A stretch of DNA of 64,000 bases. Origin: Ktedonobacteraceae bacterium. GTDB lineage: Bacteria > Chloroflexota > Ktedonobacteria > Ktedonobacterales > Ktedonobacteraceae. This document shows positions 1 to 64,000 of the stretch, piece by piece (position 1 is the first letter of the stretch; each line of letters starts with the position of its first letter). The notes under the pieces are model-generated. The model ran no database searches and was not told where the DNA came from. It saw nothing but the letters and a program-made list of their open reading frames with translations. Both the position numbers and the translations under genes were made by a program. The stretch lies in NCBI GenBank assembly GCA_035653615.1, contig DASRBN010000030.1, positions 186,001 through 250,000 on the forward strand, read 5' to 3'.

Positions 1-166
1 TAACCCGGCTGGTAGAGGTCTTTTTCTGCCTATTGATAGCTGTTGTTGATCTAAAGATATCCTCATGCTCTCATGAAGTATCTCTACTAACCCCTACCTG
101 CCGAGACGAGATTGCTCACACTATGCAGTTTGTTTTGTAGTGGTTCGTCTCTAAGGAGAGATCGAC
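1..166 (+). other. Window edge upstream of hyfC; possible riboswitch-terminator remnant
   Basis: No gene is seen here. Around 11-35 the sequence GGTAGAGGTCTTTTTCT resembles the 3' arm plus U tract that ends the fluoride-riboswitch terminators elsewhere in this window (GGTAGAAGTTTTTTT). It may therefore be the tail of a riboswitch whose aptamer lies left of the window. The AAGGAGAG at 153-160 is a clear ribosome binding site for the gene at 167. The riboswitch reading is tentative because the aptamer is not in view. Confidence 0.3.
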
Positions 167-1126
167 ATGGTGCAACTGGCACTCTTTCAGGGGTTACAGA
201 TACTCACCGTTCTCATCTGTGCTCCACTGCTTCGTGGAATCATCAATCGCCTCAAGGCCATGGTGCAATCCAAACGCGGGCCAAGCATCTGGCAACCGTA
301 CCGCGACCTGTGGAAATTGCTCCGCAAGGGAAGTGTCGTTTCGGAACATGCTTCCTGGGTCTATCACGCAGCACCACTCTTCAGTTTCATTACGCCGCTC
401 ATCGTTGCCATGCTCATCCCGGTACTGACAGCCTATCCGCTGCCATATGCCTTCATGGGTGATATGCTGGCTGGGGGGTTCATCCTTTCGCTGGGCGGCT
501 TCTTTACCTCGCTGGCTGCCCTAGACACGGCCAGCACGTTTGGTGGCATGGGGAGCAGCCGCGCTCGCGTAGTTTCCCTGCTGGCCGAACCGGTCGTGAT
601 CCTGATACTCTTCAGCGTCACGCTGATTGCCCAGGTCACCATTCCATTCGCCGTCAATCAGACGCTCATTTCGACGGCTTATTTATTTAATCCAGCCCAC
701 TGGTTGCTGGCCGCGGCCCTGTTCATGGTCATCCTGGCCGAAACGGGGCGCATTCCGGTTGATAATCCCTCCAGCACCTTTGAACTCTCGATGATCGAGT
801 CGTCACGCACGCTGGAGTATTCCGGTCAGGAGCTGGCACTGATGGAATGGGGCGGCGCGATGCGCTTCTTCGTGCTGCTGACGATCCTGCTCAATGTGCT
901 GACCGCGCCCTGGGGGCTGGCGCCTGATGGAGGTACAAATGCCCTTACCGTACTAATCGCGGTAGTCACATTGCTGTTCAAGATGCTGGTAATCTGCTGC
1001 GTGATAGTTGTCATCGAATCATCGATCGCCAAGTGGCGCTTTTTCCGCATCCCGGAATTTCTGGGTACCGCGGTCATCCTGGCTGCCCTGGCTATTGTCT
1101 TCTTCTATCTAACACGCCTGAGTTGA
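167..1126 (+). CDS. hyfC: Hydrogenase-4 / formate hydrogenlyase membrane subunit (HyfC/HycD/NuoH family)
   Basis: A 319-residue integral membrane protein with about eight hydrophobic segments, homologous to the NuoH-like subunit that connects a NiFe-hydrogenase or dehydrogenase arm to proton-pumping subunits. Family landmarks are visible: the loop KRGPSIWQPYRDLWKLLRKG near residue 35 and the loop ETGRIPVDNPSSTFEL near residue 190. The start is ATG 167 with AAGGAGAG upstream. It is followed by a hyfE-like gene and a broken hyfF-like gene, the usual order of hydrogenase-4 membrane genes. Formate-hydrogenlyase-like genes have been reported under fluoride riboswitches, which fits the rest of this region. 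No hydrogenase catalytic subunit is in the window, so the electron donor is unknown. Confidence 0.85.
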   Translation: MVQLALFQGLQILTVLICAPLLRGIINRLKAMVQSKRGPSIWQPYRDLWKLLRKGSVVSEHASWVYHAAPLFSFITPLIVAMLIPVLTAYPLPYAFMGDMLAGGFILSLGGFFTSLAALDTASTFGGMGSSRARVVSLLAEPVVILILFSVTLIAQVTIPFAVNQTLISTAYLFNPAHWLLAAALFMVILAETGRIPVDNPSSTFELSMIESSRTLEYSGQELALMEWGGAMRFFVLLTILLNVLTAPWGLAPDGGTNALTVLIAVVTLLFKMLVICCVIVVIESSIAKWRFFRIPEFLGTAVILAALAIVFFYLTRLS

Positions 1127-1215
1127 GGTAATCCAGGAAGGTTGGTATGAATATCTATTCCCAGACAAACACGATACGACAAAAGCATTCACATTCTGAG
1201 AGGAGTTAACAACAT

Positions 1216-1908
1216 ATGCATCCTTCCGCTTCACTCGTGCTGCTGGCAGCACCTGCCGGCATCTCTACGCAGGTGCTGCAAGTGCTCGGGGCATTACTGC
1301 TGCTGACCGCTTTCGCTACTGTAGCCGCGCGGCATATCAATGGAGCTATCGGAATCTATGCCATCCAGTCGTTTGCCCTGGCAATGGTAGCTGTGGTGGT
1401 TGGCTACTTCACAGGCAGCAGCGACCTGTACATTGTTGCTGTGCTGACAGTAATCGTAAAGTGCGGAGCGATTGCCTGGATTTTGCGTAATGTGACCAAC
1501 CGGCTGCACCTGCAGCGCGAAGCACGCCCGTACCTCACTATTCCAGTCTCGCTCCTCATATGCGCATTGCTAACGCTGCTGGCCTTTTTTACTTCTCCGG
1601 CAGTGGTAGCGCCGGGTACCTTTTTGAATGAGCCGCCCCTGGCCATCTCTATCGCCATGGTACTCATCGGGCTGTTTCTCTTGAGCAGCCGTCGGCACGC
1701 GGTCATACAGGTCATTGGCTTGCTGACCATCGAGAACGGTCTCTTTTCGGGTGCCATTGCCATTGCCTATGGGATGCCGCTTATTGTTGAGTTCGGCATC
1801 CTTTTCGATATCCTGATTGCCGTCATTGTCATGAGCCTGCTGGTGACGCTCATCCAGCGCGAACTAATTACAGCTGATACTGCCAATCTGCAACGCCTGA
1901 AAGGATAG
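1216..1908 (+). CDS. hyfE: Hydrogenase-4 component E-like membrane protein
   Basis: A 230-residue, very hydrophobic protein with about six to seven membrane segments. Its length and position between a HyfC-like and a HyfF-like gene match HyfE, an NuoK-like small subunit of the membrane arm. The GAGAGGAGTTAAC just upstream gives a strong ribosome binding site for ATG 1216. The 89-bp gap after hyfC holds nothing else, so the genes are probably cotranscribed. The next gene starts 6 bp after the stop. The HyfE call rests on topology, size and synteny. Confidence 0.75.
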   Translation: MHPSASLVLLAAPAGISTQVLQVLGALLLLTAFATVAARHINGAIGIYAIQSFALAMVAVVVGYFTGSSDLYIVAVLTVIVKCGAIAWILRNVTNRLHLQREARPYLTIPVSLLICALLTLLAFFTSPAVVAPGTFLNEPPLAISIAMVLIGLFLLSSRRHAVIQVIGLLTIENGLFSGAIAIAYGMPLIVEFGILFDILIAVIVMSLLVTLIQRELITADTANLQRLKG

Positions 1909-1914
1909 TACTAC

Positions 1915-2659
1915 ATGACACTTACGTTTTTATTGCTTATACCGCTGCTGGTCAGTGGGATATGCTTGATTGCCCCGGGTCGGCGCTGGATGGAAATAGT
2001 GACTGTCACGGGTACGGTGCTCATACTCGTCCTCGCCGGTTTTGCCGCGCGGCAGGTAATGCTTACCGGACACGTTGGTGAGCTTGCGAGCTGGCTCTAT
2101 GCCGATGCCCTCAGCATCGTGACGCTGCTGGTCATCGCCTTCGTGAGCTTTACCGCCGCCCTCTATTCGGTTGGCTATCTACGTGAAGATATGCGCGAGC
2201 AGGATGTGACACGTGGCGAGGGATTGCATCACGTGAAGCGCTACTACGTGCTGTTCAATCTGTTCGTCTTTAGTATGCTCGTGGTGCCGGTCAGCGATAG
2301 CCTTGGTGTGCTGTGGATCGCTATTGAGGGGACGACGCTGGCCTCGCTCTTCCTGGTGAGCTTCAATAGAACGAGAGAGGCGTTGGAGGCAGCCTGGAAA
2401 TATGTGATTGTCGGCTCTGTGGGTATTGCTCTCGCGCTTTTCGGCACTATCCTCGCCTACTATTCGGCAGTGCAGGTACTGGGAGCCAGCTATGACCTGA
2501 ACTGGTCAGTACTGGCCCCGGTAGCGGCAACGTTGAATCCGAATATCATGCGCCTGGCTGTCGCGGCGCGCCCGCATCATTCAATCAGGCAATGTGAACC
2601 AGTATGTCGCCTACATCTTTCTCATTGTCCTGATCGTTCTGATCCTGCGAGCTATATAG
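1915..2659 (+). pseudogene. hyfF: Deleted fusion of a HyfF-like antiporter subunit with another subunit's C-terminus
   Basis: The first 215 or so residues (to about 2560) match the N-terminal part of the NuoL/M/N-type proton-translocating subunit HyfF: six or so membrane helices and the segment GVLWIAIEGTTLASLFLVSF. Family members are usually about 480-650 residues. At about 2560-2570 the homology stops. In a different frame the sequence encodes RIIQSGNVNQYVAYIF followed by a hydrophobic helix and a stop at 2657-2659, which looks like the C-terminus of a NuoL/HyfB-like antiporter subunit. A deletion between two paralogous subunits, leaving the halves out of frame, explains this best. The antiporter core is lost, so the hyf operon is probably non-functional as a pump here. 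Confidence 0.7.
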
Positions 2660-2678
2660 GAAGGAGGGAGGTGTCATC

Positions 2679-3139
2679 ATGTTTCAGCAATTGCTTGTGG
2701 TGCTAGATGGTTCTGAGGGCTCGCTGAGCGACAGATGCCGCTATTGACCTCGCGGGCCGTCTTGGCGCTCAACTGGATATTCTTCCTGCCGAAGAAACGG
2801 CGCCTCGGTGAACACGAGGGGCAGGTAATTCTCGACTACAGCAAAGAACAGCATTGCGATCTGCTGGTGCTGGGCCACCAGGGACATTCTGGCGTGTGGG
2901 GAGCATTTCTGGGCGGTACAGCAGATAAACTGATCAGCCAGGGTCCAGTGACAGTGCGACAAGTTATGCGGCCACGGCTCTTTGCGGTGACTCCCGCGGC
3001 TCCGGTGCTGGAGGCAGTTCGCATCATGTTGGTGCATCAGATCAAACGTCTCGTCGTAGTGGATGATGGTGGTAAGCCTTTAAAATTTGTAGACCGTCAA
3101 CAACTCCTGCGCTCCTTGATCGAAGGGGCGCCGTTTTGA
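2679..3139 (+). pseudogene. Fragmented UspA-like gene joined to a CBS-domain fragment
   Basis: ATG 2679 follows GGAAGGAGGGAGG and encodes the UspA start MFQQLLVVLDGSEGS, but the frame stops at about 2746. A shifted frame gives DAAIDLAGRLGAQLDIL, the next UspA segment. It then jumps, with the middle of the domain missing, to DLLVLGHQGHSGVWGAFLGG (the C-terminal UspA nucleotide loop). This runs in frame into MRPRLFAVTPAAPVLEAVRI and IKRLVVVDDGGKPLKFVDRQ, a CBS-domain pattern. At least two internal deletions have fused pieces of two stress genes. The ORF from 2735 to 3139 might still be translated, but it lacks a complete nucleotide-binding domain. Confidence 0.65.
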
Positions 3140-3163
3140 TAGAAATCTGGAGGAGCTGAGAAG

Positions 3164-3511
3164 ATGTATTGCTACGCGTGTTTCTTAGAAACGGGCTGTG
3201 ATTCCAGTCCTGCCCTGGCTATCTGCCAGCGCTGCGGCGCCGGCATTTGCAGAGCGCATCTCGTAGAATTAACTGTGCCCCCGGTAATTGGCCCGGGAGG
3301 AGAAGCAAGGTCTATGCTCATCTGTCGCCGCTGTGTAAATCTCTCGATGACCCGGCTCTACGGGTCAAATAAGAGGTCAGATGAACAATGCAATTCATCA
3401 CGACGGGGATGGTGGAGGTGGTTCCGGCAGCACCCGCCATCGCCACTGCCGACGCCAGAAGAAGCGGTGGAATCGGTTGAACAGTTTCTTCACCACCAGC
3501 AAAGCCAGTAG
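3164..3511 (+). CDS. Small cysteine-rich zinc-binding protein (DUF2180-like)
   Basis: A 115-residue protein starting at ATG 3164 behind GGAGGAGCTGAGAAG. The first 65 residues contain paired cysteines and a histidine (MYCYACFLE near residues 3-6, ICQRCGAGICRAH near 25-37, CRRC near 57-60), typical of a treble-clef or B-box-like zinc site. The C-terminal half is polar, with an arginine/tryptophan-rich stretch (RRGWWRWFRQ). I do not recognise a function. DUF2180-type proteins often sit beside UspA and stress genes, as here. It lies between the broken uspA and the WD40 gene on the same strand, 54 bp before the latter, and is probably cotranscribed with it. Confidence 0.6.
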   Translation: MYCYACFLETGCDSSPALAICQRCGAGICRAHLVELTVPPVIGPGGEARSMLICRRCVNLSMTRLYGSNKRSDEQCNSSRRGWWRWFRQHPPSPLPTPEEAVESVEQFLHHQQSQ

Positions 3512-3565
3512 AAGTTTTTGCTGAGTATACAGAAGAGATACAGATAAGACGAAGGAGTGCTGAAC

Positions 3566-4471
3566 ATGGTAGAGCCTGGAACTACTCTGGTTGTCTATCA
3601 CGGTCATTCTGAAAGAGTAGCTGCCCTGGCGTGGTCTCCCGATGGCAGGCACATCGCCTCGGGCTCCTGGGATAAGACGGTGCAGGTCTGGGAGGCCGCT
3701 ACTGGAAAGCCTGTCTTCACCTATTACGGCCATTCCGAACGTGTCAATGCTGTAGCCTGGTCTCCTGCTGGAATATCTATTGTCTCAGGCTCCAGGGATA
3801 CTACAGCGCAGGTCTGGGATGCAGCATCCGGCAGGAATCTCATCACTTATCGTGGGCATCCCAGCCCTGTCCTGGCCCTGGCATGGTCCCCCGATGGAAC
3901 GCGCATCGCTTCCGGTTCCTGGGATGGTGTTGTGCAGGTCTGGGATGCCCATACTGGAAAGCCCATCCTCACGTATTATGGGCATTCCGAAAAGGTAACG
4001 ACCGTAGCCTGGTCTCCTGATGGCAGGTACATCGCCTCTGGTAGCGAGGATCGCACCGTACAGGTGTGGGAGGTAGAACATGGAAAGCGCCTTTTCATGT
4101 ATGGTGGGCACCGGGCCCAGGTAAACGCGCTATCCTGGGCCGCTGATAGCACGCATCTTGCCTCGGGCAGCCAAGACAAGACAGCGCAGGTCTGGCATGC
4201 CACTAGCGGACGCCCTGTTTGTACCTACCGTGGGCACCTCTGGAGTGTCAATGCCGTAGCCTGGTCGCCTGATGGTGCGCGCATTGCCTCTGGTAGTGAC
4301 GATATGACGGTGCATATCTGGGACGCTTCAAATGCAACCAATCTCTTCATCTACCATGGTCATGCTCGTAGCCTGTATGCTTTTGTAGTAGCCGTGGCCT
4401 GGTCGCCTGATGGTGCGCGCATAGCCTCGGGCAACGAGGATTGGAAGGTACACGTCTGGACAGCGCCCTGA
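3566..4471 (+). CDS. Seven-bladed WD40 beta-propeller protein
   Basis: A 301-residue protein made almost entirely of seven WD40 repeats. Each has the GH...VxALAWSPDGxxIASGSxDxTVQVWD pattern with a pitch of about 42 residues, enough for one closed propeller. There is no signal peptide, membrane segment or fused kinase or protease domain, which is unusual for bacterial WD40 proteins. A scaffold or protein-binding role in the cytoplasm is likely. ATG 3566 follows GAAGGAGTGCTGAAC, so I prefer it to the CTG nine bases upstream. The last repeat has a short insertion (SLYAFV). The gene converges on uspA (stop 12 bp away on the other strand). Confidence 0.85.
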   Translation: MVEPGTTLVVYHGHSERVAALAWSPDGRHIASGSWDKTVQVWEAATGKPVFTYYGHSERVNAVAWSPAGISIVSGSRDTTAQVWDAASGRNLITYRGHPSPVLALAWSPDGTRIASGSWDGVVQVWDAHTGKPILTYYGHSEKVTTVAWSPDGRYIASGSEDRTVQVWEVEHGKRLFMYGGHRAQVNALSWAADSTHLASGSQDKTAQVWHATSGRPVCTYRGHLWSVNAVAWSPDGARIASGSDDMTVHIWDASNATNLFIYHGHARSLYAFVVAVAWSPDGARIASGNEDWKVHVWTAP

Positions 4472-4482
4472 TGATCCCAGAT

Positions 4483-4905
4483 TCAGCGAACAAGTAGAAC
4501 CGTGCAGGGGACATGCCGGCTCACCTTCTCGGCGGTTGTCCCCAGAAACATCATCCAGGCTCTGGAATGTCCACTACTGCCCAGCACCACCAGGTCGAAT
4601 CCGCCTTCTCTGGTGAAGTCGACGATCGTGCGTGCTGCGTGACCGGCTCGAATCTCACTCCGTAGTTGAATGCCGAGCTTGAGCGCGCGCAGGTAGGCAA
4701 CCGAGAGCGCTTCCTGATAGAAGCGATTGGCAAATTCCCTCGCCTCCTCTACCTCGTCAATAGTTGCGGCATAATGCGGCAGTCGCTCTTCGACGGCCAG
4801 CGCCCATAGCTCAGCGCCAGAAGCTTGAGTTAGTTCAAGGGCTACGTCTAATGCTCGCTTTGCCCCGGGCGAGCCATCGTAGGCCAACAAGATCTTGCGA
4901 AACAT
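4483..4905 (-). CDS. Universal stress protein (UspA family)
   Basis: A 140-residue single UspA domain of normal length. It starts MFRKILLAYDGSPGAKRALDVA and ends with the ATP-binding signature G-x2-G-x9-G-T (GSSGHSRAWMMFLGTTAEKV), so it is probably an ATP-binding type. It lies 93 bp downstream of the antiporter gene on the same strand, so it is probably transcribed from the fluoride-riboswitch-controlled promoter at about 6.35 kb. UspA genes are recurrent partners of fluoride riboswitches. An intact copy here contrasts with the broken uspA at 2.7-3.1 kb. The exact role in fluoride or proton stress is not known. Confidence 0.88.
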   Translation of the reverse strand: MFRKILLAYDGSPGAKRALDVALELTQASGAELWALAVEERLPHYAATIDEVEEAREFANRFYQEALSVAYLRALKLGIQLRSEIRAGHAARTIVDFTREGGFDLVVLGSSGHSRAWMMFLGTTAEKVSRHVPCTVLLVR

Positions 4906-4998
4906 CTCATTTCTCTCCCCTTACAGTGTGGCAGGGTCGTTCATCGCTATCGATGTATTCGCCGGGAATAGCCTGTTGGCCTATGCTTTCCAGTATCC

Positions 4999-6186
4999 TT
5001 ATCCTAACTCGGAGGTTACTTCCTCAGCCTCCTCAAGCATATCTGTTGCATCCTGAGATGAAGTCAGCTTTGCTTGCTTCGGGAGGAACCACGTCTGAGC
5101 GATAAAGGTAGGCACGATGGCTGAACCAATCACGACCGAGACCAGGATCGTGTATTGCGCCTGGTTGATAATGCCGTGTGTGAGTCCATACAGTGCTGAG
5201 ATGCTGCCGAAGGTAAGACCAGTCGACATGAGCAATGTCGTATAGTTTCCTTCGCGTTTTGACATCTGGAAAGCACGTGTCAATGGCCAGATCCCGACGC
5301 ATTTGGCGAGCATCTTGACCCCAAGCAACGCGATCACGAGCAGCAGCCCGGTAAGCAGGGCTGGCAGCGAAATCAAGGTTCCGGCTTTAATAAAGAAGAA
5401 AGGTGTCAACAGCGCGAAAGCGATGGTGCGCATACGATTGATGAGCACTTTATCGTGGCTGAAGACTCCGGCAATGACCAGGCCGATCAGGTAAGCGGGC
5501 AGGACAGCTTCGCTATTGGCGAGTGTCGCCATTCCTCCCAGGAAGAAGAGTACCACAAAGAGAAACTTCACCTCCAGTTCACTGACTCGTCCTCCAAACT
5601 TCGTGATAACCCAGCGCGTGATCGGTTGCAATTTCCAGAGGACGACAAGAAGGACTGCAACAAACACGGCCAGCCAGATAGTGAAACTGGCGAATAGCAC
5701 CCCCAACGCAATGACCGTTCCAAGATCGTTGACGAAGCAGGCGGCAAGGATCAATTTTCCGAGTTCTGTATTGTTCAGCCCCGTCTCTACCATCACAGCA
5801 TATACAACCGCTACGGAAGTCGTAGACAAGGCGATACCAGCAATTTCAGCGGCATGCAGGTTCCAATGTGTCACAAACAGAGCAAACGCAAATGCGCCCA
5901 CAAATGGAAAGAGAAACCCAATCCCACCCATAGCCAGGCTAGGCTTGAGATGCTTTCGCAGCGAATCAGGATCGATTTCAGCGCCGGCAAGAAACGTCAA
6001 AAGGACGGACCCGAAACTGGCAAGAAAATCGATCCAGGGCGTGGTTTGAAAGTGAAGAAAGTTTCCACCAATCACCCCCAGACATATCTCGATCAAGGCG
6101 ACCGAGATACCCACACGAATAGAAATGAGACTTGCGAGCAAGGCTATGCCCATCCAGGCAGCAGCAATAAACCAGATGTTCTCCAC
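4999..6186 (-). CDS. Monovalent cation:proton antiporter (CPA2, Na_H_Exchanger family)
   Basis: A 395-residue membrane protein with about 12 helices covering the full transport domain. LTFLAGAEIDPDSLRKHL near residue 65 matches the conserved CPA2 loop. ACFVNDLGTVIALG near residue 150 carries the Asn-Asp pair expected of electroneutral exchangers. The C-terminal tail is short and acidic, and there is no TrkA-N domain, so it is not a full KefB/C. A fluoride riboswitch with terminator sits about 55 bp upstream (6242-6352, same strand), so expression should rise with fluoride. Protons carried in as HF must be expelled, and antiporters are known members of fluoride regulons. Whether the transported ion is Na+, K+ or an anion cannot be read from the sequence. 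Confidence 0.85.
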   Translation of the reverse strand: MENIWFIAAAWMGIALLASLISIRVGISVALIEICLGVIGGNFLHFQTTPWIDFLASFGSVLLTFLAGAEIDPDSLRKHLKPSLAMGGIGFLFPFVGAFAFALFVTHWNLHAAEIAGIALSTTSVAVVYAVMVETGLNNTELGKLILAACFVNDLGTVIALGVLFASFTIWLAVFVAVLLVVLWKLQPITRWVITKFGGRVSELEVKFLFVVLFFLGGMATLANSEAVLPAYLIGLVIAGVFSHDKVLINRMRTIAFALLTPFFFIKAGTLISLPALLTGLLLVIALLGVKMLAKCVGIWPLTRAFQMSKREGNYTTLLMSTGLTFGSISALYGLTHGIINQAQYTILVSVVIGSAIVPTFIAQTWFLPKQAKLTSSQDATDMLEEAEEVTSELG

Positions 6187-6241
6187 AAATTCCTCCTATG
6201 GCTTTCGATGAATCGCCCAGGTGGGAAAGAAAACAGGAAGC

Positions 6242-6352
6242 AAAAGAAAAGCTCCTGATTCACGCACCGGGCAGAATCAGGAGCCATTAGCATTGTCGCG
6301 GTTTGACCGGGAAAAAATTCCCTGCTGGTCAGGCGGACTCCATCGCCGTTTT
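6242..6352 (-). promoter_or_regulatory. Fluoride riboswitch (crcB type) with terminator, controlling antiporter-uspA
   Basis: Read on the minus strand, the aptamer starts GGCGATGGAGTCCGCC, continues through a GC hairpin to AAACCGC, and closes with GCTAATGGCTCCTG, the standard crcB-motif layout. The closing strand GGCTCCTGATTC also forms the 5' arm of a terminator whose 3' arm is GAATCAGGAGC, followed by TTTTCTTTTG. Fluoride binding should therefore prevent termination. This copy is the most divergent of the set (GGAGTCC instead of GAAGCTC). Confidence 0.9.
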
Positions 6353-6489
6353 GTTTTTAGACTACCAGAAGTATACAGCATCCCGGTGCTGTATGTCTAG
6401 CTGCCAAATTCCATCGTGGTACAGATGGTTGAGTGAAAATGTTCTCATTTTGAAATGGAACAGTTCCTTGCATACAATAGAAGTATGGG

Positions 6490-6553
6490 GTCAAGCTCTA
6501 TCCTGACATGACACAGTTTTCATGAGGAAGGATAGAGCTTGACGAATTGCTTT
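6490..6553. repeat. Inverted repeat with 15-bp perfect arms
   Basis: GTCAAGCTCTATCCT at 6490-6504 is repeated inverted at 6539-6553, with a 34-base spacer. It lies between two minus-strand riboswitches in a stretch without genes. No U tract follows on either strand, so it is not an obvious terminator. It may be a scar of a mobile element or a protein-binding palindrome. Confidence 0.6.
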
Positions 6554-6577
6554 GCAAATTGTTGCGCAAAAAAAGCT

Positions 6578-6668
6578 TCTACTGCTGTCACTCTACCGAA
6601 AGGTAGTATAGACAGAAAGTAGAAGCCATTAGCCGTAGCGGCTGTATGCGAGCCTCATCGCAAAACGC
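6578..6668 (-). promoter_or_regulatory. Second minus-strand fluoride riboswitch, without an adjacent gene
   Basis: On the minus strand: TGCGATGAGGCTCGCA, a short hairpin, then GGCTAATGGCTTCTAC, the aptamer pattern. The terminator hairpin (GCTTCTACT... AGTAGAAGC) ends in seven U residues at 6578-6584. The next 220 bases downstream hold no gene, only the inverted repeat at 6490-6553 and then the antiporter's own riboswitch. It is either a tandem element in the antiporter leader or the relic of a deleted gene. Confidence 0.88.
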
Positions 6669-6686
6669 AATTCTTTACCTGAATGT

Positions 6687-6715
6687 AGTATACAAACTGG
6701 CATAGTGATCGTCAA
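6687..6715 (-). promoter_or_regulatory. Promoter for the minus-strand riboswitch leader
   Basis: On the minus strand TTGACG (6710-6715) and TATACT (6687-6692) are separated by 17 bp, a near-consensus housekeeping promoter. It lies just upstream of the aptamer ending at 6668 and diverges from the plus-strand promoter at 6732-6760. Confidence 0.7.
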
Positions 6716-6731
6716 GACCCCTCCGTACAAC

Positions 6732-6760
6732 TTGACGCTGCTTGCACAGCATGGTATGGT
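6732..6760 (+). promoter_or_regulatory. Promoter for the plus-strand riboswitch leader
   Basis: TTGACG (6732-6737) and TATGGT (6755-6760) with 17-bp spacing, about 25 bp before the plus-strand aptamer at 6786. Its -35 lies only about 17 bp from the -35 of the divergent minus-strand promoter, so the two share one upstream region. Confidence 0.6.
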
Positions 6761-6785
6761 TAGTGTGAGAACAGTACTTCATATA

Positions 6786-6885
6786 GCGATGAAGCTCGCG
6801 TGATTCGCCGTAACGAAACGGCTGATAGCTTCTACTCGGACAGGAAAACCACCTGTTGGATTATTGTCTGAGCAGAAGTTTTTTT
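6786..6885 (+). promoter_or_regulatory. Fluoride riboswitch with terminator, controlling the 6.9-8.5 kb genes
   Basis: GCGATGAAGCTCGC opens the aptamer, CGCCG...CGGCTGATAGCTTCTAC closes it. The last strand pairs again in the terminator (CTTCTACTCGGACA with TGTCTGAGCAGAAG) followed by TTTTTTT at 6879-6885. It precedes two plus-strand genes of unknown function, which makes them candidate fluoride-stress genes. Confidence 0.9.
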
Positions 6886-6928
6886 CTGCTCACTTATGAT
6901 CCAGCGACAGCGAAAGTGAGTGCAAGCA

Positions 6929-7552
6929 ATGGATCAGCCAGATAATGCCGCGAAAAACACTGCCATCATTCAGGGAAGAGCCGTGCGTTCATGCGAACTG
7001 CGCCTGGAACGACGCTCAATGGATGCCAATGGGAGAGAACGTGTGGAATACATCTGTGGAGCAAGCGGGGGGCCTGAACAGGGATATATCTTAGCGGTTG
7101 CCGGAGATGATATCTCATCAATGGTGGCTATCTGCAACTCCTGCCCCATTCCCGACGCGCTCGCGGCTCCCCAGTCGTGTCTGACCCTGGTTCCAATCCG
7201 TCGTTTCTCTGCTGGAAAGCGCAGCCTGCCAGTAATTCAGGCTCATGTACAGCAAACCCAGGAAGATCAAGAGGACGTGCAAGCCGATGTCTTTTTCCCT
7301 TGCCGTTGGTTCTATACATTAGATGGACAAAATCAGCCACGGCATACCTATCGCTGCCGGGGCTGCCCATACTGGTTCCCGCGTCCTCCGCTTGAGCTTT
7401 TCACCGATTACTGGCCCATCACACAAAAGATGCTGCGTGTAGTAAACGGCGAAGAAATCATCGTAAGACCGCGTACCGGCTTTACCCCCTCGAACAGACA
7501 AACCACCAGCAAAACCTGGTGGCGGCGTCTCCTGCAAAAAATCTTCTTTTAA
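6929..7552 (+). CDS. Cysteine-rich protein of unknown function, fluoride-riboswitch controlled
   Basis: A 207-residue protein that I do not recognise. It contains repeated cysteine pairs (ICNSCPIPDA near residue 70, PCRWFYTL near 130, YRCRGCPYWFPRP near 147), suggesting one or two zinc or iron-sulfur sites, then a basic, tryptophan-rich C-terminus (KTWWRRLLQKIFF) that could touch membrane or nucleic acid. ATG 6929 is chosen over the GTG at 6920, although no strong ribosome binding site distinguishes them. It is the first gene after the fluoride riboswitch at 6786-6885 and is followed 35 bp later by the PH-like gene. No signal peptide is visible. Confidence 0.55.
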   Translation: MDQPDNAAKNTAIIQGRAVRSCELRLERRSMDANGRERVEYICGASGGPEQGYILAVAGDDISSMVAICNSCPIPDALAAPQSCLTLVPIRRFSAGKRSLPVIQAHVQQTQEDQEDVQADVFFPCRWFYTLDGQNQPRHTYRCRGCPYWFPRPPLELFTDYWPITQKMLRVVNGEEIIVRPRTGFTPSNRQTTSKTWWRRLLQKIFF

Positions 7553-7587
7553 CTGAAAACGACAGGGAAGACAGACGGTGAGCAATT

Positions 7588-8529
7588 ATGACAAACGAAG
7601 AGGCGATGAGTTATCTTACTGCATCACTGCGTGAGGTTGCCCTGCTCCACTTGCAGCCGGGCGAAACAGTCTTGACAGCTATTTATACTCACCCTACCGA
7701 TGCGCAAACCAGCAACAAATGGTTGTGGTTCACCTGGTATAAGCCGGTTCATCACCCGGCGCGGGCCTTTATCCTCACACCGCAGCGCGTGCTGGTCGTA
7801 GAGGACCCTACGGACCCCACCGTTTCTACTGCCGAGCGCCAGTACCTCTTTGCCTCCTGCCCGCTGGACCACATCATATTCTTCGAGATGCGTTCGCACC
7901 TGCTCGACTGTGCATTGACGCTTGTCATGGCGGGACCAACTGGCTTAGAGCGCGCCACCATCGATTATAATGGCGTCGCTGAGCATGCCTTCCTCGCAGC
8001 AGTGGCCTGCATGCGTGCCCTGATTGTTGGGCGGCCACTGCCACCCTACACCCGACCCGATGCAACCTATACCCGTGAGCGTTCAAACTCGATCAGCGAT
8101 TGGCACGTGGCTCTCACCGGACTGCAACTGAGGCAGGAAAACGCCGTAATACATTACCTGGTGGCAGGCGAACAGGTGCGTGAATGGCTCAGTGTACCGG
8201 TAATCGACGAGAGCGTTTGGTGGCAACGATTCAGCATAGGGGCGCATGAACAGCCACCGACCGTCGTGGTACGCACTGATCGGCAAATTCTGCTGGTCAA
8301 GGAGGTGAAACGGGTAATACGCGGCCAGACCTCCTATGGAACCGAAGCCTGGCTTATGCCTCTGGAACGGTTGCAAGGAGCCAGAGCAGTCCTGGATCAA
8401 CGCAATGAGGTCTGGCTGACCCTCAAACATATGGGGGTGACTGATGTAGTGCGTCTCCCACTTCCTACGGAGCTTACAGAACGTGCCTTAGCGCTCGTTA
8501 CGCCGCCTCTTTTGAGAAGCGAACCGTGA
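7588..8529 (+). CDS. Protein with two PH-like (bacterial pleckstrin-homology-type) repeats, unknown function
   Basis: A 313-residue soluble protein with two similar beta-rich units. The first contains AFILTPQRVLVVEDP (about residue 60), the second TVVVRTDRQILLVKEVKR (about residue 225). These 'T-x-R-x-L-V' strands resemble those of bacterial PH-like domains and also recur in the 572-residue pyrophosphatase-like fusion at 18.9 kb (ILLVTDRQVLWLRD, LVALTRKALLVIEQ). The two proteins therefore look like paralogues in their C-terminal parts, both placed behind fluoride riboswitches. The gene is in an operon with the cysteine-rich gene (35-bp gap, GGTGAGCAATT before ATG). No enzymatic motif is evident. 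Confidence 0.5.
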   Translation: MTNEEAMSYLTASLREVALLHLQPGETVLTAIYTHPTDAQTSNKWLWFTWYKPVHHPARAFILTPQRVLVVEDPTDPTVSTAERQYLFASCPLDHIIFFEMRSHLLDCALTLVMAGPTGLERATIDYNGVAEHAFLAAVACMRALIVGRPLPPYTRPDATYTRERSNSISDWHVALTGLQLRQENAVIHYLVAGEQVREWLSVPVIDESVWWQRFSIGAHEQPPTVVVRTDRQILLVKEVKRVIRGQTSYGTEAWLMPLERLQGARAVLDQRNEVWLTLKHMGVTDVVRLPLPTELTERALALVTPPLLRSEP

Positions 8530-8596
8530 AGTAACAGAGATGAAGAATACTGATTCCTTGCATCTCTCAACGCCTCTTATCGGGAGAAGCATGCCA

Positions 8597-8905
8597 CTAC
8601 TTCCAGGTCAGGCATTTGAACTCATCACAGACCAGGTCTACTGATAGAGAGCCTGATATTTGTACAATGTGTTCGTCGAACACTTCTTGCGCCAACGTCA
8701 GTACCTTGTCGATATATTCTAGCGTGTAGCGGGACGTCTGAAAGGCCTCACTCCACGCTTCTAAGGAGAGGTCGCCTCCTTTTTGCAGGCAATATAAGAT
8801 CTGCCGTAAAAGTTCTGTTTTCAGCAAAGCTGCTTTCAGATACTCATTCATTGCTATCTCTGTTGCGCCAGCAGTTCCTACCTGCTTTTGCGGTGTTTCC
8901 TGCAT
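8597..8905 (-). CDS. Small helical protein, unknown function
   Basis: A 102-residue protein. ATG 8905 follows GAAAGGAAGAAGATC and is preferred to upstream in-frame starts, which would overlap the previous gene. It is mostly helical (MNEYLKAALLKTELLRQILY, then a second helical stretch to residue 90). It ends in two cysteines (LVCDEFKCLTWK) that could pair or bind metal. It is the second gene of a minus-strand operon headed by the fluoride riboswitch at 9534-9622. I do not recognise a family. Confidence 0.5.
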   Translation of the reverse strand: MQETPQKQVGTAGATEIAMNEYLKAALLKTELLRQILYCLQKGGDLSLEAWSEAFQTSRYTLEYIDKVLTLAQEVFDEHIVQISGSLSVDLVCDEFKCLTWK

Positions 8906-9009
8906 GATCTTCTTCCTTTCGAGAACGAACGAGTTGCACGTCAGTACAGCAACCACTAAGGAATAGCTTATGAAAGCAAACTGCCATCGCATCAACAGTA
9001 CCCGACCGG

Positions 9010-9504
9010 TCAATAATACAGTGACCGGAGTTTTTCAAGAGCGTTTTTAATCTCTTGCTCCACCCGTTTAGTGACAACTGGAGGACTCTTGAGTACTTCA
9101 AGCGCTTCCCAGCACCCCTTACGGGCGAGTGCTGCCAGCACCTCGACGATAGTCAGTGCTACCACAAGCCCACGAGGCTGAGCCAGCCGTTTTGTGAGTG
9201 CATCGACGGCCTGGCAATTTCCAAGTTCTCCCAGGGCTTTGCAGATAGCACAGAGTACCCCTATGTCGGTTTCTTCGGAGAAACGTGACATCAGGAAAGG
9301 AATGGCCTGCCTTTCTCGACGTTGTCCTAGCAAGATGGCCGCCAGTTCGCGCGTTTCAGGGATAGGATGCTGGAGCGCCCAGAGCAGTTTCTGATCAAAG
9401 AAGACCGGTTCATTTTGAGCAAACGATTCATTACATTGTTCACAGGTGGTCGCGTCGATCACATTCGCGGCCCAGCATTTGGGACAGAACTGCACGAGCG
9501 CCAT
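9010..9504 (-). CDS. Zinc-ribbon plus HEAT-repeat protein
   Basis: A 164-residue protein. Residues 7-24 carry CPKC...CEQC, a zinc ribbon. The rest forms three or four HEAT-like helical pairs (TRELAAILLGQRRERQAIPFL, GVLCAICKALGELGNCQAVDAL, VALTIVEVLAALARKGCWEAL), typical of adaptor proteins. ATG 9504 has GAAAGGGAGAAATCT upstream. It is the first gene behind the minus-strand fluoride riboswitch, whose terminator U tract ends about 30 bp before the start codon. A protein-binding role is inferred; the partner is unknown. Confidence 0.65.
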   Translation of the reverse strand: MALVQFCPKCWAANVIDATTCEQCNESFAQNEPVFFDQKLLWALQHPIPETRELAAILLGQRRERQAIPFLMSRFSEETDIGVLCAICKALGELGNCQAVDALTKRLAQPRGLVVALTIVEVLAALARKGCWEALEVLKSPPVVTKRVEQEIKNALEKLRSLYY

Positions 9505-9533
9505 AGATTTCTCCCTTTCGACTATATGCCCAT

Positions 9534-9622
9534 AAAAAAAGCTTCTATAACACGCAAGACCGTGTTATAGAAGCTATCAACCCCGCGGGGTATCTTTCAA
9601 GGGCGAGCTTCATCACCCCTAC
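9534..9622 (-). promoter_or_regulatory. Fluoride riboswitch with terminator, controlling the HEAT-repeat operon
   Basis: On the minus strand: GGTGATGAAGCTCGCCC, then CCCCGCGGGGTTGATAGCTTCTATAACAC. The last strand doubles as the 5' arm of a terminator (TTCTATAACACG with CGTGTTATAGAAG) that ends in seven U residues at 9534-9540. The lower part of the hairpin is nearly identical to that of the divergent element at 9741-9820. Confidence 0.9.
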
Positions 9623-9694
9623 TTATCTCTCTAGGAGTATAGCATATTTTCAGTAGTTACTGCTAGAATTCATCCTTGTGTCCTTGTGTTTTTC

Positions 9695-9723
9695 TGGACT
9701 CAGCAAAACAGATGTGATATACT
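9695..9723 (+). promoter_or_regulatory. Promoter for the HAD-phosphatase riboswitch leader
   Basis: TGGACT (9695-9700) and TATACT (9718-9723) with 17-bp spacing, about 18 bp before the aptamer. Confidence 0.55.
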
Positions 9724-9740
9724 TCCGAATAGAAAGAAAG

Positions 9741-9820
9741 CGGCGATGAAGCTCGCCCAACAAATGCCGCAAGGCTGATAGCTTCTATAACGCTTACCAG
9801 AGCGTTATAGAAGTTTTTTT
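9741..9820 (+). promoter_or_regulatory. Fluoride riboswitch with terminator, controlling the HAD phosphatase
   Basis: CGGCGATGAAGCTCGCCCAA, then ATGCCGCAAGGCTGATAGCTTCTATAACGC, a near-ideal crcB-motif aptamer close to the well-studied Thermotoga example as I remember it. The terminator (TTCTATAACGCT with AGCGTTATAGAA) ends in TTTTTTT at 9814-9820. The gene behind it starts at 9898. Confidence 0.95.
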
Positions 9821-9897
9821 ATCTCAAGAGGATGAGGGGAAAGGGTTCTACGAAAAACGATGAATTCAGTACGGCCAATAGGAAGCGAGGCATTTGT

Positions 9898-10359
9898 ATG
9901 CTTCAGGTAGATATTCCGCATTGGAGAGTTATCCAGCTTCAACACGCAGTATTTGACATCAATGGAACGCTGGCCATCGATGGAAACCCTTTTCCTGGGG
10001 TCAGGGATCGCCTTGGACAACTGGCCAACCACCTGACGCTCCATGCGTTGACGGCAGGGACTCATGGGAATATAGCCGAACTGCAGCAACTCCTGGATAT
10101 TCCCATTCGCATTATCGGACTGGGAGAAGAGAAAGCGCGCTACGTGCAACAACTTGGTGCCGGGCATGTGGTCGCCATCGGCAATGGGAGAAACGATACC
10201 GGCATGCTTCGTGCAGCAGCTCTTGGCATAGCCATAGTAGCAGGGGAAGGGGCAGCAGCGGCAGCTTTGCAGGCGGCCGATATTATAGCATTGGGGCCAG
10301 TTGATGCGATTGATTTGTTGCTCAATCCAAAAAGGCTCATCGCCACGTTGCGCGGGTAG
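9898..10359 (+). CDS. Soluble HAD-family phosphatase (P-type-ATPase-like, COG4087-like)
   Basis: A 153-residue HAD protein without a cap domain. Motif I is FDINGTLAIDG near residue 21, where the usual second Asp of DxDGT is Asn, as in the 'soluble P-type ATPase' group. Motif IV is AIGNGRNDTGML near residue 98, and a Thr-containing motif II (LTAGTHGNIAEL) lies near 60. The Asp nucleophile is present. ATG 9898 with GGAAGCGAGG upstream is the better start. It sits alone behind a fluoride riboswitch and converges on the NACHT gene (2-bp gap between stops). Beryllofluoride and aluminofluoride mimic the HAD phosphoaspartate, so this protein may be a fluoride-sensitive target or scavenger; that is speculation. 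Confidence 0.75.
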   Translation: MLQVDIPHWRVIQLQHAVFDINGTLAIDGNPFPGVRDRLGQLANHLTLHALTAGTHGNIAELQQLLDIPIRIIGLGEEKARYVQQLGAGHVVAIGNGRNDTGMLRAAALGIAIVAGEGAAAAALQAADIIALGPVDAIDLLLNPKRLIATLRG

Positions 10360-10361
10360 GT

Positions 10362-13076
10362 TCAGTCCAAATACGAGCCGGCCCCGGAGGTCCGTTCTTT
10401 TATCAGGAGAATTCCCTCCCAGGCGGGAACCTGCCCTTGCCGCCGTAGTTCAAGGATCAGCAGGGTCAGATAGAGATCCAGATAACCGGCAATGGCTTGC
10501 TCAAACGCCGCGCTATCCAGGTCGGCATAGTCCTTTCCCCAGAGATAGTGCTGAAACCACCTGGTTACATCCACTGAGAAGAGAAATTGCCCCAATTTGC
10601 TCAAGAAGCATGCCATGTGCAGTGTACATGAACGAAGTGCTGCCATCAATCGTATCCTGCCGTCATCGGAATGCAAGTTATCCTCTGCCTTTCGCATAGC
10701 GAGAGTATTACTTCTTCCACCGCGTTCAAGCGCCCGCTCAAGTAGAGCCAGCAGATGATGGCTCAGGTCGCTGGCACTCACGAGCAGGCCGGCCAGATCA
10801 CGCACGTGTGTAAATATCTTTGTTCGCTCACCGGCAGTCGTTGTCCCACTCAGATCGCCTACCAGTGCCCTATGCAGATCGCTGGTATGAGCCAGAGCAA
10901 GAACTTGCAAGCGCTCAAGAACGGCGGCCAGAGTATGAGCAAGCGCGAATGACTGCTCAAGATCGCATCCCGTCAGGCGCTCGCGGGCCAGCAACAGGTG
11001 GGGAACCAGGTCTCGCTCAAGATCGCACGCAAGAAGGCGCGTCAGTTGATGAGCCAGACCTAGTGGACGAGCGAAGCCAGCAAGATCAGCGGAATGACGC
11101 GACCAGTCGCGAGCAACAAGCTCCTGCATTGTACTGTCCATCCTGGCCAGCATGGGTGGAAGGCTACCTTTCCACGTGGCGCCCGATTCCATATCAATCC
11201 AACAACCGCTACCTCCCGGAAGCACTGGTGTACCGAGGCAGGCTTCGCGATCTGCCGGCTCGTTCCACTCATCCGCGTTAGGGAGACGGTACTGCCATCC
11301 TTCCTGATCCTGTTCGGTCAACCAGCGGCAGAAGGCCCGTGCATCAGAAGCACGTACCCCAAGAACAACTCCGCGGCCCTGCCCCTCCGGCACAGATATC
11401 GATTCCCAATGATCTGGCTGGAAGAAACGTCCATAGAGGCGTTGGGCTTCGAGAAATAGCTGATATTCCGTGCAGGTCAGCAGCGAGCTATCCCTATAGC
11501 TTCCGTCCCTCAGAGCAATCATAGCATGCAAGCGCTTTCTCAGCCATATCTCCGCTGCTGTCTGTCGTTTTGCCGGATCAGGAGCATCCAGATGCTCCTC
11601 TATCAGGCGTTCACAGCGTGCATGCAGAGTAGGCTCAAGGACAGAACGGTGGTGTTCCAGGCAGTGACCGATCAGCGCAAGAACAGAGGCCGGAGTACCG
11701 GGATAGTCCAGGCAAGATTGAAGCAAGGAGTGGGCATCAGCCTGGGTACAAAAGAACCGGATGGTCTCATGCCACCAGCTATTGCCAATCTCATTCGCCA
11801 GAACCTGTTCCAGGCCGTGTTCTCTGGCATACCAGGCCGCAAAATACTCCTGGACGGCCCGGTGTGTAAAGCGATACCGCTGCCCCTCGCACCACAGAAG
11901 GACAGCGCCGCAGGCGCTGATCAGATCCAGGAATGTGCCAGCATGCGGGAAAAGAGAGTCCTGGGCGCTGTACTGAGCAAGAAGATGTTGGGCTTCGCCG
12001 GCGGAGATCTCCCTTTTCCCCGCCTCAAGCGCTGACCAGGCAAGAAGTCCCAGGACCTTTTGTAGCTGAGTGACACTACATTCCCACGTGCCGCTCAGCC
12101 CTTGTAGCTGATCCTGGAGAACGTATAGGATCTCCATAGCCAGTTGTTCCCATTGTGCTGGAAGCACCTGTCGATACTGATACACAGACAGCAGGAGTAG
12201 CAGATGAAGCGGATTGGAAGCAAAAGCGCGTAAGGATGGCGTAGCGCGAAGTTGCTCCAGTAACCCCTGCATCCGGCCTTGCCTGGAAGCTCGTAAAGGC
12301 TCTTTGCCCCAGGAATGGCCAGCCACATTGACATGAAACCATTGTTGCGTATACTGTTCGATCTGTTCCATGCTGAACGGGCAGATTTCCACAACTCCCG
12401 CCTGATCCACCAGCGTCTCATAGCCCTCCAGAGAACGTAGAGTCACGAAGAATCGATTCCGCCGGTACAGAGACATTTGTTGCTGTACCCAGGTGGTCAT
12501 CTGCTTGCGCGTATGTTGGTCAGCAACGGCATCCAACCCGTCGAGCAAAATGACGCATTGAGCCGCGGCTACCACCTCTTCTACCCATGGTCGTGGCACT
12601 GTTTGATGCCACCATTCCTGCATCTGTTCGCAGATGGCATCAACGAGTGAAAAATCGTTGAGGCTTTCTACCAGAGAGGCATAGGCAGGCAGGGAGAGAA
12701 AAACAGGCAGCAGTTTGGGAGTGCCTCGTTGATGTATATCGTGCTTGCTGGCTAGAAGCGAGGCAGCATGGTGTAACAGAGTTGTCTTGCCGCTACCTGG
12801 CGCGCCAACGATCAGCCAATGCCGGATGCCAGATGATGCGGAAAGAAGCAATGTCCGAAGAGGCTGCCTCCCCATATAGTTCGACCCAGTTACCTCATCA
12901 GTTTCAGAGATGAAGCGCGGTACCGACTTCAAAGTGAGCTTAGGCTCGATAAAGATGGGCGCGAGTGCGAGCCGATCTCGTCTCCATATGTGCAGGAGAC
13001 CTACTTTGATCGACTTCTTTCTTTGTCCTATGCTCATCTGTCGCCGGTAGCGTTGCCAGAACTTTCTTTGCTTCAT
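10362..13076 (-). CDS. NACHT-domain STAND ATPase with a formylglycine-generating-enzyme-like segment
   Basis: A 904-residue protein. Residues 91-99 are the P-loop (GAPGSGKTT) and 175-183 the Walker B strand ILLDGLDAV. The helical region after it ends with FTHRAVQEYFAAWYA near residue 415, a common NACHT C-terminal marker. About residues 530-610 resemble the SUMF1/FGE-sulfatase fold (LTCTEYQLFLEAQ, ASDARAFCRWLTEQ, YRLPNADEWNEPA), but the domain is short and lacks its usual ending. The last 250 residues are helical. It is the second gene behind the fluoride riboswitch at 15.1-15.2 kb, after the dynamin-like gene (about 130-bp gap). STAND ATPases usually sense a ligand and oligomerise; the ligand here is unknown. 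Confidence 0.8.
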   Translation of the reverse strand: MKQRKFWQRYRRQMSIGQRKKSIKVGLLHIWRRDRLALAPIFIEPKLTLKSVPRFISETDEVTGSNYMGRQPLRTLLLSASSGIRHWLIVGAPGSGKTTLLHHAASLLASKHDIHQRGTPKLLPVFLSLPAYASLVESLNDFSLVDAICEQMQEWWHQTVPRPWVEEVVAAAQCVILLDGLDAVADQHTRKQMTTWVQQQMSLYRRNRFFVTLRSLEGYETLVDQAGVVEICPFSMEQIEQYTQQWFHVNVAGHSWGKEPLRASRQGRMQGLLEQLRATPSLRAFASNPLHLLLLLSVYQYRQVLPAQWEQLAMEILYVLQDQLQGLSGTWECSVTQLQKVLGLLAWSALEAGKREISAGEAQHLLAQYSAQDSLFPHAGTFLDLISACGAVLLWCEGQRYRFTHRAVQEYFAAWYAREHGLEQVLANEIGNSWWHETIRFFCTQADAHSLLQSCLDYPGTPASVLALIGHCLEHHRSVLEPTLHARCERLIEEHLDAPDPAKRQTAAEIWLRKRLHAMIALRDGSYRDSSLLTCTEYQLFLEAQRLYGRFFQPDHWESISVPEGQGRGVVLGVRASDARAFCRWLTEQDQEGWQYRLPNADEWNEPADREACLGTPVLPGGSGCWIDMESGATWKGSLPPMLARMDSTMQELVARDWSRHSADLAGFARPLGLAHQLTRLLACDLERDLVPHLLLARERLTGCDLEQSFALAHTLAAVLERLQVLALAHTSDLHRALVGDLSGTTTAGERTKIFTHVRDLAGLLVSASDLSHHLLALLERALERGGRSNTLAMRKAEDNLHSDDGRIRLMAALRSCTLHMACFLSKLGQFLFSVDVTRWFQHYLWGKDYADLDSAAFEQAIAGYLDLYLTLLILELRRQGQVPAWEGILLIKERTSGAGSYLD

Positions 13077-13207
13077 CCCTGTTCCTCGTTGCCAGCCTGG
13101 ACTCGATGCCTCTATCTGCTCCAGCTTCTCTCACCTCAGAAAACCGGTCATACATAAAAGAACATATATTGCGAGCAGGACACATACGTCCCCTAAACTT
13201 ATCGCCG

Positions 13208-15049
13208 CTACACGGTTCTTTGATCGGCCATCAGCACACCACCGCGTGCTGCGCGCTCGCCTACCATGAGAACCAGGGCGCGCCGCCATGCATTTGACTC
13301 TTCCTGATTCAAGAGCCCACGACGCAGCGCGTCGCGTTTAAGTGTATAGCTATGCAAATCGTCGACAAGATTTTCGAGCCTTCGCACTTGCTCGCGCAGC
13401 AAAAACTCGGCGGCTGCGCGGCTCTCGATGGCTCTGATGCGGTTGTCTTCCGAGTGAGCGAGCGCGACCTGCAAATGGTGAAGGCAAAGCCCCGCCGAGG
13501 ATGTGTAGTCTTCACGGCCTTCAGCAGTGGCCAGATGTGCGAGAAGTTGCTCAACCTGTACAGAGACCGTCTCGCGCATGAGACGGCATGCTGCGCACGA
13601 CCCGGTACTCGCCAGAAGCTTCTCGACGTGCGCAGCTATGTCCTCAACTCTGGACTCGAGCAGACGTGCCAGCTCACGTGCCAGCGACTCTAAGAGTGGC
13701 GCGTACCCCTCACTGATCCCTTGTGGCGATGCCATCTCTTCCAACTGCCAGGTATGGACGGGGCACAGTCCATGCTCAATCGCGAAAGCCTGTTGGGCGG
13801 CAGGGTTCGTGGCAAGTAGATACTGCCATTTGGCGAAGAACGCGAACAGTACCTGCCCCAAAGTGGTACAGATCAGACAGGTGCCCGCACGGCTATGTGC
13901 CTGCCTGCGGCCAGCCTCTTGCATTGAAGATTGGCTCGCGGCAATTGCCTGCTCAATGACATGTGGATCAGCGGCTACCGGTTCTACTACCCTATGCACT
14001 GTAGCGAGCGGCGTTCCGATCAGTAGCGAGTTGCGCAAGGATTCCATGGACCGGCGTAACTCGACTATGTTCTGCTGGGACTCGCCATTGGTTCGGGGAG
14101 TGACGGGCGTGGGGTTTTCTGAAGCCAGAAGGAGCAAGGCCCGATCCAGGATAGAGACGAGAAAGGTACGTCCCTGTGCTCCGGCGAGAAATGTTGCCAG
14201 CGCCTGTTCGAAGTACGCAAGTCCGCTACGCTGGATGCCCACATCGTCGTGGGTCAGTTTCGCTTTGAGACCATCGCGAGCTGAGAGGGGAAAGAGATGT
14301 ATTGCTCCCGTCCCCAAAAGCTGCTCCATGTGTGTTTGAATGTAGCCGAGTACTTCCTCGCGTTCCGTTTCACCGAGCAGGTCTATCTTATTCACCACGA
14401 TGAACAATTGGCGCACCTGACCCCGAATGTCGAGAAGGAAGCGTTCCTCTGCTTCTGACAGCGGCGCCTCGACGCTCGTCACGAAGATGACTGCTGCCAT
14501 TTGCGGAAGAAAGGCATAGGTGGTGGCGGTGTTCTCTTGCCGCGCTGAGCCGATGCCGGGAGTATCGATGAAGTGCAGGCCGCGCCGCAGAAACGGCAGC
14601 GGCAACTCAATGCGTGCTTCGATCAGCCCTTTCTCATTACCGGGATTGCCACGCTCGGTGATATATTCAGCCAGTTCCGTCATTGGAACCTCTTGCTCCA
14701 ATGTCCATCCCTTGCGACGCAGCACCACCCGTTCTTTCGACCCATAGCAAAGTGTGGTGATCGCCGACGTTAAGGGCAGCAGTCCTGTCGGCAATAAATC
14801 GCTCCCCAACACCGCGTTCATCAAGGTACTCTTGCCACGCTTGAACTGGCCGACAACCGCCAGGTTGAAACGGTCTTCCGCAAGCTGAACCACCAGTTCC
14901 TGGCAACGCTCGACCTCTTCTTGCGCGCCATGTTCCTGGAAAAATTGCTTGGTGGCACGAACTGCTGCAGCCACTTCCTGCTTGACAAGCGTGTAGTGCC
15001 GTAGGGAGTCTTCCTCATCTGTACTAGTGCCTGGCAATACTCGCTCCAC
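13208..15049 (-). CDS. Dynamin-like GTPase with C-terminal cysteine/histidine zinc-type domain
   Basis: A protein of about 613 residues. GTP motifs are complete: P-loop GQFKRGKST near 67-75, switch-I threonine in LTSAITTL near 93-100, DTPG near 160, NKID near 215. This is the bacterial dynamin-like (membrane-remodelling) GTPase pattern. The C-terminal 250 residues lack an obvious membrane paddle. Instead they have Cys/His pairs (CLICTT, LCPVHTW, CAACRLM, LCLHHL) like DUF6062-type proteins. I chose GTG 15049, which has GGAGGAGGG seven bases upstream; the TTG at 15073 would include that ribosome binding site inside the gene. It lies directly behind a fluoride riboswitch and ahead of the NACHT gene. 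A membrane-repair role under fluoride stress is a guess. Confidence 0.8.
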   Translation of the reverse strand: MERVLPGTSTDEEDSLRHYTLVKQEVAAAVRATKQFFQEHGAQEEVERCQELVVQLAEDRFNLAVVGQFKRGKSTLMNAVLGSDLLPTGLLPLTSAITTLCYGSKERVVLRRKGWTLEQEVPMTELAEYITERGNPGNEKGLIEARIELPLPFLRRGLHFIDTPGIGSARQENTATTYAFLPQMAAVIFVTSVEAPLSEAEERFLLDIRGQVRQLFIVVNKIDLLGETEREEVLGYIQTHMEQLLGTGAIHLFPLSARDGLKAKLTHDDVGIQRSGLAYFEQALATFLAGAQGRTFLVSILDRALLLLASENPTPVTPRTNGESQQNIVELRRSMESLRNSLLIGTPLATVHRVVEPVAADPHVIEQAIAASQSSMQEAGRRQAHSRAGTCLICTTLGQVLFAFFAKWQYLLATNPAAQQAFAIEHGLCPVHTWQLEEMASPQGISEGYAPLLESLARELARLLESRVEDIAAHVEKLLASTGSCAACRLMRETVSVQVEQLLAHLATAEGREDYTSSAGLCLHHLQVALAHSEDNRIRAIESRAAAEFLLREQVRRLENLVDDLHSYTLKRDALRRGLLNQEESNAWRRALVLMVGERAARGGVLMADQRTV

Positions 15050-15121
15050 AGTATCACCCTCCTCCATAAACAAGAATCATTGCCTGCGTTTCTCGCGATA
15101 GGTTCTGAGAGGAGGAGCAAC

Positions 15122-15222
15122 AAAAAAGCTCCTACCACCGCCTTCCTGCGCGAGGTAGAAGCCATTAGCCGCATACATATCTGGCTTGCGGCAATTTGGG
15201 CGAGCTTCATCGCCATGCGGGT
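15122..15222 (-). promoter_or_regulatory. Fluoride riboswitch with terminator, controlling dynamin-like/NACHT operon
   Basis: On the minus strand: GGCGATGAAGCTCGCCCAA, TTGCCGCAAG..., then GCGGCTAATGGCTTCTACC. The terminator pairs GGCTTCTACC with GGTAGGAGC and ends in six U residues at 15122-15127. Confidence 0.92.
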
Positions 15223-15242
15223 TAAACCGCTCCTGGACTATT

Positions 15243-15272
15243 ATTGTAGCACCTGTGAGCAATTTGCGTCAA
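15243..15272 (-). promoter_or_regulatory. Promoter for the dynamin-like/NACHT leader
   Basis: Minus strand TTGACG (15267-15272) and TACAAT (15243-15248) with 18-bp spacing, about 20 bp before the aptamer. It diverges from the MutS-like promoter at 15287-15316; the two -35 boxes are only 14 bp apart. Confidence 0.7.
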
Positions 15273-15286
15273 CGCCCAGTTTTCCC

Positions 15287-15316
15287 TTGACGTTCATAAC
15301 GAGCGTTTCGTATACT
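15287..15316 (+). promoter_or_regulatory. Promoter for the MutS-like pair leader
   Basis: TTGACG (15287-15292) and TATACT (15311-15316) with 18-bp spacing. The same TTGACG, 18 bp, TATACT layout, with the shared string GTTTCGTATACTAT, recurs at 18561-18590, so the two leaders are duplicated copies. Confidence 0.75.
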
Positions 15317-15334
15317 ATAACAAAAGACCATGAT

Positions 15335-15428
15335 CCTGCGATGAGGCTCGCACAATGCCGCAAGGCTAATAGCTTCTACGCGCTGCTCAGCATCCTGTAT
15401 TGCTGGTGCCAGCGGTAGAAGTTTTTTT
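15335..15428 (+). promoter_or_regulatory. Fluoride riboswitch with terminator, controlling the MutS-like pair
   Basis: CTGCGATGAGGCTCGCA, then ATGCCGCAAGGCTAATAGCTTCTACGC. The terminator pairs CTTCTACGCGCTG with CAGCGGTAGAAG and ends in TTTTTTT. The aptamer is almost identical to the element at 18611-18704 (one base differs in CTAATAGC versus CTAATGGC), pointing to a recent duplication. Confidence 0.93.
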
Positions 15429-15517
15429 ATGTCCGCGAATCGCGGGTCAACCATCAGGGCCGTATCTTGCTAGCAGCAGAACGCAAATGCTCGTATAGCG
15501 GCCCAGGAGTTTCTACC

Positions 15518-17053
15518 ATGACTTTCTCTAGCATTCTGTTTCAAAGAACTGAGGACGGCAGAAAAGCGGAAGCAGTTAAAAGGCCCGACTTTTTTGTTGA
15601 TTTGAATCTCGATCAAATTATCGGTGTCATCATAGCTGGTAAAGAGGAATACAAGTTACAGCCCTTTTTCTCTACTCCCCTGCACGATATTGGCGCCATC
15701 ACCTATCGTCATGAGATCATGCGCGATCTCGAAAATACGACGCTGTTTGGGCATATACAAGCATTTGCCCAAAAAATGCGTGCCATGCGCGAACACCTGA
15801 CACGAGTAGAGAAGCTGCACTACCACTATCAGAAGGAACGCTGGTTTCTGGAAGCAGTCCAGATGTACTGTGATGCCGTAGCCGGCCTCGCCCACGATCT
15901 GTCCCTGGTCGAGCTACAATCGAGCGGTTTTCTGGCTTTTCGAGACTATGTGACGAACTATGCCAGTTCTGGCCCTTTTACGTCACTTCAGGCAGAAACA
16001 AGGAAGCTTCTGGCAGATCTATCGGCAGTAAAATACTGCCTGCTTATCAGGGGCAATAGTGTCAAAGTTCGCAAATACGATGCTGAGAGCGATTATAGCC
16101 TGGATGTCGAGGAAACCTTCGCCAAGTTCAAGCAGGGAGCGGTCAAAGATTATCGTGTTGCGTTTAAGCACTGGCAGGAGATGGATCATGTGGAAGCGCA
16201 AATCCTTGATCTGGTAGCCAGATTGTATCCCGATATCTTTGGCCACCTCGATGATTACTGCATCAGCAACAGGAAGTACCTGGATGAAACAATCGGTCGC
16301 TTTGACCGGGAAGTGCAATTTTATATCGCTTACCTGGAATATATCGCGCGTTTCAAACACAGTGGGTTGAACTTCTGCTACCCGCGTATTTCGGCTACAT
16401 CGAAGGATGTCCGTGCCTCTGAAAGCTTTGATGTCGCCCTGGCCTATAAACTCATGAAAGAACGCTCGCCGGTGGTCTGCAATGATTTTGCGTTACAAGG
16501 AAAGGAGCGTATCATCGTTGTCACCGGCCCCAACCAGGGTGGCAAGACCACCTTTGCCCGCACCTTCGGGCAACTGCATTACCTGGCGAGCCTGGGCTGT
16601 CCCGTTCCAGGCCGGGAAGCGCAGCTTTTTCTCTTTGACCGACTCTTTACGCATTTTGAAAAGGAAGAAACCATCAAAGACCTGCGTGGTAAGCTAGAGG
16701 ATGACCTGGTAAGGATTCATCGCATTTTAGATCAGGCAACCTCCAATAGCATTGTCATTTTGAATGAAATGTTCAACTCCACTACGCTGGATGACGCCTT
16801 GTTTTTGAGCAAAAAAATCATGGAAGAGGTACTTCGCCTCGATCTGCTATGTGTATGGGTCACGTTTATTGACGAACTGGCGTCGTTCAGTGAGAAAGTT
16901 GTCAGTATGGTCAGTACGGTGGTTCCCGACAATCCTGCGCAGCGCACGTTTAAAATCGTCAGAAAACCCGCCGACGGACTGGCCTATGCGCTGGCTATTG
17001 CCGAAAAATACCGGCTGACCTATACCAGTGTCAAGGAGCGCATACACGCATGA
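15518..17053 (+). CDS. MutS-like ATPase without mismatch-recognition domain (first of a pair)
   Basis: A 511-residue protein related to the lever/clamp plus ATPase part of MutS. Residues 337-345 are the P-loop GPNQGGKTT, with the Walker B region NSIVILNEMF near 415 and the H-loop-like segment VWVTFIDELASF near 450. The mismatch-recognition and connector domains of canonical MutS (over 800 residues) are absent, and so is the Smr nuclease of MutS2. ATG 15518 follows CCCAGGAG, so I do not use the upstream in-frame start. It overlaps the next, homologous gene by 4 bp (ATGA), implying coupled synthesis and perhaps a heterodimer, since MutS ATPases dimerise. MutS-like genes are reported partners of fluoride riboswitches, but their role is unsolved. 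Confidence 0.85.
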   Translation: MTFSSILFQRTEDGRKAEAVKRPDFFVDLNLDQIIGVIIAGKEEYKLQPFFSTPLHDIGAITYRHEIMRDLENTTLFGHIQAFAQKMRAMREHLTRVEKLHYHYQKERWFLEAVQMYCDAVAGLAHDLSLVELQSSGFLAFRDYVTNYASSGPFTSLQAETRKLLADLSAVKYCLLIRGNSVKVRKYDAESDYSLDVEETFAKFKQGAVKDYRVAFKHWQEMDHVEAQILDLVARLYPDIFGHLDDYCISNRKYLDETIGRFDREVQFYIAYLEYIARFKHSGLNFCYPRISATSKDVRASESFDVALAYKLMKERSPVVCNDFALQGKERIIVVTGPNQGGKTTFARTFGQLHYLASLGCPVPGREAQLFLFDRLFTHFEKEETIKDLRGKLEDDLVRIHRILDQATSNSIVILNEMFNSTTLDDALFLSKKIMEEVLRLDLLCVWVTFIDELASFSEKVVSMVSTVVPDNPAQRTFKIVRKPADGLAYALAIAEKYRLTYTSVKERIHA

Positions 17054-18564
17054 AAGCCTTCCTGCTCTATAGAGATCGCGATTTTGACATCCAGCGGCCA
17101 TTGCCACCGAACGCACCGGCGCTCGTACAAGACCTGGAATTAAGCACCCTGTTCAAGGCCATGGCCCTTGGAGATACGTTTTTATTCGACGTGGTACAGA
17201 AAGTGATGCTCAACAGTCTCACCGACCTGGACGCGATCCGCTATCGCCAGGATATCCTGCAGGACTGCCTGAAAAACGCACCTATTATCCGGGAAATCTA
17301 TACGCTTGCCATAGAAGCAATTGAGGGGGAGAGAAAAAATTATCTTGGCCTGCTGACCAATTATCCTTCCTGGGTTCTGAGTCGCTCGATTGAAGTACTC
17401 AAGATGTTTGTGGAACTGCTAAGAAAGCTCAGGCAGCTTGCCGGAGAACACGTGGCCCGCTTCGAGTCAGAGGGATTTACCACATTTTTCGCTATGCTGC
17501 AACGAGAACTGAGCGAGGATTATCTTGCCAGCGTCCAGGAGCATCTGCGGGCATTGAAATTCCCTCATGGAGCTCTGATCAGCGCCGAACTGGGGCAGGG
17601 CAACAAAGGTACCAATTACACCCTGCGCAAGCCGCCAGATCAGAAACAGAACTGGGTCGAGCGAATCTTCGCGGAAAAACCAACTACCTATGGCTTCACG
17701 ATTGATGACCGTGATGAAAGCGGTTCCAGGGCATTATCAGACTTAAAAGATCGGGGGTTCAACCTGGCGGCCAATGCGCTCGCCCAGTCCGTAGATCACG
17801 TACTCAGCTTTTTTCAGATGGTGAAGACTGAATTGGCTTTCTACCTGGGTTGTATGAATCTCTATGCGCAACTTACCCAGATGGGTGAGCCGGTATGCTT
17901 CCCGGTGCCCCTGGCTGCCGGCGAACGCAGTCATGTCTTCCAGGGTTTGTACGATGCCTGCCTGGCGCTTACTATGAAACAAACGGTGGTAGGGAATGAC
18001 CTGGAAGCCGCGGGAAAAGACCTCGTCATCATCACCGGGGCCAACCAGGGCGGCAAATCGACGTTTTTGCGCAGCATTGGCCTGGCGCAAGTGATGATGC
18101 AATCTGGCATCTTTGTTCCTGCTGAGTCTTTCAGTGCCAATGTCTGCGCAGCCCTGTTTACACACTACAAACGTAAAGAAGATGCCAGCATGAAAAGCGG
18201 CAAGCTGGATGAAGAACTGAGCAGGATGAGCGCGATCATCGACATGATCACGCCCAATGCCATGGTGCTGCTAAATGAATCATTTGCCGCGACCAATGAA
18301 AGAGAAGGTTCAGAGATCGCGCGGCAGATCGTAAGCGCGTTAGTGGAGAGGCGCGTAGAGGTATTCTTCGTGACGCACTTATACGAATTTGCGCATGGCT
18401 TTTACCAACAACGAAAAGGGAATGTCCTGTTCCTGCGGGCTGATCGACAAGCCGATGGCAGGCGGACGTTTAAATTAATCGAGGGAGAACCACTTCAGAC
18501 CAGCTTTGGCGAGGATGTGTATCACAAGGTATTCGGAACAGCGAACTTGTCAGATTTCTCTTGA
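17050..18564 (+). CDS. MutS-like ATPase without mismatch-recognition domain (second of a pair)
   Basis: A 504-residue protein with the same architecture as its upstream neighbour: an all-helical region of about 300 residues, then the MutS ATPase with P-loop GANQGGKST at 330-338, the Walker B region PNAMVLLNESFAATN near 410, and VFFVTHLYEFAH near 440. The usual DExH acidic residue is present as Glu (LNES). The two proteins share only moderate identity, so they probably form a specialised heterodimer rather than a simple duplicate. The stop codon (18562-18564) overlaps the -35 box of the next promoter. Expression should depend on the fluoride riboswitch at 15335-15428. Confidence 0.85.
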   Translation: MKAFLLYRDRDFDIQRPLPPNAPALVQDLELSTLFKAMALGDTFLFDVVQKVMLNSLTDLDAIRYRQDILQDCLKNAPIIREIYTLAIEAIEGERKNYLGLLTNYPSWVLSRSIEVLKMFVELLRKLRQLAGEHVARFESEGFTTFFAMLQRELSEDYLASVQEHLRALKFPHGALISAELGQGNKGTNYTLRKPPDQKQNWVERIFAEKPTTYGFTIDDRDESGSRALSDLKDRGFNLAANALAQSVDHVLSFFQMVKTELAFYLGCMNLYAQLTQMGEPVCFPVPLAAGERSHVFQGLYDACLALTMKQTVVGNDLEAAGKDLVIITGANQGGKSTFLRSIGLAQVMMQSGIFVPAESFSANVCAALFTHYKRKEDASMKSGKLDEELSRMSAIIDMITPNAMVLLNESFAATNEREGSEIARQIVSALVERRVEVFFVTHLYEFAHGFYQQRKGNVLFLRADRQADGRRTFKLIEGEPLQTSFGEDVYHKVFGTANLSDFS

Positions 18565-18590
18565 CGTTGCCGGTGAGAGTTTCGTATACT
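18561..18590 (+). promoter_or_regulatory. Promoter for the pyrophosphatase-like / crcB operon leader
   Basis: TTGACG (18561-18566) and TATACT (18585-18590), 18-bp spacing. The -35 overlaps the stop codon of the second mutS-like gene, so the promoter region is packed against the gene end. Confidence 0.75.
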
Positions 18591-18610
18591 ATGAGGGAAG
18601 AGAAGAACAC

Positions 18611-18704
18611 GATCCTGCGATGAGGCTCGCACAATGCCGCAAGGCTAATGGCTTCTACGCGCTGCTCAGCATAGTAAGTGCCGGCAGCGGTAGAAGTTTT
18701 TTTT
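18611..18704 (+). promoter_or_regulatory. Fluoride riboswitch with terminator, controlling the crcB operon
   Basis: CTGCGATGAGGCTCGCA, then ATGCCGCAAGGCTAATGGCTTCTACGC. The terminator (CTTCTACGCGCTG... CAGCGGTAGAAG) ends in TTTTTTTT. It heads the operon that carries both FluC/CrcB fluoride channels, the classical target of this riboswitch, which supports the identification of the whole family of elements in this window. Confidence 0.95.
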
Positions 18705-18865
18705 GTGTCCGCAAGTCACAGGTCGGTTCGCAGAGCCGCATCCTAACCACCGAGTTTGAGCCATTAAAGGGGGATGCGACTCTGATCTCCTCCTACTTCT
18801 TACGGACTGATTGATTATAGCATGTAAGGGATGGACAAACCAGGAGGAGATGGGAGGGAGGGAGT

Positions 18866-18901
18866 ATGCGAAAAGAGGAGGCGAAGATCAGCAATAGATG
18901 A
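18866..18901 (+). CDS. Putative 11-codon leader peptide overlapping the next start codon
   Basis: ATG 18866 has a very strong ribosome binding site (GGGAGGGAGGGAGT) and encodes MRKEEAKISNR. Its stop TGA overlaps the start of the pyrophosphatase-like gene as ATGA. The larger gene has only a distant GAGGAGG of its own, inside this short frame. Translational coupling through a leader peptide is therefore plausible. It could be chance, and no attenuator is visible. Confidence 0.4.
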   Translation: MRKEEAKISNR

Positions 18902-20616
18902 GCAAGCATGACGAACTACACGAGGAGAAACAGCCGCGCCAGGAGGGGCAAAAGGTCGCTCAGCATATAGAGATCGAGGTGCGCGTCCGCCGGCCACGCT
19001 GTGATTGTCCCATCTACGAATGGGATCGCGAGCTTGAATGCATGCGCTTGAGCGGTGTCTATCGCGCGGAGCCAGGATTGCCTGCCGACCTCGCCACGCT
19101 CAGGTTGGAGGAGCAGTTGGACGTACCCGTCCTTTTACTGACCACCTATAGTTCTCCTCCTGAAACGATCGTGCGCGCCCGGCTCATTGGTGCGCTCCAT
19201 TACATACCCGCCGGGGAAGCGCAGGCAACAGGACTACCGCTGGAAAACTCGGTCTGTATCGCCGCCACCTTGGTAGATACATCCCTATCCGGTTACTGCT
19301 CGCTAGAAATGCTACCCGCCTCACAACTTGCTTCCCTGAAGGCATATGTGCAAACAACAGGAGGCGAGGAGTTGCCGCAGGATGCTGTAACGATTGATAT
19401 GCACAATGCGGAAGCCGCGGCCAGTTTGCTCCGCGAGACACGCCTGGCGCTGAAGAGAGAGCGACGTATGCAGCCGAAAGGCAAGCGCTGGTTCAAACGC
19501 GAGGAGGAAGAGCGACCGGTCGCATGGCGCGCTATCGAAGGATTATCAGAGGCGCTGCGCCTGCAAGTGCAGAAAGATGCCCTGCTGCAAGATTCCGGAA
19601 CTGGCCCGCATGCCCAGGCCGAACACCTGATTCGTTTTGTACACCAGCGCTTTCAGCAGGCGCTGTCCGACCTCTTGCTTGACGATGAGCGCCTGCTGGC
19701 ATTTGTGGAACGTCCCCTGTTGCGCCATCGTACCGGCTGGTTGGGGATACAGACCTGGCGCTCCAATGAAGGCATCTTGCTTGTCACGGACCGGCAGGTA
19801 CTCTGGCTGCGCGACTTTCTCTCGCCGGGTAACAACTTCTTGTCTGGAGGGTACATTGCGCATACAGCTCCTTTAGAGCGGTTAGAGCGTATTATCGTCC
19901 TGCCCGCCGGCGATGCTCCCCCTGAACTTGCGCCACGCATGGAAACAAAGGATTCGCCCTATATGCGCCTGGTGATGGAGGTAGCCTGCTCTTGCGGCAG
20001 CGAACTCTTTGTCGTTGAGTTTCCGCAGCAACCCGAGCTAGAAAAAGCCCTGGCCAGCATCACGAGCATCTTGCGCGCCTTTCTGCCACGACCAGACGGA
20101 TATGAGGACCGGCGTGTGCGCAGCCTGCCGCAGGTCGAACCATGGTTGCCCCTGGGCTCTGAAGCTGAGCAACTGGAAGGATTGGGTGGAATAGTTCCAG
20201 CATCTATTACGCAGCCCCTCGAACAGCGGTTGGCCCGCCTGCTAGATACAGCGGGAGAGGAACTTTTAGCCTCGGCCCTGGTTCCCGCGCTTGAAGACTA
20301 TACCAGCCCACCACGCCTGGTTGCGCTGACACGCAAGGCTCTGCTTGTCATCGAACAACCACAGGAGAAGCATCGCCCTTTCATCTCTGGACGACCAGGT
20401 CAACACGAGCATGTGCGGCGCTACGAAGTGGTCTCTGTCTCCTCTGCGCAGCTTCGCTATTCGTTAGTAGGCTCGAGTCTGAGCATCTTTGTACCCGGCT
20501 CGGATGGACACGTGCAGCAACAGGTCGTTCCTTTCCACAGCCCGGCAATTGCCCGCTTTCTGCCGCTCTTTACCAGACTGCGGCTGCTCTTGAGCGAACC
20601 ATATCAATTGCATTAA
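18898..20616 (+). CDS. Degenerate inorganic-pyrophosphatase-like domain fused to two PH-like domains
   Basis: A 572-residue protein. Residues about 25-165 follow the order of family I inorganic pyrophosphatase: CPIYEWDRELECMRLSGVYRAEPGLPADL (compare the PPase YEYDKELG...YPADYGF stretch), LDVPVLLLTTYSSPPETIVRARLIGAL (compare DPLDVLVL...RPIGVL), and ENSVCIAA. Several metal-binding Asp residues of the active site appear replaced, so catalysis is doubtful. The rest holds two PH-like units (ILLVTDRQVLWLRD near 290, LVALTRKALLVIEQ near 485) related to the protein at 7588-8529. Pyrophosphatase is fluoride-sensitive and a known fluoride-regulon member. This form may sense or buffer rather than hydrolyse. 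It is the first large gene of the crcB operon. Confidence 0.6.
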   Translation: MSKHDELHEEKQPRQEGQKVAQHIEIEVRVRRPRCDCPIYEWDRELECMRLSGVYRAEPGLPADLATLRLEEQLDVPVLLLTTYSSPPETIVRARLIGALHYIPAGEAQATGLPLENSVCIAATLVDTSLSGYCSLEMLPASQLASLKAYVQTTGGEELPQDAVTIDMHNAEAAASLLRETRLALKRERRMQPKGKRWFKREEEERPVAWRAIEGLSEALRLQVQKDALLQDSGTGPHAQAEHLIRFVHQRFQQALSDLLLDDERLLAFVERPLLRHRTGWLGIQTWRSNEGILLVTDRQVLWLRDFLSPGNNFLSGGYIAHTAPLERLERIIVLPAGDAPPELAPRMETKDSPYMRLVMEVACSCGSELFVVEFPQQPELEKALASITSILRAFLPRPDGYEDRRVRSLPQVEPWLPLGSEAEQLEGLGGIVPASITQPLEQRLARLLDTAGEELLASALVPALEDYTSPPRLVALTRKALLVIEQPQEKHRPFISGRPGQHEHVRRYEVVSVSSAQLRYSLVGSSLSIFVPGSDGHVQQQVVPFHSPAIARFLPLFTRLRLLLSEPYQLH

Positions 20617-20665
20617 GTACATTCTTAATACACGATAGAAATGATGAAAGAAGAGGACATGTTCC

Positions 20666-21190
20666 ATGTTGGGACACGGCAACGAACAACCAGGGAAAGA
20701 GGAGCAAGAAAGTCGATCCAGGGCAAGACTCCTCAGTGAAAACCACCGCCGGGTGCTGGCTAATACCCTGCGCCGGGTGGAGTTAGCGGCATGTCGCCTG
20801 GAGGAACAGCTCACCAGAGAGACAATGTCGCAGCTTACGCTTACTCGTTTTACGAACCCACCTACGCCGGAGCAGCGTGCAGCACTCCTGCAGCTCGTCA
20901 AACACATACGCCGGCAGGTAGTGCAACTTGCCGAGGACTACCATTTAGAGGTGGGGGAGCAGCACATGCTGCGCACCATTATGGGCGAGTTTACGCTCTT
21001 ATGGTGCGATGTGGAAGACATACGCCCGCGCAAACTGCGGGCCTACGGTGAAGTCCATCCACAATTGCAGGCGGTACTTGATCCCCCACTGAAGCGGCTG
21101 ATCGAGCTACTGCTTGCTGTTGATGGTGTTGCCAGTGGTACACTGGAGCCAGGACATGTGCAACCGAGCGGCGAGGAAAACAATCTATAG
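20666..21190 (+). CDS. Helical protein of unknown function in the crcB operon
   Basis: A 174-residue, largely alpha-helical, soluble protein with long charged helices (HRRVLANTLRRVELAACRLE, LLQLVKHIRRQVVQLAEDYH). I do not recognise a family. ATG 20666 has an AAGAGG about 12 bases upstream. It is 49 bp after the pyrophosphatase-like gene and 54 bp before the DUF190-CBS gene, so it belongs to the same fluoride-controlled transcript. Confidence 0.55.
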   Translation: MLGHGNEQPGKEEQESRSRARLLSENHRRVLANTLRRVELAACRLEEQLTRETMSQLTLTRFTNPPTPEQRAALLQLVKHIRRQVVQLAEDYHLEVGEQHMLRTIMGEFTLLWCDVEDIRPRKLRAYGEVHPQLQAVLDPPLKRLIELLLAVDGVASGTLEPGHVQPSGEENNL

Positions 21191-21244
21191 CAGAGAAGCA
21201 TCGGCAATACATTCTAGAGCGCGCAAAACGAGGAGGTACCGAGC

Positions 21245-22597
21245 ATGAGCTTACTACGGCAGGGCAAGGCACAGGCCCTAACGATCTACCTCGGCGAATC
21301 TGACCAATGGCAAGGAACGCCGCTGTATGTCGCCATCATCCAGTATTTACGCGAGCAGGGCTGCGCAGGAGCCACCGTCACGCGAGCCATTGCCGGTTAT
21401 GGAGCGGGCTCGCGCCTGCATACGACGGAGGGGTTGCGATGGTCATCCGACGCCCCGGTCATCATTCAGGTGGTTGAGCAGCCGGAGCGCTTGCGGCGGC
21501 TTTTGCCTCATCTAGAGGAGATGCTACAAGGGGGTGTGATGACACTGCATGAGATCGAAGTACTCAAGTATACACATGCGCGACGCCACGGGTTACCGAC
21601 GAAGCTGCCGGTGCGTCAGATCATGGAGACCTCCGTCATGACGGTCACTCCCGGGGCACCCGTTGCCCTGGTGATCGATCTGTTGCTGCAAGCGCCGTTC
21701 CGGGCGTTGCCCGTCGTCGATGACCGCGGACGTTTAGAAGGCATCATCAGCACAGGCGATCTGATCAATGCCGGCCTTTTACCGGTACGTCGCGGACTGC
21801 TACGCACAGCCCTGGAACTGGACAGCCAGACGGCAGAAACTGTTGAGGCCCCACTTGAACAGGCGCGCAGGAGTACTCTCACCGCCGGGGACATCATGAA
21901 TCGGCAGGTGCGCACTGTGGGGCCTGACATGCCTATCCGCGAGGCGGCGAGAGTCCTGTTGGAGGCCGAATTGCGCCGTGTGCCCGTGGTCGAAACTGAT
22001 GGTCAGTTGGTAGGCATGTTGACGCGAGCAGATCTACTGCAAGCGATTGTTACCAGTCCGCTCATGAGTCCGCAGGCGAGTAGCGCAACGCAGCCGCTGC
22101 AGCGCACGTCTCCCCTGACGGATGTGCCGCCACAGCAGTGTCCTGTCTCGGATTATATGCGTTCAGAGGTCTCCACGGTGGACGAACAGGCGCCAATGGA
22201 TGAGGTCATCGATGCGCTGATTCTGTCGCCGCTCAAGCGTGTCATCGTCGTGAATGCCGGTCGCCAGGTGCAAGGCATCATCAGCGATGTAGATGTGATC
22301 TCGCGCATGCAGGAAGAGGCACGCCCCAACCTCCTCAATGCGCTGGCGGGTTGGGCACGCGGTAAACCCGCGCGACTCCCAACGGGCACATTGCAAACGC
22401 ACACCGGCACGGCCAAAATTGCGGCCGATGCTATGAATCGCGATGTCGTGGTGGTTGAGGAAACAACCACGGTCCAGCAGACCATCGAGCAAATGATCGT
22501 AACGGGCCGCAAGGTGCTGCCGGTGATCGATGCCAAGGGACGGCTCGTTGGGGTGGTAGGACGATCTGACTTACTGCGCGTCTTGCTAGAGGGATGA
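21245..22597 (+). CDS. DUF190 domain fused to four CBS domains
   Basis: A 450-residue protein. Residues 1-105 are a DUF190 domain (LTIYLGESDQWQGTPLYVAI, a PII-like fold). It is followed by two CBS pairs: VRQIMETSVMTVTPGAPVAL near 120, AGDIMNRQVRTVGPDMPIRE near 215, VSDYMRSEVSTVDEQAPMDE near 300, AADAMNRDVVVVEETTTVQQ near 390. CBS pairs bind adenine nucleotides, and DUF190 genes very often accompany crcB. AAACGAGGAGGTACCGAGC gives a strong ribosome binding site. The stop overlaps the next gene (ATGA). A regulator or subunit that gates the fluoride channels according to energy state is plausible but unproven. Confidence 0.85.
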   Translation: MSLLRQGKAQALTIYLGESDQWQGTPLYVAIIQYLREQGCAGATVTRAIAGYGAGSRLHTTEGLRWSSDAPVIIQVVEQPERLRRLLPHLEEMLQGGVMTLHEIEVLKYTHARRHGLPTKLPVRQIMETSVMTVTPGAPVALVIDLLLQAPFRALPVVDDRGRLEGIISTGDLINAGLLPVRRGLLRTALELDSQTAETVEAPLEQARRSTLTAGDIMNRQVRTVGPDMPIREAARVLLEAELRRVPVVETDGQLVGMLTRADLLQAIVTSPLMSPQASSATQPLQRTSPLTDVPPQQCPVSDYMRSEVSTVDEQAPMDEVIDALILSPLKRVIVVNAGRQVQGIISDVDVISRMQEEARPNLLNALAGWARGKPARLPTGTLQTHTGTAKIAADAMNRDVVVVEETTTVQQTIEQMIVTGRKVLPVIDAKGRLVGVVGRSDLLRVLLEG

Positions 22598-22962
22598 ATA
22601 GAGCTATGATCGAGAGAACTGAGAGACAACGCTTGCCCGCCAAAGGGTGCCGCCTGCGTGTTTTTATTGGGGAAGGGCAGCAGTGGCAGGGAAAACCGCT
22701 CTACCAGGCCATTGTGGAGGCTGCCTACCGACAGGGCGTAGCCGGAGCAACGGTACTGCGAGGGATCGAGGGCTTCGGCCCGGAGCATCACCTTTCGACG
22801 GAGCGTTTGCCGGACATCTCGGACAATCTGCCAATCATGGTAGAAATCGTGGAGAGCGAAGAGCGTATCCAGGGGTTGCTTCCGACCCTCGATCAACTGG
22901 TACAGCGAGGCATGATCACGCTCACACCGGTAGAGATTGTCTCTGGATGGAGGGCACAATGA
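22594..22962 (+). CDS. DUF190 (PII-like) protein
   Basis: A 122-residue single DUF190 domain, similar to the N-terminus of the preceding protein (LRVFIGEGQQWQGKPLYQAI, GVAGATVLRGIEGFGPEHHLSTERL). The start may be ATG 22594, which overlaps the upstream stop as ATGA, or ATG 22606. It overlaps the first crcB gene by 4 bp. DUF190 proteins resemble PII signal proteins and are co-located with FluC channels in many bacteria; a direct regulatory contact is inferred. Confidence 0.85.
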   Translation: MNRAMIERTERQRLPAKGCRLRVFIGEGQQWQGKPLYQAIVEAAYRQGVAGATVLRGIEGFGPEHHLSTERLPDISDNLPIMVEIVESEERIQGLLPTLDQLVQRGMITLTPVEIVSGWRAQ

Positions 22963-23345
22963 CGAGTTCGTCATTGATCCTCGCGCTCCTGGTCGGCCTG
23001 GCGGGCGCCTGTGGGGCAGTAGCGCGGTACACGCTCGGACGATCTATCGCGGAACGCTACGGCTCGCAATTTCCATGGGGTACGCTGCTGATCAACGTGA
23101 CCGGGGCATTCTTGATCGGCCTGGTGTTTGCCTGTGCTGGGCATCATTTCATCAGCACGATGTTCCAGACTGTCCTTGCTACCGGCTTTTTGGGCGGGTA
23201 CACTACCTTTAGCACGATGACCTGGGAAGGGGTGCAGTTAGCGCGTGGAGGCAGCACCCGCAGCAGCATACGCTATTTCGGCAGCAATCTTGTTCTCGGT
23301 TTACTCGCGGCGGCGCTCGGCCTCGCGCTAGGAGGGTGGCTGTAA
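22959..23345 (+). CDS. crcB: Fluoride channel FluC/CrcB (first copy)
   Basis: A 128-residue membrane protein with four helices, standard FluC length. Family marks: GACGAVARYTLGR near residue 15, PWGTLLINVTGAFLIG near 40 (the pore Asn), and GFLGGYTTFSTMTWE near 75 (the Phe-box and Na+ site region). FluC proteins form dual-topology dimers that export F-. ATG 22959 is preceded by GGAGGG and overlaps the DUF190 stop. The stop overlaps the second copy (TAATG), so both are made from one transcript under the fluoride riboswitch at 18.6-18.7 kb. Confidence 0.95.
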   Translation: MTSSSLILALLVGLAGACGAVARYTLGRSIAERYGSQFPWGTLLINVTGAFLIGLVFACAGHHFISTMFQTVLATGFLGGYTTFSTMTWEGVQLARGGSTRSSIRYFGSNLVLGLLAAALGLALGGWL

Positions 23346-23917
23346 TGCCGGGATCACTTTCGGCCCGCAGGCGCATTCTGGCCGTTTCCGCCGGAGGCTT
23401 TTGTGGTACGCTCACCCGCTACCTGGTAAGCATATGCATCACGGGATGGCTTGGGAAGAGCTGGCCTTACGATCTCCTGCTGATCAATATCACCGGCGCC
23501 TTGCTGCTAGCGTTTGTGACGACCCTTGCCGATGCGACCTTCCTGGTTGGGCCAACACGACGCCTGTTTATCAACGTCGGTTTTCTCGGAGCCTATACCA
23601 CCTTCAGCAGCTTTGCCCTGAGCAGCGACATCCTTTTGCAAGGGGGCGAGTGGCTCCCTGCTTTCCTTTTCCTGGTAGTGAGCCTCATCGGGGGAGCACT
23701 GGCCATCCTGCTGGGAGATCGAATGGGGTTCTGGTGTGCCAGCAAGGTGAGAGGGGCTATTGCGCGCCCACAAGTAACGCGCAAACTCACACAACCCCTC
23801 AACGTGCCGGTTGCTCAACAACACATGAGGACAGATCACCTGGATGTGCAAGATGATCTCCTCTTACCGGATGAAGATCATACACACCAGATCAGGCAAG
23901 GGCGTTCTGATAGATAG
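23345..23917 (+). CDS. crcB: Fluoride channel FluC/CrcB (second copy, long tail)
   Basis: A 190-residue FluC homologue: GGFCGTLTRYLVS near 17, YDLLLINITGALLLA near 42, GFLGAYTTFSSFALSS near 78, then the fourth helix. It has an extra hydrophilic tail of about 55 residues, rich in His, Asp and Gln, that standard FluC proteins lack. Two adjacent divergent copies usually mean a heterodimer whose subunits insert in opposite orientations. The start at ATG 23345 overlaps the first copy's stop. It is the last gene of the operon and faces the MFS gene on the other strand. Confidence 0.93.
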   Translation: MPGSLSARRRILAVSAGGFCGTLTRYLVSICITGWLGKSWPYDLLLINITGALLLAFVTTLADATFLVGPTRRLFINVGFLGAYTTFSSFALSSDILLQGGEWLPAFLFLVVSLIGGALAILLGDRMGFWCASKVRGAIARPQVTRKLTQPLNVPVAQQHMRTDHLDVQDDLLLPDEDHTHQIRQGRSDR

Positions 23918-24061
23918 CAAAAGGACAGGGAAAGAACTACGACGACAGAGGAGATATCTAGGAGCGCTCTTTCTGTTTGGGTCACTTTCCGACCTGGTGG
24001 CAGATGAAGGGTTATTGCTGTTACATCTACCGTCTTTCTTCGGCAAATCAAGTTCCAGAGG

Positions 24062-25240
24062 TTAATTCTGTACATGAGCCTGCCGCATCCTCACTAGAAT
24101 AAACAATGGGATGGCGACGAGTTCAATAACCAGGCAAAAAGCGATCACTCCCGGTAGTGAAATACCGTAGAGCATGCCGATCAACGCGCTGCCCAGGAAC
24201 CAGAAGATTCCATAGCCGGCTGTAAAAAGGCCATAGGCCGAGGCACGCCGCTGTACAGGTACCATCGGAGCAACGGCAGCCGGGATGATCGATTCGTGGA
24301 CGCCCATTCCTAATCCCCATAGCGCCACGCCAACCAGCGCGGCCCAGAAGCCACCGAGAAATACCAGCGGGGCAAATAAGGCCGAGAGCAACGTCAGGGG
24401 AACTAGAACGGCGATACCGAAGCGGTCGAAGAGACGCCCGAAAACGAGCGAGCCGATGCCACTCACGCCCATTGCTACCGAATAGAACACCGGTATCAAG
24501 ACGGATGGCACAGTAGAGACACGGGTAAAGTGGTAGGCGATGAGCGGGAAATCGGCAAATCCTGCCGCGACCAGCACCGCTCCCATCAGATAAAGCCAGA
24601 AGACACGCGGAAGCCCGCTCGTCTTGATGTCCGGCGGATTTGCCTCTAATTCCTGAGGCCGCGGGTAGGTCAGGCGTGCGACAAGCAGAATGCTCAAGGT
24701 GATCAGTGCGGGTACAAGTAAAACGGCAAAGGCGGTGTGGTAATCGCCACGCAGCGCCAGCACTACGGCAACCACCAGCGGGCCGAATAATGCTCCAAAC
24801 TGATCGAGCGCTTCATGCACGCCGAACCCCCAGCCATATCCCATCTCCTTGGCAGCATGGGAGAGCATGACATCGCGCGGTGGGTTGCGTGTAGCCTTGC
24901 CAACACGTTCGAGAATGATCAACAAGGCCGCGGTCGGCCAGTTTCCTGCCAGCGCCAGCAGTGGCACCGCGGACATCTGGACGATGTACCCGAAAATGGT
25001 AATCGGCCAGTACCTGCCGGTCGAATCGCTAAAACGCCCGGAGACCAGGCGCAGGCCATATCCCAGCAACTCGCCCAGGCCGGTAACGATCCCAATGACC
25101 GCCGCTCCTGCTCCCAGCAGCGCCAGGTACGGCCCGATAATGCTTCGCGCTCCCTCGTAGGTGAAGTCCGCGAAAAAGCTCATTACGCCGATCAAGAGTA
25201 CAAATTTGAGTGCCGTCGATTTTACCGTTGCCTGTTTCAT
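24062..25240 (-). CDS. Major facilitator superfamily transporter
   Basis: A 392-residue protein with 12 predicted helices. The loop RLVSGRFSDSTGRYWP near residue 65 matches the MFS motif A region, and LVFGRLFDRFG near 265 its counterpart in the second half. Helices contain many Gly and Ala residues and no signal peptide is seen. The substrate cannot be told; it resembles drug or metabolite exporters. It lies downstream of the DUF4129 gene on the same strand, but the 27-bp inverted repeat at 25270-25336 separates them and may stop or stabilise transcripts. Confidence 0.85.
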   Translation of the reverse strand: MKQATVKSTALKFVLLIGVMSFFADFTYEGARSIIGPYLALLGAGAAVIGIVTGLGELLGYGLRLVSGRFSDSTGRYWPITIFGYIVQMSAVPLLALAGNWPTAALLIILERVGKATRNPPRDVMLSHAAKEMGYGWGFGVHEALDQFGALFGPLVVAVVLALRGDYHTAFAVLLVPALITLSILLVARLTYPRPQELEANPPDIKTSGLPRVFWLYLMGAVLVAAGFADFPLIAYHFTRVSTVPSVLIPVFYSVAMGVSGIGSLVFGRLFDRFGIAVLVPLTLLSALFAPLVFLGGFWAALVGVALWGLGMGVHESIIPAAVAPMVPVQRRASAYGLFTAGYGIFWFLGSALIGMLYGISLPGVIAFCLVIELVAIPLFILVRMRQAHVQN

Positions 25241-25269
25241 CGTTCCTTTCCTTCACTGCTTGCAATAAC

Positions 25270-25336
25270 TGTAGGGACAGCGGCTGGCGCCTGTCCTCGT
25301 CCCCATCTAGGACAGGCGCCAGCCGCTGTCCCTACA
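25270..25336. repeat. Long perfect inverted repeat (27-bp arms), REP-like
   Basis: The arm at 25270-25296 begins TGTAGGGACAGCGGCTGGCG and is repeated inverted without mismatch at 25310-25336, with a 13-base loop. The hairpin would be very stable. It sits between the DUF4129 and MFS genes. It has no U tract, so it looks like a mobile REP/MITE-type palindrome rather than a designed terminator, although it could act as one. Confidence 0.85.
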
Positions 25337-25365
25337 ATATTACCCCATTCGGTTGGCAAAATTCA

Positions 25366-26925
25366 TCAGGGGATTCGAGATTGGGTACGCCGTTTCGGTG
25401 CATCCTGCATGGCCTTTCCTGTGAGCCGCCCTATCAGTCGCGGCACCCAGGTCTGTAAATAGACACGCTCCGGCTGATCGATGCGCTTGCCGCCATAGCG
25501 TTCCATGACGTAGGCATGCGTCAACTCCTTGAGAATCGCTGTATTCATTGCATCACTGCCGTTCTGAGCAAGATTCGACACGGACTGCATTTCACTTTCA
25601 AGATAGGCCAGCAGACGTGCTTCATACTCGGCAGGCGTTTCGGCAGGCTGGCGCGCCAGTCCACCGCGCGATGCGGCCACTGCCTGGAGAACCTCGCGAT
25701 AGCGGGCGCGGGCCGAGGCTGGGTCAAGCGGCTCGAGGGCATGATGAATAGTTCTATGGTGGCGATTCCACCAGGCGCGCCAGCGCTCGCTCAGCAAGGA
25801 TGACGCGTCTAAACCCTCGCGTATCTCCTCGACGCCCTGGTCATTCGCCCTGGTGAACCATCGCATCAGGCTGGCTCGGACGACAAAGAAGATCACGATG
25901 AGCGCGATGACCAGGAAGACCCAGCGCCCAATCGCGATCACTTCGGGCGAAAGTGTATGCGGACTGATTTTCTGCTGGAAAGGCGACTGAAAGCCCGCCT
26001 GCTGCTGTTGCTGCTGCTTGTTTCCATTGTGGGCGAGAAGCCCGAATACGAAAGAGAAAAGGTAATAGAGCGGCGTGAACACGACGATGATGAGCGCATA
26101 GAGAATCCAGCTCACTGCCACCCCAAGCGCATTCCATACAGGAGCGAGCGCCGACACGCCCATTTCCAAAACGGAAAAGGAGAAGACCGATTCGACGAGG
26201 AAGACAAGCGCCACGAGAATCACACCAAAGAGCGATAGTCCAAGCAACCAGGAACGTGTCGGATCGACCAGCGAATCATCAGAAGAGCGCCGCACGTGAC
26301 GGATAGCGCCCAGGCGTACCAGCGAAAGTGTGACCAGTCCACTGAGAAAGAACAGTGGTAAGGAAGCGGTCAAATCAGCGCGCAAGGCCTGTAATTGAGG
26401 AAATGCGATTACAATCAGCAGTATGCCCAACATGACGCCGAAACTCACCTTGAAAGCGGTGGAAAATTGCTCATATTCGAAACCAGTCTGGGTACGGTGC
26501 ATATTGCGCCGCCACAGCCACGTCACCAGGATCGTGAGCAAGAGCGAAGCAGGAATACGCTGCCACGTGAGGGTTGCTGGAAGAAAGTAGATGCCCATTG
26601 TCAGGCCAAGGACAACGAGCCATCCAATCACATGCAGCCATGCCAACCGCCTGCCCACCTGTGAATGCGAGATACGTGATTCCACGAACATGGCCCACCA
26701 GAGCAAGATCAGATTGATAAGCGTGATACCTGTCGTGCCAATGGGTGCAGCTGCGACATTCCTGGCAACCACAAAGGTAAGCAATGCGATCACCAGGGCA
26801 ATTGGCTGCGCCTCCATGACGCTGATGGTTACAGGAATAGCATAGCGCTCAATCCAGGTAGAGGCTGGTCGAGCTTCGTCCGGCGCTGCCCTGGGTTTCA
26901 TCGCTTGCGGAAGCAATGAGAGCAT
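25366..26925 (-). CDS. Multi-pass membrane protein with C-terminal DUF4129
   Basis: About 519 residues: nine or ten membrane helices up to residue 360, then a soluble tail. The tail matches DUF4129 (PAETPAEYEARLLAYLE and LTHAYVMERYGGKR). This domain usually follows a transglutaminase core in MoxR/DUF58 operons, but no transglutaminase is present here. A run of six glutamines lies near residue 330. ATG 26925 has GGGAGGTGTGGC immediately upstream, although this makes the gene overlap the DUF58 gene by 77 bp. The operon order moxR, DUF58, DUF4129 suggests an envelope-maturation or chaperone system controlled by fluoride. Confidence 0.75.
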   Translation of the reverse strand: MLSLLPQAMKPRAAPDEARPASTWIERYAIPVTISVMEAQPIALVIALLTFVVARNVAAAPIGTTGITLINLILLWWAMFVESRISHSQVGRRLAWLHVIGWLVVLGLTMGIYFLPATLTWQRIPASLLLTILVTWLWRRNMHRTQTGFEYEQFSTAFKVSFGVMLGILLIVIAFPQLQALRADLTASLPLFFLSGLVTLSLVRLGAIRHVRRSSDDSLVDPTRSWLLGLSLFGVILVALVFLVESVFSFSVLEMGVSALAPVWNALGVAVSWILYALIIVVFTPLYYLFSFVFGLLAHNGNKQQQQQQAGFQSPFQQKISPHTLSPEVIAIGRWVFLVIALIVIFFVVRASLMRWFTRANDQGVEEIREGLDASSLLSERWRAWWNRHHRTIHHALEPLDPASARARYREVLQAVAASRGGLARQPAETPAEYEARLLAYLESEMQSVSNLAQNGSDAMNTAILKELTHAYVMERYGGKRIDQPERVYLQTWVPRLIGRLTGKAMQDAPKRRTQSRIP

Positions 26926-28240
26926 GCCACACCTCCCTTCCGCCTGCCCTGTGTACAGGCAAGTCATAGGTCTCTACGTCCACGTTTCTCTCCGGGTCTC
27001 CGGCAAGAACCAGGTGAACGGCCGCCCCATGCGACTGCAGATCAATCAAACGCTCAACGGTCGATGGATGCAGCGCCTGAGCAGAGCCAACGAACACCAC
27101 GGTCGCTCCAAGCAGCAACTGGTTCTGTTCTTCGTCGATCAGCGCGTCCATCGACGAGCCGAAATACGGGATAAGCCGGCCCAACGCCGAGAGCAAGTAC
27201 ACGCTCTGACCGCTGTCGCTCGCCATTGGGACGCGCACGTGGTGCATGAATGTCCTGGTAGAAGTTGCCGACTGTGACTCGTTCTCATCCCCGGCAGGGC
27301 TTTCGCCCGCCAGTCCCATCATCAGGCTATTGGCGACCAGTCCAACCGCGTACTTTTCATCGAGCGCCCATAGTGCGATGGAGGCCGCTATCGTGATCGT
27401 CAATTCCTGGATATCCGGATCGAGTCCCATCCACGGCTCAACATAGCTATTGATATCTAACAGGATTAGCAGGCGATATTGACTGCTGGGTTCATAGACT
27501 TTGCTGCGCAATGCCCCGGCGCGAGCAGTGGCCTTCCAATGAATGCGGCGCGGGTCATCGCCCAGGACATACTCGCGCACGCCCGCAACACGGAGCGGGT
27601 CTTCTAATAAGCGACGCGGCGTGGTGTGCTCCCCAAAAGGGTGTCGAGCTGGCAATCCAAAGGCTTCGAGGGGCGCTACCAGGGGATATACGAGTACGGT
27701 CTCACGCGCGCTGGCACGCTCCTCGCGTACTAACCAGCCGAAAGGATCACCGGTGCGGAGCGTCGCCGGGCCAAAGGTATACACACCCCTGCCGGTGCAG
27801 CGAAGTCGATAGCGGCGTGTCACCCGTTGAAACGACCAGAGCGAAAATGTATGCACAAGTGCCAGCCGGTTGACCTTGTAGGTGGGCATCGCACGCCCTG
27901 TCAGCAGCGTCAATTGAACAGGAATTTCATCCTCGACTTCGAGCCAGGGCAAAGGCAGTAACTTCCTGTTCTCGATACTGAGAGAGAGCGCTATTGTCTC
28001 ACCGAAGAAAGCCCTGTGCTGGCTGACCTGCTGCCGAATGGCGAGGTTGCGCAGGGCAAAACGGTACCAGATCTCGGGTACGATACCAATAATGAGCGTG
28101 AAGAGCGCAGCGAGAAAAGCGAGCGGTTGCCGTGTAATCACGCTGAGAAGAAAGAGCGCCACGGCCAGGAAATACCAGGGACGGCGGCTTATCAGCGTCT
28201 CGTCTCTAGTATGGTTGAAGGTATCCGTATCCATCACCAT
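26849..28240 (-). CDS. DUF58 membrane-anchored protein
   Basis: A 463-residue protein. Two membrane helices (residues about 20-60) are followed by a beta-rich region and the DUF58 signature near residue 220 (VREYVLGDDPRRIHWKATAR), then a von Willebrand-like alpha/beta region (YRLLILLDINSYVEP). DUF58 proteins act with MoxR AAA ATPases. The start overlaps the moxR stop (TAATG). The C-terminus overlaps the DUF4129 gene. It is the second gene of the operon behind the fluoride riboswitch at 29.3 kb. Confidence 0.88.
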   Translation of the reverse strand: MVMDTDTFNHTRDETLISRRPWYFLAVALFLLSVITRQPLAFLAALFTLIIGIVPEIWYRFALRNLAIRQQVSQHRAFFGETIALSLSIENRKLLPLPWLEVEDEIPVQLTLLTGRAMPTYKVNRLALVHTFSLWSFQRVTRRYRLRCTGRGVYTFGPATLRTGDPFGWLVREERASARETVLVYPLVAPLEAFGLPARHPFGEHTTPRRLLEDPLRVAGVREYVLGDDPRRIHWKATARAGALRSKVYEPSSQYRLLILLDINSYVEPWMGLDPDIQELTITIAASIALWALDEKYAVGLVANSLMMGLAGESPAGDENESQSATSTRTFMHHVRVPMASDSGQSVYLLSALGRLIPYFGSSMDALIDEEQNQLLLGATVVFVGSAQALHPSTVERLIDLQSHGAAVHLVLAGDPERNVDVETYDLPVHRAGGREVWHALIASASDETQGSAGRSSTSLYLD

Positions 28241-29229
28241 TACCTCTTCTGCGGCAAAGCGATTGTTTCGACCGGGACAGGTGTGGCCGCCATGATTTCC
28301 TCGATGATCGCTTCACTGGCACTTCCTCGCAGGCGCGCGCGAGTCGTCGTCAGCAGGCGGTGGGCAAGTACAGCCGGGGCCAGGCGTTTCACATCATCCG
28401 GCTGCACAAAGTCGCGTCCCTGCATCGCGGCATACGCTTCACAGGCCCGATATAGAGCCAGTGTGCCGCGCGGACTCACGCCTAATGTCACCGCCGGATG
28501 AGCGCGTGTGGCTCGCACAATCGCCAGCAGGTAGCGTTCCACTTCAGGCTGCCATTGCACCTGGCGAACCACCTTTTGCAGCATCAGCACTTGCTCAGCA
28601 GAGACGACCGGCTGCAAGCGCTCGAACGGCTCATCGTTCTTAAAGCGATGCAGCAGGGCTTCTTCCTCGTCTTCAGATGGATAGCCAACACGAACGCGCA
28701 GCAGAAAGCGGTCGAGTTGCGCCTCCGGTAGGGGAAAGGTGCCTTCTAATTCAACTGGATTCTGCGTCGCCAGGACCAGATGCGGCCTCGGCAAGGGCAT
28801 CGTTTCGCGCTCAACCGTCACCTGCCGTTCAGCCATGGCCTCGAGCAGAGCCGATTGGGTTCGTGGCGTGGCGCGGTTAATCTCGTCTACTAGCAGGACT
28901 TGCGCAAAAATCGGTCCTGGCCGGAAGACAAATGCACTGTGCCGTTGATCAAAGAAGCTGACGCCTGTAATATCGGCTGGCAGCAGGTCGGGCGTCCCCT
29001 GTATGCGTTGAAACGTGGCCCCAAGAGAACGGGCAAGCGCCCTGGCCATCACCGTTTTTCCCATGCCGGGCACATCTTCGACTAAGACATGTCCATCGGA
29101 GAGCAGCGCCACCAGCAGGAGATCAATGACCTCGATCTTGCCAACAATCACGCGCGCAACATTGACACGCACGGCCTCCGCCAGACGCTGTACCTCGCTC
29201 AAAGAAAGGTGAGCGGATTCACCTGTCAT
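28240..29229 (-). CDS. MoxR-family AAA+ ATPase
   Basis: A 329-residue AAA+ protein: Walker A LVEDVPGMGKTVMARAL near 50, Walker B LLVDEINRATPRTQSALLEAMAE near 115, sensor 1 ATQNPVELEGTFPLPEAQLDRF near 155, and the C-terminal lid. MoxR ATPases act as chaperones that load cofactors or mature protein complexes together with DUF58 partners. ATG 29229 has GGAGGGAGATGGATAACG upstream. It is the first gene after the fluoride riboswitch. A moxR operon under fluoride control is a link I do not recall from standard lists. Confidence 0.93.
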   Translation of the reverse strand: MTGESAHLSLSEVQRLAEAVRVNVARVIVGKIEVIDLLLVALLSDGHVLVEDVPGMGKTVMARALARSLGATFQRIQGTPDLLPADITGVSFFDQRHSAFVFRPGPIFAQVLLVDEINRATPRTQSALLEAMAERQVTVERETMPLPRPHLVLATQNPVELEGTFPLPEAQLDRFLLRVRVGYPSEDEEEALLHRFKNDEPFERLQPVVSAEQVLMLQKVVRQVQWQPEVERYLLAIVRATRAHPAVTLGVSPRGTLALYRACEAYAAMQGRDFVQPDDVKRLAPAVLAHRLLTTTRARLRGSASEAIIEEIMAATPVPVETIALPQKR

Positions 29230-29272
29230 CGTTATCCATCTCCCTCCTGTCTTCCGATCTCCACAACGGAAT

Positions 29273-29356
29273 AAAAAAAGCTTCTACAACGCGCTCATGT
29301 GCGTTATAGAAGCCATCAGCCTTCCGGCATTTTCGGGGCGAGCTTCATCGCCTTGC
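29273..29356 (-). promoter_or_regulatory. Fluoride riboswitch with terminator, controlling the moxR operon
   Basis: On the minus strand: AGGCGATGAAGCTCGCCCC, then ATGCCGGAAGGCTGATGGCTTCTATAACGC. The terminator (CTTCTATAACGC with GCGTTGTAGAAG, one G-U pair) ends in seven U residues at 29273-29279. The start codon of moxR is 43 bp further on. Confidence 0.93.
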
Positions 29357-29360
29357 AACA

Positions 29361-29842
29361 ATGCATACGATCTCTTCTTCTTCTGCTCTAAGCATAGCAC
29401 AGAATCGCCGGGTAATCCAGTGCTTGAGCAGATACCTCTCCGGCAGCGAGTACTTGCAAATATTGCATTAGCCGATCGCGCTTCGTGTAGCGAGCATGCA
29501 GGTCGGGATCCCGCTCCGCTGTATCTATGCGCGCCCGCACATGCTGCAAGCTTTACAGGCGTATAGGCGGCGCAAGCCCCTTGATCAAGAGCGCGAGCTA
29601 CCCTCTCGGGTAGAGGAAGCCGGGGAACAGATCGAACACGAGGTAAAACGAGCGACCCTGTCTGCTCTCGTCGGGCTGATTTGAGTCTCACCAAAGATAC
29701 TCAGAAAGTTTACATGCATCCGAACGTGGTTGGACGAGGTCTTAGCACACTCCCGCCGTCAACAACACATGCAGAGAAGTACTATCGAAGAGAAGTACCT
29801 GGTCAACATTGAGGCCCTCGCTGCTCAGTTGGACGCTTCCCC
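29361..29842. other. Intergenic stretch with a possible truncated gene start
   Basis: There is no convincing complete gene here. On the plus strand, ATG 29769 opens MQRSTIEEKYLVNIEALAA and runs straight into the left end of the IS630 element at 29843. It may be the 5' stub of a gene cut by the insertion, perhaps the same gene whose TPR-like 3' part lies at 33150-33734 beyond the two insertion sequences. It lacks a clear ribosome binding site, so the link is weak. Confidence 0.3.
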
Positions 29843-29888
29843 AGTGCATTTTCAAGAAAGGTAATTGGGAATGTGGTATACTGAGAGG

Positions 29889-31629
29889 TATGAGATTACC
29901 GATTTTTGTACGCCTTTGAGCGAAAGCGAACGCGAGCAGATCGAAGCGGGCTTGCGTTCGTCGCAAGCTTTTGCGCTTCGTCGCAGCCAGATTCTCTTGG
30001 CCTCCGCTCGTGGCGAACCCGTTAAGAGCATCGCGGCGGCTCTCAGTTGCGACGAACAAACGGTTCGCAATGCCATCCATGCCTTCAACCAACACGGACT
30101 CAAAGCCCTGCAAGCTGGATCGAGCCGTCCCCACCACCTCCCGACCGTTCTACGAGCAGATGTGACGGCCGAGATGTTCAAAACGGTGTTACATCGACCT
30201 CCACGCGATTTCGGCTTCGAGACCAGCTTGTGGACGCTCGACTTGCTCGTCAAGCAGTCGGTTCGTCTGGGCTGGATGGCTCGCCCCGTCAGCATCGAGA
30301 CCATGCGCCAAACACTGAGCCGCTTAGGGATCAACTGGAAGAGAGCCAAGCACTGGATCACCGGTGTGCGCCGTGTCGGCGCGTATGAGATTTTCCGTGA
30401 AACACGGAAGAGGGAGAGAGTGAAGGCCTCTAGGGCAAGAGCTTACCCGGAGCCGAAAGGCAAAGGTGGACAGTAGCATGCTCGACAAGCGGAAGGCGGA
30501 AGAAGGCATGTATTTCGCAGATCTGCAAGCCCTGTGTGCATGGTGAGACTGGTCAATTGTCAAACCTCAGTTCCTGCATGATGTCTATCCACATCCGTCA
30601 AACCATGTCTAAGATGACGACATCGAAAAACCGCAACCGGGCTGATGTTGCGGCAAACAGGATGCCCCACAACCTGGCAACCTCACACTCTCTTCGATGT
30701 ATGGCGGGTAATGAACCCGATAAGGAACAAACGGGCACCTAAACACACTACACACGTTTCATATGCGCAAAAGCGGGATCGCCTAAACGTTGCGAGACGC
30801 ATGGCGACGGAACCCCCATAGTACGCAAAAAGGTATCACGCTCACGGACGTAATGATGATGCTGGAAAGCTGATTACAGTGAAAGCTGTACGATCAGTTT
30901 GGAGGGGGGCATTCGGATAAAGTACCGTTTCGGACGGCAACTCGCCGGGTGCCTACCCTACCCCGACCCCTTGTACCAGCAAAAAAAAGGGCTCGCGACC
31001 GCTTGCTGAGTTGGGCCTCGCAGGAGAAGCAGGCCGCCATCTGGGCCATTGGGTTTCTGGACGAGGTGTGGTGGAGTCGCTTTGCTTTGCCTCGTACTTA
31101 TGCCTGACAGACGACTGATGACCCCGTTCGTTTGGTGGAACAGACCTGGCAGAAAGCCGACCCGGATGCCAAAGCCCTGGCTTGCTATGGTGTGCTGTGG
31201 CAACGTGGATCCGCTGAGACCCCCATTCGGGACCAAATATCCTTGCGCTTTGTCGATGGGCGTCCAGTCAGTGACATCACCACGCAATTTCTGGACTGGT
31301 GCTGCGCTCAACTGGAAGCGCAAGGAAAACGCGCTTGGCTGCTGATCTGGGATAATGCCTCCTGGCATTATAGTAAAACCGTGCGTACCTGGATCCGTGA
31401 ACACAACCAGCAGGTGAAAACCTCGGGCAAGGGAGTGCGCATTCTGCCGTTGTTTCTGCCCAAACAGAGTCCCTGGCTCAATCCTATAGAACCCAAGTGG
31501 GTGCATGGCAAGCGCGCCGTCGTTGAACCCAACGGCTTGCTCTCGGCCAAGCAATTAGCCCAGCGCATTTGTGCCTACTATCACTGTTCCTATGAAGCTC
31601 ATTTATCTCTCCAAGAAAAGGTCTCTTGA
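29889..31629 (+). pseudogene. IS630-family transposase, interrupted and frameshifted
   Basis: The likely original start is ATG 29889 (MRLPIFVR), broken after nine codons by a one-base loss near 29917; the adjoining frame continues LSESEREQIEAGLRSSQAFAL. The N-terminal helix-turn-helix half runs to KRAKHWIT (30362). After the intron, the catalytic half resumes with PDPLYQQKK, shifts frame, continues with IWAIGFLDEVWWSRFALP, shifts again near 31100, and reads on through LLIWDNASWHYSKTVRTWI and SPWLNPIEPKWVHGKRAV to a stop at 31629. Catalytic residues DE (FLDEVWW), D (WDNASWH) and E (NPIEPKW) are recognisable, so decay is by frameshift rather than by loss of the active site. Confidence 0.85.
30364..30961 (+). 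mobile_element. ORF-less group II intron inside the IS630 transposase gene
   Basis: The insert begins GTGTGCGCC, the GUGYG start of group II introns, immediately after the codons for HWIT. It ends GTGCCTACCCTAC, a common bacterial group II 3' end. Near 30863-30906, CTGATTACAGTGAAAGCTGTACGATCAG, interrupted by a GAAA tetraloop, is a domain V-like hairpin, followed by GGAGGGGGGC. About 598 bp is enough for a ribozyme core but not for a reverse transcriptase, and no such ORF is present. The exons would rejoin one base out of frame, so either the boundary is off by a base or the host gene already had a frameshift. Splicing competence is unknown. Confidence 0.7.
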
Positions 31630-31679
31630 AAATGCACTAGAGACCTGCCCGTTCCACAAAAGTCAGCTAAAGTAAGGGT

Positions 31680-33128
31680 ATGCCAGCAGAAGAAGAACTG
31701 ACCCAACTGCGACAACAGAAGAGGTGGTTGCAAGAGCAAGTTGACGCGCAAGGCAAAACCATTCTCTTGCAGCAAGAACAGATCAGCGCCCTCATGAAAC
31801 AGATGCAGGAGTTGCAAGCACGTCTGGCGAAAGACAGCCACAATAGCCACTTACCCCTTTCCTCGGATCGCTTTGCGCGCCAGCCCAGCCTGCGTAAGAA
31901 GAGCGGGAAGAAGCCAGGCGGGCAAGAGGGCCATCCCGGCGCGATGCTGACGTTCTCGCAGACGCCTGATGAGGTGATCGTGCATGCGGTGGAACGCTGT
32001 GACTACTGCCAGCACGACCTGAAGCACCTTGCTCCGGTCGCCGTGGAGCGGCGCCAAGTGATCGATCTGCCTCCGCTGCATGCTGGTGCGAGAACATCAG
32101 GCTGAGTCCAAGTGCTGTCCGCACTGTCAGCAGCGCACGTCGGCTCCCTTTCCCGCCGATGTACGTGCGCCAGTGCAGTATGGGGCGAGCATTGGAGCGC
32201 GAGCGGTCTATTTGTCGCAGCAGCAATTGCTGCCGTTTGCTCGCGTCTGTGAAGTGATGGAAGACCTGCTGGGCGTCGCGCTGAATGAGGGAAGCCTGCA
32301 CGAAGTGATCGCGCGCTGCCAGCAGAACCTGGGGGAAGTGGAGCAGCAGATCAAGCAAGCCCCCAAGCAAGCCGAAGTCCTCCATCAAGATGAGACGGGG
32401 GTGTACGTCTGCGGCAAACGCCACTGGATGCATGTAACCGCGACCGCCAGGCTTACCCATTATCAGGTGCATGCCAATCGCGGGCATGAGGCCTTGGAAG
32501 CCATCGGGATTTTGCCTGGCTTCACTGGCATCAGCGTCCACAATGGCTTTGGCTCGTACTTTCTGTATGCGTGTGAGCATGCCATCTGCAATGTCCATCT
32601 CCCGTGGGAACTGACCTACCTTTCCGAAGAGCAAGGCTGGTGGTGGGCAGCTCGGCTCAAAGCCTTGCTCCTGGACAGCAAAGAAGCCACCGAGCAGGCA
32701 CGCGCGCAAGGAAAGCGCTGGCTTGATCCGCTGGAAGTGGCCGATTGGGAAACACGCTTCCTGGAACTGCTCACCCAAGAGGATCGCGCCCATCCCCGTG
32801 CTCAGGCACCGCCTGGCCAGCGCGGACGAGTCAAACAAAGCGCCGCACGCAATTTGCTGGATCGCTTGGCCAAACACCAGTCTGCTATCCTGGCGTTTCT
32901 GGAAGACCTGCGTGTCCCTTTGATAACAATCAGGCGGAAAGAGATCTGCGCATGGTGAAAGTTCAGCAAAAGGTCTCTGGCTGCTTCCGAGCCTTCGCAG
33001 GCGCACAAGCCATTGCTCGCATTCGGGGCTACTTGTCCACCTTGCGTAAGCAGGGCATGCCTTTGCTTGCCGCCCTGGAGGCTACCTTGCCTGGCCATCC
33101 TGTCCTTCCCTCATTTCAGACAACCTGA
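31680..33128 (+). pseudogene. IS66-family transposase, two frameshifts
   Basis: Three consecutive frames together encode one IS66 TnpC-like transposase. Residues from 31680 form a coiled coil and zinc-finger-like region (CDYCQHDL), then from about 32090 ESKCCPHCQQRT and the catalytic core (EVLHQDETGVYVCGKRHWMHV, ISVHNGFGSY, CNVHLPWELTYL). From about 32915 a third frame gives [21 protein letters not shown] and the C-terminus. The middle catalytic Asp of the usual VHDG motif is Asn here (VHNG), so even a repaired frame would be inactive. The IS66 accessory genes tnpA/tnpB are missing. It lies 42 bp after the IS630 right end. Confidence 0.85.
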
Positions 33129-33149
33129 GTAGCTACCAGTAGACAGCGA

Positions 33150-33734
33150 GGACACGAAGCCGAAGTCGAGGGGGCATATAGATATGCTATAGATGCCGGA
33201 GATGTTGCAGCCTACAATAATCTTGGACTCCTGCTTGCCAGACAGCCCGGTCGTAAAATTGAGGTAGAGCAAATATATAAATTAGCGATTAAAGCAGGTG
33301 TTAACAGTGCTTATATCAATCTGGGGAATTTACTCGCTAAGGAGAATGGGCGTGAAGCCGAAGCTGAACAGGTCTATAAAGATACTACCGCCGAAGGATT
33401 TGAGGCAGTTGGTTACTACAACCTCGGTCTGCTTCTGGAAAGACAGCTGGAACGCGGTGTCGAGGCTAAACAACTTTTTCGCATTGCGATTGAGTCTGGA
33501 TACAAGACAACCTACTTTAGACGTGATACTATCTCTGGTGAAAGGCAGGAGTATGAAGATGAACCTGTGCATGCTTTTCAGGTAATAATAAATGCCGAAG
33601 AACAGAGAGATTACTATTATAGTCTCGATGCCCAAATCAGCAGAACTCGCATAGACATACTCGCTTCTACAAACAGGCATCTACTGGCTGCCTACCGTAA
33701 GTTCATAAGTGACCTCGGTGGAGAGCATTATTAG
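33150..33734 (+). pseudogene. 3' fragment of a TPR/Sel1-like repeat gene
   Basis: An open frame without its own start runs from the end of the IS66 copy to TAG 33732-33734 (195 codons). It encodes repeated units such as AAYNNLGLLLARQPGRKIEVEQIY, SAYINLGNLLAKENGREAEAEQVY and VGYYNLGLLLERQLERGVEAKQLF (shown in part), a roughly 36-residue TPR/Sel1-like periodicity. The C-terminal 70 residues are non-repetitive. The 5' end was removed by the IS66 insertion. AT content is higher than in the surrounding IS genes. Confidence 0.7.
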
Positions 33735-34021
33735 AATATTGATATATCACGGTCATACTACTATCTTTTAAGAATTCTCGAGGAAGAGCATTTCTGCAAA
33801 TTCATAAAGCTCTTCATGAAAGGAGTTCTTCTGATTTTCTGAAAGCCACGAAGTTTTTAAACCTACTAGTCAAATTTACTTCTACTATGGTATATTTATT
33901 GTCAAGCATTCAAACACAGAACTAGTATCTGAAGTCTGGTGATTCAGGATACCCAATAAGCAGCCGTAAGAAGCACATATGCAGTCAGTGATAGCTGGTA
34001 GTGAAGGATTTTCGAGTATCA
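33735..34021. other. AT-rich intergenic stretch
   Basis: No gene is seen. A short hairpin (GAAGAGC at about 33782, GCTCTTC at about 33810) follows the TPR fragment but has no U tract. The stretch probably holds the promoter of the GHKL ATPase gene remnant that follows. Confidence 0.4.
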
Positions 34022-35317
34022 ATGAGCAATTCTACGCCATTTCATGTAATCTTTCGCCCTCAGGCGCGTCTACTCTCGTTGCTCGGCGATCAAATGATCA
34101 GCGACCAGGCTGTAGGGCTAATCGAGCTGGTAAAGAACGCCTACGATGCGACTCGGATCGAAATAGAACTGCTGGGACTTGCCAGCCCTGAAACGACACG
34201 GGTGGTGATCCGTGACAACGGCTTCGGCATGACGCGCGAAGACGTCATGCAAAAGTGGTTGAGCCCCGCAATTAACCATAAGGAGCGGCAAAAGAAAGCC
34301 AGACAGCGCACGCCACTCGGTCGGCTCCCTATTGGAGAGAAGGGTGTCGGCCGTTTCGCGGCTCAGAAACTCGGTCATAAATTTCAGATGGTCAGTCGAG
34401 CAGCGCACTCATCTGAAGTAGTTGTGCAGATCCTGACTTCCCTGCCTACCAGAATATCAGTAACAGTAACATCCTGGACCGCGCTCATTATGTTTTCGCC
34501 GGACTGGTTTCGGAGGAAGGGGTGCTCGATTACGAATATTCCTGTCATCATCCAGCCGTTGCTGAACGAGAAGCTGTTGTAGACAACCATGATCTCATGC
34601 CGGCAGCAAAGGACGAGATGTCTTCTCCGGGTCACAATAGCGCCGGACCATTTTACCTGAACTTCTATGTGTGGGATCGCACGCAGGAGTTTCTCAATCA
34701 GAGCGGAGTATCGCGCGCAGACCTGGATGCACTGGCCGGGGTGTCCATATTTCGGGACGGATTGCGTGTCCTGCCTTATGGAGAGCCGGGGAATGACTGG
34801 CTGGACCTGGACAGAGAGCGTATCAATGCTCCATCAGAACGCATCGGCAATCAGCAAATCATCGGTTTCGTCGAAGTGTTTCAGGAGAACGCGCCGGGCT
34901 TACGGGATAAAACCAACCGCGAAGGGCTGATCGACAATGCCGCATTTCGTGACCTGCGAGCTCTGGTGAGAGCGGCCATCAACGTCTTTATCTCACAGTG
35001 GCTTCAGGGATCGACAGAAAGTGGGGAAACGGTCAAAGACCACCGAGCGAGAGCCTGCTGGAGATGCGCTACGCAAGGCTCGAGTGCTTGCCGAAAAGGT
35101 ACAGGAAACAGCGCGAGATGATATCGTTGTCAGGATAGAAAAGCCAGCATTGCTGGTACCCGTCCAACCAGCGGGTCTCCAGATGGCATCCGCACCTCTA
35201 AAAACTGAACAAACTGAACAATCGTCACCAATATCACAAGCCAATGAGCCGCTTGCCAAGCGGGTCTTCCACTCCCTTGATGAGTTGGAACAGGTCCAAG
35301 CCGAGCGCTGTCGCTAG
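34022..35317 (+). pseudogene. GHKL (Hsp90/histidine-kinase-type) ATPase gene, frameshifted and shortened
   Basis: ATG 34022 opens MSNSTPFHVIFRPQARLLSL. Next come the GHKL motifs: N box GLIELVKNAYDA near residue 40, G1 box VVIRDNGFGMTREDV near 68, and G2 GEKGVGRFAAQKLG near 118. The frame is lost near 34435 and recovered in another frame (DYEYSCHHPAVAERE, then FYLNFYVWDRTQEFL and GLRDKTNREGLID), then shifts again near 35010 to the segment ending ELEQVQAERCR. Related proteins are usually much longer, with a second ATPase or kinase-like half, so the 3' part is also missing, probably lost with the IS5 insertion at 35.4 kb. Such stand-alone GHKL ATPases sometimes belong to defence systems. Confidence 0.7.
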
Positions 35318-35404
35318 CGGCAAGCCCATCCTGAGTGCATTCGGGGGCGCACCTCCTTTCATTGGTGGCCTGCTTCTTTAGACACGACTTAAACGGATTT
35401 GATA

Positions 35405-36477
35405 TAAGAGGCTGTGTGTAAAGGCTTTTCAAGCGGCGCGAGAATGTGCAATCGGCTTGCTGGCGGTATCAGGCGCTCGGGCAAGCCGTCTGAGCATGAG
35501 CCGGATCATAGCGAGATAAATCCAGACTTCTTCGCTGCTGGGAAGCACTTCGTAGTCCTTGGCCAGCCGACGCCAGGTGGAGAGCCAAGCGAAGGTGCGC
35601 TCAACGATCCAGCGCCATTTGAGGACATGAAAGCCACTGGGGCGGATCTTCTCCCAATCGATCACGGCATCTTTGGGTACCCAGACCGCTCGCAAGCCGC
35701 TCCAGGGATGTTGCACAATCTCCACTTTCCAGTCAGAAGCCTCCTTCACCCACTGCACAAAGCCCCCTTTGGCGTATCCGCTATCCGCCCAGATCAGCTC
35801 AAGTCGCCCAAAACGACCCTTGAGCGGTTCCAGCAGAAGCTTGCCCCCTTTGTGATCCTGGATGTTGGCCTCATGAACGAGAACTTGCATGATCCACCCA
35901 TTGGTATCGACGAGCAGATGCCGCTTGCGCCCCTTGACTTTCTTACCACCGTCATAGCCACGCACTCCTCCTTTTTGACTCGTCTTCACCGATTGACTAT
36001 CGATGATGGCGGCACTGGGAGTTGGCTCACGGCCTTGTTTCACACGCACCTGTTCGCGCAGAGTCGTATGGATGCGTTCCCAGGTACCATCGTTGCGCCA
36101 TTGGCGGAAGTAGCTCCAGACGGTCGACCAGAGCGGAAACTCATGAGGCACGGCTCGCCATTGCGCACCCGTGCGATTCAGGTACAAGATGGCATTGATG
36201 ACTTCGCGTATATCGGTCGTACGTGGATGTCCACCTGGCTTGGCAGGAGGAATGAGTGGTTCCAAGATCCCCCATTCCTCATCACTCAGATCACTGGGAT
36301 AGCTTCTTCGCTTCATCTTCCCACCTCTCTTGCCCTTTTCCTCTTTAATGCCTCTTTTTCTCATTTCTCCCTCTATTCTATCATATTTCCTACTTGCTTA
36401 TCGTGCCCCTTCCCAAGCCATTTTATGGCCTCCCCTGCTCTCTTTTGGCTTGTCAGGCCTTTGCACACAGCCTCTTA
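35405..36477 (-). mobile_element. Intact IS5-type insertion sequence
   Basis: A 1073-bp element with terminal inverted repeats: TAAGAGGCTGTGTGTAAAGG at 35405-35424 and its inverted counterpart, with one mismatch, at the right end to 36477. It carries one uninterrupted transposase. A clean target duplication is not obvious. It may be the most recently active IS in the window. Confidence 0.88.
35429..36316 (-). CDS. IS5-family transposase
   Basis: About 295 residues from ATG 36316, which has GAGGTGGGAAG upstream; an in-frame ATG 48 bp earlier is possible. The N-terminal DUF4096-like part (YPSDLSDEEWGILEPLIPP) and the DDE core are present: IIDSQSVKTS near 100, ELIWADSGYAKGGFV near 170, and the Y-(2)-R-(3)-E-(6)-K-like region WIVERTFAWLSTWRRLAKDYE near 240. 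The frame is intact, so the element may be functional. Confidence 0.93.
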   Translation of the reverse strand: MKRRSYPSDLSDEEWGILEPLIPPAKPGGHPRTTDIREVINAILYLNRTGAQWRAVPHEFPLWSTVWSYFRQWRNDGTWERIHTTLREQVRVKQGREPTPSAAIIDSQSVKTSQKGGVRGYDGGKKVKGRKRHLLVDTNGWIMQVLVHEANIQDHKGGKLLLEPLKGRFGRLELIWADSGYAKGGFVQWVKEASDWKVEIVQHPWSGLRAVWVPKDAVIDWEKIRPSGFHVLKWRWIVERTFAWLSTWRRLAKDYEVLPSSEEVWIYLAMIRLMLRRLARAPDTASKPIAHSRAA

Positions 36478-36630
36478 GTTATACTGCGCATTCTGGAAAC
36501 CCTGGAGCCATCCGTTCACCCCCAGACTGCCGGAGAACAGTGTAAAACCTGATAAGAACGCTTTGCAAGCGAACGAGATATATTAGAATAATCGGCAACG
36601 CAGCCACGATTCTCAAGAAGAGTCGATCCT

Positions 36631-39600
36631 TTATGCCCCATAGTACACGAAAGCAGCCCAATGCCTGGCCGTTTCCAGATAGTCCTCCATGGCTCTCTCC
36701 CTGATCTTTTCTCCACCATCACCACCTACATTACCGCTGTCCTCAATTTGCACTACAGCGTCATCTTGCAAACCGTTCCGTTGATTCGACTCATTCAGAG
36801 AAAGTTCCGAAGCTTGCAACACCTCACTCACCTCTGGACCCGAAGCAGCATGCCGTGCGCCCACAGCACGGCAATCTTCGCACCAGCCCGGCAGCTGGCG
36901 GAGCCAGCGTTGTGCTAACCATAACGCTTCCGCCGGGTCCAAGCGGTCAAACAGGTGCAGTTCGTAAAATTTTTGCATCAACGCGAGCGTCATTCTATCG
37001 CTCACCGGCCACAGGCTGGCTACGACCCCTTTTGCCCCTGCTTGCAGCCAACCGGCAGGCAATCCAACGATCTCATCAAGCAGCTCTAATCCTGGCAAGG
37101 CCGTTTGACAGGCTGAGAGAACCACAAGCAGTAATTGTTCCAGATACAGAGGGTCGGAATCGAACAGGTGGCGGATCATTAAACGTGCGCCATAGGCAAG
37201 TAGCAGGCCAGAAGATTGTGGATCAGCGAGGTCCACGAGTCCGTGGCAGGCAAAATGAATGTGCGTCAGCGTCCTCCTTTGCTTTTTTAGCACATCAAGT
37301 ACATTGAGAAAAGTAGCGAGTTCATCAGAAAAGGCATGCACATGACTTCCTTCTTTACTAGAGAGAAGGCCGGTGAGAACAACTCCTTCTTCTCTCGCCT
37401 GCAACAGCGGACGAACTTCGGGTTCCTGCGGCTGTGGATTGGCTACTACCAACGCAGTAAGTACCTCGTTACCAGTGGAGGGCTTTTTACGCTCGCGGCA
37501 CACCGCCCAGATATGCGCGCTCGGCGCATAATTCACCTGGACAATATCGGTAAATAAAGCCATCTCCTCATCATCGGGTCCTGTAGACACAAGTGCTATG
37601 TGGAGGGGAAGCAGGCCGAACGGCCCGCAAGGAACGACGATCAATCGGCGTATTGCTGAGGCACGACAGAACAGAGCCAGATGCGCCATCACTCCCCCGG
37701 CTATTCCCAGTGTTTGCATTACTTCACGTAGTGCCTCGCGCATTTCTGCATGATAGCGGGCACCCGGTTGAATCGTGAGCAGGCCGCCAACACCCGTTTC
37801 GGCTTTCCCATCGTTCTCCTTGAGGGAATGTATCAGTAAGCCTCCTAGACGCACATTCGTTAACTTCTCGTCCCACCAGGCCTTGACCTCGGCAATTGCA
37901 CTGTCCTCACTCGAACCCTGTAGCACAACCGCTATAGCTCCCAACGCCGTACTGGCAACATAGGCCAGACATTCATCAGCCTGGAGTACTCGCTTGACTG
38001 CCCCGGCGATTGCTTCTTGCCGCAAAAAGTCCGGTAGAATCTGGCGAATACGCGCCACGATTGTATTGTAGGAGGCGCGAGCGGCTCGGGCCTCTTCGTA
38101 GCCAACAAGCGAAGCCAGTAATGCTTCTTTCGCTACCTGCTCATTGACATGGGCATTCTCTTCTCTATCCGCCCCTTCGCCAGGCACCTCCGCGTCTTCA
38201 AACCTGCTCGGTGTAAGAGAGGTGCTACTCTCCTGCAATGTGGAAGTGAGCAAGCGGCTACTTGCGCTACGAAAAGCTTCCAGCAGTTCGGGGGCAAGTC
38301 GTTCGGCAACGGCAATTTGTGCTTCCTGGCGTGCTATAGCTTCGCCTGTTACTCGCGCCCGGCCTCGCTCAAGAACCTCTGCCGCCTGTATGGCCGCTTC
38401 CTCTCCTCGCGACCGGATAAGTGCATACGCGAGGTAGGCATTGAGGCTACGACTCATTCCCAATTCGGCCTGACGCCCATGCAACGTTACCTCCGTTGTG
38501 AAAAGCTCATCCAGTGCTTCGAGTGCAGAGGCGAAAAAAGGAATAGCCTGTTCCCACAACTGCTCGCGAAAGAGGATTGATCCCGCCAGCTGGGCGATCA
38601 TACGATGGTTTCCTGGCAACACCTCTTTTGTATAGACGTGCAGCGCATTCGAATAAGCATCAATACATTGCTGCACTACTTTCTGACGCTCTGAGCCATG
38701 CAACCCATCAATCAGTGTGTGGAAAGCATCTCCCCGATTCGCTTCTACCAAAGCCCAATCAAGTGGAGTTTGTTCGCGAGTGAATACCGTTAGCGAGGCA
38801 TCACAACAGGTAATCGCAGATTGCAACGCCTCATCACGTGCTGCACCTTCGAGTAATTGTGCCAGAGCGATCAAAGCCTTACTCTTGTTGTTTTGTGTGA
38901 GGGCCCAGCGGTTCGGCATGCTCTGAGAAGAGAAGAGCGAGAGAACAGCATCATAACAGCTGAGCGCCTGCTGAAGTTTCTCCTTCTGCTCATCTCCGTG
39001 CAAGAGACGGGCCAGCGCCAGAAGAGCATTTCCCTTATTATTTTGTGTCGCGGCCCAGCTGACCGGAGCGTCCAGTTGAGACCGCTCGAGGAGGGCAGCA
39101 TCGTAGCAGGCAATGGCGGCCTGCAATACCTTTGCTCGCTCGGCATATGCTACCACAGCCGCGAGTTCAACAAGGGCTATCCCCTTATTATGCTGCATTC
39201 TTGACCATGCCTGGGGCCTACTTTCGCGGGTATATACGTGAGCAGTGGCATCGAGGCAGACAAAGGCCTCGCGTAGTTTTTCGGCTCGTTCCGTACCGGT
39301 CAGGAGTAAAGCCAGATTCTGCAAGGCATTACCTTTGGCACTCTGCGTGGATGCCCACTCCGACGGATTGCTTTCGTAGTGGCGCTCAAGTAAAGCCTGA
39401 TCATAGCAGGTGATTGCTGCTAGCAGTGTTTCTTCACGCTGCTTTCCACCGAGTATTCTTGCCAGATCACGCAATGCAATTCCTTTGTTATGCTGTAAGG
39501 TAGCCCAGTAAGGAGGATTGATTTCGCGAGTACAGAGGGCCAGCGCATCGTCATAGCAAGCAACGGCAGCCTGAAGCGTTTTTGCTCGCTCCTGAGTTTC

Positions 39601-40563
39601 CAATGTGTCTGAGAGATCATGCAGAATCACCCCTTTATTGCTGAGCGTTATGGCCCGGCTATCTGTCCGGCTTTTTACGGTCAGCGCGTTCTCGTAACAA
39701 GCGAGGGCTCCGCGCAGCAGCCTGGCACGCTCTACGCCTGCTGCTAATTTTGCCAGCCCATAGAAGGCTGCTCCTTTGCCTTCCTGTGCCATGGCCCAAT
39801 TTTCAGGAGTTTCCTCGTAGTGATACACGCCCAGTGCTGCGTCATAACTGGCGATAGCTTCCTCTAGTGTCGCAGGTTGCTCACTCGCTCGCAAGAACTC
39901 TGCGAGATCAAACAACAAGACGCCGCGATTGTGCTGTGCCGCGGCCCAATCAAGCGCGGACTTTGTGCGATCTCGTCCGCGTATTGCGGTCTCGCAGCAG
40001 GCAAGAGCCTCGCGTAACAGTTCGACTTGCTCTGATCCAGAGAACATCGTCGCCAGGTCGCGCAATGCGATCGCCTTGTTATACTGAGACATGGCCCAGT
40101 TTGCTGAATCGACCAGCTGATACTCTTCCGAGATGAGGGAGTCATAACAGGCGATGGCGGCTCTCAGGCCTTCTTTTTTTGCTTCTCCGGTACGTAACCC
40201 GGCCAGATACCATAATGCGACCCCTTTACTCAGTTGCGTCTTGCCCCAGTATGCAAGATCCTCTTCACGAGCATAGACTGAGAGGGCAGCATCGAAGCAG
40301 GCAAGAGCGCGACTCAGTTGTGCCTCCTGATCGCCCCACCGCTTTTGCATCAGTGCATTTCCCAGAGCAAGTTGAAGCTGCGCCCATATATCAGGATCAT
40401 CTTCTTGCGAGGTCCGGCTCAGAGCGTATTCGAGAAGTATATGCCGTTCTGGAGTCCCTTGCGACAGGTCTAATGATTCGGCAGGGATACGTATTTCCCA
40501 TGTTCGCCGTGAGGGTATCTTTTTGTTATTGTCGTGCGGCTGCTCATCAGGTCTGTTTTTCAA
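36631..40563 (-). CDS. TPR-CHAT protein (caspase-like peptidase with long TPR array)
   Basis: A 1310-residue protein. Residues about 40-690 are a regular array of roughly 48-50-residue TPR-like units (CYDxAL...W...NKGxALxxLA), about thirteen copies. A linker leads to a C-terminal CHAT domain, with the expected catalytic His in HFACHG (about residue 1107) and Cys in LSACQT (about 1152), plus GAKGVVASLWPV. The domain ends with HWAAFVYYG, but a low-complexity insert of about 60 residues precedes this ending. TPR-CHAT proteins are proteases, for example in Craspase-type systems. No signal peptide is seen, so it is cytoplasmic. It is divergent from the zinc-ribbon/CHAT-NB-ARC genes and shares its repeat type with the protein at 46.2 kb. 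Confidence 0.85.
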   Translation of the reverse strand: MKNRPDEQPHDNNKKIPSRRTWEIRIPAESLDLSQGTPERHILLEYALSRTSQEDDPDIWAQLQLALGNALMQKRWGDQEAQLSRALACFDAALSVYAREEDLAYWGKTQLSKGVALWYLAGLRTGEAKKEGLRAAIACYDSLISEEYQLVDSANWAMSQYNKAIALRDLATMFSGSEQVELLREALACCETAIRGRDRTKSALDWAAAQHNRGVLLFDLAEFLRASEQPATLEEAIASYDAALGVYHYEETPENWAMAQEGKGAAFYGLAKLAAGVERARLLRGALACYENALTVKSRTDSRAITLSNKGVILHDLSDTLETQERAKTLQAAVACYDDALALCTREINPPYWATLQHNKGIALRDLARILGGKQREETLLAAITCYDQALLERHYESNPSEWASTQSAKGNALQNLALLLTGTERAEKLREAFVCLDATAHVYTRESRPQAWSRMQHNKGIALVELAAVVAYAERAKVLQAAIACYDAALLERSQLDAPVSWAATQNNKGNALLALARLLHGDEQKEKLQQALSCYDAVLSLFSSQSMPNRWALTQNNKSKALIALAQLLEGAARDEALQSAITCCDASLTVFTREQTPLDWALVEANRGDAFHTLIDGLHGSERQKVVQQCIDAYSNALHVYTKEVLPGNHRMIAQLAGSILFREQLWEQAIPFFASALEALDELFTTEVTLHGRQAELGMSRSLNAYLAYALIRSRGEEAAIQAAEVLERGRARVTGEAIARQEAQIAVAERLAPELLEAFRSASSRLLTSTLQESSTSLTPSRFEDAEVPGEGADREENAHVNEQVAKEALLASLVGYEEARAARASYNTIVARIRQILPDFLRQEAIAGAVKRVLQADECLAYVASTALGAIAVVLQGSSEDSAIAEVKAWWDEKLTNVRLGGLLIHSLKENDGKAETGVGGLLTIQPGARYHAEMREALREVMQTLGIAGGVMAHLALFCRASAIRRLIVVPCGPFGLLPLHIALVSTGPDDEEMALFTDIVQVNYAPSAHIWAVCRERKKPSTGNEVLTALVVANPQPQEPEVRPLLQAREEGVVLTGLLSSKEGSHVHAFSDELATFLNVLDVLKKQRRTLTHIHFACHGLVDLADPQSSGLLLAYGARLMIRHLFDSDPLYLEQLLLVVLSACQTALPGLELLDEIVGLPAGWLQAGAKGVVASLWPVSDRMTLALMQKFYELHLFDRLDPAEALWLAQRWLRQLPGWCEDCRAVGARHAASGPEVSEVLQASELSLNESNQRNGLQDDAVVQIEDSGNVGGDGGEKIRERAMEDYLETARHWAAFVYYGA

Positions 40564-40694
40564 TGCTGGCTCCCCAACGTCGCAAAACTGCTGGCGTCAT
40601 ATCTATTACTGTCTCCAGTATAAAGCATTCCTCAGCTTGAGTATACCTTTCAATTTTTTTGGGCCTGCCCGTTCAAGTGAGCTGCGTCTATCTA

Positions 40695-40741
40695 TTGTCT
40701 ATCATTTTTTGCTCTGCTATACTCTTGTTCTATAGAGTATA
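40695..40741. promoter_or_regulatory. Divergent promoter region with palindromic -10 boxes
   Basis: TTGTCT (40695-40700) and TATACT (40718-40723), 17 bp apart, form a plus-strand promoter for the 40.8-47 kb genes. TATACTC (40718-40724) is mirrored by GAGTATA (40735-40741), whose complement gives a minus-strand TATACT -10 for the TPR-CHAT gene. A palindrome spanning both -10 boxes could let one repressor control both directions. The minus-strand -35 is poor. Confidence 0.55.
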
Positions 40742-40773
40742 GTGTACCAAACGCATACATGGGAGCATGACAC

Positions 40774-41088
40774 ATGGAGGACAAACAGTATTCTATGGTC
40801 TCGTTTGCGTTCAAGAATGAGAATGGCTGGATTCCCCCTCACATTGAGGAGCCGTTTGAGGAGGAAGATGAGAACACGCGGGGTTTTATTCCCACGGTAG
40901 AGGAGCATTGCCCAAGATGCAAGAGTTCTTGCCTCGAACCATATACCACAAAGGATGGGCTGAACATCCTTCATTGCAAAGGATGCGATTCATTACTCTG
41001 CCCAAGGTGTACCAGTCTTTTGTCTGACTCTCATGCTGATGATGGACGTAAGGTGCTTCGTTGTCCAAAATGTGGAATACTCTCGTAG
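40774..41088 (+). CDS. Zinc-ribbon protein
   Basis: A 104-residue protein with an acidic N-terminal half and a C-terminal zinc-ribbon pair: CPRCKSSC near 47, HCKGCDSLLCPRC near 68-79, CPKC near 98. ATG 40774 follows a purine-rich stretch. It overlaps the following membrane-protein gene, so the two are translationally linked. It may be a nucleic-acid or protein-binding adaptor of the CHAT cluster; no specific family is recognised. Confidence 0.7.
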   Translation: MEDKQYSMVSFAFKNENGWIPPHIEEPFEEEDENTRGFIPTVEEHCPRCKSSCLEPYTTKDGLNILHCKGCDSLLCPRCTSLLSDSHADDGRKVLRCPKCGILS

Positions 41089-42263
41089 GGTACATCACAA
41101 CGCTTCTACAAAAGAAAAAATGGTATCTGGCATACCTCGGACTTTTCTTGCTCGTCTGCCTCGGGCTGCTGCTCTGGTATCGATGGAAACAAAAAGAAGA
41201 GGGGCAGGCTTCTGTATGGAGGAGGCGAAGGATGGATAGCAACATGCCTGTGCAGGGACGCAGCATAGCACTCTATGGATTATGGAATCGATCCCCTCTT
41301 CTCCCGGAGCATTTGCTGCGGTCTGCTGATGTATGGGAGAGACATCGCTCCCTGGGCCTCTGGTATGCGACCCACCTTGTCTGGCTGCCAGATCGACAGG
41401 GAAACAGTCAGCACTGGCTAACGGCAACAGAAATCCTTGATGCATTCAACATCTTGCTTAAGCGCCTCAACGAGCTTGAAGCAGCCAACAGGCAGGACCC
41501 TCCAACCGGAACAACGCCCCCTTGCCTGGTCTATCGTATTTTCGTGCTAGAGGAAGTGAAAGCGCAGAAGCTCCATCTATACCGGTTTCATCCATTCTGG
41601 CAAGGAAAGCAGATGAAACAGGCGGAATTCGATGTGCAGGAGGCTTTTGTGGAGGAGTTACAGCGTCAATTTGGTCTTGTAGGAGAAGACCCGCAAACGG
41701 GCTGGGCCGCCAATCGCTTCACTCACTTTGATCGCTACAATCGACGCAAGGGCTGGCTCGTCGTTCACCCCCAATGCGCCCTGGTCGCGGGAGTGGGTGC
41801 TACAGAGGCGCGCACGCTTGCCAGCCTGATTCATAGGCGGGACATCGACTGCGTAGGCAAGCAAAAAGGCATTCTTGCTGATCGCTATGAGGATGCCCTG
41901 GGACGTATTGCCACGTGGAATAGCACCCAAGACATCGCTGAGACCGTGAGCCAGCTTGAAGACCTCGTTGAAAGCGGAAAACGAACGGTTGATGGACAAT
42001 TTTTCATCAGCATTGCACTGGCGACGATTGGTGTGCTTCTGGCTCTCTTTGCCTATCCTCACCTCAATCCCTGGCAGGTAGCAGGATTGATCCTGCTGGC
42101 CGGAGCAACGGGAGCCTTCTGGCTGCATACACGGTACAAAACCCGGTTCTGGATATGGTCTGGTCTATTGCTGATTCTTGCTGCTCTGGTCGCTGTTTTT
42201 GCATCTGCTTCGGTGCTCTCATGGTATCAATCCTTCTTGCAGTTTATACAGGCTCATTTCTAG
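41070..42263 (+). CDS. Membrane protein of unknown function in the CHAT cluster
   Basis: A 397-residue protein with one N-terminal helix (AYLGLFLLVCLGLLLWYRW near residue 25), a soluble domain of about 260 residues, and two or three C-terminal helices (ISIALATIGVLLALFAYPHL, then WIWSGLLLILAALVAVFASA). ATG 41070 lies inside the upstream gene (overlap 19 bp). The soluble part has no motif I recognise. Set between a zinc-ribbon gene and a CHAT-NB-ARC gene, it could be the membrane effector or anchor of this module, as pore-forming proteins are in other protease-gated systems. That is inference from arrangement alone. Confidence 0.65.
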   Translation: MWNTLVGYITTLLQKKKWYLAYLGLFLLVCLGLLLWYRWKQKEEGQASVWRRRRMDSNMPVQGRSIALYGLWNRSPLLPEHLLRSADVWERHRSLGLWYATHLVWLPDRQGNSQHWLTATEILDAFNILLKRLNELEAANRQDPPTGTTPPCLVYRIFVLEEVKAQKLHLYRFHPFWQGKQMKQAEFDVQEAFVEELQRQFGLVGEDPQTGWAANRFTHFDRYNRRKGWLVVHPQCALVAGVGATEARTLASLIHRRDIDCVGKQKGILADRYEDALGRIATWNSTQDIAETVSQLEDLVESGKRTVDGQFFISIALATIGVLLALFAYPHLNPWQVAGLILLAGATGAFWLHTRYKTRFWIWSGLLLILAALVAVFASASVLSWYQSFLQFIQAHF

Positions 42264-42290
42264 CGATGATAGGTTTCAGATTGGAGATGC

Positions 42291-45200
42291 ATGAGAATGG
42301 ATGTGCTTGAGCTGTCGATCACCCTTACTTCACCTCCATCAGATGCACCCGCCAACTGCCTTGCCAGTCTGGTTCTCTCCTGCGAAACACTGGAACTCTC
42401 ATGCGAGGGTATCTTTCTGCCTGACCCACTGACACGGCAGGAACGTAATGACTTACGCTGGTACCTGGAAGAATACTGGTTGTGGCCCTATGAGGGGTTT
42501 GCTCAACGAGGCAAGGAGGTCGAGGCACTGCTTACTGATGTAGGAAAGCGGATGTATCGCATCGTTTTTGGTAGCACACAGGCACTGAGTGTTTTGCAAG
42601 CCTGCTGCTCCCAGCCCGACCAGCCACTCCAGATCAGCATTGTCAGTGATATTCCCTCGGCCCTGAGCCTTCCCTGGGAACTGCTCCATGATGAAGAATA
42701 CTTCCTTACGCTGCGCCATCGTCATCCTATCTCAATTGTGCGCCGTTTGCCTCTCAGCAAACAGTCCGAACGCGAGACGACGTTTACCCCACCCTTGCGT
42801 ATTCTTCTGATCACGGCCCAGCCTGAAGGAACCGGCTTTGTCGATCCACGCAGTATTGCCCGCGAACTTTTAGATGAACTGGGCGGCCAGATCGAAGCGG
42901 GAGTAATTGAACTGGAGTTTCTTCGCCCTCCAACATTGTCGGCCCTTCAGACTCGCCTCAAAAAGCGGAGGAGGCCAATTCATATCCTGCATTTTGATGG
43001 TCACGGCACCTTCGGGTTGGGTACAGTCAAGCAAGGCATGCTCGCCTTCGAGGATCAAGAGGGACAGCTTGACCCGGTGACTGCTGAGGCGCTGGCAACA
43101 GTTTTACGAGACAGTGGTGTGCGACTCGTTGTTCTGACTGCTTGTCAAAGTGCAATGAGTTCTGAAGAAGATCTTTTCAGCAGTATAGCGGCTCAGTTAG
43201 TCAGTTGTGGAATTGATGCGGTGGTTGCCATGAGCGCGAATGTGCTGGTCACAAGCGCCACCCGCTACGCGGAAGCCTTTTATCATGCGCTCGCCGCAGG
43301 TATCTCCGTTTCAATGGCCCACGAGCAAGCTCGGCAGGCTCTCCACGACGACCCACGCCGTCACTTTCATCACCGACGGCGAGATGAGGAGGGGATGCCG
43401 GTAGAGTTGAGGGATTGGTGGATGCCGCATCTCTACCTGCAACATCCTGTTTTACTCCAACCAGACCGCCCGGTGCAAAGGCGTAAAAGGTTGCGAACCT
43501 CTTCCTCCTTATCTCGTATGAACGAGGACATGCCTGGCGAACCTCGTTATGGTTTTTCCGGGCGCGCCCGCGAACTCTTGAGGTTGGAACGCTGGCTCTT
43601 GCAGGGCAAGGTAGTGCTTCTTTCGGGCTTTGGCGGGATTGGCAAAACATCTCTTGCGCGTGAAACTGCTTCCTGGCTTACCCACACAAAGATGTATGAT
43701 GCCGCGTGCTTTGTGTCTTTTGAACACGGTGGAGATGCCGCTCTGCTGTTGAGCGCCCTGGGTCACTTCCTGGGCGTGTATGATAGTTCCTACGACCCCA
43801 ATGAGATCAAAACAGCTTTTGCTCGTCTAGAAACCGCCTTCAAGAAGAAACGTACACTGATTATTGCCGATAACCTGGAGAGTATCCTACCTGAAGGAGA
43901 GGCTCCTCTCGAACCAGAACTACGCAGCCAGTTACGGAGCCTCATTCTCGCACTTGCGAAGATGGGAGCTGGAGTGCTGCTGACCAGCCGCGATGGCACC
44001 TTTACAAAAGAAGCAGCGCCTGGTTCTCAGGTTGCCCATCTCTCGCTACAAGGGTTACGCCCTCACGACGCTTATATACTTGCCACTCATCTGTTACATA
44101 GATTGGGTATAGATCCACTTCGCGCTCCGTACACTGAATTGCGCAATCTCTTATCCCAGCTTGATCATCATCCACTCGCCATCCAGCTTGTACTCCCCAC
44201 ATTACGCGATATGCCAATCTCAGTGATCCGCACGGAATTTAGCATGTTGCTGCCAAAATTTCTTGATGAGGGAGAGACAGGGCATAACCGCTCTTTGTTG
44301 GCTTCGCTAGACTACTCATTGCGAAGGTTGAGCGAAGAGCAGCGCGGCCTCCTGCCACAACTTGTACTCTTTGTAGGTGGAGCAATTGAAGACAATCTTC
44401 TAGCAATTACCCGGATTCCAGAAGACGCATGGGCAAAATTGCGCCAGGCGCTTGAACAGTCGGCATTGCTGAGAGTAAAGCGGGTGCATCGAGATAGCTC
44501 TGTCGTGTTCTTACAATTTCATCCTGTCCTCATGCCATTCCTCCGCCGGGGGCTTGAAATAGTAGATGCCACTTTATTTGGACGATACATGCAGCGATAC
44601 TATGATCAGGCCCGTTTCCTGTATACGGAAGATAAGAGCTCTCCTGAGGCTGTCAGAGTACAGGTTCTGTATGAACTGCCTAACTTCCGCCAAACCCTGG
44701 ATTTTCTCCTGCAAACAGAGGAGTGGGAAGCGGCCTCCTACCTGTCTATATGCCTGACCGAATTCCTGGAAAAATTGGGGTTCTGGCGAGAGCGGACTGA
44801 ACTGCGCAGAAAAGTTGTGGCGGCCCTCGCCACAGAAACACAAGAGAACCCGCTACTGACAGAAGCAGAATGGCTCTATGAGAGCGGGCGAGGTGATGAC
44901 GAGTATCAAAATGGAGATATACTGGCCGCTCTTGCGAGATTTCAATCACTCCTTGTACGGATTGAGGCCTTGTCGGAGGATGTGCCTTTCGGTCGAAATT
45001 CTTACCAACACTGTGTCACCCTCCATCGACTGGCTCGCTGCTTCAAAACGAATCAGCAACCAGATGTTGCCGAAGAAAAGCTAAACAAGGCATTGACTAT
45101 CATCGATGCCTTAATAAGCAGACAGCCTGATTACAGGCTCTATCTTCGTCAGAAGAGTTTGCTTCTGGGAGAGATGGGTGATATCGCTCTTCTTCAGGGA

Positions 45201-46175
45201 CACTATCCGCAGGCGCGAGAAGCATACGAGGCAGCTCTGGCAATCGTTACTCCACTGAGAGACACACATGCCCAAGCCGTCCTCATGGGACAACTGGGAA
45301 TACTGGCAAGCGAGCAAAGGCGCTATGCCGAGGCACGATTACACCTGGCGACTGCACAAGAGATCTTTCATACACTCAACGAACCGGGTACAGAAGCAAA
45401 TATCTGGTACCAACTGGGTCGCGTAGCAGAAGAACAGGATGAATGGGACGAGGCTAGGCGATGCTATCGCGAAAGCCTCTCCTTAGACGAGCAGCTGGGA
45501 AATCTGACAGGGGTAGTGAACACCTGCAATCAACTCGCCCTCGTTGCCCACTATGCAGATCGACCGACCGAAGCCGAAAGCTGGTATAAGCGGGCGATGG
45601 AACTCGAAGAACAGATGCGCTCCAGCGATCATTTGTATGCAACCCTTCTGAATAATCTGGCCAACCTTTTATTGAGCGAGGTATGGGAAAGGCGAGCCCC
45701 TTTATCGCGGCTTGCTGAAGCCAGAGCGTATGCAGAGCGAGCACTCGCCCTTGAGGAAGGTTTCAGCAACTCCTCGGAAGTATGGACGACTCTGTACATT
45801 CTTGCGGTAATTGCCTCCATGGAAGGTCAAGTAGAGAAGGCACAGGCCTATCATCGCCGTGAGCGAGAGGCATTTGCCGCTTTCCCAGGTAACCGCTACC
45901 ATATTGAGCGTCAGCTCGGTTCCCTGATCGCTGCTGTTGCAACAGCAATGGACAATCCAGATATGCGAGCAGTAGTAGAAGAGGCGCTGCAGCGGATTGA
46001 AGCAAAGGGCTGGCATATTACTACTGCTGTACATCGTATCTGGGAGGGCGAGCGAGATTGGCATCTTTTAGCTGAGGGGTTAGACAGACAAGATGCACTG
46101 GTGGTACTACGTATACTGGAGACGTTAACATCATCCGCTGGCCCACAACCTGTTGGAGAGCAGGATAAAGTGTAG
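42291..46175 (+). CDS. CHAT-NB-ARC-TPR protein (NLR-like STAND protease)
   Basis: A 1294-residue protein in three parts. Residues about 90-385 are a CHAT peptidase with His238 in HFDGHG and Cys285 in VLTACQSA. Residues about 415-720 are an NB-ARC-type ATPase with P-loop GFGGIGKTS (446-454), Walker B TLIIADNLESI near 522, VLLTSRD near 563 and a winged-helix-like part. Residues 800-1270 hold TPR units (ANIWYQLGRVAEEQDEWDEA, NTCNQLALVAHYADRPTEAE). This is the effector-switch-sensor order of NLR proteins, with a caspase-like effector. ATG 42291 has TTGGAGATGC upstream. It stands 27 bp after the membrane gene and 15 bp before the TPR gene, in one operon. Confidence 0.88.
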   Translation: MRMDVLELSITLTSPPSDAPANCLASLVLSCETLELSCEGIFLPDPLTRQERNDLRWYLEEYWLWPYEGFAQRGKEVEALLTDVGKRMYRIVFGSTQALSVLQACCSQPDQPLQISIVSDIPSALSLPWELLHDEEYFLTLRHRHPISIVRRLPLSKQSERETTFTPPLRILLITAQPEGTGFVDPRSIARELLDELGGQIEAGVIELEFLRPPTLSALQTRLKKRRRPIHILHFDGHGTFGLGTVKQGMLAFEDQEGQLDPVTAEALATVLRDSGVRLVVLTACQSAMSSEEDLFSSIAAQLVSCGIDAVVAMSANVLVTSATRYAEAFYHALAAGISVSMAHEQARQALHDDPRRHFHHRRRDEEGMPVELRDWWMPHLYLQHPVLLQPDRPVQRRKRLRTSSSLSRMNEDMPGEPRYGFSGRARELLRLERWLLQGKVVLLSGFGGIGKTSLARETASWLTHTKMYDAACFVSFEHGGDAALLLSALGHFLGVYDSSYDPNEIKTAFARLETAFKKKRTLIIADNLESILPEGEAPLEPELRSQLRSLILALAKMGAGVLLTSRDGTFTKEAAPGSQVAHLSLQGLRPHDAYILATHLLHRLGIDPLRAPYTELRNLLSQLDHHPLAIQLVLPTLRDMPISVIRTEFSMLLPKFLDEGETGHNRSLLASLDYSLRRLSEEQRGLLPQLVLFVGGAIEDNLLAITRIPEDAWAKLRQALEQSALLRVKRVHRDSSVVFLQFHPVLMPFLRRGLEIVDATLFGRYMQRYYDQARFLYTEDKSSPEAVRVQVLYELPNFRQTLDFLLQTEEWEAASYLSICLTEFLEKLGFWRERTELRRKVVAALATETQENPLLTEAEWLYESGRGDDEYQNGDILAALARFQSLLVRIEALSEDVPFGRNSYQHCVTLHRLARCFKTNQQPDVAEEKLNKALTIIDALISRQPDYRLYLRQKSLLLGEMGDIALLQGHYPQAREAYEAALAIVTPLRDTHAQAVLMGQLGILASEQRRYAEARLHLATAQEIFHTLNEPGTEANIWYQLGRVAEEQDEWDEARRCYRESLSLDEQLGNLTGVVNTCNQLALVAHYADRPTEAESWYKRAMELEEQMRSSDHLYATLLNNLANLLLSEVWERRAPLSRLAEARAYAERALALEEGFSNSSEVWTTLYILAVIASMEGQVEKAQAYHRREREAFAAFPGNRYHIERQLGSLIAAVATAMDNPDMRAVVEEALQRIEAKGWHITTAVHRIWEGERDWHLLAEGLDRQDALVVLRILETLTSSAGPQPVGEQDKV

Positions 46176-46190
46176 AAAGAAAGCTTAGAC

Positions 46191-47083
46191 ATGTCTCATG
46201 AACGACTGGACGAGACCTCTTCTTCAGAACCTTTTGTGCTTGATCAGCTAGTATTACAATTAGAAAGACTGAGGCAATCGAACGGCGTTCCGGCTTATAT
46301 CTCTCTGTTACAGCAGATACTTCAGCTTCTCGCGCGCGAGGATGATCCGTCCTTGTGGGCAGCCCTACAATTTGCACTTGGGAATGCCTTGTATGAGAGC
46401 CAGGAAGGAGATAGGAAAGTTCTGCTTAGCGAGGCTATAAGTTGCTATGATGCAGTTCTTACCGTCTATACTCCTGGGCTTAACGTGGCCAACTATATTG
46501 CCGTACAACAGTACAAGAGAAGTACTCTCAGCGATTTAGCAAAGTTGCAGGAAGGCCTGGAGGGCCTGGAAACGCTCCAATCAATTGTTGCTTGTTGCGA
46601 TACTATCCTTGTGCTATGTACTCGTGAGATGGCTCCAACCAACTGGGCTGTAGCGCACTATCATAAAGCCGCAGCACTCGCTGAAATTGCCGAGGGGTTG
46701 AGAGGAGGAGAACGTTTCAAGCTGCTAGAAGATTCTTGTTCTTGTTATGATGCCGCCCTCACAGTCTATACTCGTCAAAACAACCCTATTGAGTGGGCTA
46801 CTGCAGAAAACGGCAAAGGAACAGTTCTCTATAGGATTGCTCAATCAGGTGAAGGAAAGAATCAGCTGGCCCTCTTCCATGAAGCCATCGCCTGCTACGA
46901 CAATGCTCTCCAGGTCTTTGATATTGAAGGTAGCAGGCTGTATCATGCCGCTGTGCAGCATAATAAAGGCACCATCTTACTTGATCTTGCAGAGACCGTA
47001 GAAGGCCCTTCCAAGCGCGAACTAGTGCAGCAGGCGCTTGTGTGCTTTGAAGATGCTCTCGCCTTCTATCACCGGCACAATGA
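46191..47083 (+). pseudogene. TPR protein truncated by IS701 insertion, probably once a second TPR-CHAT
   Basis: About 298 native residues of the same 48-50-residue TPR units as the 1310-residue TPR-CHAT protein (compare EDDPSLWAALQFALGNALYE here with EDDPDIWAQLQLALGNALMQ there). The frame enters the left inverted repeat of the IS at 47084 and ends with foreign codons at 47120. Any C-terminal CHAT domain is gone. The stub may still be made, since it follows the CHAT-NB-ARC stop by 15 bp. Confidence 0.8.
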
Positions 47084-47212
47084 TAGTACTACAGTGCCAC
47101 TTAGGGCGGAAACGTGGTAGACTGCTTCGGAAGGGTGAAGCAGATGACCACAGAAGAATGACATGACGAACACGAAGCGAACGAACTCAACATAGCGCAA
47201 GCAGGGGTCGAA

Positions 47213-48540
47213 GTGCTGGCTGAAGTCCACGAGCGCATTGGGCCGCGCTTTGGACGAGCCGAGGTGCGAAGCCGGGTGCATCGCTTTTTGCAAGGCTTAT
47301 TGGCACCTCTCGAGCGCAAGAACGGCTGGCAGCTAGCAGAAGACTTGGGAGAACACGGTCCACGTGGCGTACAACGGTTGCTGGGGGAGGCGGACTGGGA
47401 TGAGGATGCGGTACGCGATGACCTGCGAGCTTACGTGATCGAGCATCTGGGTGAGCCGCATGGCATGCTGGTGCTCGATGAGACGGGCTTCATCAAAAAG
47501 GGCAAGAAATCGGCCGGGGTAGCGCAGCAGTACAGTGGGACGGCCGGGCGGCGTGAGAACAGCCAGATCGGCGTCTTTCTGCTGTATGCTTCCGATGCTG
47601 GAGCCGCTTTTGTGGACCGGGAGTTGTACCTGCCGGAAGAATGGACGAGCGACCGGGTGCGCTGCCAGGAAGCGGGGATTGCTGAAGAGGTGGGATTTGC
47701 TAGCAAAGGAGAGTTGGCGCAACGCATGCTGGCGCGGGCCTTTGCGGCTGGGATGCCAGTGCAGTGGGTGGGAGGTGACACCGTCTACGGCTACGATGAG
47801 ATGCGTAGTTGGTTAGAGGAGCAGGGACGCAACTACGTGCTGGCCGTGCCCGAGACGCACGCCATCTGGATAGCCGGGCAGTCCCAGCCGCTCGGGCTGG
47901 TGGCGGCCCTCCTGCCTCCAGAGGCCTGGACAGTGCTCTCCGCCGGAGAGGGCCGCCAGGGGCCACGCCTGTACGAGTGGGCCTGGCTTGCGCTGTCGGG
48001 GGAAGACGAGGCCCACTCGCAAGGTCGTGGGGCGTGGTTGCTGATCCGACGCAACCTCTCCGACCCAGGCAAGCGCGCCTACTATCGCGTCAGTGGGCCA
48101 GGCTCCACGATACTTGAGGAGGCCGTGCGGGTCGCAGGAGGTCGTTGGAGCATCGAAGAGGGGTTGGAAGAGGCCAAAGGCGAGGTGGGACTGGATCAGT
48201 ATGAAGTGCGCGGCTATCGCGCCTGGTATCGCCACATCACCCTGGCCTTGCTCGCCCATGCGATCCTGGTGGTGACGCGGGCCCAGGAAAAAAAACGGGA
48301 AGAGACGAGCAGGCCGTTGAACTGAGTGTGCCGGAGTTGCGTCGCTTGCTGCATCTGCTCGGGGAGTCCGAGGAGCAACAAGCCAGGCATCTCTGGTGGT
48401 CGCGCTTCCGACGCCGACATCAAGCGGGAGCCAAACGAGCTCATATGGCTTGGCGAGCCGCCCAACGTCCGGTCGCTGCTCTCCAGCCCTCGTCTGCTCA
48501 GCAGGTGATGGGGCTGAGGCCACTCAGCGATGAGCAATGA
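47213..48540 (+). pseudogene. IS701-family transposase, frameshifted near its C-terminus
   Basis: The first frame (to 48325, 370 residues) has the IS701 DDE pattern: GMLVLDETGFIKKGKKSAGV near 83, WVGGDTVYGYD near 185, and GRWSIEEGLEEAKGEVGLDQYEVR near 315. At about 48315 the frame slips; the adjoining frame continues PELRRLLHLLGESEEQQARH to SRFRRRHQAGAKRAH, the usual family C-terminus, before entering unrelated sequence. The catalytic residues are all before the slip. Confidence 0.8.
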
Positions 48541-48780
48541 GAGGGGCTGCAACCCCTGTTCGCGGTTCCACCGCACACTCCTGGACGCCATGAGGCGGAT
48601 TATCGGCTGATCGTCGAAGGCATCCTGTGGCTCATACGCACTGGCTCGGCCTGGCGTAGTCTGTCGACGCGCTTCGGGGCGTGGTCCAAGGTCCTCTACT
48701 AGTAGCGGCCAGGGAAAGCGGATGGCCGATGGGCACGAGTCCTCCAGGCCTTGCAAGGTCAGGAGGTTCCTCTCCGCTCA
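48500..48780 (+). pseudogene. IS5-type transposase N-terminal fragment
   Basis: With stops included, the frame reads PLSDEQ, stop, EGLQPLFAVPPHTPGRHEAD, then LIVEGILWLIRTGSAWRSL, FGAWSKVLY, followed by two stops. This is the N-terminal DUF4096-like part of an IS5-family transposase with internal stop codons. It is a fossil caught between the IS701 gene and its right inverted repeat. Confidence 0.7.
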
Positions 48781-48810
48781 TCGGCTTGAGGAAGTGTCAC
48801 TGTAGTACTA

Positions 48811-49685
48811 GAGCCTGTTAGTAATTCAAGCTCAAAAGGTGGTAAAATGAAGGATGACTCCATCACGAAACCCCTATACGACCGATGTGAGCGACGAAGA
48901 ATGGGCCCTCGTTGCTCCTTACTTGATGTTGTTGCCCGAAGATGCGGGGCAACGCCCGCATGGTCTACGCGAAGTGTTTCATGGCTTGCGCTGGATTGTA
49001 CGAGCAGGTGCGCGCCTCTCGTATGATGCCCAATGATTTGCCACCCTGGTACGTTGTCTATCAACAATCGAGAGCGCTCGGTTGGCCGCCGGCCGCTTTA
49101 CTGCTCTGGTTGCTGATCTGCGCTTATTGCTGCGAGAAGCCAAAGGGCGCAATCGGCAGTGATCGCGCGGCCAACTTTGAGAGTCGAACCTTGCAATCGA
49201 CGCCGCGACCCGTGGCAACTATGCGGGTTATGATGGAGCCAAGAGACGCAAAGGCAGTAAAGTGCATGCAGCCGTCGATACGCTGGGCAACCTGCCTCGC
49301 GTCTATTGGTGACTCCTGCCAATGAGCAAGACCGTGCTCAAGTGGGTGAGCTTGCCCAAGCGGTTCAAGAGGCCACCGAACATTCGGTCGAAATTGCCTT
49401 CGTCGATGCTGGCTACACGGGTGATGCTCCGGCTGAGGTAGCCAAAGAACACAGGATCCGACTGGAGGTCGTCAAACTTCCAGAGGCGAAACGAGGCTTT
49501 GTCCCGGCTTTCGCTACGATGGGTGGTCGAGCGCTTGCACGCGTGGATCAATCGCCCTCGGCACTTATTGGTGCGTTGGGAGAAACTGGATTTCACCTAT
49601 CAAGCCTTCTGACATCTGGCCTGTGCCTTCATCTGTTTTCAGCACTGTGATCGCTTGCGTTCTCTTCAGGTTACCGGCTAAGCTT
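48811..49685 (+). pseudogene. Decayed IS5-type element
   Basis: Starting at ATG 48854, several frames together encode an IS5-like transposase: DVSDEEWALVAPYLMLLPED, then [22 protein letters not shown], then [20 protein letters not shown] and IAFVDAGYTGDAPAEVAKEH. At least four frameshifts or stops occur. The left end, GAGCCTGTTAGTAATTCAA (48811-48829), has an inverted partner at 51052-51070, far beyond the gene, so the right part of the element was lost or separated. Confidence 0.75.
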
Positions 49686-50249
49686 TTAAGGGGTATATGG
49701 CGGCGCCCCTGTTGGCCGATACTCTAGAAGCAGGACGCGCCCATCAAGAACCCTGGATGAGAGCAAGTCGAAGCCGGTGTCTGGCAATCCTTCAAAGATC
49801 GCCTCAAGGCCGGTTTGCGGCAGAACCAGGGGGCAGACGACGAGTTTGAGGCGGTCCACCAGGCCAGCCGCGAGCAGTTGCCGGACCAGCGACAGACTGC
49901 CCAGGGTCCGCAACTCGGGACCGTCAGTGCGCTTGAGTTGGCGCACAAAGCCCACCACGTCATCGCGGACGATTGTCAGACCCGGCCAGTCTGTCGCCTC
50001 TAAGAAGCGCGAGAACAGCCAGCCCGGCGTTGTGGTCGTCCGTTGCCATCCTTCGTCCCGCACTTCGGCCGGGAGTCCCTCCAGAGCTTCGTAGGTCCGA
50101 CGTCCGATGAGCATCCGATGCGGAAACGCCGTGTTGGTCTTGATCCAGTCGGCAAAATCGGGACCAAAATAGCCATAATAAGCAGGTGAACGCTGCCCTC
50201 GGGCAAAGCCGTCGAGACTGAGGATGAGTTCACACACAAGATCTGGCAT
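49686..50249 (-). CDS. Dihydrofolate-reductase-like / RibD C-terminal-domain protein
   Basis: A 187-residue RibD_C-type reductase domain. The N-terminus MPDLVCELILSLDGFARG is the family's first strand with its Ser-Leu-Asp-Gly motif; PHRMLIGRRTYEAL is near residue 47, and the GSLSLVRQLLAAGLVDRLKL helix-strand near 127 is also diagnostic. NADPH-dependent reduction of a pteridine-like or other small substrate is expected, but the substrate is unknown. ATG 50249 has ATGGAGGAAACAC upstream and is preferred over an earlier ATG. It lies among IS remnants and may have arrived with them. Confidence 0.85.
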   Translation of the reverse strand: MPDLVCELILSLDGFARGQRSPAYYGYFGPDFADWIKTNTAFPHRMLIGRRTYEALEGLPAEVRDEGWQRTTTTPGWLFSRFLEATDWPGLTIVRDDVVGFVRQLKRTDGPELRTLGSLSLVRQLLAAGLVDRLKLVVCPLVLPQTGLEAIFEGLPDTGFDLLSSRVLDGRVLLLEYRPTGAPPYTP

Positions 50250-50354
50250 GTGTTTCCTCCATAGCAGTATAACCATGCACGAGTCGACCAGCGACCTTGG
50301 CATTCAACAGTACAGAGCGGAGCCATTCATCCGCCACCTGGTTGCGTTTCGATG

Positions 50355-50432
50355 CCTAAAACCTTCTTCGGAAACTGAAAGTGTTTGGTTTTCCTCTCAG
50401 TAAATCACATGGTTTCCGAAGAAGCTCTTAGG
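50355..50432. repeat. MITE-like inverted repeat (about 78 bp)
   Basis: Arms at 50355-50375 (CCTAAAACCTTCTTCGGAAAC) and 50412-50432 pair with about 18 of 21 positions, around a 36-base centre. It has no coding content and resembles a miniature inverted-repeat element formed from IS ends. Confidence 0.6.
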
Positions 50433-50460
50433 GGATGAGAATGTTAGGAATTGATCTATT

Positions 50461-50949
50461 TTATTTCACCTCACTGGCGAGAATGTAATCTTCATCTTCA
50501 CGTGGAGGTTGCCAATACATCAGATACGTATCCAACATTTCTCGGCTAATCTGAAACGAGTCTTTCGTGAGCGTATTGTTTCTTCCCACAACCCTTTCTC
50601 GTATCGTTTCTATCGGCGTCTCAACATAGTACAGTACCGCCTGAGCACCAACTGTAGTTGTTCTTCTTCTCATCTCATCTCGTTGTTCTTTTGCCCAAAA
50701 TCCCTCGTCAATAATGACATCAATACCTTTCTCAGCAAGATAGAATGCAAAATCCCTTGATAACCCGATGATCTTAGTATCCCATTCCGCATATCCATCG
50801 ATTGTGGGATCGTTTCCAATTAAACTGATTGACCACTCATCCTTCGTGATTCTTACTGCACCAGTTTTTTCTTCTAGCTTCTTGGCAAAAGTAGTTTTTC
50901 CAGCACCGATAAATCCACAAATGAGATAAACGATAGGTTTTCTTTTCAT
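50461..50949 (-). CDS. P-loop nucleotide kinase (AAA/zeta-like family)
   Basis: A 162-residue ATPase/kinase: Walker A GFIGAGKTTFAKKLEEKTGA near residue 12, then ITKDEW near 34, VIIDEGFW near 78 and a lid-like ETIRERVVGRNN near 110. The layout fits small AAA_33/zeta-toxin-like kinases. No antitoxin partner is adjacent, so a small-molecule or nucleotide kinase is as likely. The gene is AT-richer than its neighbours. A near-palindromic IS-end copy (51052-51070) lies upstream. Confidence 0.75.
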   Translation of the reverse strand: MKRKPIVYLICGFIGAGKTTFAKKLEEKTGAVRITKDEWSISLIGNDPTIDGYAEWDTKIIGLSRDFAFYLAEKGIDVIIDEGFWAKEQRDEMRRRTTTVGAQAVLYYVETPIETIRERVVGRNNTLTKDSFQISREMLDTYLMYWQPPREDEDYILASEVK

Positions 50950-51051
50950 AAGCGTTATTATACCAGATTCTCAATCAAATGAAGCAACTACGCACAGGCG
51001 TTGAGGCTCATTGAGGCTAAAAAATATGTGCTCCCTGACCAGGCTTCGAAA

Positions 51052-51070
51052 TTGAATCACTAACAGACTC
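51052..51070 (-). repeat. Inverted copy of the IS5-type end found at 48811-48829
   Basis: TTGAATCACTAACAGACTC is, on the minus strand, GAGTCTGTTAGTGATTCAA, matching the left end at 48811-48829 in 17 of 19 positions. The pair encloses the reductase and kinase genes. Confidence 0.6.
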
Positions 51071-51161
51071 TTGCCTTTTTTCTGTTGTAATGCGGGCCAG
51101 TTTCATCAAATTTACGTTTTGCTGTCAACCCAGCTTTATGGTCTTTGGTGTACAAAACAAA

Positions 51162-51190
51162 GCCGCCTGGGAACTGCCTTCCCAGGCGGC
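51162..51190 (-). terminator. Original ssrA terminator, displaced by the integrative element
   Basis: A perfect 12-bp stem (GCCGCCTGGGAA / TTCCCAGGCGGC) with a five-base loop. On the minus strand it is followed by TTTGTTTTGTAC. It directly abuts the left attachment repeat, so before integration it would have stood a few bases after the tmRNA 3' end. Confidence 0.88.
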
Positions 51191-51220
51191 ATGAGTGGTG
51201 GAGATGGGGGAGAGTCGAAC
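51190..51220. other. Left attachment site (31-bp direct repeat of the tmRNA 3' end)
   Basis: CATGAGTGGTGGAGATGGGG and the next 11 bases are identical to 63643-63673, which includes the tmRNA 3' CCA end and T-arm. The next base differs at both sides (CCACTT here, TCCCCG at the right copy). This is the duplicated core left by site-specific integration. Confidence 0.92.
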
Positions 51221-51333
51221 CCACTTTACTGCCTCAAATTGGTGTTTTTGGGTATTCTTGGTTGTTCTCTTACCTCTTCTCTCCTGGCTTCACTGCTATT
51301 TCATGTTGCCGTTGTTCGTTCGTATTCGTTGGC

Positions 51334-51361
51334 GTTGCTACATCGTTGCTACATGTAGCAA
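51334..51361 (+). promoter_or_regulatory. Integrase arm-type sites, left end
   Basis: GTTGCTACA occurs at 51334-51342 and 51345-51353 (11-bp pitch, one helical turn), followed at once by the inverted TGTAGCAA (51354-51361). The same pair with the same 11-bp pitch lies at 63561-63580 near the other end. Such paired repeats inside both ends are typical arm-binding sites of tyrosine integrases. Confidence 0.75.
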
Positions 51362-51565
51362 TGGCATTGCAAGCTGCCGAAAGGGGACTCAACCTTTCTT
51401 GTCTTCTGCCATCCGTCTTGTGTTACCCTGTGCTTGAAAAGCCGCTTTCTTGTCTATATTGTACCATTATTTTCGCTGCGTGTTGTCGGTGTTGCTGCCT
51501 GTTGCTCCGCCCAATCTATGATGCTTGTGTTTGTTTCCATACTCTTCCAACCTTTCGCTCTCTTG

Positions 51566-52117
51566 TCACAGATTTTCCCACAGGCTGATCAGAACACGGG
51601 CTTCGATACCGGCGAGCTGTGCTATTTCATCCCGGCCATCCATGCTAGTTACTTTTACGTGTACCTGGACAGGACTGATACCCAATCCCTCAGCAATGTT
51701 GTGCTGCATCTCTGGTAAGCGTTTTTTCATGCGCGGCTGCTCTCCGCACAGAACCGTCACGTCAACAGTTCCTATGAAAAGTTGTCTGGCTTCAATCAGG
51801 CGACGGCGCATTTCAGGTAGATAATCGATTGATCGAACCCCCGTTTCGCCAACATCGGGAAACCAATCATCAATATCACCAGTATTGGTGGCTCCGGCTA
51901 AGGCCATGACAATGGCATGAGAGACTACGTCTCCGTCGCTTCTCTTCGTGTTTGGTCCCTTGGGGAAGTTCTCAAAAGGTACGCCTGCCAGCACCAGCGT
52001 TCGGCCCTCGGCAAACGCGTGAAAGTCTGAAGCAAAAGCCAAGCGCTGCTTCTTTGCTAATGTAAGGGCTATTTCCCGTACTAATTCATCTCTTGTGGTT
52101 TTATCGATGGTTGTCAT
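51566..52117 (-). CDS. IspF-like protein (2-C-methyl-D-erythritol 2,4-cyclodiphosphate synthase fold)
   Basis: A 183-residue protein with an N-terminal helix of about 25 residues, then the IspF fold. Asp31 and His33 (SDFHAFAEG) and His67 (RSDGDVVSHAI) match the Zn ligands of the enzyme, and GTVDVTVLCGEQPRMKKRL matches the NVDVTI region. GDIDDWFPD replaces the usual GDIGxHFPD, and the C-terminal TTTExxGFxGRxEGI motif is largely lost (VTSMDGRDEIAQLAGI). Metal binding is probably kept, but the nucleotide site is altered, so isoprenoid synthesis is doubtful. It is the outermost gene of the integrative element, followed upstream by the hydrolase gene. Confidence 0.75.
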   Translation of the reverse strand: MTTIDKTTRDELVREIALTLAKKQRLAFASDFHAFAEGRTLVLAGVPFENFPKGPNTKRSDGDVVSHAIVMALAGATNTGDIDDWFPDVGETGVRSIDYLPEMRRRLIEARQLFIGTVDVTVLCGEQPRMKKRLPEMQHNIAEGLGISPVQVHVKVTSMDGRDEIAQLAGIEARVLISLWENL

Positions 52118-52197
52118 TTGCTTGCCTCCTCATCAATGTCGTATGTATAAGTGAATTCGTGTAAAGCGGCATTCGCCACAATATGACGATACCCGTG

Positions 52198-53094
52198 TCA
52201 GTTCTTGTGATTTTGCTCGACCCGCCGAAGAAAGTCTCTGACTGCCTGTATGTAGCGTTCTGTCTCCTCAAGATGTGGCATATGGGCGCTCTGCTCGAAG
52301 ATGACTATTTCTGACTGAGGAATCAGGCGATGGTACCAGGCTGTCGTCTCTGGGGTGGCTTCGTCATAGCGACCACATGTGAAGAGGGTAGGGTTGGCTA
52401 TTTCAGTCAGGTGAGGAGTGCAATCATAATCTAAGAGGTTTCCCGTCATATAAAACTCGGTCGGCCCCCACATGGTGTTGTAAACCATGGTTCCTTCACC
52501 GGCGAATGTTCGTTCCAAGGGTTCTGGCCAGGGATGAAGACGACAAAGATAGCGTTGGTAGAATTCCATTGCTGCTTCTTGATAGTGTTCGGAATCAGTC
52601 GTGCCGTCGCTTTCATGCTCCTGAAAAACTCTCTGTACTTCAAGAGGGAGGCTCTGCCTGTAGTGTTCCATGTCTTGAAGCCAACGAGGAATAGAAAGCG
52701 CGGGACTGGCAAGAATAAGACCTCGAATTCCCTCTGGTTGAGTAAGAATATAATCAACCGCTAACATGCTCCCCCAGGAGTGTCCAAAAAGGTGAATTTG
52801 ATCGAGATCGAGCGCTTTTCGGATTTGGCTTAGCTCTTCAACAAAGCGCTTCCGTTGCCAAAGGCTAATGTTATCTGGCCTCTCTGACTTGCCGCAGCCT
52901 AACTGATCGTAGAAGATGACAGGCCGCTCATCTGCTAGTTGTTCGAGTGGTTCAAGGTAATCGTGAGGAGACCCTGGACCGCCGTGAAGTGTGAGAAGTG
53001 GAATACCATTCCCTGGATTCACGATTTTGTACCAGACAAGCCCGCCAGTTACTTGAACGTATCCTTCTTGTATATGATTGATTTGTTCTAGCAT
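52198..53094 (-). CDS. Alpha/beta hydrolase, prolyl aminopeptidase family S33
   Basis: A 298-residue protein. HGGPGSPHDYL near 37 (oxyanion-hole motif), DQLGCGKSERPD near 63 and nucleophile elbow GHSWGS (Ser107) are the classic proline-iminopeptidase pattern. LFTCGRYDEATPE near 235 supplies Asp, and EQSAHMPHLEETERY near 272 supplies His. It would release N-terminal proline or other residues from peptides in the cytoplasm; related members hydrolyse lactones or amides. There is no signal peptide. It is likely cargo of the integrative element, transcribed with the HTH and IspF-like genes. Confidence 0.88.
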   Translation of the reverse strand: MLEQINHIQEGYVQVTGGLVWYKIVNPGNGIPLLTLHGGPGSPHDYLEPLEQLADERPVIFYDQLGCGKSERPDNISLWQRKRFVEELSQIRKALDLDQIHLFGHSWGSMLAVDYILTQPEGIRGLILASPALSIPRWLQDMEHYRQSLPLEVQRVFQEHESDGTTDSEHYQEAAMEFYQRYLCRLHPWPEPLERTFAGEGTMVYNTMWGPTEFYMTGNLLDYDCTPHLTEIANPTLFTCGRYDEATPETTAWYHRLIPQSEIVIFEQSAHMPHLEETERYIQAVRDFLRRVEQNHKN

Positions 53095-53120
53095 GAGTTC
53101 TCCCGACTTTGTGTGTGCAG

Positions 53121-53939
53121 TTACGATGTACTTGCTTCTCGTTCCTTCAAACAGTCCTGGTACGCTTTTATGAGCTTTGATGGGTTCATTTGCAGTGGGT
53201 CAAGTTCAAAAGCCTTATGCCCTATATCATATCTCGGCGCAAAAAACAGGTGCTTGATGAGGTTCCATCCTTCATCGGTTTCTGCATAGGCGTAGACTTT
53301 GGTGATCCTGATTTTTGGGTATTGCTCACACCAAAAATTGAGAACACTATTGATAAGCGTTCTGAGAGCTGTGTGATGTTCTGATTTGATGACGATTGCA
53401 TTGACGTAGACGGTATACGCCTTATTCTCTTCATAGGTAAAAATATGATCTGTTCGGATATCTCGCTCATGCATCTCACGGCGGAGCAATTTGAAAATTG
53501 TTTCTTCCGCCATAGGAATCATGGTGACATATCCCCATATATCCTTTCTATCCTCGGCGTTATAGAGGACGCGGCACATATAAGGGTTCTTTTTCCACCA
53601 GGTGTGCGTGATCGTCAGGTCTACCGCTTCATCGATTCCAAACATCTCATAGTCCAGGGCAAGCAAATAGGGAAGATCGCCTGCTTGAACCCAATCGGTT
53701 TTGCCCTGCTCTTCTTTTTTTGTGCGGATGGCTTCTACTCGACGTTTTCTTTTCAGGCGATGAAACTCTATGACTTTGCGAATGTCCTCTAAATTGTAGA
53801 GCGCATCTCTTTGTCTCCCCTGTGGCAAAGATTTCCTGATGCGGCCTTCTCTTGCATGGCGGTAGAAAGTGTTTTCTGAAATTCCTCCTTCTGTGTAAAG
53901 CCTGATTCCTTCTTCTGAATCAACCCATTTTTCTTGCAT
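53121..53939 (-). CDS. DNA-binding protein with GNAT-like C-terminal domain
   Basis: A 272-residue protein. Residues 15-60 form an excisionase/MerR-like helix-turn-helix (GGISENTFYRHAREGRIRKSL, YNLEDIRKVIEFHRLKRKRR). The C-terminal 170 residues have the strand-helix order of an acetyltransferase (YVNAIVIKSEHHTALRTLIN, ITKVYAYAETDEGWNLIKHLFF). GAGGAAAGCAATAGC precedes ATG 53939. It probably regulates its own divergent promoter region, where repeated TAGTTAT motifs lie. It is the first gene of the left, minus-strand operon of the element. Confidence 0.65.
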   Translation of the reverse strand: MQEKWVDSEEGIRLYTEGGISENTFYRHAREGRIRKSLPQGRQRDALYNLEDIRKVIEFHRLKRKRRVEAIRTKKEEQGKTDWVQAGDLPYLLALDYEMFGIDEAVDLTITHTWWKKNPYMCRVLYNAEDRKDIWGYVTMIPMAEETIFKLLRREMHERDIRTDHIFTYEENKAYTVYVNAIVIKSEHHTALRTLINSVLNFWCEQYPKIRITKVYAYAETDEGWNLIKHLFFAPRYDIGHKAFELDPLQMNPSKLIKAYQDCLKEREASTS

Positions 53940-53959
53940 GCTATTGCTTTCCTCTGTAG

Positions 53960-54103
53960 GTGACTTTCATTTATGACAGTTATTGTAACATGGTTGCTTT
54001 CAATTGACAAAAGTTGTTATTTCATCTTGACATTAGAAACCGTTGTTAGTTATAATATTATATGATAGTTAATAAAAGTTATTTGTTAGTTATCGCTAGT
54101 TAT
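53960..54103. promoter_or_regulatory. AT-rich divergent control region with repeated TAGTTAT motifs
   Basis: On the minus strand, TTGTCA and TACAAT (17-bp spacing, within about 53983-54018) form a promoter for the HTH gene. On the plus strand, TTGACA (54027-54032) and TATAAT (54051-54056), 18 bp apart, form a near-consensus promoter. TAGTTAT-type repeats occur at 54045-54053, 54065-54073, 54085-54093 and 54096-54103 at about 10-20-bp pitch. They look like operators or iterons, so the region could also be a replication origin for the excised element. Confidence 0.55.
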
Positions 54104-54655
54104 GTTTCCATGATGGTGATCTGGGCCAGGTACACGCAGAACATGAAGCGGTTGTGAAGGCGAAGTAAGCAACAGAGCTTCCTGTTCGGTACTCAATGAC
54201 AAAGGGTAAATATGTCGGGTGTGTTCCGACTCCTTTCATATCCTACAAACGCGCCTTTCTGAGTAACTACGGAGACTATGTTGGCGGAGAACAGGTAGGA
54301 CACTTGAGTAGAGAGTTCCGAGCCGCATAGGAGAGAGTGCAATTGTGCGTAGCCGTTCGGGAGAACGCTAGGCCGTGTGTCGCGTGACTTGTCTCCGCGA
54401 TGCATGTACAGATGAGGGAAGGGAGTAGGAACCCGCGAACCGGCCAATGCCAGGGAAGGAGGGTAGCACATGGCGCTGTCTGGTTTTGTGGGAGCATCGT
54501 TCAACCACTCACGGTTGATCCTGCCTGCTCTCGTTCCAACGAGGGAGGGCTGAGCCGGTGAGCCCTTTCATTGGCTTGTGTTGTTCGGTGGTGTGTCTTT
54601 GTTGTGCGTTCTTCGTAGTGCTCTGTGTAAAGTCGTCGTTTAAACGCGCATTTTG
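54104..54655 (+). ncRNA. Candidate long structured RNA (no coding frame)
   Basis: Some 550 bases lie downstream of a near-consensus promoter and before the SprT-like gene without a credible gene. Several tight hairpins are visible: GTCGG...CCGAC (54214-54230), GTTC-GGGA-GAAC near 54355, TCAACC-ACTCAC-GGTTGA (54501-54518) and CTCGT-TCCA-ACGAG (54530-54543). GC content is much higher than in the adjoining AT-rich control region. A non-coding RNA or a long structured leader fits. I do not recognise a known RNA family. Confidence 0.35.
54637..54653 (+). promoter_or_regulatory. Shared GTTTAAACGC motif, copy 1 (before SprT-like gene)
   Basis: GTTTAAACGCGCATTTT just before the ribosome binding site of the SprT-like gene. 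Related copies stand at 55600-55618 (GTTTAAACGCTCACTTTTT) and 62090-62107 (GTTGAAACGCTGACTTTT), each directly upstream of a gene of this element. A common operator or RNA signal is likely. Confidence 0.5.
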
Positions 54656-54666
54656 TGAGGTGTGCC

Positions 54667-55257
54667 ATGGAACAACCGGAACTCGTCGTGTATCGGGAAG
54701 CGTGGCTACAAGGGGCGGCTGCCTTTCTGATGGACTACCTGGTCGAGCGAGACTTACCACGTGTGGAGGTACGGGTCTCGTGTGGCTGGCCGGTGCGCGG
54801 TGGTGTGAGTCGGCGCAGGACGGTCATCGGGCAGTGCTTTCCTCCCACGGCAAGCCGGGACGGCAAGCCTCAAATCTTCATTTCTCCCCTGCTCTCCGAC
54901 AGTCTTGATGTGCTTGGGGTGCTGTTGCATGAACTGATTCATGCCTGTTTTGGCTGCCGCTTCGGCCATGGCAAGGAGTTCTCGCAGGCGGCGCGGCGTG
55001 CTGGCCTGGCCGGTCCTCCCACGGCTACCACGGTGGGTGATGCCCTGCGTCCGGTGCTGGTTGCCTATGTCCAGCAGGTTGGCTCCTATCCGCATGCGGC
55101 GATTACGGTCAAGCCGAAAGAGAAGGTGGGCAGTCGGCTGCGCTTGTACCAGTGCAGTTGTGAGCCTGCCGTCAAAGTGCGCGTTGCCAGTGACCGCTTT
55201 CAAGCGCGGTGCTTGGTCTGTGGTGTGCTCTTTGAGCAGGTCATCAAGGACGAGTAG
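54667..55257 (+). CDS. SprT-like zinc metalloprotease with C-terminal zinc ribbon
   Basis: A 196-residue protein. HELIH (88-92) is the zinc-protease helix; a third ligand is probably the His in RFGHGKEF near 101. The C-terminus has two cysteine pairs (YQCSCEP and ARCLVCGVLF), the zinc ribbon of SprT/Spartan-type proteins. Spartan relatives cut DNA-protein crosslinks, which suits an element that replicates with covalent Rep-DNA intermediates; that link is inference. ATG 54667 is preceded by GAGGTG at five bases. It heads the long plus-strand operon. Confidence 0.75.
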   Translation: MEQPELVVYREAWLQGAAAFLMDYLVERDLPRVEVRVSCGWPVRGGVSRRRTVIGQCFPPTASRDGKPQIFISPLLSDSLDVLGVLLHELIHACFGCRFGHGKEFSQAARRAGLAGPPTATTVGDALRPVLVAYVQQVGSYPHAAITVKPKEKVGSRLRLYQCSCEPAVKVRVASDRFQARCLVCGVLFEQVIKDE

Positions 55258-55274
55258 ACAGGGAGGAATGAACG

Positions 55275-55439
55275 ATGTCGAGTCTCTGCCAACAACTTGG
55301 GCATCAGTGGGTCCCTACTCTGTCGGTGGGGTGGTTTCGCTGTAGCCGTTCAGGCTGTGATGTCTTCGGCATCTGCGTCCAGTGCGTTACTCGCCTGCCT
55401 CAACAGGCGCTGCGGATGTGTTGCCTGAGATATCGCTAA
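55275..55439 (+). CDS. Small cysteine-rich protein (54 residues)
   Basis: ATG 55275 follows AGGGAGGAATGAACG, and TAA ends at 55439. The product MSSLCQQLGHQWVPTL... contains seven cysteines and a histidine, among them CSRSGC and CVQC, a probable small zinc finger. It starts 17 bp after the protease stop, in the same operon. No family is recognised. Confidence 0.5.
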   Translation: MSSLCQQLGHQWVPTLSVGWFRCSRSGCDVFGICVQCVTRLPQQALRMCCLRYR

Positions 55440-55451
55440 AGAGGAGGTGTG

Positions 55452-55571
55452 ATGTATCGTTTGCCGTCGTATTGGAAGACCTTGGCGTTGGTGCTGTTGG
55501 TGCTCGTGCTGGTGTGGGTGCTGCTCAATGTCCAGTATGGCAGCCTGCCCCCGTTTCGTCTTCCCTTGTAG
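55452..55571 (+). CDS. Small single-pass membrane protein (39 residues)
   Basis: ATG 55452 follows GAGGAGGTGTG, a strong ribosome binding site. The protein has a basic start (MYRLPSYWK), a helix of about 18 Leu/Val residues and a short polar tail (NVQYGSLPPFRLPL). It resembles phage or plasmid micro-membrane proteins. It follows the cysteine-rich gene by 12 bp. Confidence 0.5.
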   Translation: MYRLPSYWKTLALVLLVLVLVWVLLNVQYGSLPPFRLPL

Positions 55572-55599
55572 TCATGCGTTCTGCCTCTGAAAAGTCACT

Positions 55600-55618
55600 G
55601 TTTAAACGCTCACTTTTT
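55600..55618 (+). promoter_or_regulatory. Shared GTTTAAACGC motif, copy 2
   Basis: GTTTAAACGCTCACTTTTT, 30 bp before the zinc-finger gene at 55648; see the copies at 54637 and 62090. Confidence 0.5.
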
Positions 55619-55647
55619 AAAGAGGTGTCTGACACTTGGAGGTAGGG

Positions 55648-55818
55648 TTGAGACTCCCATCTTTTACCCATGTCTGCATTTACTGTGAGAAGCCTGCCCT
55701 GTATCGCTGTGCAGTGTGCGACGCTCCCTTGTGCTCACGGTGTGTGTTGCGTCTCGGGCGGAAGCTCTACTGTCGTTTGTGTGGAAACGCCCGTCGAGGG
55801 TCGGGGCGTACATCGTAG
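55648..55818 (+). CDS. Small B-box-like zinc-finger protein
   Basis: About 56 residues from TTG 55648, which has GGAGGTAGGG directly upstream; an in-frame TTG at 55636 would contain that site. Three CxxC pairs (CIYCEKP, YRCAVCDAPLCSRC, YCRLC) in 45 residues form a cross-brace zinc fold. It is probably a protein- or nucleic-acid-binding accessory of the element. Confidence 0.5.
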   Translation: MRLPSFTHVCIYCEKPALYRCAVCDAPLCSRCVLRLGRKLYCRLCGNARRGSGRTS

Positions 55819-55975
55819 GTCGTACTTGTAGGGTGCTGGCTCCTGTCTGCAACACAGAAGCCAGCCGTTGAGTTCCTTGGTTTCCATTGCTGGATGTTGC
55901 CAGGTCTCGCCTGTATTGTGGCGTGGGCGGGCCTGGCTGTCAAGTCTTCTCACGCCGCAAGAAGGAGTTACTCAC

Positions 55976-56308
55976 ATGGCTGCAAAGTTAGTTGGTATTG
56001 TGATGGGTATGCGTGAAGTCGAGGGCGTGACCAAAGAGGGACCCCGCAAGGGCGAAAGCTGGCGCTTCCTCTCCATCGAAGTCAATGATGTGCGCTTTGG
56101 ACACGTCTGGTCCTGCCAGGTGCGTCATGACGACAATCAGTACCCGGACCTGGTCAATCAGGACCTGGTTGGGCACAAAGTCCAGATGGTCATTAAATCG
56201 CAATCAGCAGGTGAGCGGCAGTTGCAAGATGGCCGCAAGGTGATGCAAATTCGCTCTCAGGTGACCAACCTGCGCGACCTGGGTGTCCCTAACGAGGATG
56301 AGGACTAA
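55976..56308 (+). CDS. Small acidic-tailed protein, possible OB-fold ssDNA-binding protein
   Basis: A 110-residue protein from ATG 55976 behind AAGAAGGAG. It is predicted beta-rich (LVGIVMGMREV, WRFLSIEVNDVRFGHVWSCQV, HKVQMVIKSQS) and ends NLRDLGVPNEDED. The acidic tail and strand order resemble single-stranded-DNA-binding proteins of mobile elements, but no diagnostic motif is present, so this is a guess. It lies between the zinc-finger and HNH genes. Confidence 0.5.
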   Translation: MAAKLVGIVMGMREVEGVTKEGPRKGESWRFLSIEVNDVRFGHVWSCQVRHDDNQYPDLVNQDLVGHKVQMVIKSQSAGERQLQDGRKVMQIRSQVTNLRDLGVPNEDED

Positions 56309-56422
56309 GCCGCATGGCTGCGCCTCGTTCTCCATTCGTGGGTCGGGATGACTCTGTTTCATCTCGACCCATTTCTGTTTTTTGGGGTGCTTTCCGTCAG
56401 GCATGAGGAAAGGGTAGCCACG

Positions 56423-56932
56423 ATGTTTGATGCGCAGCTCTACCCGTCCCAATGGCGTGCTATTCGACGGGACAAGCTCCGTGAAGCCAACTATTGCTGT
56501 GAGGAATGCGGTGTGAAGCATCTCTCTGAGCGACACAATACCCGCACGGGTGATCGCTATATCGTCTACTTGTCCATCGCACACAAACAGCAATACCAAA
56601 CTTGGAAGAAAGATGCCGACACCATGGTGTTATGCCAGCGCTGTCACCGGCGCTATGATCGGCAGTTCCGCCGCAAGGGGTTGGTCAAGTCCTATACCCC
56701 GGTCGGCTATGCCAAAGTCTATATCGAGTCCGAGGGGAAAGAGGTGTTAGCCGGGATGCCACGCACCTTTGCCGAATTAGTCGATGTCGTGGGGGCCTTG
56801 CCGCTTGATGCCCAGTTCTCGGTCCACCTGGTGATGAATGGCGCGCTGGTGGGCCAGGGCCGCTATCGCAAAATGGCGGACGGTATTGAGGTGCTGGCCG
56901 AATACGGCGCCTGTCAAGGGCTGCCGTTCTAA
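56423..56932 (+). CDS. HNH-nuclease-like zinc protein
   Basis: About 169 residues from ATG 56423 (AGGAAAGGGTAGCC upstream). CCEECGVKH near 25, SIAHKQQYQTW near 52 and LCQRCHRRYDRQ near 73 give the Cys4 plus H...N/D...H layout of HNH endonucleases. The C-terminal 85 residues are a separate alpha/beta part. A nicking or cleavage role in element transfer or host DNA processing is possible. The catalytic His context (IAHK in place of DHI) is atypical, so activity is uncertain. Confidence 0.6.
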   Translation: MFDAQLYPSQWRAIRRDKLREANYCCEECGVKHLSERHNTRTGDRYIVYLSIAHKQQYQTWKKDADTMVLCQRCHRRYDRQFRRKGLVKSYTPVGYAKVYIESEGKEVLAGMPRTFAELVDVVGALPLDAQFSVHLVMNGALVGQGRYRKMADGIEVLAEYGACQGLPF

Positions 56933-56960
56933 TCTGTCTCTCCATGAAAGGATGGTGTAT

Positions 56961-57905
56961 ATGGGATTGCGAACCTGGCTGGTTGAGCGGCTCTCAACCG
57001 GTCGTGACATGCAGGTACCAGGTGCCGGTGGGCCTGGTGCAGCTGCTTCCTGCGAGTTGGTGAGCGGGGAGGTCTTCGAGGATGACCTGATCGACATCGA
57101 GCAGACACCGGCCTCGCACGCCTCGCACTTTGAACGCTACCGCAAGTTGATTGATTCCTTTGACGAAGATCGCGAATCGCCCTTTGAGAAGCTGGTGCGC
57201 TGGCTTTTTCTCCTGCTGGCGTATACGCTGCCGTTGCTGGTGGCGTATGCGATGGGCAAAGAGATCGGCGATGCCTACGGGGGGCGCTTCGACTGGAATA
57301 GCGGCTGGTCGCTGGGCACACACACGGTGGCGCTGGCAGGGGAGTTTGCGCTAGCGATGATGACGCTCTCGGCGGCGACGGCGCTGCGGCGCATGGCCTC
57401 TGATGCCAGTTCTGCGCCCAAGTTCTTTGGCTCGCTGGTGTGCTTCCTGCTCTTCTCGCTGGCGTCCGGCCTGGCGCAATGGTTCATTGCCTCGGCGCAC
57501 ATTGTGCCGCGTGACACCAGTGGCATTGCGGCGCTGGTCTTCCGCGTGGCGATGGTGCCGGCGGTCGATATCGCGTCCTTGTTGTTCCTGGCGGTCATGC
57601 AGTTCAAGTCGCTCAAGAAGTTCGTGGCTGATCAACGCGTGCGCGCCCAGGCGATACGTGAGATTAACGAGGCGGAACTGGACATCCAGCGCGCCCAATC
57701 GGCGGCGGCCCGGCGCGAAACGGAAGAGCGGCAAGACCTGGCGATGAAAGAGCAGCGCAACCAGGTGTGGCTCGAGCTCGACCGGTTGCACGCCCAAACC
57801 ATGATTGCCGATGCCAAACGTCGCGCCCTGCCCGCAGCTGGTGGCTCGCCGGAAGAGACGCAAAGTGAGGTCAAAATTCGGCGCATTGAGCGCGCTGGCT
57901 CCTAG
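56961..57905 (+). CDS. Membrane protein with C-terminal coiled coil
   Basis: About 314 residues from ATG 56961 (ATG 56952 is also in frame). A soluble N-terminus of 80 residues is followed by four membrane helices (LVRWLFLLLAYTLPLLVAYA, ALAGEFALAMMTLSAATAL, FFGSLVCFLLFSLASGLAQW, ALVFRVAMVPAVDIASLLFLA), then a long charged coiled coil (residues about 225-300). It resembles membrane scaffolds in mobilisable elements, but I recognise no family. It precedes the primase gene. Confidence 0.6.
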   Translation: MGLRTWLVERLSTGRDMQVPGAGGPGAAASCELVSGEVFEDDLIDIEQTPASHASHFERYRKLIDSFDEDRESPFEKLVRWLFLLLAYTLPLLVAYAMGKEIGDAYGGRFDWNSGWSLGTHTVALAGEFALAMMTLSAATALRRMASDASSAPKFFGSLVCFLLFSLASGLAQWFIASAHIVPRDTSGIAALVFRVAMVPAVDIASLLFLAVMQFKSLKKFVADQRVRAQAIREINEAELDIQRAQSAAARRETEERQDLAMKEQRNQVWLELDRLHAQTMIADAKRRALPAAGGSPEETQSEVKIRRIERAGS

Positions 57906-57998
57906 CTCTTTGTGCGCCACGCGCCACGCGCCAGGCTCATGGCTTGCTATGTGCGTGAGGTATGCTGGCTGGTCGAGATGCAGGAAGGAGTGGTGTCG

Positions 57999-58967
57999 AT
58001 GATCGAGCGTTCGGTGCTGCTGGCCTTCGCCCGGCGCTTCATCGGGCGGCGCGATGATTACGCCGTGCAACAGCAGAGCGGGCGCTACCGGCGGGTCGGT
58101 GCTGCGCTGACGGCGACGGCGCTGGCGCGTCACCTGGCCGGCCAGGACACGCTGGGCACCTATGTGATCGATGAGGCGGGCCGCTGTCGCTTCGCCGTCT
58201 ATGATGCCGATACGCCAGATGGCTTGGCGCTGCTGGCAACGGTGCAGGCTCGCCTGGCGTCGGATGGTATCCCGTCGTTCCTGGAAGCATCGCGACGGGG
58301 CGGACACCTGTGGGTGCTGTTCGCGCCGCCGCTCTCTGCGCTCTCGGTGCGGCGCTGGCTGCTGCCGTACTGCCCGCCTGGGGTCGAATTCTACCCCAAA
58401 CAAGAGGCGGTGGCAGCGGGCTACGGGTCGCTCATCCGGGTGCCGTTGGGCATCCACCAGAGGAGCGGACGGCGCTATCCCTTTGTCTGGTGGCAAGGGG
58501 AAAGGGTGGTGCTGGTGGCCGCTTCGACCTCGGCGCAACTGGCCTGGTGCTGTTCGCTGGAGCCGATAGTCCCCCCGGATGAGGACGCGCTGCTCTCGCC
58601 TCAGAGCGCTCCGGGTGTGGCTCCTGCGACCGCATCGATAACAAAAAAAGGTGCCACTGCTGCCACTCCCTCGCAGTTCACTTCGATTGCCGCCTGGTGC
58701 GCGGCGCAAGACCCGTTCTCCCTCATTGGCCGCTATGTACGTCTGGACGAGCGCGGCATGGGGCATTGTCCCTTTGGAGAACATCACAGCGATGGGGTCG
58801 ATCAGCATCCCTCGTTGCGGGTCTACCGGCCCAGCGTGCTCGGTGGCTGTTGTTGGCACTGCTACACCTGGGGGCGTGGTGGCAACGTCTTTAACTTTGT
58901 AGCGCGCTATCATCGCCTGGACGCCAAGACCCTGTGGGCACGCATCCGGGCCGGTGGCTCATTCTGA
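57999..58967 (+). CDS. Archaeo-eukaryotic-type primase fused to CHC2-like zinc finger
   Basis: A 322-residue protein. The N-terminal 165 residues fit the AEP/TOTE-type primase core: YDAD (68-71, the metal-binding Asp pair), EASRRGGHLWVLF (96-108), VEFYPKQ near 129 and SLIRVPLGIHQRSGRRY (144-160). A Thr/Ser-rich linker leads to a DnaG-like zinc domain: HCPFGEHHSDG... HPSLRVY... CCWHCYTWGRGGNVFNF. ATG 57999 follows AGGAAGGAG; GTG 57993 is the alternative. It probably primes replication of the excised element. No helicase is fused or adjacent. Confidence 0.75.
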   Translation: MIERSVLLAFARRFIGRRDDYAVQQQSGRYRRVGAALTATALARHLAGQDTLGTYVIDEAGRCRFAVYDADTPDGLALLATVQARLASDGIPSFLEASRRGGHLWVLFAPPLSALSVRRWLLPYCPPGVEFYPKQEAVAAGYGSLIRVPLGIHQRSGRRYPFVWWQGERVVLVAASTSAQLAWCCSLEPIVPPDEDALLSPQSAPGVAPATASITKKGATAATPSQFTSIAAWCAAQDPFSLIGRYVRLDERGMGHCPFGEHHSDGVDQHPSLRVYRPSVLGGCCWHCYTWGRGGNVFNFVARYHRLDAKTLWARIRAGGSF

Positions 58968-59082
58968 TGACAAAGCATGGCTCTCAGCTCCACTCGCAAC
59001 GTGACCGAGAGCCATGAGCAGGAAGGTCCCGCTGTGGAAAGTATACCACGGCTGGGCGCTTCCTGCGGAAAGGAAGGTCCCT

Positions 59083-59682
59083 ATGAAAACACGTCATTCC
59101 TTTAGTAGCATCGTCTTGTTGCTGACCGCGCTCATCTGTCTGCTGTTGGCCCTACTGCTGTACGGGGGCAAACGGTTCTCCTCGCTCTCTGGGCAAAGTC
59201 CGCTCAACAGTTTTGTGCAGGTCCAGGGGTCCTATGCAGTCGATGGCCCTCCCACGCTGTCGGTCGGCTTCCTCAACCGTGTGCTCTCGGCCTCTCACTC
59301 CCCGGCGGCAGGGCTGGGACAGGCGCTCTACGATGGGGGCGTGCGCTACGGGATTGACCCGGCCTATGCGCTGGCCTTCTTCCAGCATGAATCGAACTTT
59401 GGCAGAACCGGGTGGGCCGCCGTGAACCGGAGCCTGGGCAATATTCGCTGTTCGGCGGGTTACGCCTGCCAGGGTGGCTATCGCTCCTATACGAGTTGGC
59501 AAGCCGGGTTTCTCGACTGGTATCACCTCATCCGTACCTTGTATATCGACCAATGGCACCTGACGACGGTGGCGCAAATCATCCCGGTGTATGCCCCGGC
59601 CAGCGATGGCAACAATGTGGCCGCCTATATTCAAGCCGTTGAGCAGGCAGTGCAACGCTGGCGAGCAGGGCAGGTGGTCTGA
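59083..59682 (+). CDS. Membrane-anchored cell-wall hydrolase (glucosaminidase / lytic-transglycosylase-like)
   Basis: A 199-residue protein from ATG 59083 (AAAGGAAGGTCCCT upstream). A signal anchor (SFSSIVLLLTALICLLLALLL) is followed by an extracytoplasmic lysozyme-like domain: YGIDPAYALAFFQHESNFGR (Glu as likely catalytic residue), SLGNIRC and GYRSYTSWQAGFLDWYHLI. Such enzymes open the wall for conjugation or phage DNA passage. Its presence without other transfer genes suggests help in mobilisation. The stop overlaps the next start (TGATG). Confidence 0.75.
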   Translation: MKTRHSFSSIVLLLTALICLLLALLLYGGKRFSSLSGQSPLNSFVQVQGSYAVDGPPTLSVGFLNRVLSASHSPAAGLGQALYDGGVRYGIDPAYALAFFQHESNFGRTGWAAVNRSLGNIRCSAGYACQGGYRSYTSWQAGFLDWYHLIRTLYIDQWHLTTVAQIIPVYAPASDGNNVAAYIQAVEQAVQRWRAGQVV

Positions 59683-60164
59683 TGGAGCCGCTACAGGCAG
59701 CCAGTAGCAGGATACTGCATTTTCCCTTGGAAGGCGCGCTCCCACCGGGGCATGTGCTGGCGGTGGCCTACCCGCTGGGACTGGTGGCGCATCTGGGGTG
59801 TGAAGAGGGTCTGCCGTGCCTGCTGGGAGCAGCCCTCTTCACGCCGACCGAACTGCTGGTGCTGGACCCCGTGGTGGAGTCTTACCCGCACTATTGCCCC
59901 TACGAGGTGCTGCTGGCCCGTTTGGCGGGTGGCTCCTCCTCTGATGAGCAAGCGGTGGCACGTGCCAGGCAGCAGCTGTATGAGGCCTATGACGAGGGCC
60001 GCGGCGAGGTGCTGCTGCGCCCGCTGCGTAATGTGCTCTCGCGGGTCCGGCTCAAGCTGCATGTGCTGGGCCTGGATGTAGTGGCGATGGTGGAAACGGG
60101 CTACCTGCTGCGGGCGGTCAAAGCGAGAACGGGGTCGTCATCAGGTGCCGGGTGTCGCAAGTAA
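59682..60164 (+). CDS. Protein of unknown function downstream of the wall hydrolase
   Basis: A 160-residue alpha/beta protein, translationally coupled to the hydrolase gene by a TGATG overlap. No membrane segment, signal or known motif is found. Several cysteines (HLGCEEGLPCLLGAAL) are scattered rather than paired. Base composition matches the neighbouring element genes, so it is a genuine member of the operon, function unknown. Confidence 0.5.
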   Translation: MEPLQAASSRILHFPLEGALPPGHVLAVAYPLGLVAHLGCEEGLPCLLGAALFTPTELLVLDPVVESYPHYCPYEVLLARLAGGSSSDEQAVARARQQLYEAYDEGRGEVLLRPLRNVLSRVRLKLHVLGLDVVAMVETGYLLRAVKARTGSSSGAGCRK

Positions 60165-60289
60165 AGCACACCCGGCAAACTACATTTCTCTTTGGTTGGT
60201 TGAGTGTTTTTGGTGAAGGTTCTTCGATTTCACTGGTTGAAGCTTGCTTGTTTAGCGTACCGATTGATACACAGAAAGGAAGATGAGCG

Positions 60290-60532
60290 ATGGCTGATTT
60301 TCGCCTCCATTTGACCGAAGAACAGTACAACGAATTAGCACAGTTCTGGCATGAGTACATGGTACTTGGCCCGCCTCATCGTGACATGGGGCTTGATCGG
60401 ACTGGGATTGCTATGAACTTTAGCCAATGGATTGATGTCGATGAGGACGAGCCACGCTATGGCTTGCCAGAGATCATAGCATTCTTTGACGAGAAAGCAC
60501 GACGCGAAGGAACAGCGGTTACAAATGAATAG
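60290..60532 (+). CDS. Small acidic protein of unknown function
   Basis: An 80-residue protein from ATG 60290 with AGAAAGGAAGATGAGCG upstream. Mostly helical and acidic (SQWIDVDEDEPRYGLPEIIA). The 125 bp before it hold no gene. Nothing identifies a function; acidic small proteins in mobile elements are sometimes anti-restriction DNA mimics, but there is no specific support. Confidence 0.5.
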   Translation: MADFRLHLTEEQYNELAQFWHEYMVLGPPHRDMGLDRTGIAMNFSQWIDVDEDEPRYGLPEIIAFFDEKARREGTAVTNE

Positions 60533-60580
60533 TTGAGTCAACCAGTGAAAACGGAGAACCTTGGTGAAAAGGAGGGCACG

Positions 60581-60787
60581 ATGAGCGAGCAAGAGGTCTT
60601 CAAGCGGTTGCAACGGATAGCCAGCGAGTTCGGCTATCGGGTGACCATCTACGCGGATTACGTGAATGTGATGCGGGACAGTCGCATCCAGGACGGGAAA
60701 AGCTGGGCGAATTTTACCCGTTCGCAGCATGGCTATGAACGGGCGATTGCCTGGTTACAAGCCAAAGCCCAGCGAGGTGAGCTATGA
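60581..60787 (+). CDS. Small protein upstream of the Rep gene
   Basis: A 68-residue protein from ATG 60581, which has AAAAGGAGGGCACG upstream. It has an alpha/beta pattern (FKRLQRIASEFGYRVTIYAD) and overlaps the Rep gene by 4 bp (ATGA), so it is translationally coupled and may assist or limit Rep synthesis. Confidence 0.5.
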   Translation: MSEQEVFKRLQRIASEFGYRVTIYADYVNVMRDSRIQDGKSWANFTRSQHGYERAIAWLQAKAQRGEL

Positions 60788-62082
60788 ACGAGGAAGCACC
60801 CATGGTGCAAGCGATGCATGTGCTTGGCCGTGGCCTGGATACGCTGATTGTCAACGTGTATCCGACCGATCACGAGGGCGAGACGGTCAAGGAACGCTTG
60901 CCAGAAGCCTTGGAACAGGAATTGACGCGCTACAAGGAACGGGCGCAAGCCGAAGATGAGGAGGTACCGACCCGCTGGGTCTTTGAGGGGGAAACCCTGT
61001 TTATGAAAGACAAGGGCGGGTCGCATTTCAAGTGGATACTGACCTGTCATCAATTCAGCGTGGCGGTGAGTCGAGGCATCAAGATAGCCTTGTGGGGACA
61101 GGTGCGCTTCTCCTCGGAATACCTGTGGAAGTGGAATAGTCATCCAGCGAAAGGCATCTCGGACGTGTTGCTGTTCCTGACCAACATCTTCGGGGCCAAT
61201 ATCGCCTTTCAAGCCAGTGAAGTGCATCTCGCGCTGGATTTCACGGGATGGGATATCGGTGCCTGCCAGGTCAAAGAGCACTTCATCCATCGAGCAGTGC
61301 AGACGGCTCCTGTGCCTCAGACGGTTGATGCCACGGTGATCGCTGGCCCTGAGCAGGTCATTGAACGCTGGAACCGCGTGACGGGTTTGCCCTTTGGCAA
61401 ACACACGTCGGCGGTCTCCTGCCTGATCTATGACAAGACACATGAAATCAAGTACCACAGCAAAGAAAAAGGCTGGTTTCATGAGCTGTGGCTTGCGCAA
61501 AAGCAGGCGGATGGGTCACCTGCCTGGGATGGGGAAGCGCCGGTGTGGCGGGTCGAGTTTCGTTTCAAGCGTTCGGCTTTAGGGGAGTTCGACCTGGAAA
61601 ATGTGTACGAGGTGCTTGAGCATGTGCCTGATCTATGGGCCTATGCTGCCGGGCATGTCGGCGGTGCAGATGGCTTGCCGGATGGGTGGTTGCGCTATGT
61701 GATGTCATCTGAGGATACTAACCGCTCGCGTTGGCCGGTGCATCCCTGCTGGGAGGTGATACAAGGCGCGTTCTTGCCTTCCGCTCCTGTGCCTGCGTCG
61801 GTTGATATGCAGCCATTCCAGCGCAAGTGCAAGCGCACAGTCAACATGATGCGGGCGTTTGCGGCGGTGGCTGGCTATAGCTCCACGGTGGAAGCCTGGC
61901 GGCGTGGCTATGCCGATGAGAGGAAGCACGAAGAACCGGAGATCGAGCCAGACATCTCTGACACCTTCCATTTCCTCTACGAGAATGTGCAGGCCTATAT
62001 CGAGGATACCGGGCGTGATTTCACGCACCTGGTCAAGAAAAAGCGCGTGCTGTATCGATTAGCAGCGGCATCGGCGGCGTAA
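60784..62082 (+). CDS. Replication initiation protein (Rep_trans / MobT-like family)
   Basis: A 432-residue protein. The central part carries features of the Rep_trans family: FQASEVHLALDFTGWDI near 140 (family pattern S-R-x-D-x-x-x-D-F), SCLIYDKTHEIKYHSKEKGW near 212 with a candidate catalytic Tyr, and APVWRVEFRFKRSAL near 255. These proteins nick DNA and stay covalently attached while starting rolling-circle replication; relatives in integrative elements (MobT) also act as relaxases. It lies before xis and int, as in many small integrative elements. The exact nucleophile cannot be fixed by eye. Confidence 0.7.
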   Translation: MNEEAPMVQAMHVLGRGLDTLIVNVYPTDHEGETVKERLPEALEQELTRYKERAQAEDEEVPTRWVFEGETLFMKDKGGSHFKWILTCHQFSVAVSRGIKIALWGQVRFSSEYLWKWNSHPAKGISDVLLFLTNIFGANIAFQASEVHLALDFTGWDIGACQVKEHFIHRAVQTAPVPQTVDATVIAGPEQVIERWNRVTGLPFGKHTSAVSCLIYDKTHEIKYHSKEKGWFHELWLAQKQADGSPAWDGEAPVWRVEFRFKRSALGEFDLENVYEVLEHVPDLWAYAAGHVGGADGLPDGWLRYVMSSEDTNRSRWPVHPCWEVIQGAFLPSAPVPASVDMQPFQRKCKRTVNMMRAFAAVAGYSSTVEAWRRGYADERKHEEPEIEPDISDTFHFLYENVQAYIEDTGRDFTHLVKKKRVLYRLAAASAA

Positions 62083-62089
62083 ACTCGGC

Positions 62090-62107
62090 GTTGAAACGCT
62101 GACTTTT
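62090..62107 (+). promoter_or_regulatory. Shared GTTTAAACGC-type motif, copy 3 (before xis)
   Basis: GTTGAAACGCTGACTTTT directly ahead of the AGGAG of the xis gene; see 54637 and 55600. Confidence 0.45.
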
Positions 62108-62120
62108 AGGAGTGGAGAAC

Positions 62121-62312
62121 ATGCAAGAGACAGTACAACCCTTGCTTATTACTATTGAGGAAGCAATGAGACTTCTACGCATTGGGCGTACTAAGCTGTA
62201 CAGATTGATTAACCAAGAGGGCTTGCCGGTGCATCGCTTTGGGCGTCGGGTGCTGATTGATCCCAATGAGTTGAGGCCCTGGTTAGCACAGCGTAGACAG
62301 CAAGCAAGCTAG
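62121..62312 (+). CDS. xis: Excisionase-family helix-turn-helix protein
   Basis: A 63-residue protein from ATG 62121, eight bases after TTTTAGGAG. ITIEEAMRLLRIGRTKLYRLI and LPVHRFGRRVLIDPNELRPW form the winged HTH of the MerR-like excisionase family (HTH_17). It stands just before the integrase and probably directs excision and represses integration. A terminator-like hairpin follows. Confidence 0.85.
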   Translation: MQETVQPLLITIEEAMRLLRIGRTKLYRLINQEGLPVHRFGRRVLIDPNELRPWLAQRRQQAS

Positions 62313-62353
62313 TTGATTTTGTTAGCTAGCTGTTTTTAACATCTGTAGAATTG

Positions 62354-62388
62354 AACCGCTTATCTTTTATCGGATAAGCGGTTTTATT
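62354..62388 (+). terminator. Terminator-like hairpin between xis and int
   Basis: AACCGCTTATC (62354-62364) pairs with GATAAGCGGTT (62373-62383), followed by TTATTTG. The integrase start is only 22 bp further, so transcripts from upstream may be damped before int. Confidence 0.7.
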
Positions 62389-62409
62389 TGCCTAAAGGAG
62401 CTTATCGGT

Positions 62410-63540
62410 ATGGCAAAAAGAGGCAATGGCGCGGGTTCTGTCTATCGGCGTAAATCAGATGGCAAATGGGTAGGCAGCATTACCCTCGAGAATAGCAAGC
62501 GCAAGGTGTTTTATGGTAAGACGCAAAAAGAGGTACAGGATAAAGTAAACGAGGCTCTCTACCAGCAACAAAAGGGAACGCTCGTAACTGCCCCTAATGA
62601 GCCTCTAGAAGATTACTTGAGACGCTGGCTAGAGGACGTGTGTATGCCTCCTAATTTGCGGGTGAGTACATACGTGAAGTATAAGAAAACCATTGAAACG
62701 TATATAATCCCTGCTCTTGGTAAAGTTCCGTTGCAGAAACTTGAGCCGCTCCATGTGAAGCGACTTTGCAATAATCAACAGAAACGGGGCCTTTCACCCA
62801 AGATGGTCGGTGAGATACACGGTTTGCTGCATAAGGCGTTAGACGATGCTGTAAAGTGGGGATTGCTTGCGCGTAACGTTTGCGATTTGGTAGATCGTCC
62901 ACGTGTCGAGAAAAAAGAGATACCTGTTTTAGATAAAAATCAGGCGCTTGCTCTATTAGAGTCGGTGAAGCAACATCGATTAGGCGTGCTGCTCCTGGTC
63001 GTTCTGACGACGGGTATGAGGCGAGGTGAACTGCTGGCGTTACGATGGGCGGATGTGAACCTGGAAAAGGGGGCACTATTCGTGAATAAGACAGTCGATT
63101 ATATCCCTCACTATGGATATGTTGAGAATGGGCCAAAGTCAAAATCAGGGCGGCGTACAATCAAGATCGCTGCGTTTGTTGTTGAGATACTCAAAGCACA
63201 TCGAGAGAAACAGCAGGTCTTGAAAGCGAAGGCAGGGTTGAGGTGGGTTGAGAAAGACTTGGTGTTCTGCGGGTTGACTGGCGATTATTTCAATCCGAAC
63301 TACCTGTTGAGGTTGTTTAAAGAGGTGCTAGTTGAGGCTGGTTTACCTCATATGCGTTTCCACGATTTGAGGCATAGTGCAGCAACCATCCTGTTAGCTA
63401 TGGGCATTCATCCCAAAGTGGTACAGGAACTTCTGGGGCATAGCTCGTTTCTGATTACGATGAACCTCTACGGCCACGTGTTCCCGTCGATGCTGGATGA
63501 GGTCGTAGAGAAGTGGAACAGAGAGTTTAATGCGGAGTAG
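62410..63540 (+). CDS. int: Tyrosine recombinase (integrase)
   Basis: A 376-residue phage-type integrase. The N-terminal arm-binding part (AKRGNGAGSVYRRKSDGKWV) is followed by the core-binding SAM-like domain (residues about 60-150) and the catalytic domain: Arg in TTGMRRGELLALRW near 200, His318 and Arg321 in HDLRH, His344 in LGHSS and the nucleophile Tyr354 in LYGH. AAAGGAGCTTATCGGT precedes ATG 62410. It lies 102 bp from the right attachment repeat, which ends in tmRNA, and would catalyse integration and, with Xis, excision. Codon use is AT-richer than in the rest of the element. Confidence 0.95.
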   Translation: MAKRGNGAGSVYRRKSDGKWVGSITLENSKRKVFYGKTQKEVQDKVNEALYQQQKGTLVTAPNEPLEDYLRRWLEDVCMPPNLRVSTYVKYKKTIETYIIPALGKVPLQKLEPLHVKRLCNNQQKRGLSPKMVGEIHGLLHKALDDAVKWGLLARNVCDLVDRPRVEKKEIPVLDKNQALALLESVKQHRLGVLLLVVLTTGMRRGELLALRWADVNLEKGALFVNKTVDYIPHYGYVENGPKSKSGRRTIKIAAFVVEILKAHREKQQVLKAKAGLRWVEKDLVFCGLTGDYFNPNYLLRLFKEVLVEAGLPHMRFHDLRHSAATILLAMGIHPKVVQELLGHSSFLITMNLYGHVFPSMLDEVVEKWNREFNAE

Positions 63541-63560
63541 AAAAAGGCGGTTGTTAGACG

Positions 63561-63580
63561 GTTGCTACACAGTTGCTACA
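63561..63580 (+). promoter_or_regulatory. Integrase arm-type sites, right end
   Basis: GTTGCTACA at 63561-63569 and 63572-63580, again with 11-bp pitch, same orientation as the left pair at 51334-51353. Confidence 0.75.
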
Positions 63581-63615
63581 TTTGGAGATATCGGAACAAA
63601 AGGGGGCTAAATAAA

Positions 63616-63645
63616 ATGAGGCTATAGGCGCTTCTATAGCCTCAT
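63616..63645 (-). terminator. Element-supplied replacement terminator for ssrA
   Basis: A perfect 12-bp stem (ATGAGGCTATAG / CTATAGCCTCAT, six-base loop) lies a few bases after the tmRNA 3' end on the minus strand, followed by TTTATTTAG. Its sequence differs wholly from the original terminator at 51162-51190, and its 3' arm runs into the attachment core. Confidence 0.85.
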
Positions 63646-63673
63646 GAGTGGTGGAGATGGGGGAGAGTCGAAC
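63643..63673. other. Right attachment site (31-bp direct repeat inside tmRNA 3' end)
   Basis: Identical to 51190-51220. It includes the CCA end and the GTTCGACTC T-arm segment of the tmRNA. Integration here restores a full tmRNA 3' end. Confidence 0.92.
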
Positions 63674-64000
63674 TCCCCGTCCAAACGGACCCATCGAAGA
63701 ATGTACTACAGGTTTAGTCAGTGTTTTTGCTTTGCGCTTCGGACTCCCACCGACCGGATTCCTCAGCGCTGGCCCTCTGGTCTTAGATGACGATTAGAAG
63801 GCGGTCCTCGTCATAGCGTCCCGCGTGTGTGACGCCCTGATCTGACCCCACGGGAAAAGGTCAGGAGGACGACGCTTTACTGTTTCTTAGGCAGCGAGAG
63901 CGTAAGCAGGTGCCTGTTTGGCATCTATTGTTTGTCGGTTGTTTAACGAGAGTGCATACCGACACCTCGACCTGCAATTCTCCAACCTGTTCGTCTGTCG
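63649..64000 (-). ncRNA. ssrA: tmRNA (ssrA), 5' end beyond the window
   Basis: On the minus strand, the 3' end reads GGAGTTCGACTCTCCCCATC followed by TCCACCA, a tRNA-like T-arm and acceptor end with encoded CCA at 63649-63651. The tag reading frame ends ...AKQAPAYALAA and stop TAA at 63887-63889, matching the usual YALAA-type degradation tag. The residues before it read NNRQTID; the exact resume codon is uncertain. The 5' tRNA-like half (about 40-60 nt) lies right of position 64000. tmRNA with SmpB rescues stalled ribosomes. Confidence 0.93.

Follow-up and report, generated by a model that had tools for sequence, protein, structure and literature searches.

Organization of the locus

The window (a 64,000-nt stretch of DNA from a Ktedonobacteraceae bacterium of the phylum Chloroflexota) carries on its minus strand a gene for a dynamin-like GTPase, which is preceded by a fluoride riboswitch and followed by a gene for a NACHT (STAND) ATPase (Table 1). 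In an Rfam search of the whole window, the aptamer in the GTPase leader scored 38.7 bits against the RF01734 gathering cutoff of 34 (E = 3.5e-7), in agreement with the preliminary description, which had this order of elements and their coordinates right. A promoter-like site lies 20 nt before the aptamer, and the 3' arm of the aptamer doubles as the 5' arm of a predicted intrinsic terminator, which, having an imperfect stem and an 8-nt loop, escaped the simple scan and was found by a separate terminator search. The preliminary description had also raised transcription from a start downstream of the riboswitch; the scan, which covers consensus sites only, found no promoter-like site between the aptamer and the GTPase gene or between the GTPase and NACHT genes, and this candidate was set aside. 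The same scan of positions 12900 to 15400 of the minus strand returned no second promoter-like site and no terminator-like site, and thus neither was detected in the 131-nt gap between the two genes. The choice among the GTPase start codons (TTG at 15073, ATG at 15067, and GTG at 15049, the last of which is preceded by GGAGG on direct reading of the sequence) is uncertain.

Among 46 homologous aptamers, 99.1% of the alignment cells in the hairpin and pseudoknot are paired (99.3% in the pseudoknot alone), compared to 45 to 54% in controls with a slid structure. Double changes occupy 55 cells, versus 15.5 in shuffles, and those in the pseudoknot include the compensatory exchanges GC/AU and CG/UA. 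The putative promoter, the aptamer with its covarying pseudoknot, and the overlapping terminator together have the anatomy of a predicted ON switch, which would place the GTPase gene under fluoride control; the NACHT gene is probably cotranscribed with it here.

Table 1. Features of the GTPase transcript and of the other riboswitch-led units in the window
Feature	Position	Strand	Support or remark
Putative sigma-70-like promoter, TTGACG-18 nt-TACAAT, TG before -10	15272-15243	-	Consensus scan match
Fluoride riboswitch aptamer of the GTPase transcript	15149-15223	-	RF01734, 38.7 bits
Intrinsic terminator of the predicted ON switch, U6 after stem	15122-15163	-	-21.8 kcal/mol, z -2.9
Dynamin-like GTPase with DUF6062 tail	13208-15073	-	Pfam
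Two CxxC...CxxH modules, C-terminal part of the GTPase	13475-13879	-	17 orthologs aligned
NACHT (STAND) ATPase, encoded second on the transcript; degenerate FGE-like segment	10362-13076	-	Pfam
Fluoride riboswitch, divergent, leading MutS-like pair (15467-17053, 17050-18564)	15328-15385	+	
Fluoride riboswitch leading HAD-like gene (9832-10359)	9733-9794	+	
Fluoride riboswitch leading Zn-ribbon/HEAT gene (9010-9504)	9561-9626	-	Rfam weak, E = 8e-4; own model, E = 4.9e-9
Fluoride riboswitch leading two genes for proteins without assigned family (6920-7552, 7588-8529)	6776-6841	+	
Fluoride riboswitch, upstream member of a tandem before the Na+/H+ exchanger	6613-6671	-	
Fluoride riboswitch leading Na+/H+ exchanger (4999-6186) and UspA-like gene (4483-4905)	6271-6356	-	
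Fluoride riboswitch before 18898-20616, 20666-21190, 21245-22597, and two crcB genes (22647-23345, 23336-23917)	18607-18664	+	crcB assigned by clustering with CrcB homologs
Fluoride riboswitch leading MoxR (28240-29229), DUF58 (26849-28240), DUF4129 (25366-26967), and probably MFS (24062-25240) genes	29300-29361	-	

The fluoride island

Ten RF01734 riboswitches were detected in the 6.59-Mb genome (of 898 first-look candidates, the best 150 were scored), all of them within 29.4 kb (C30:185935-215361; positions -66 to 29361 of the window). Nine are in the window, and the tenth lies about 10 bases to the left of it; the preliminary description mentions one. An overlapping terminator, whose 5' arm is the 3' arm of the aptamer, follows nine of the ten, versus 0.35 expected from shuffled downstream sequence. 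In addition to the units listed in Table 1, the island includes one riboswitch-led unit of genes, from position 167 on the plus strand, that we read as encoding membrane subunits similar to those of hydrogenase-4 and formate hydrogenlyase. This 30-kb island is a fluoride regulon of which the GTPase gene is one member, and the genes that surround the latter are those of fluoride and pH homeostasis.

The GTPase and the NACHT ATPase

The claim that the first gene encodes a dynamin-like GTPase with an unusual Cys/His domain at the C terminus was borne out by matches to Dynamin_N (2e-25) and to DUF6062 (PF19538; 4.5e-12, 46.3 bits versus a gathering cutoff of 27), the latter being the domain that bears the Cys/His motifs. 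Among 17 full-length orthologs, the G1 (GQFKRGKS), G3 (DTPG), and G4 (NKxD) motifs are invariant or nearly so. Cys398, Cys401, Cys436, His439, Cys492, Cys495, Cys529, and His532 (numbered in the 620-aa reading) are all invariant and form two CxxC...CxxH modules, which are likely zinc sites. The family also has a 590-aa branch that lacks the DUF6062 tail, which means that the fluoride link described below does not depend on this tail. A profile of the orthologs hit IniA and the Campylobacter DLP pair as well as BDLP (6e-41). An AlphaFold2 model of the protein (pLDDT, 79; pTM, 0.65) had BDLP (fold 1.5e-14), IniA, and mitofusin as its best Foldseek matches, with BDLP as the closest solved structure; the TM-scores by query were 0.33 to 0.42, and the structures superpose well mainly in the G domain and neck. 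Judged from the profile and the predicted fold, the GTPase would belong to the BDLP/mitofusin/IniA class. No strong hydrophobic paddle was seen after the G domain (the best 19-residue stretch past residue 290 averages 1.71 and overlaps a CxxC motif), so we infer membrane action from the family. A phage origin of the gene was considered and dropped, as the phage search gave one partial match only.

The second gene was described as encoding a STAND ATPase with a truncated FGE-like segment. The ATPase assignment stood (NACHT, PF05729, 3.6e-15), whereas the FGE-sulfatase match covers 39 residues (570 to 608) and remains below the cutoff (E = 0.0017; 18.5 bits versus 23.3), and FGE enzyme activity was rejected on this ground. 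The fragment is shared, together with the C-terminal tail, by the relatives of this protein and is therefore a family trait rather than a local truncation. These relatives (33 to 36% identity for the best, which are of about 925 to 1330 aa) come from between six and eight genomes, all within the same bacterial family, that lack this GTPase; one longer relative (L013) has a kinase domain that the window protein does not. Wherever fluoride riboswitches occur in those genomes, a different contig or a distance of about 1 to 3 Mb separates them from the NACHT gene (the control loci of the relatives carry only about 1.5 kb of flank), and the window copy alone was found behind one. No homolog of it was detected in any of the other GTPase neighborhoods searched. 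The reading of the GTPase and NACHT genes as a conserved pair was thus not borne out, and of the proposed fluoride control of the pair only the GTPase part extends to other phyla. The NACHT gene is a lineage-local addition that has come under the switch of the GTPase and lies outside the conserved module.

Distribution of the GTPase-riboswitch link

The GTPase is rare in the class, with a full-length ortholog in 2 of 47 genomes (the window's genome included), as well as in the phylum, where it was found in 7 of 400 genomes at E ≤ 1e-40. In each of the other six phylum carriers, the contig with the GTPase gene also carries fluoride riboswitches. In one genome (G014), the island is reshuffled yet recognizable, with identities of 58 to 59% for the MutS pair, 41% for the HAD protein, 69% for the MFS protein, 49% for the GTPase, and 57 to 75% for the hyf-like proteins.

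Genomes from GTDB were scanned with GTPase peptides, without regard to RNA, which yielded 80 loci. These were then searched for riboswitches with a covariance model built from the 46 aptamers, a regular-expression search having missed many. A riboswitch was found within 470 nt upstream on the same strand at 39 of the 80 loci, usually 10 to 80 nt before the start codon, a count that measures linkage and not independent aptamer discovery because the model was partly trained on aptamers from these loci. At another 16 loci, the riboswitch is 1.2 to 7.4 kb upstream, and the genes in between may bring promoters of their own. The Rfam model gave the same picture in a test of 33 genomes: used alone, it placed a same-strand RF01734 match within 3.5 kb upstream of 31 of 49 Dynamin_N stretches, where the riboswitch numbers of the individual genomes would predict 0.08; the 33 genomes had been chosen for carrying the GTPase. 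Overlapping terminators accompany 64 of the 104 riboswitches at the GTPase loci, where 2.25 would be expected.

In a quick tree of 85 G domains (SH-aLRT support only), the riboswitch link is spread throughout: of the 64 members that fall neither in one 18-member clade nor among three control paralogs, 57 are linked. The 18-member clade, which lacks the link, comes, as judged by record titles, nearly entirely from Desulfobacterota/Syntrophobacterales, and several of the unlinked members of the tree have little upstream sequence. According to record titles, the carriers, most of which are metagenome bins, belong to Chloroflexota, Nitrospirota, Bacillota (Sporomusaceae and Tepidanaerobacteraceae), Armatimonadota, Verrucomicrobiota, Planctomycetota, Acidobacteriota, Bacteroidota, Omnitrophota, and others. 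Anaerolinea thermolimosa, Fervidicola ferrireducens, Thermovorax subterraneus, and Lucifera butyrica are carriers from the environment that have been cultured. The association of the GTPase with the fluoride riboswitch thus recurs in many phyla, far beyond chance; accidental proximity was rejected on the linkage across the tree, the excess of terminators, and the 31 of 49 Dynamin_N stretches.

Besides the GTPase gene, the genes led by riboswitches at these loci include those for Na+/H+ exchangers (12 cases), CrcB (12 and 11, in two clusters), MutS-like proteins (11), UspA (11), MFS transporters (9), HAD proteins (7), enolase (6), Zn-HEAT proteins (6), and MoxR, DUF58, and DUF4129 proteins (5, 4, and 4, respectively); the count for the GTPase itself is not comparable with these because the loci were chosen for it. 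Five or six Nitrospirota loci encode a small STAND-like ATPase (268 aa) directly behind the GTPase, so that an ATPase partner of the GTPase recurs, but not the NACHT protein of the window.

Relation to known systems

To our knowledge, the physiological role of most bacterial dynamin-like proteins is not established. The window protein resembles BDLP (2j68/2j69), IniA (6j72), the C. jejuni DLP pair (5owv), and LeoA/B/C in having a GTPase domain with all motifs and in its architecture class, as judged from the profile and the predicted fold; it differs from them in being preceded by a fluoride riboswitch and, in its branch, in having the DUF6062 Cys/His tail at the C terminus in place of a recognizable membrane paddle. 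According to PMC6715688, IniA is induced by drug treatment, and in this respect the GTPase likewise appears to be stress inducible. PMC6104087 describes most DLP genes as occurring in pairs within operons, whereas the window locus has a single one.

The 2010 description of the crcB motif (PMC2864571) lists mutS, K+ or Cl- transport, and formate hydrogen lyase genes as linked to it, and a 2024 review (PMC11139923) names exporters, Na+/H+ antiporters, pyrophosphatase, HADs, enolase, and formate hydrogen lyase among the products of the regulated genes. The island and the other GTPase loci share with this regulon the aptamer, the logic of the overlapping terminator, and the companion genes (for exporters, the Na+/H+ antiporter, MutS, HAD, enolase, and formate-hydrogenlyase-like proteins). 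They differ in the addition of the dynamin-like GTPase, and the island also in having ten riboswitches within 30 kb. The words "GTPase" and "dynamin" do not occur in the 2024 review, and PMC2864571 names no dynamin-like GTPase either. Our search found no literature that joins fluoride, dynamin, and riboswitch, although an earlier listing is possible in the survey by Baker et al. (Science, 2012); a dynamin-like GTPase switched by fluoride has apparently gone undescribed so far.

Possible roles of the GTPase

With moderate confidence, we favor the view that this dynamin-like GTPase is inducible by fluoride, recurs in the fluoride regulons of bacteria, and probably serves to protect the membrane, the latter part being drawn from its family. 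HF leaking into the cell would raise cytosolic fluoride, which would bind the nascent leader; the terminator would then not form, and the GTPase would be made along with the exporters and the proteins of pH homeostasis. It could, dependent on GTP, assemble at the cytoplasmic membrane and stabilize, reseal, or remodel it, or could instead organize Fluc channels and antiporters there, and such action would limit the leak of HF and protons. The zinc-like tail would probably be a docking or assembly module. Membrane protection would fit the family, although proteins or DNA, rather than membranes, may be what its members act on.

The clustering of the ten detected riboswitches leaves any gene of the island near one of them, which might suggest that the GTPase merely resides in a general stress island. 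This is extremely unlikely and largely refuted by the recurrence, the tree, and the within-genome counts, as the link is seen over many phyla and in differing gene orders, with the riboswitch mostly 10 to 80 nt before the start codon. No more credible is the proposal, made in the preliminary description, of an anti-phage pair of GTPase and NACHT proteins that uses fluoride-linked stress as its cue. Although NACHT/STAND ATPases and some dynamins are known in defense systems, the only PADLOC matches of the GTPase are distant ones to LeoA/LeoBC, i.e., to other dynamins, and the NACHT protein has no good match to PADLOC or NCBIfam defense models (weak hits only, the NCBIfam one far below the cutoff). 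The island, moreover, holds no other recognized defense genes, the conserved neighbors being those for fluoride and pH, and the pairing itself is not conserved.

The GTPase could also be overproduced to compensate for a resident GTPase process, such as division or envelope upkeep, that is inhibited by fluoride, in the manner of enolase and pyrophosphatase and without membrane damage being specifically involved. We regard this as unlikely, if worth serious consideration: enolase is a frequent neighbor under the same switches at the GTPase loci, and its overexpression is called compensation in PMC11139923, but in many carriers the GTPase is the sole Dynamin_N protein found, so there is no obvious housekeeping paralog for it to replace. 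Less probable still is a role as a sensor or sink of fluoride complexes rather than chiefly in membrane repair, in which GDP with AlF4-, MgF3-, or BeF3- would lock the GTPase in an assembled form and partner P-loop ATPases would have the same purpose. GDP together with one of these ions mimics the GTP state, and dynamin-class GTPases do bind GDP.AlF4, as in human Dlp1 (3w6p), which is among the fold matches; the STAND-like ATPases of the Nitrospirota loci and the NACHT protein of the window, each behind the GTPase, could be such partners. However, binding of GDP-metal-fluoride is general to P-loop NTPases, and no sequence feature singles out this GTPase family. The boldest version, namely, a dedicated cross-phylum effector of fluoride resistance that the ion both induces through RNA and activates through the active site, with GDP-metal-fluoride driving assembly, is very unlikely.

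If the preferred reading of a membrane-protecting regulon member holds, the problems that fluoride poses to the cell would include membrane integrity or organization in addition to export and pH control. Fluoride biology gains a recurrent mechanochemical GTPase that is not among the genes of PMC2864571 or PMC11139923, and a GTPase family whose cue is visible in its RNA leader offers an immediate experimental handle in fluoride itself. An independent case, in which the dynamin gene is not under direct riboswitch control, is found on a plasmid of the lichen bacterium Lichenicola cladoniae: the gene for a GTPase homolog (32% identity over 94%; annotated as "dynamin family protein") diverges from a riboswitch-led crcB gene, and a universal stress protein and a sodium:proton antiporter are encoded nearby.

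Organization of the fluoride riboswitches

All 10 fluoride riboswitches detected in the 6.6-Mb genome are confined to a single 30-kb island (window positions 1-29361 and positions 9936-9992 of the adjoining stretch L009), whereas related genomes usually carry none to five. Divergent pairing of such riboswitches is a recurring architecture, with three pairs in the window and similar ones in the reshuffled island of another chloroflexote (G014), in Lucifera butyrica (L041), and elsewhere. Because the copies flanking the MutS-like gene pair are nearly identical, they suggest a recent duplication.

Arrangement of fluoride riboswitches and features directly right of the island
Feature	Location	Strand
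Divergent riboswitch pairs, each in a common short intergenic region	window 6613/6776, 9561/9733, 15149/15328	
Two tandem riboswitches preceding the Na+/H+ exchanger gene	window 6263-6671	-
Three consecutive riboswitches, L. butyrica	L041 3521-3794	-
Near-identical riboswitch copies flanking the MutS-like pair	window 15328-15393, 18607-18672	+
Putative transposase-like ORFs (from reading of translations)	window 29852-33006	
Group II intron match	window 30865-30961	

Genes accompanying the GTPase and the 572-aa protein

At other loci, the GTPase-DUF6062 fusion shares operons with standalone DUF6062 (Cys/His) proteins (L007 11175-15885 and L046 4039-5355). In fluoride operons of Nitrospirota, the end of the GTPase gene is overlapped by a gene for a small STAND-like ATPase (L102 2826-3629 and homologs), and a verrucomicrobial MAG encodes a complete FGE-sulfatase (L047 8323-9321) between a weak riboswitch match and the GTPase. 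The 572-aa protein encoded at window positions 18898-20616 had no matches in Pfam and NCBIfam searches. Its gene is the first one after a fluoride riboswitch, a placement shared by its G014 homolog (L008 1139-3154; 26% identity).
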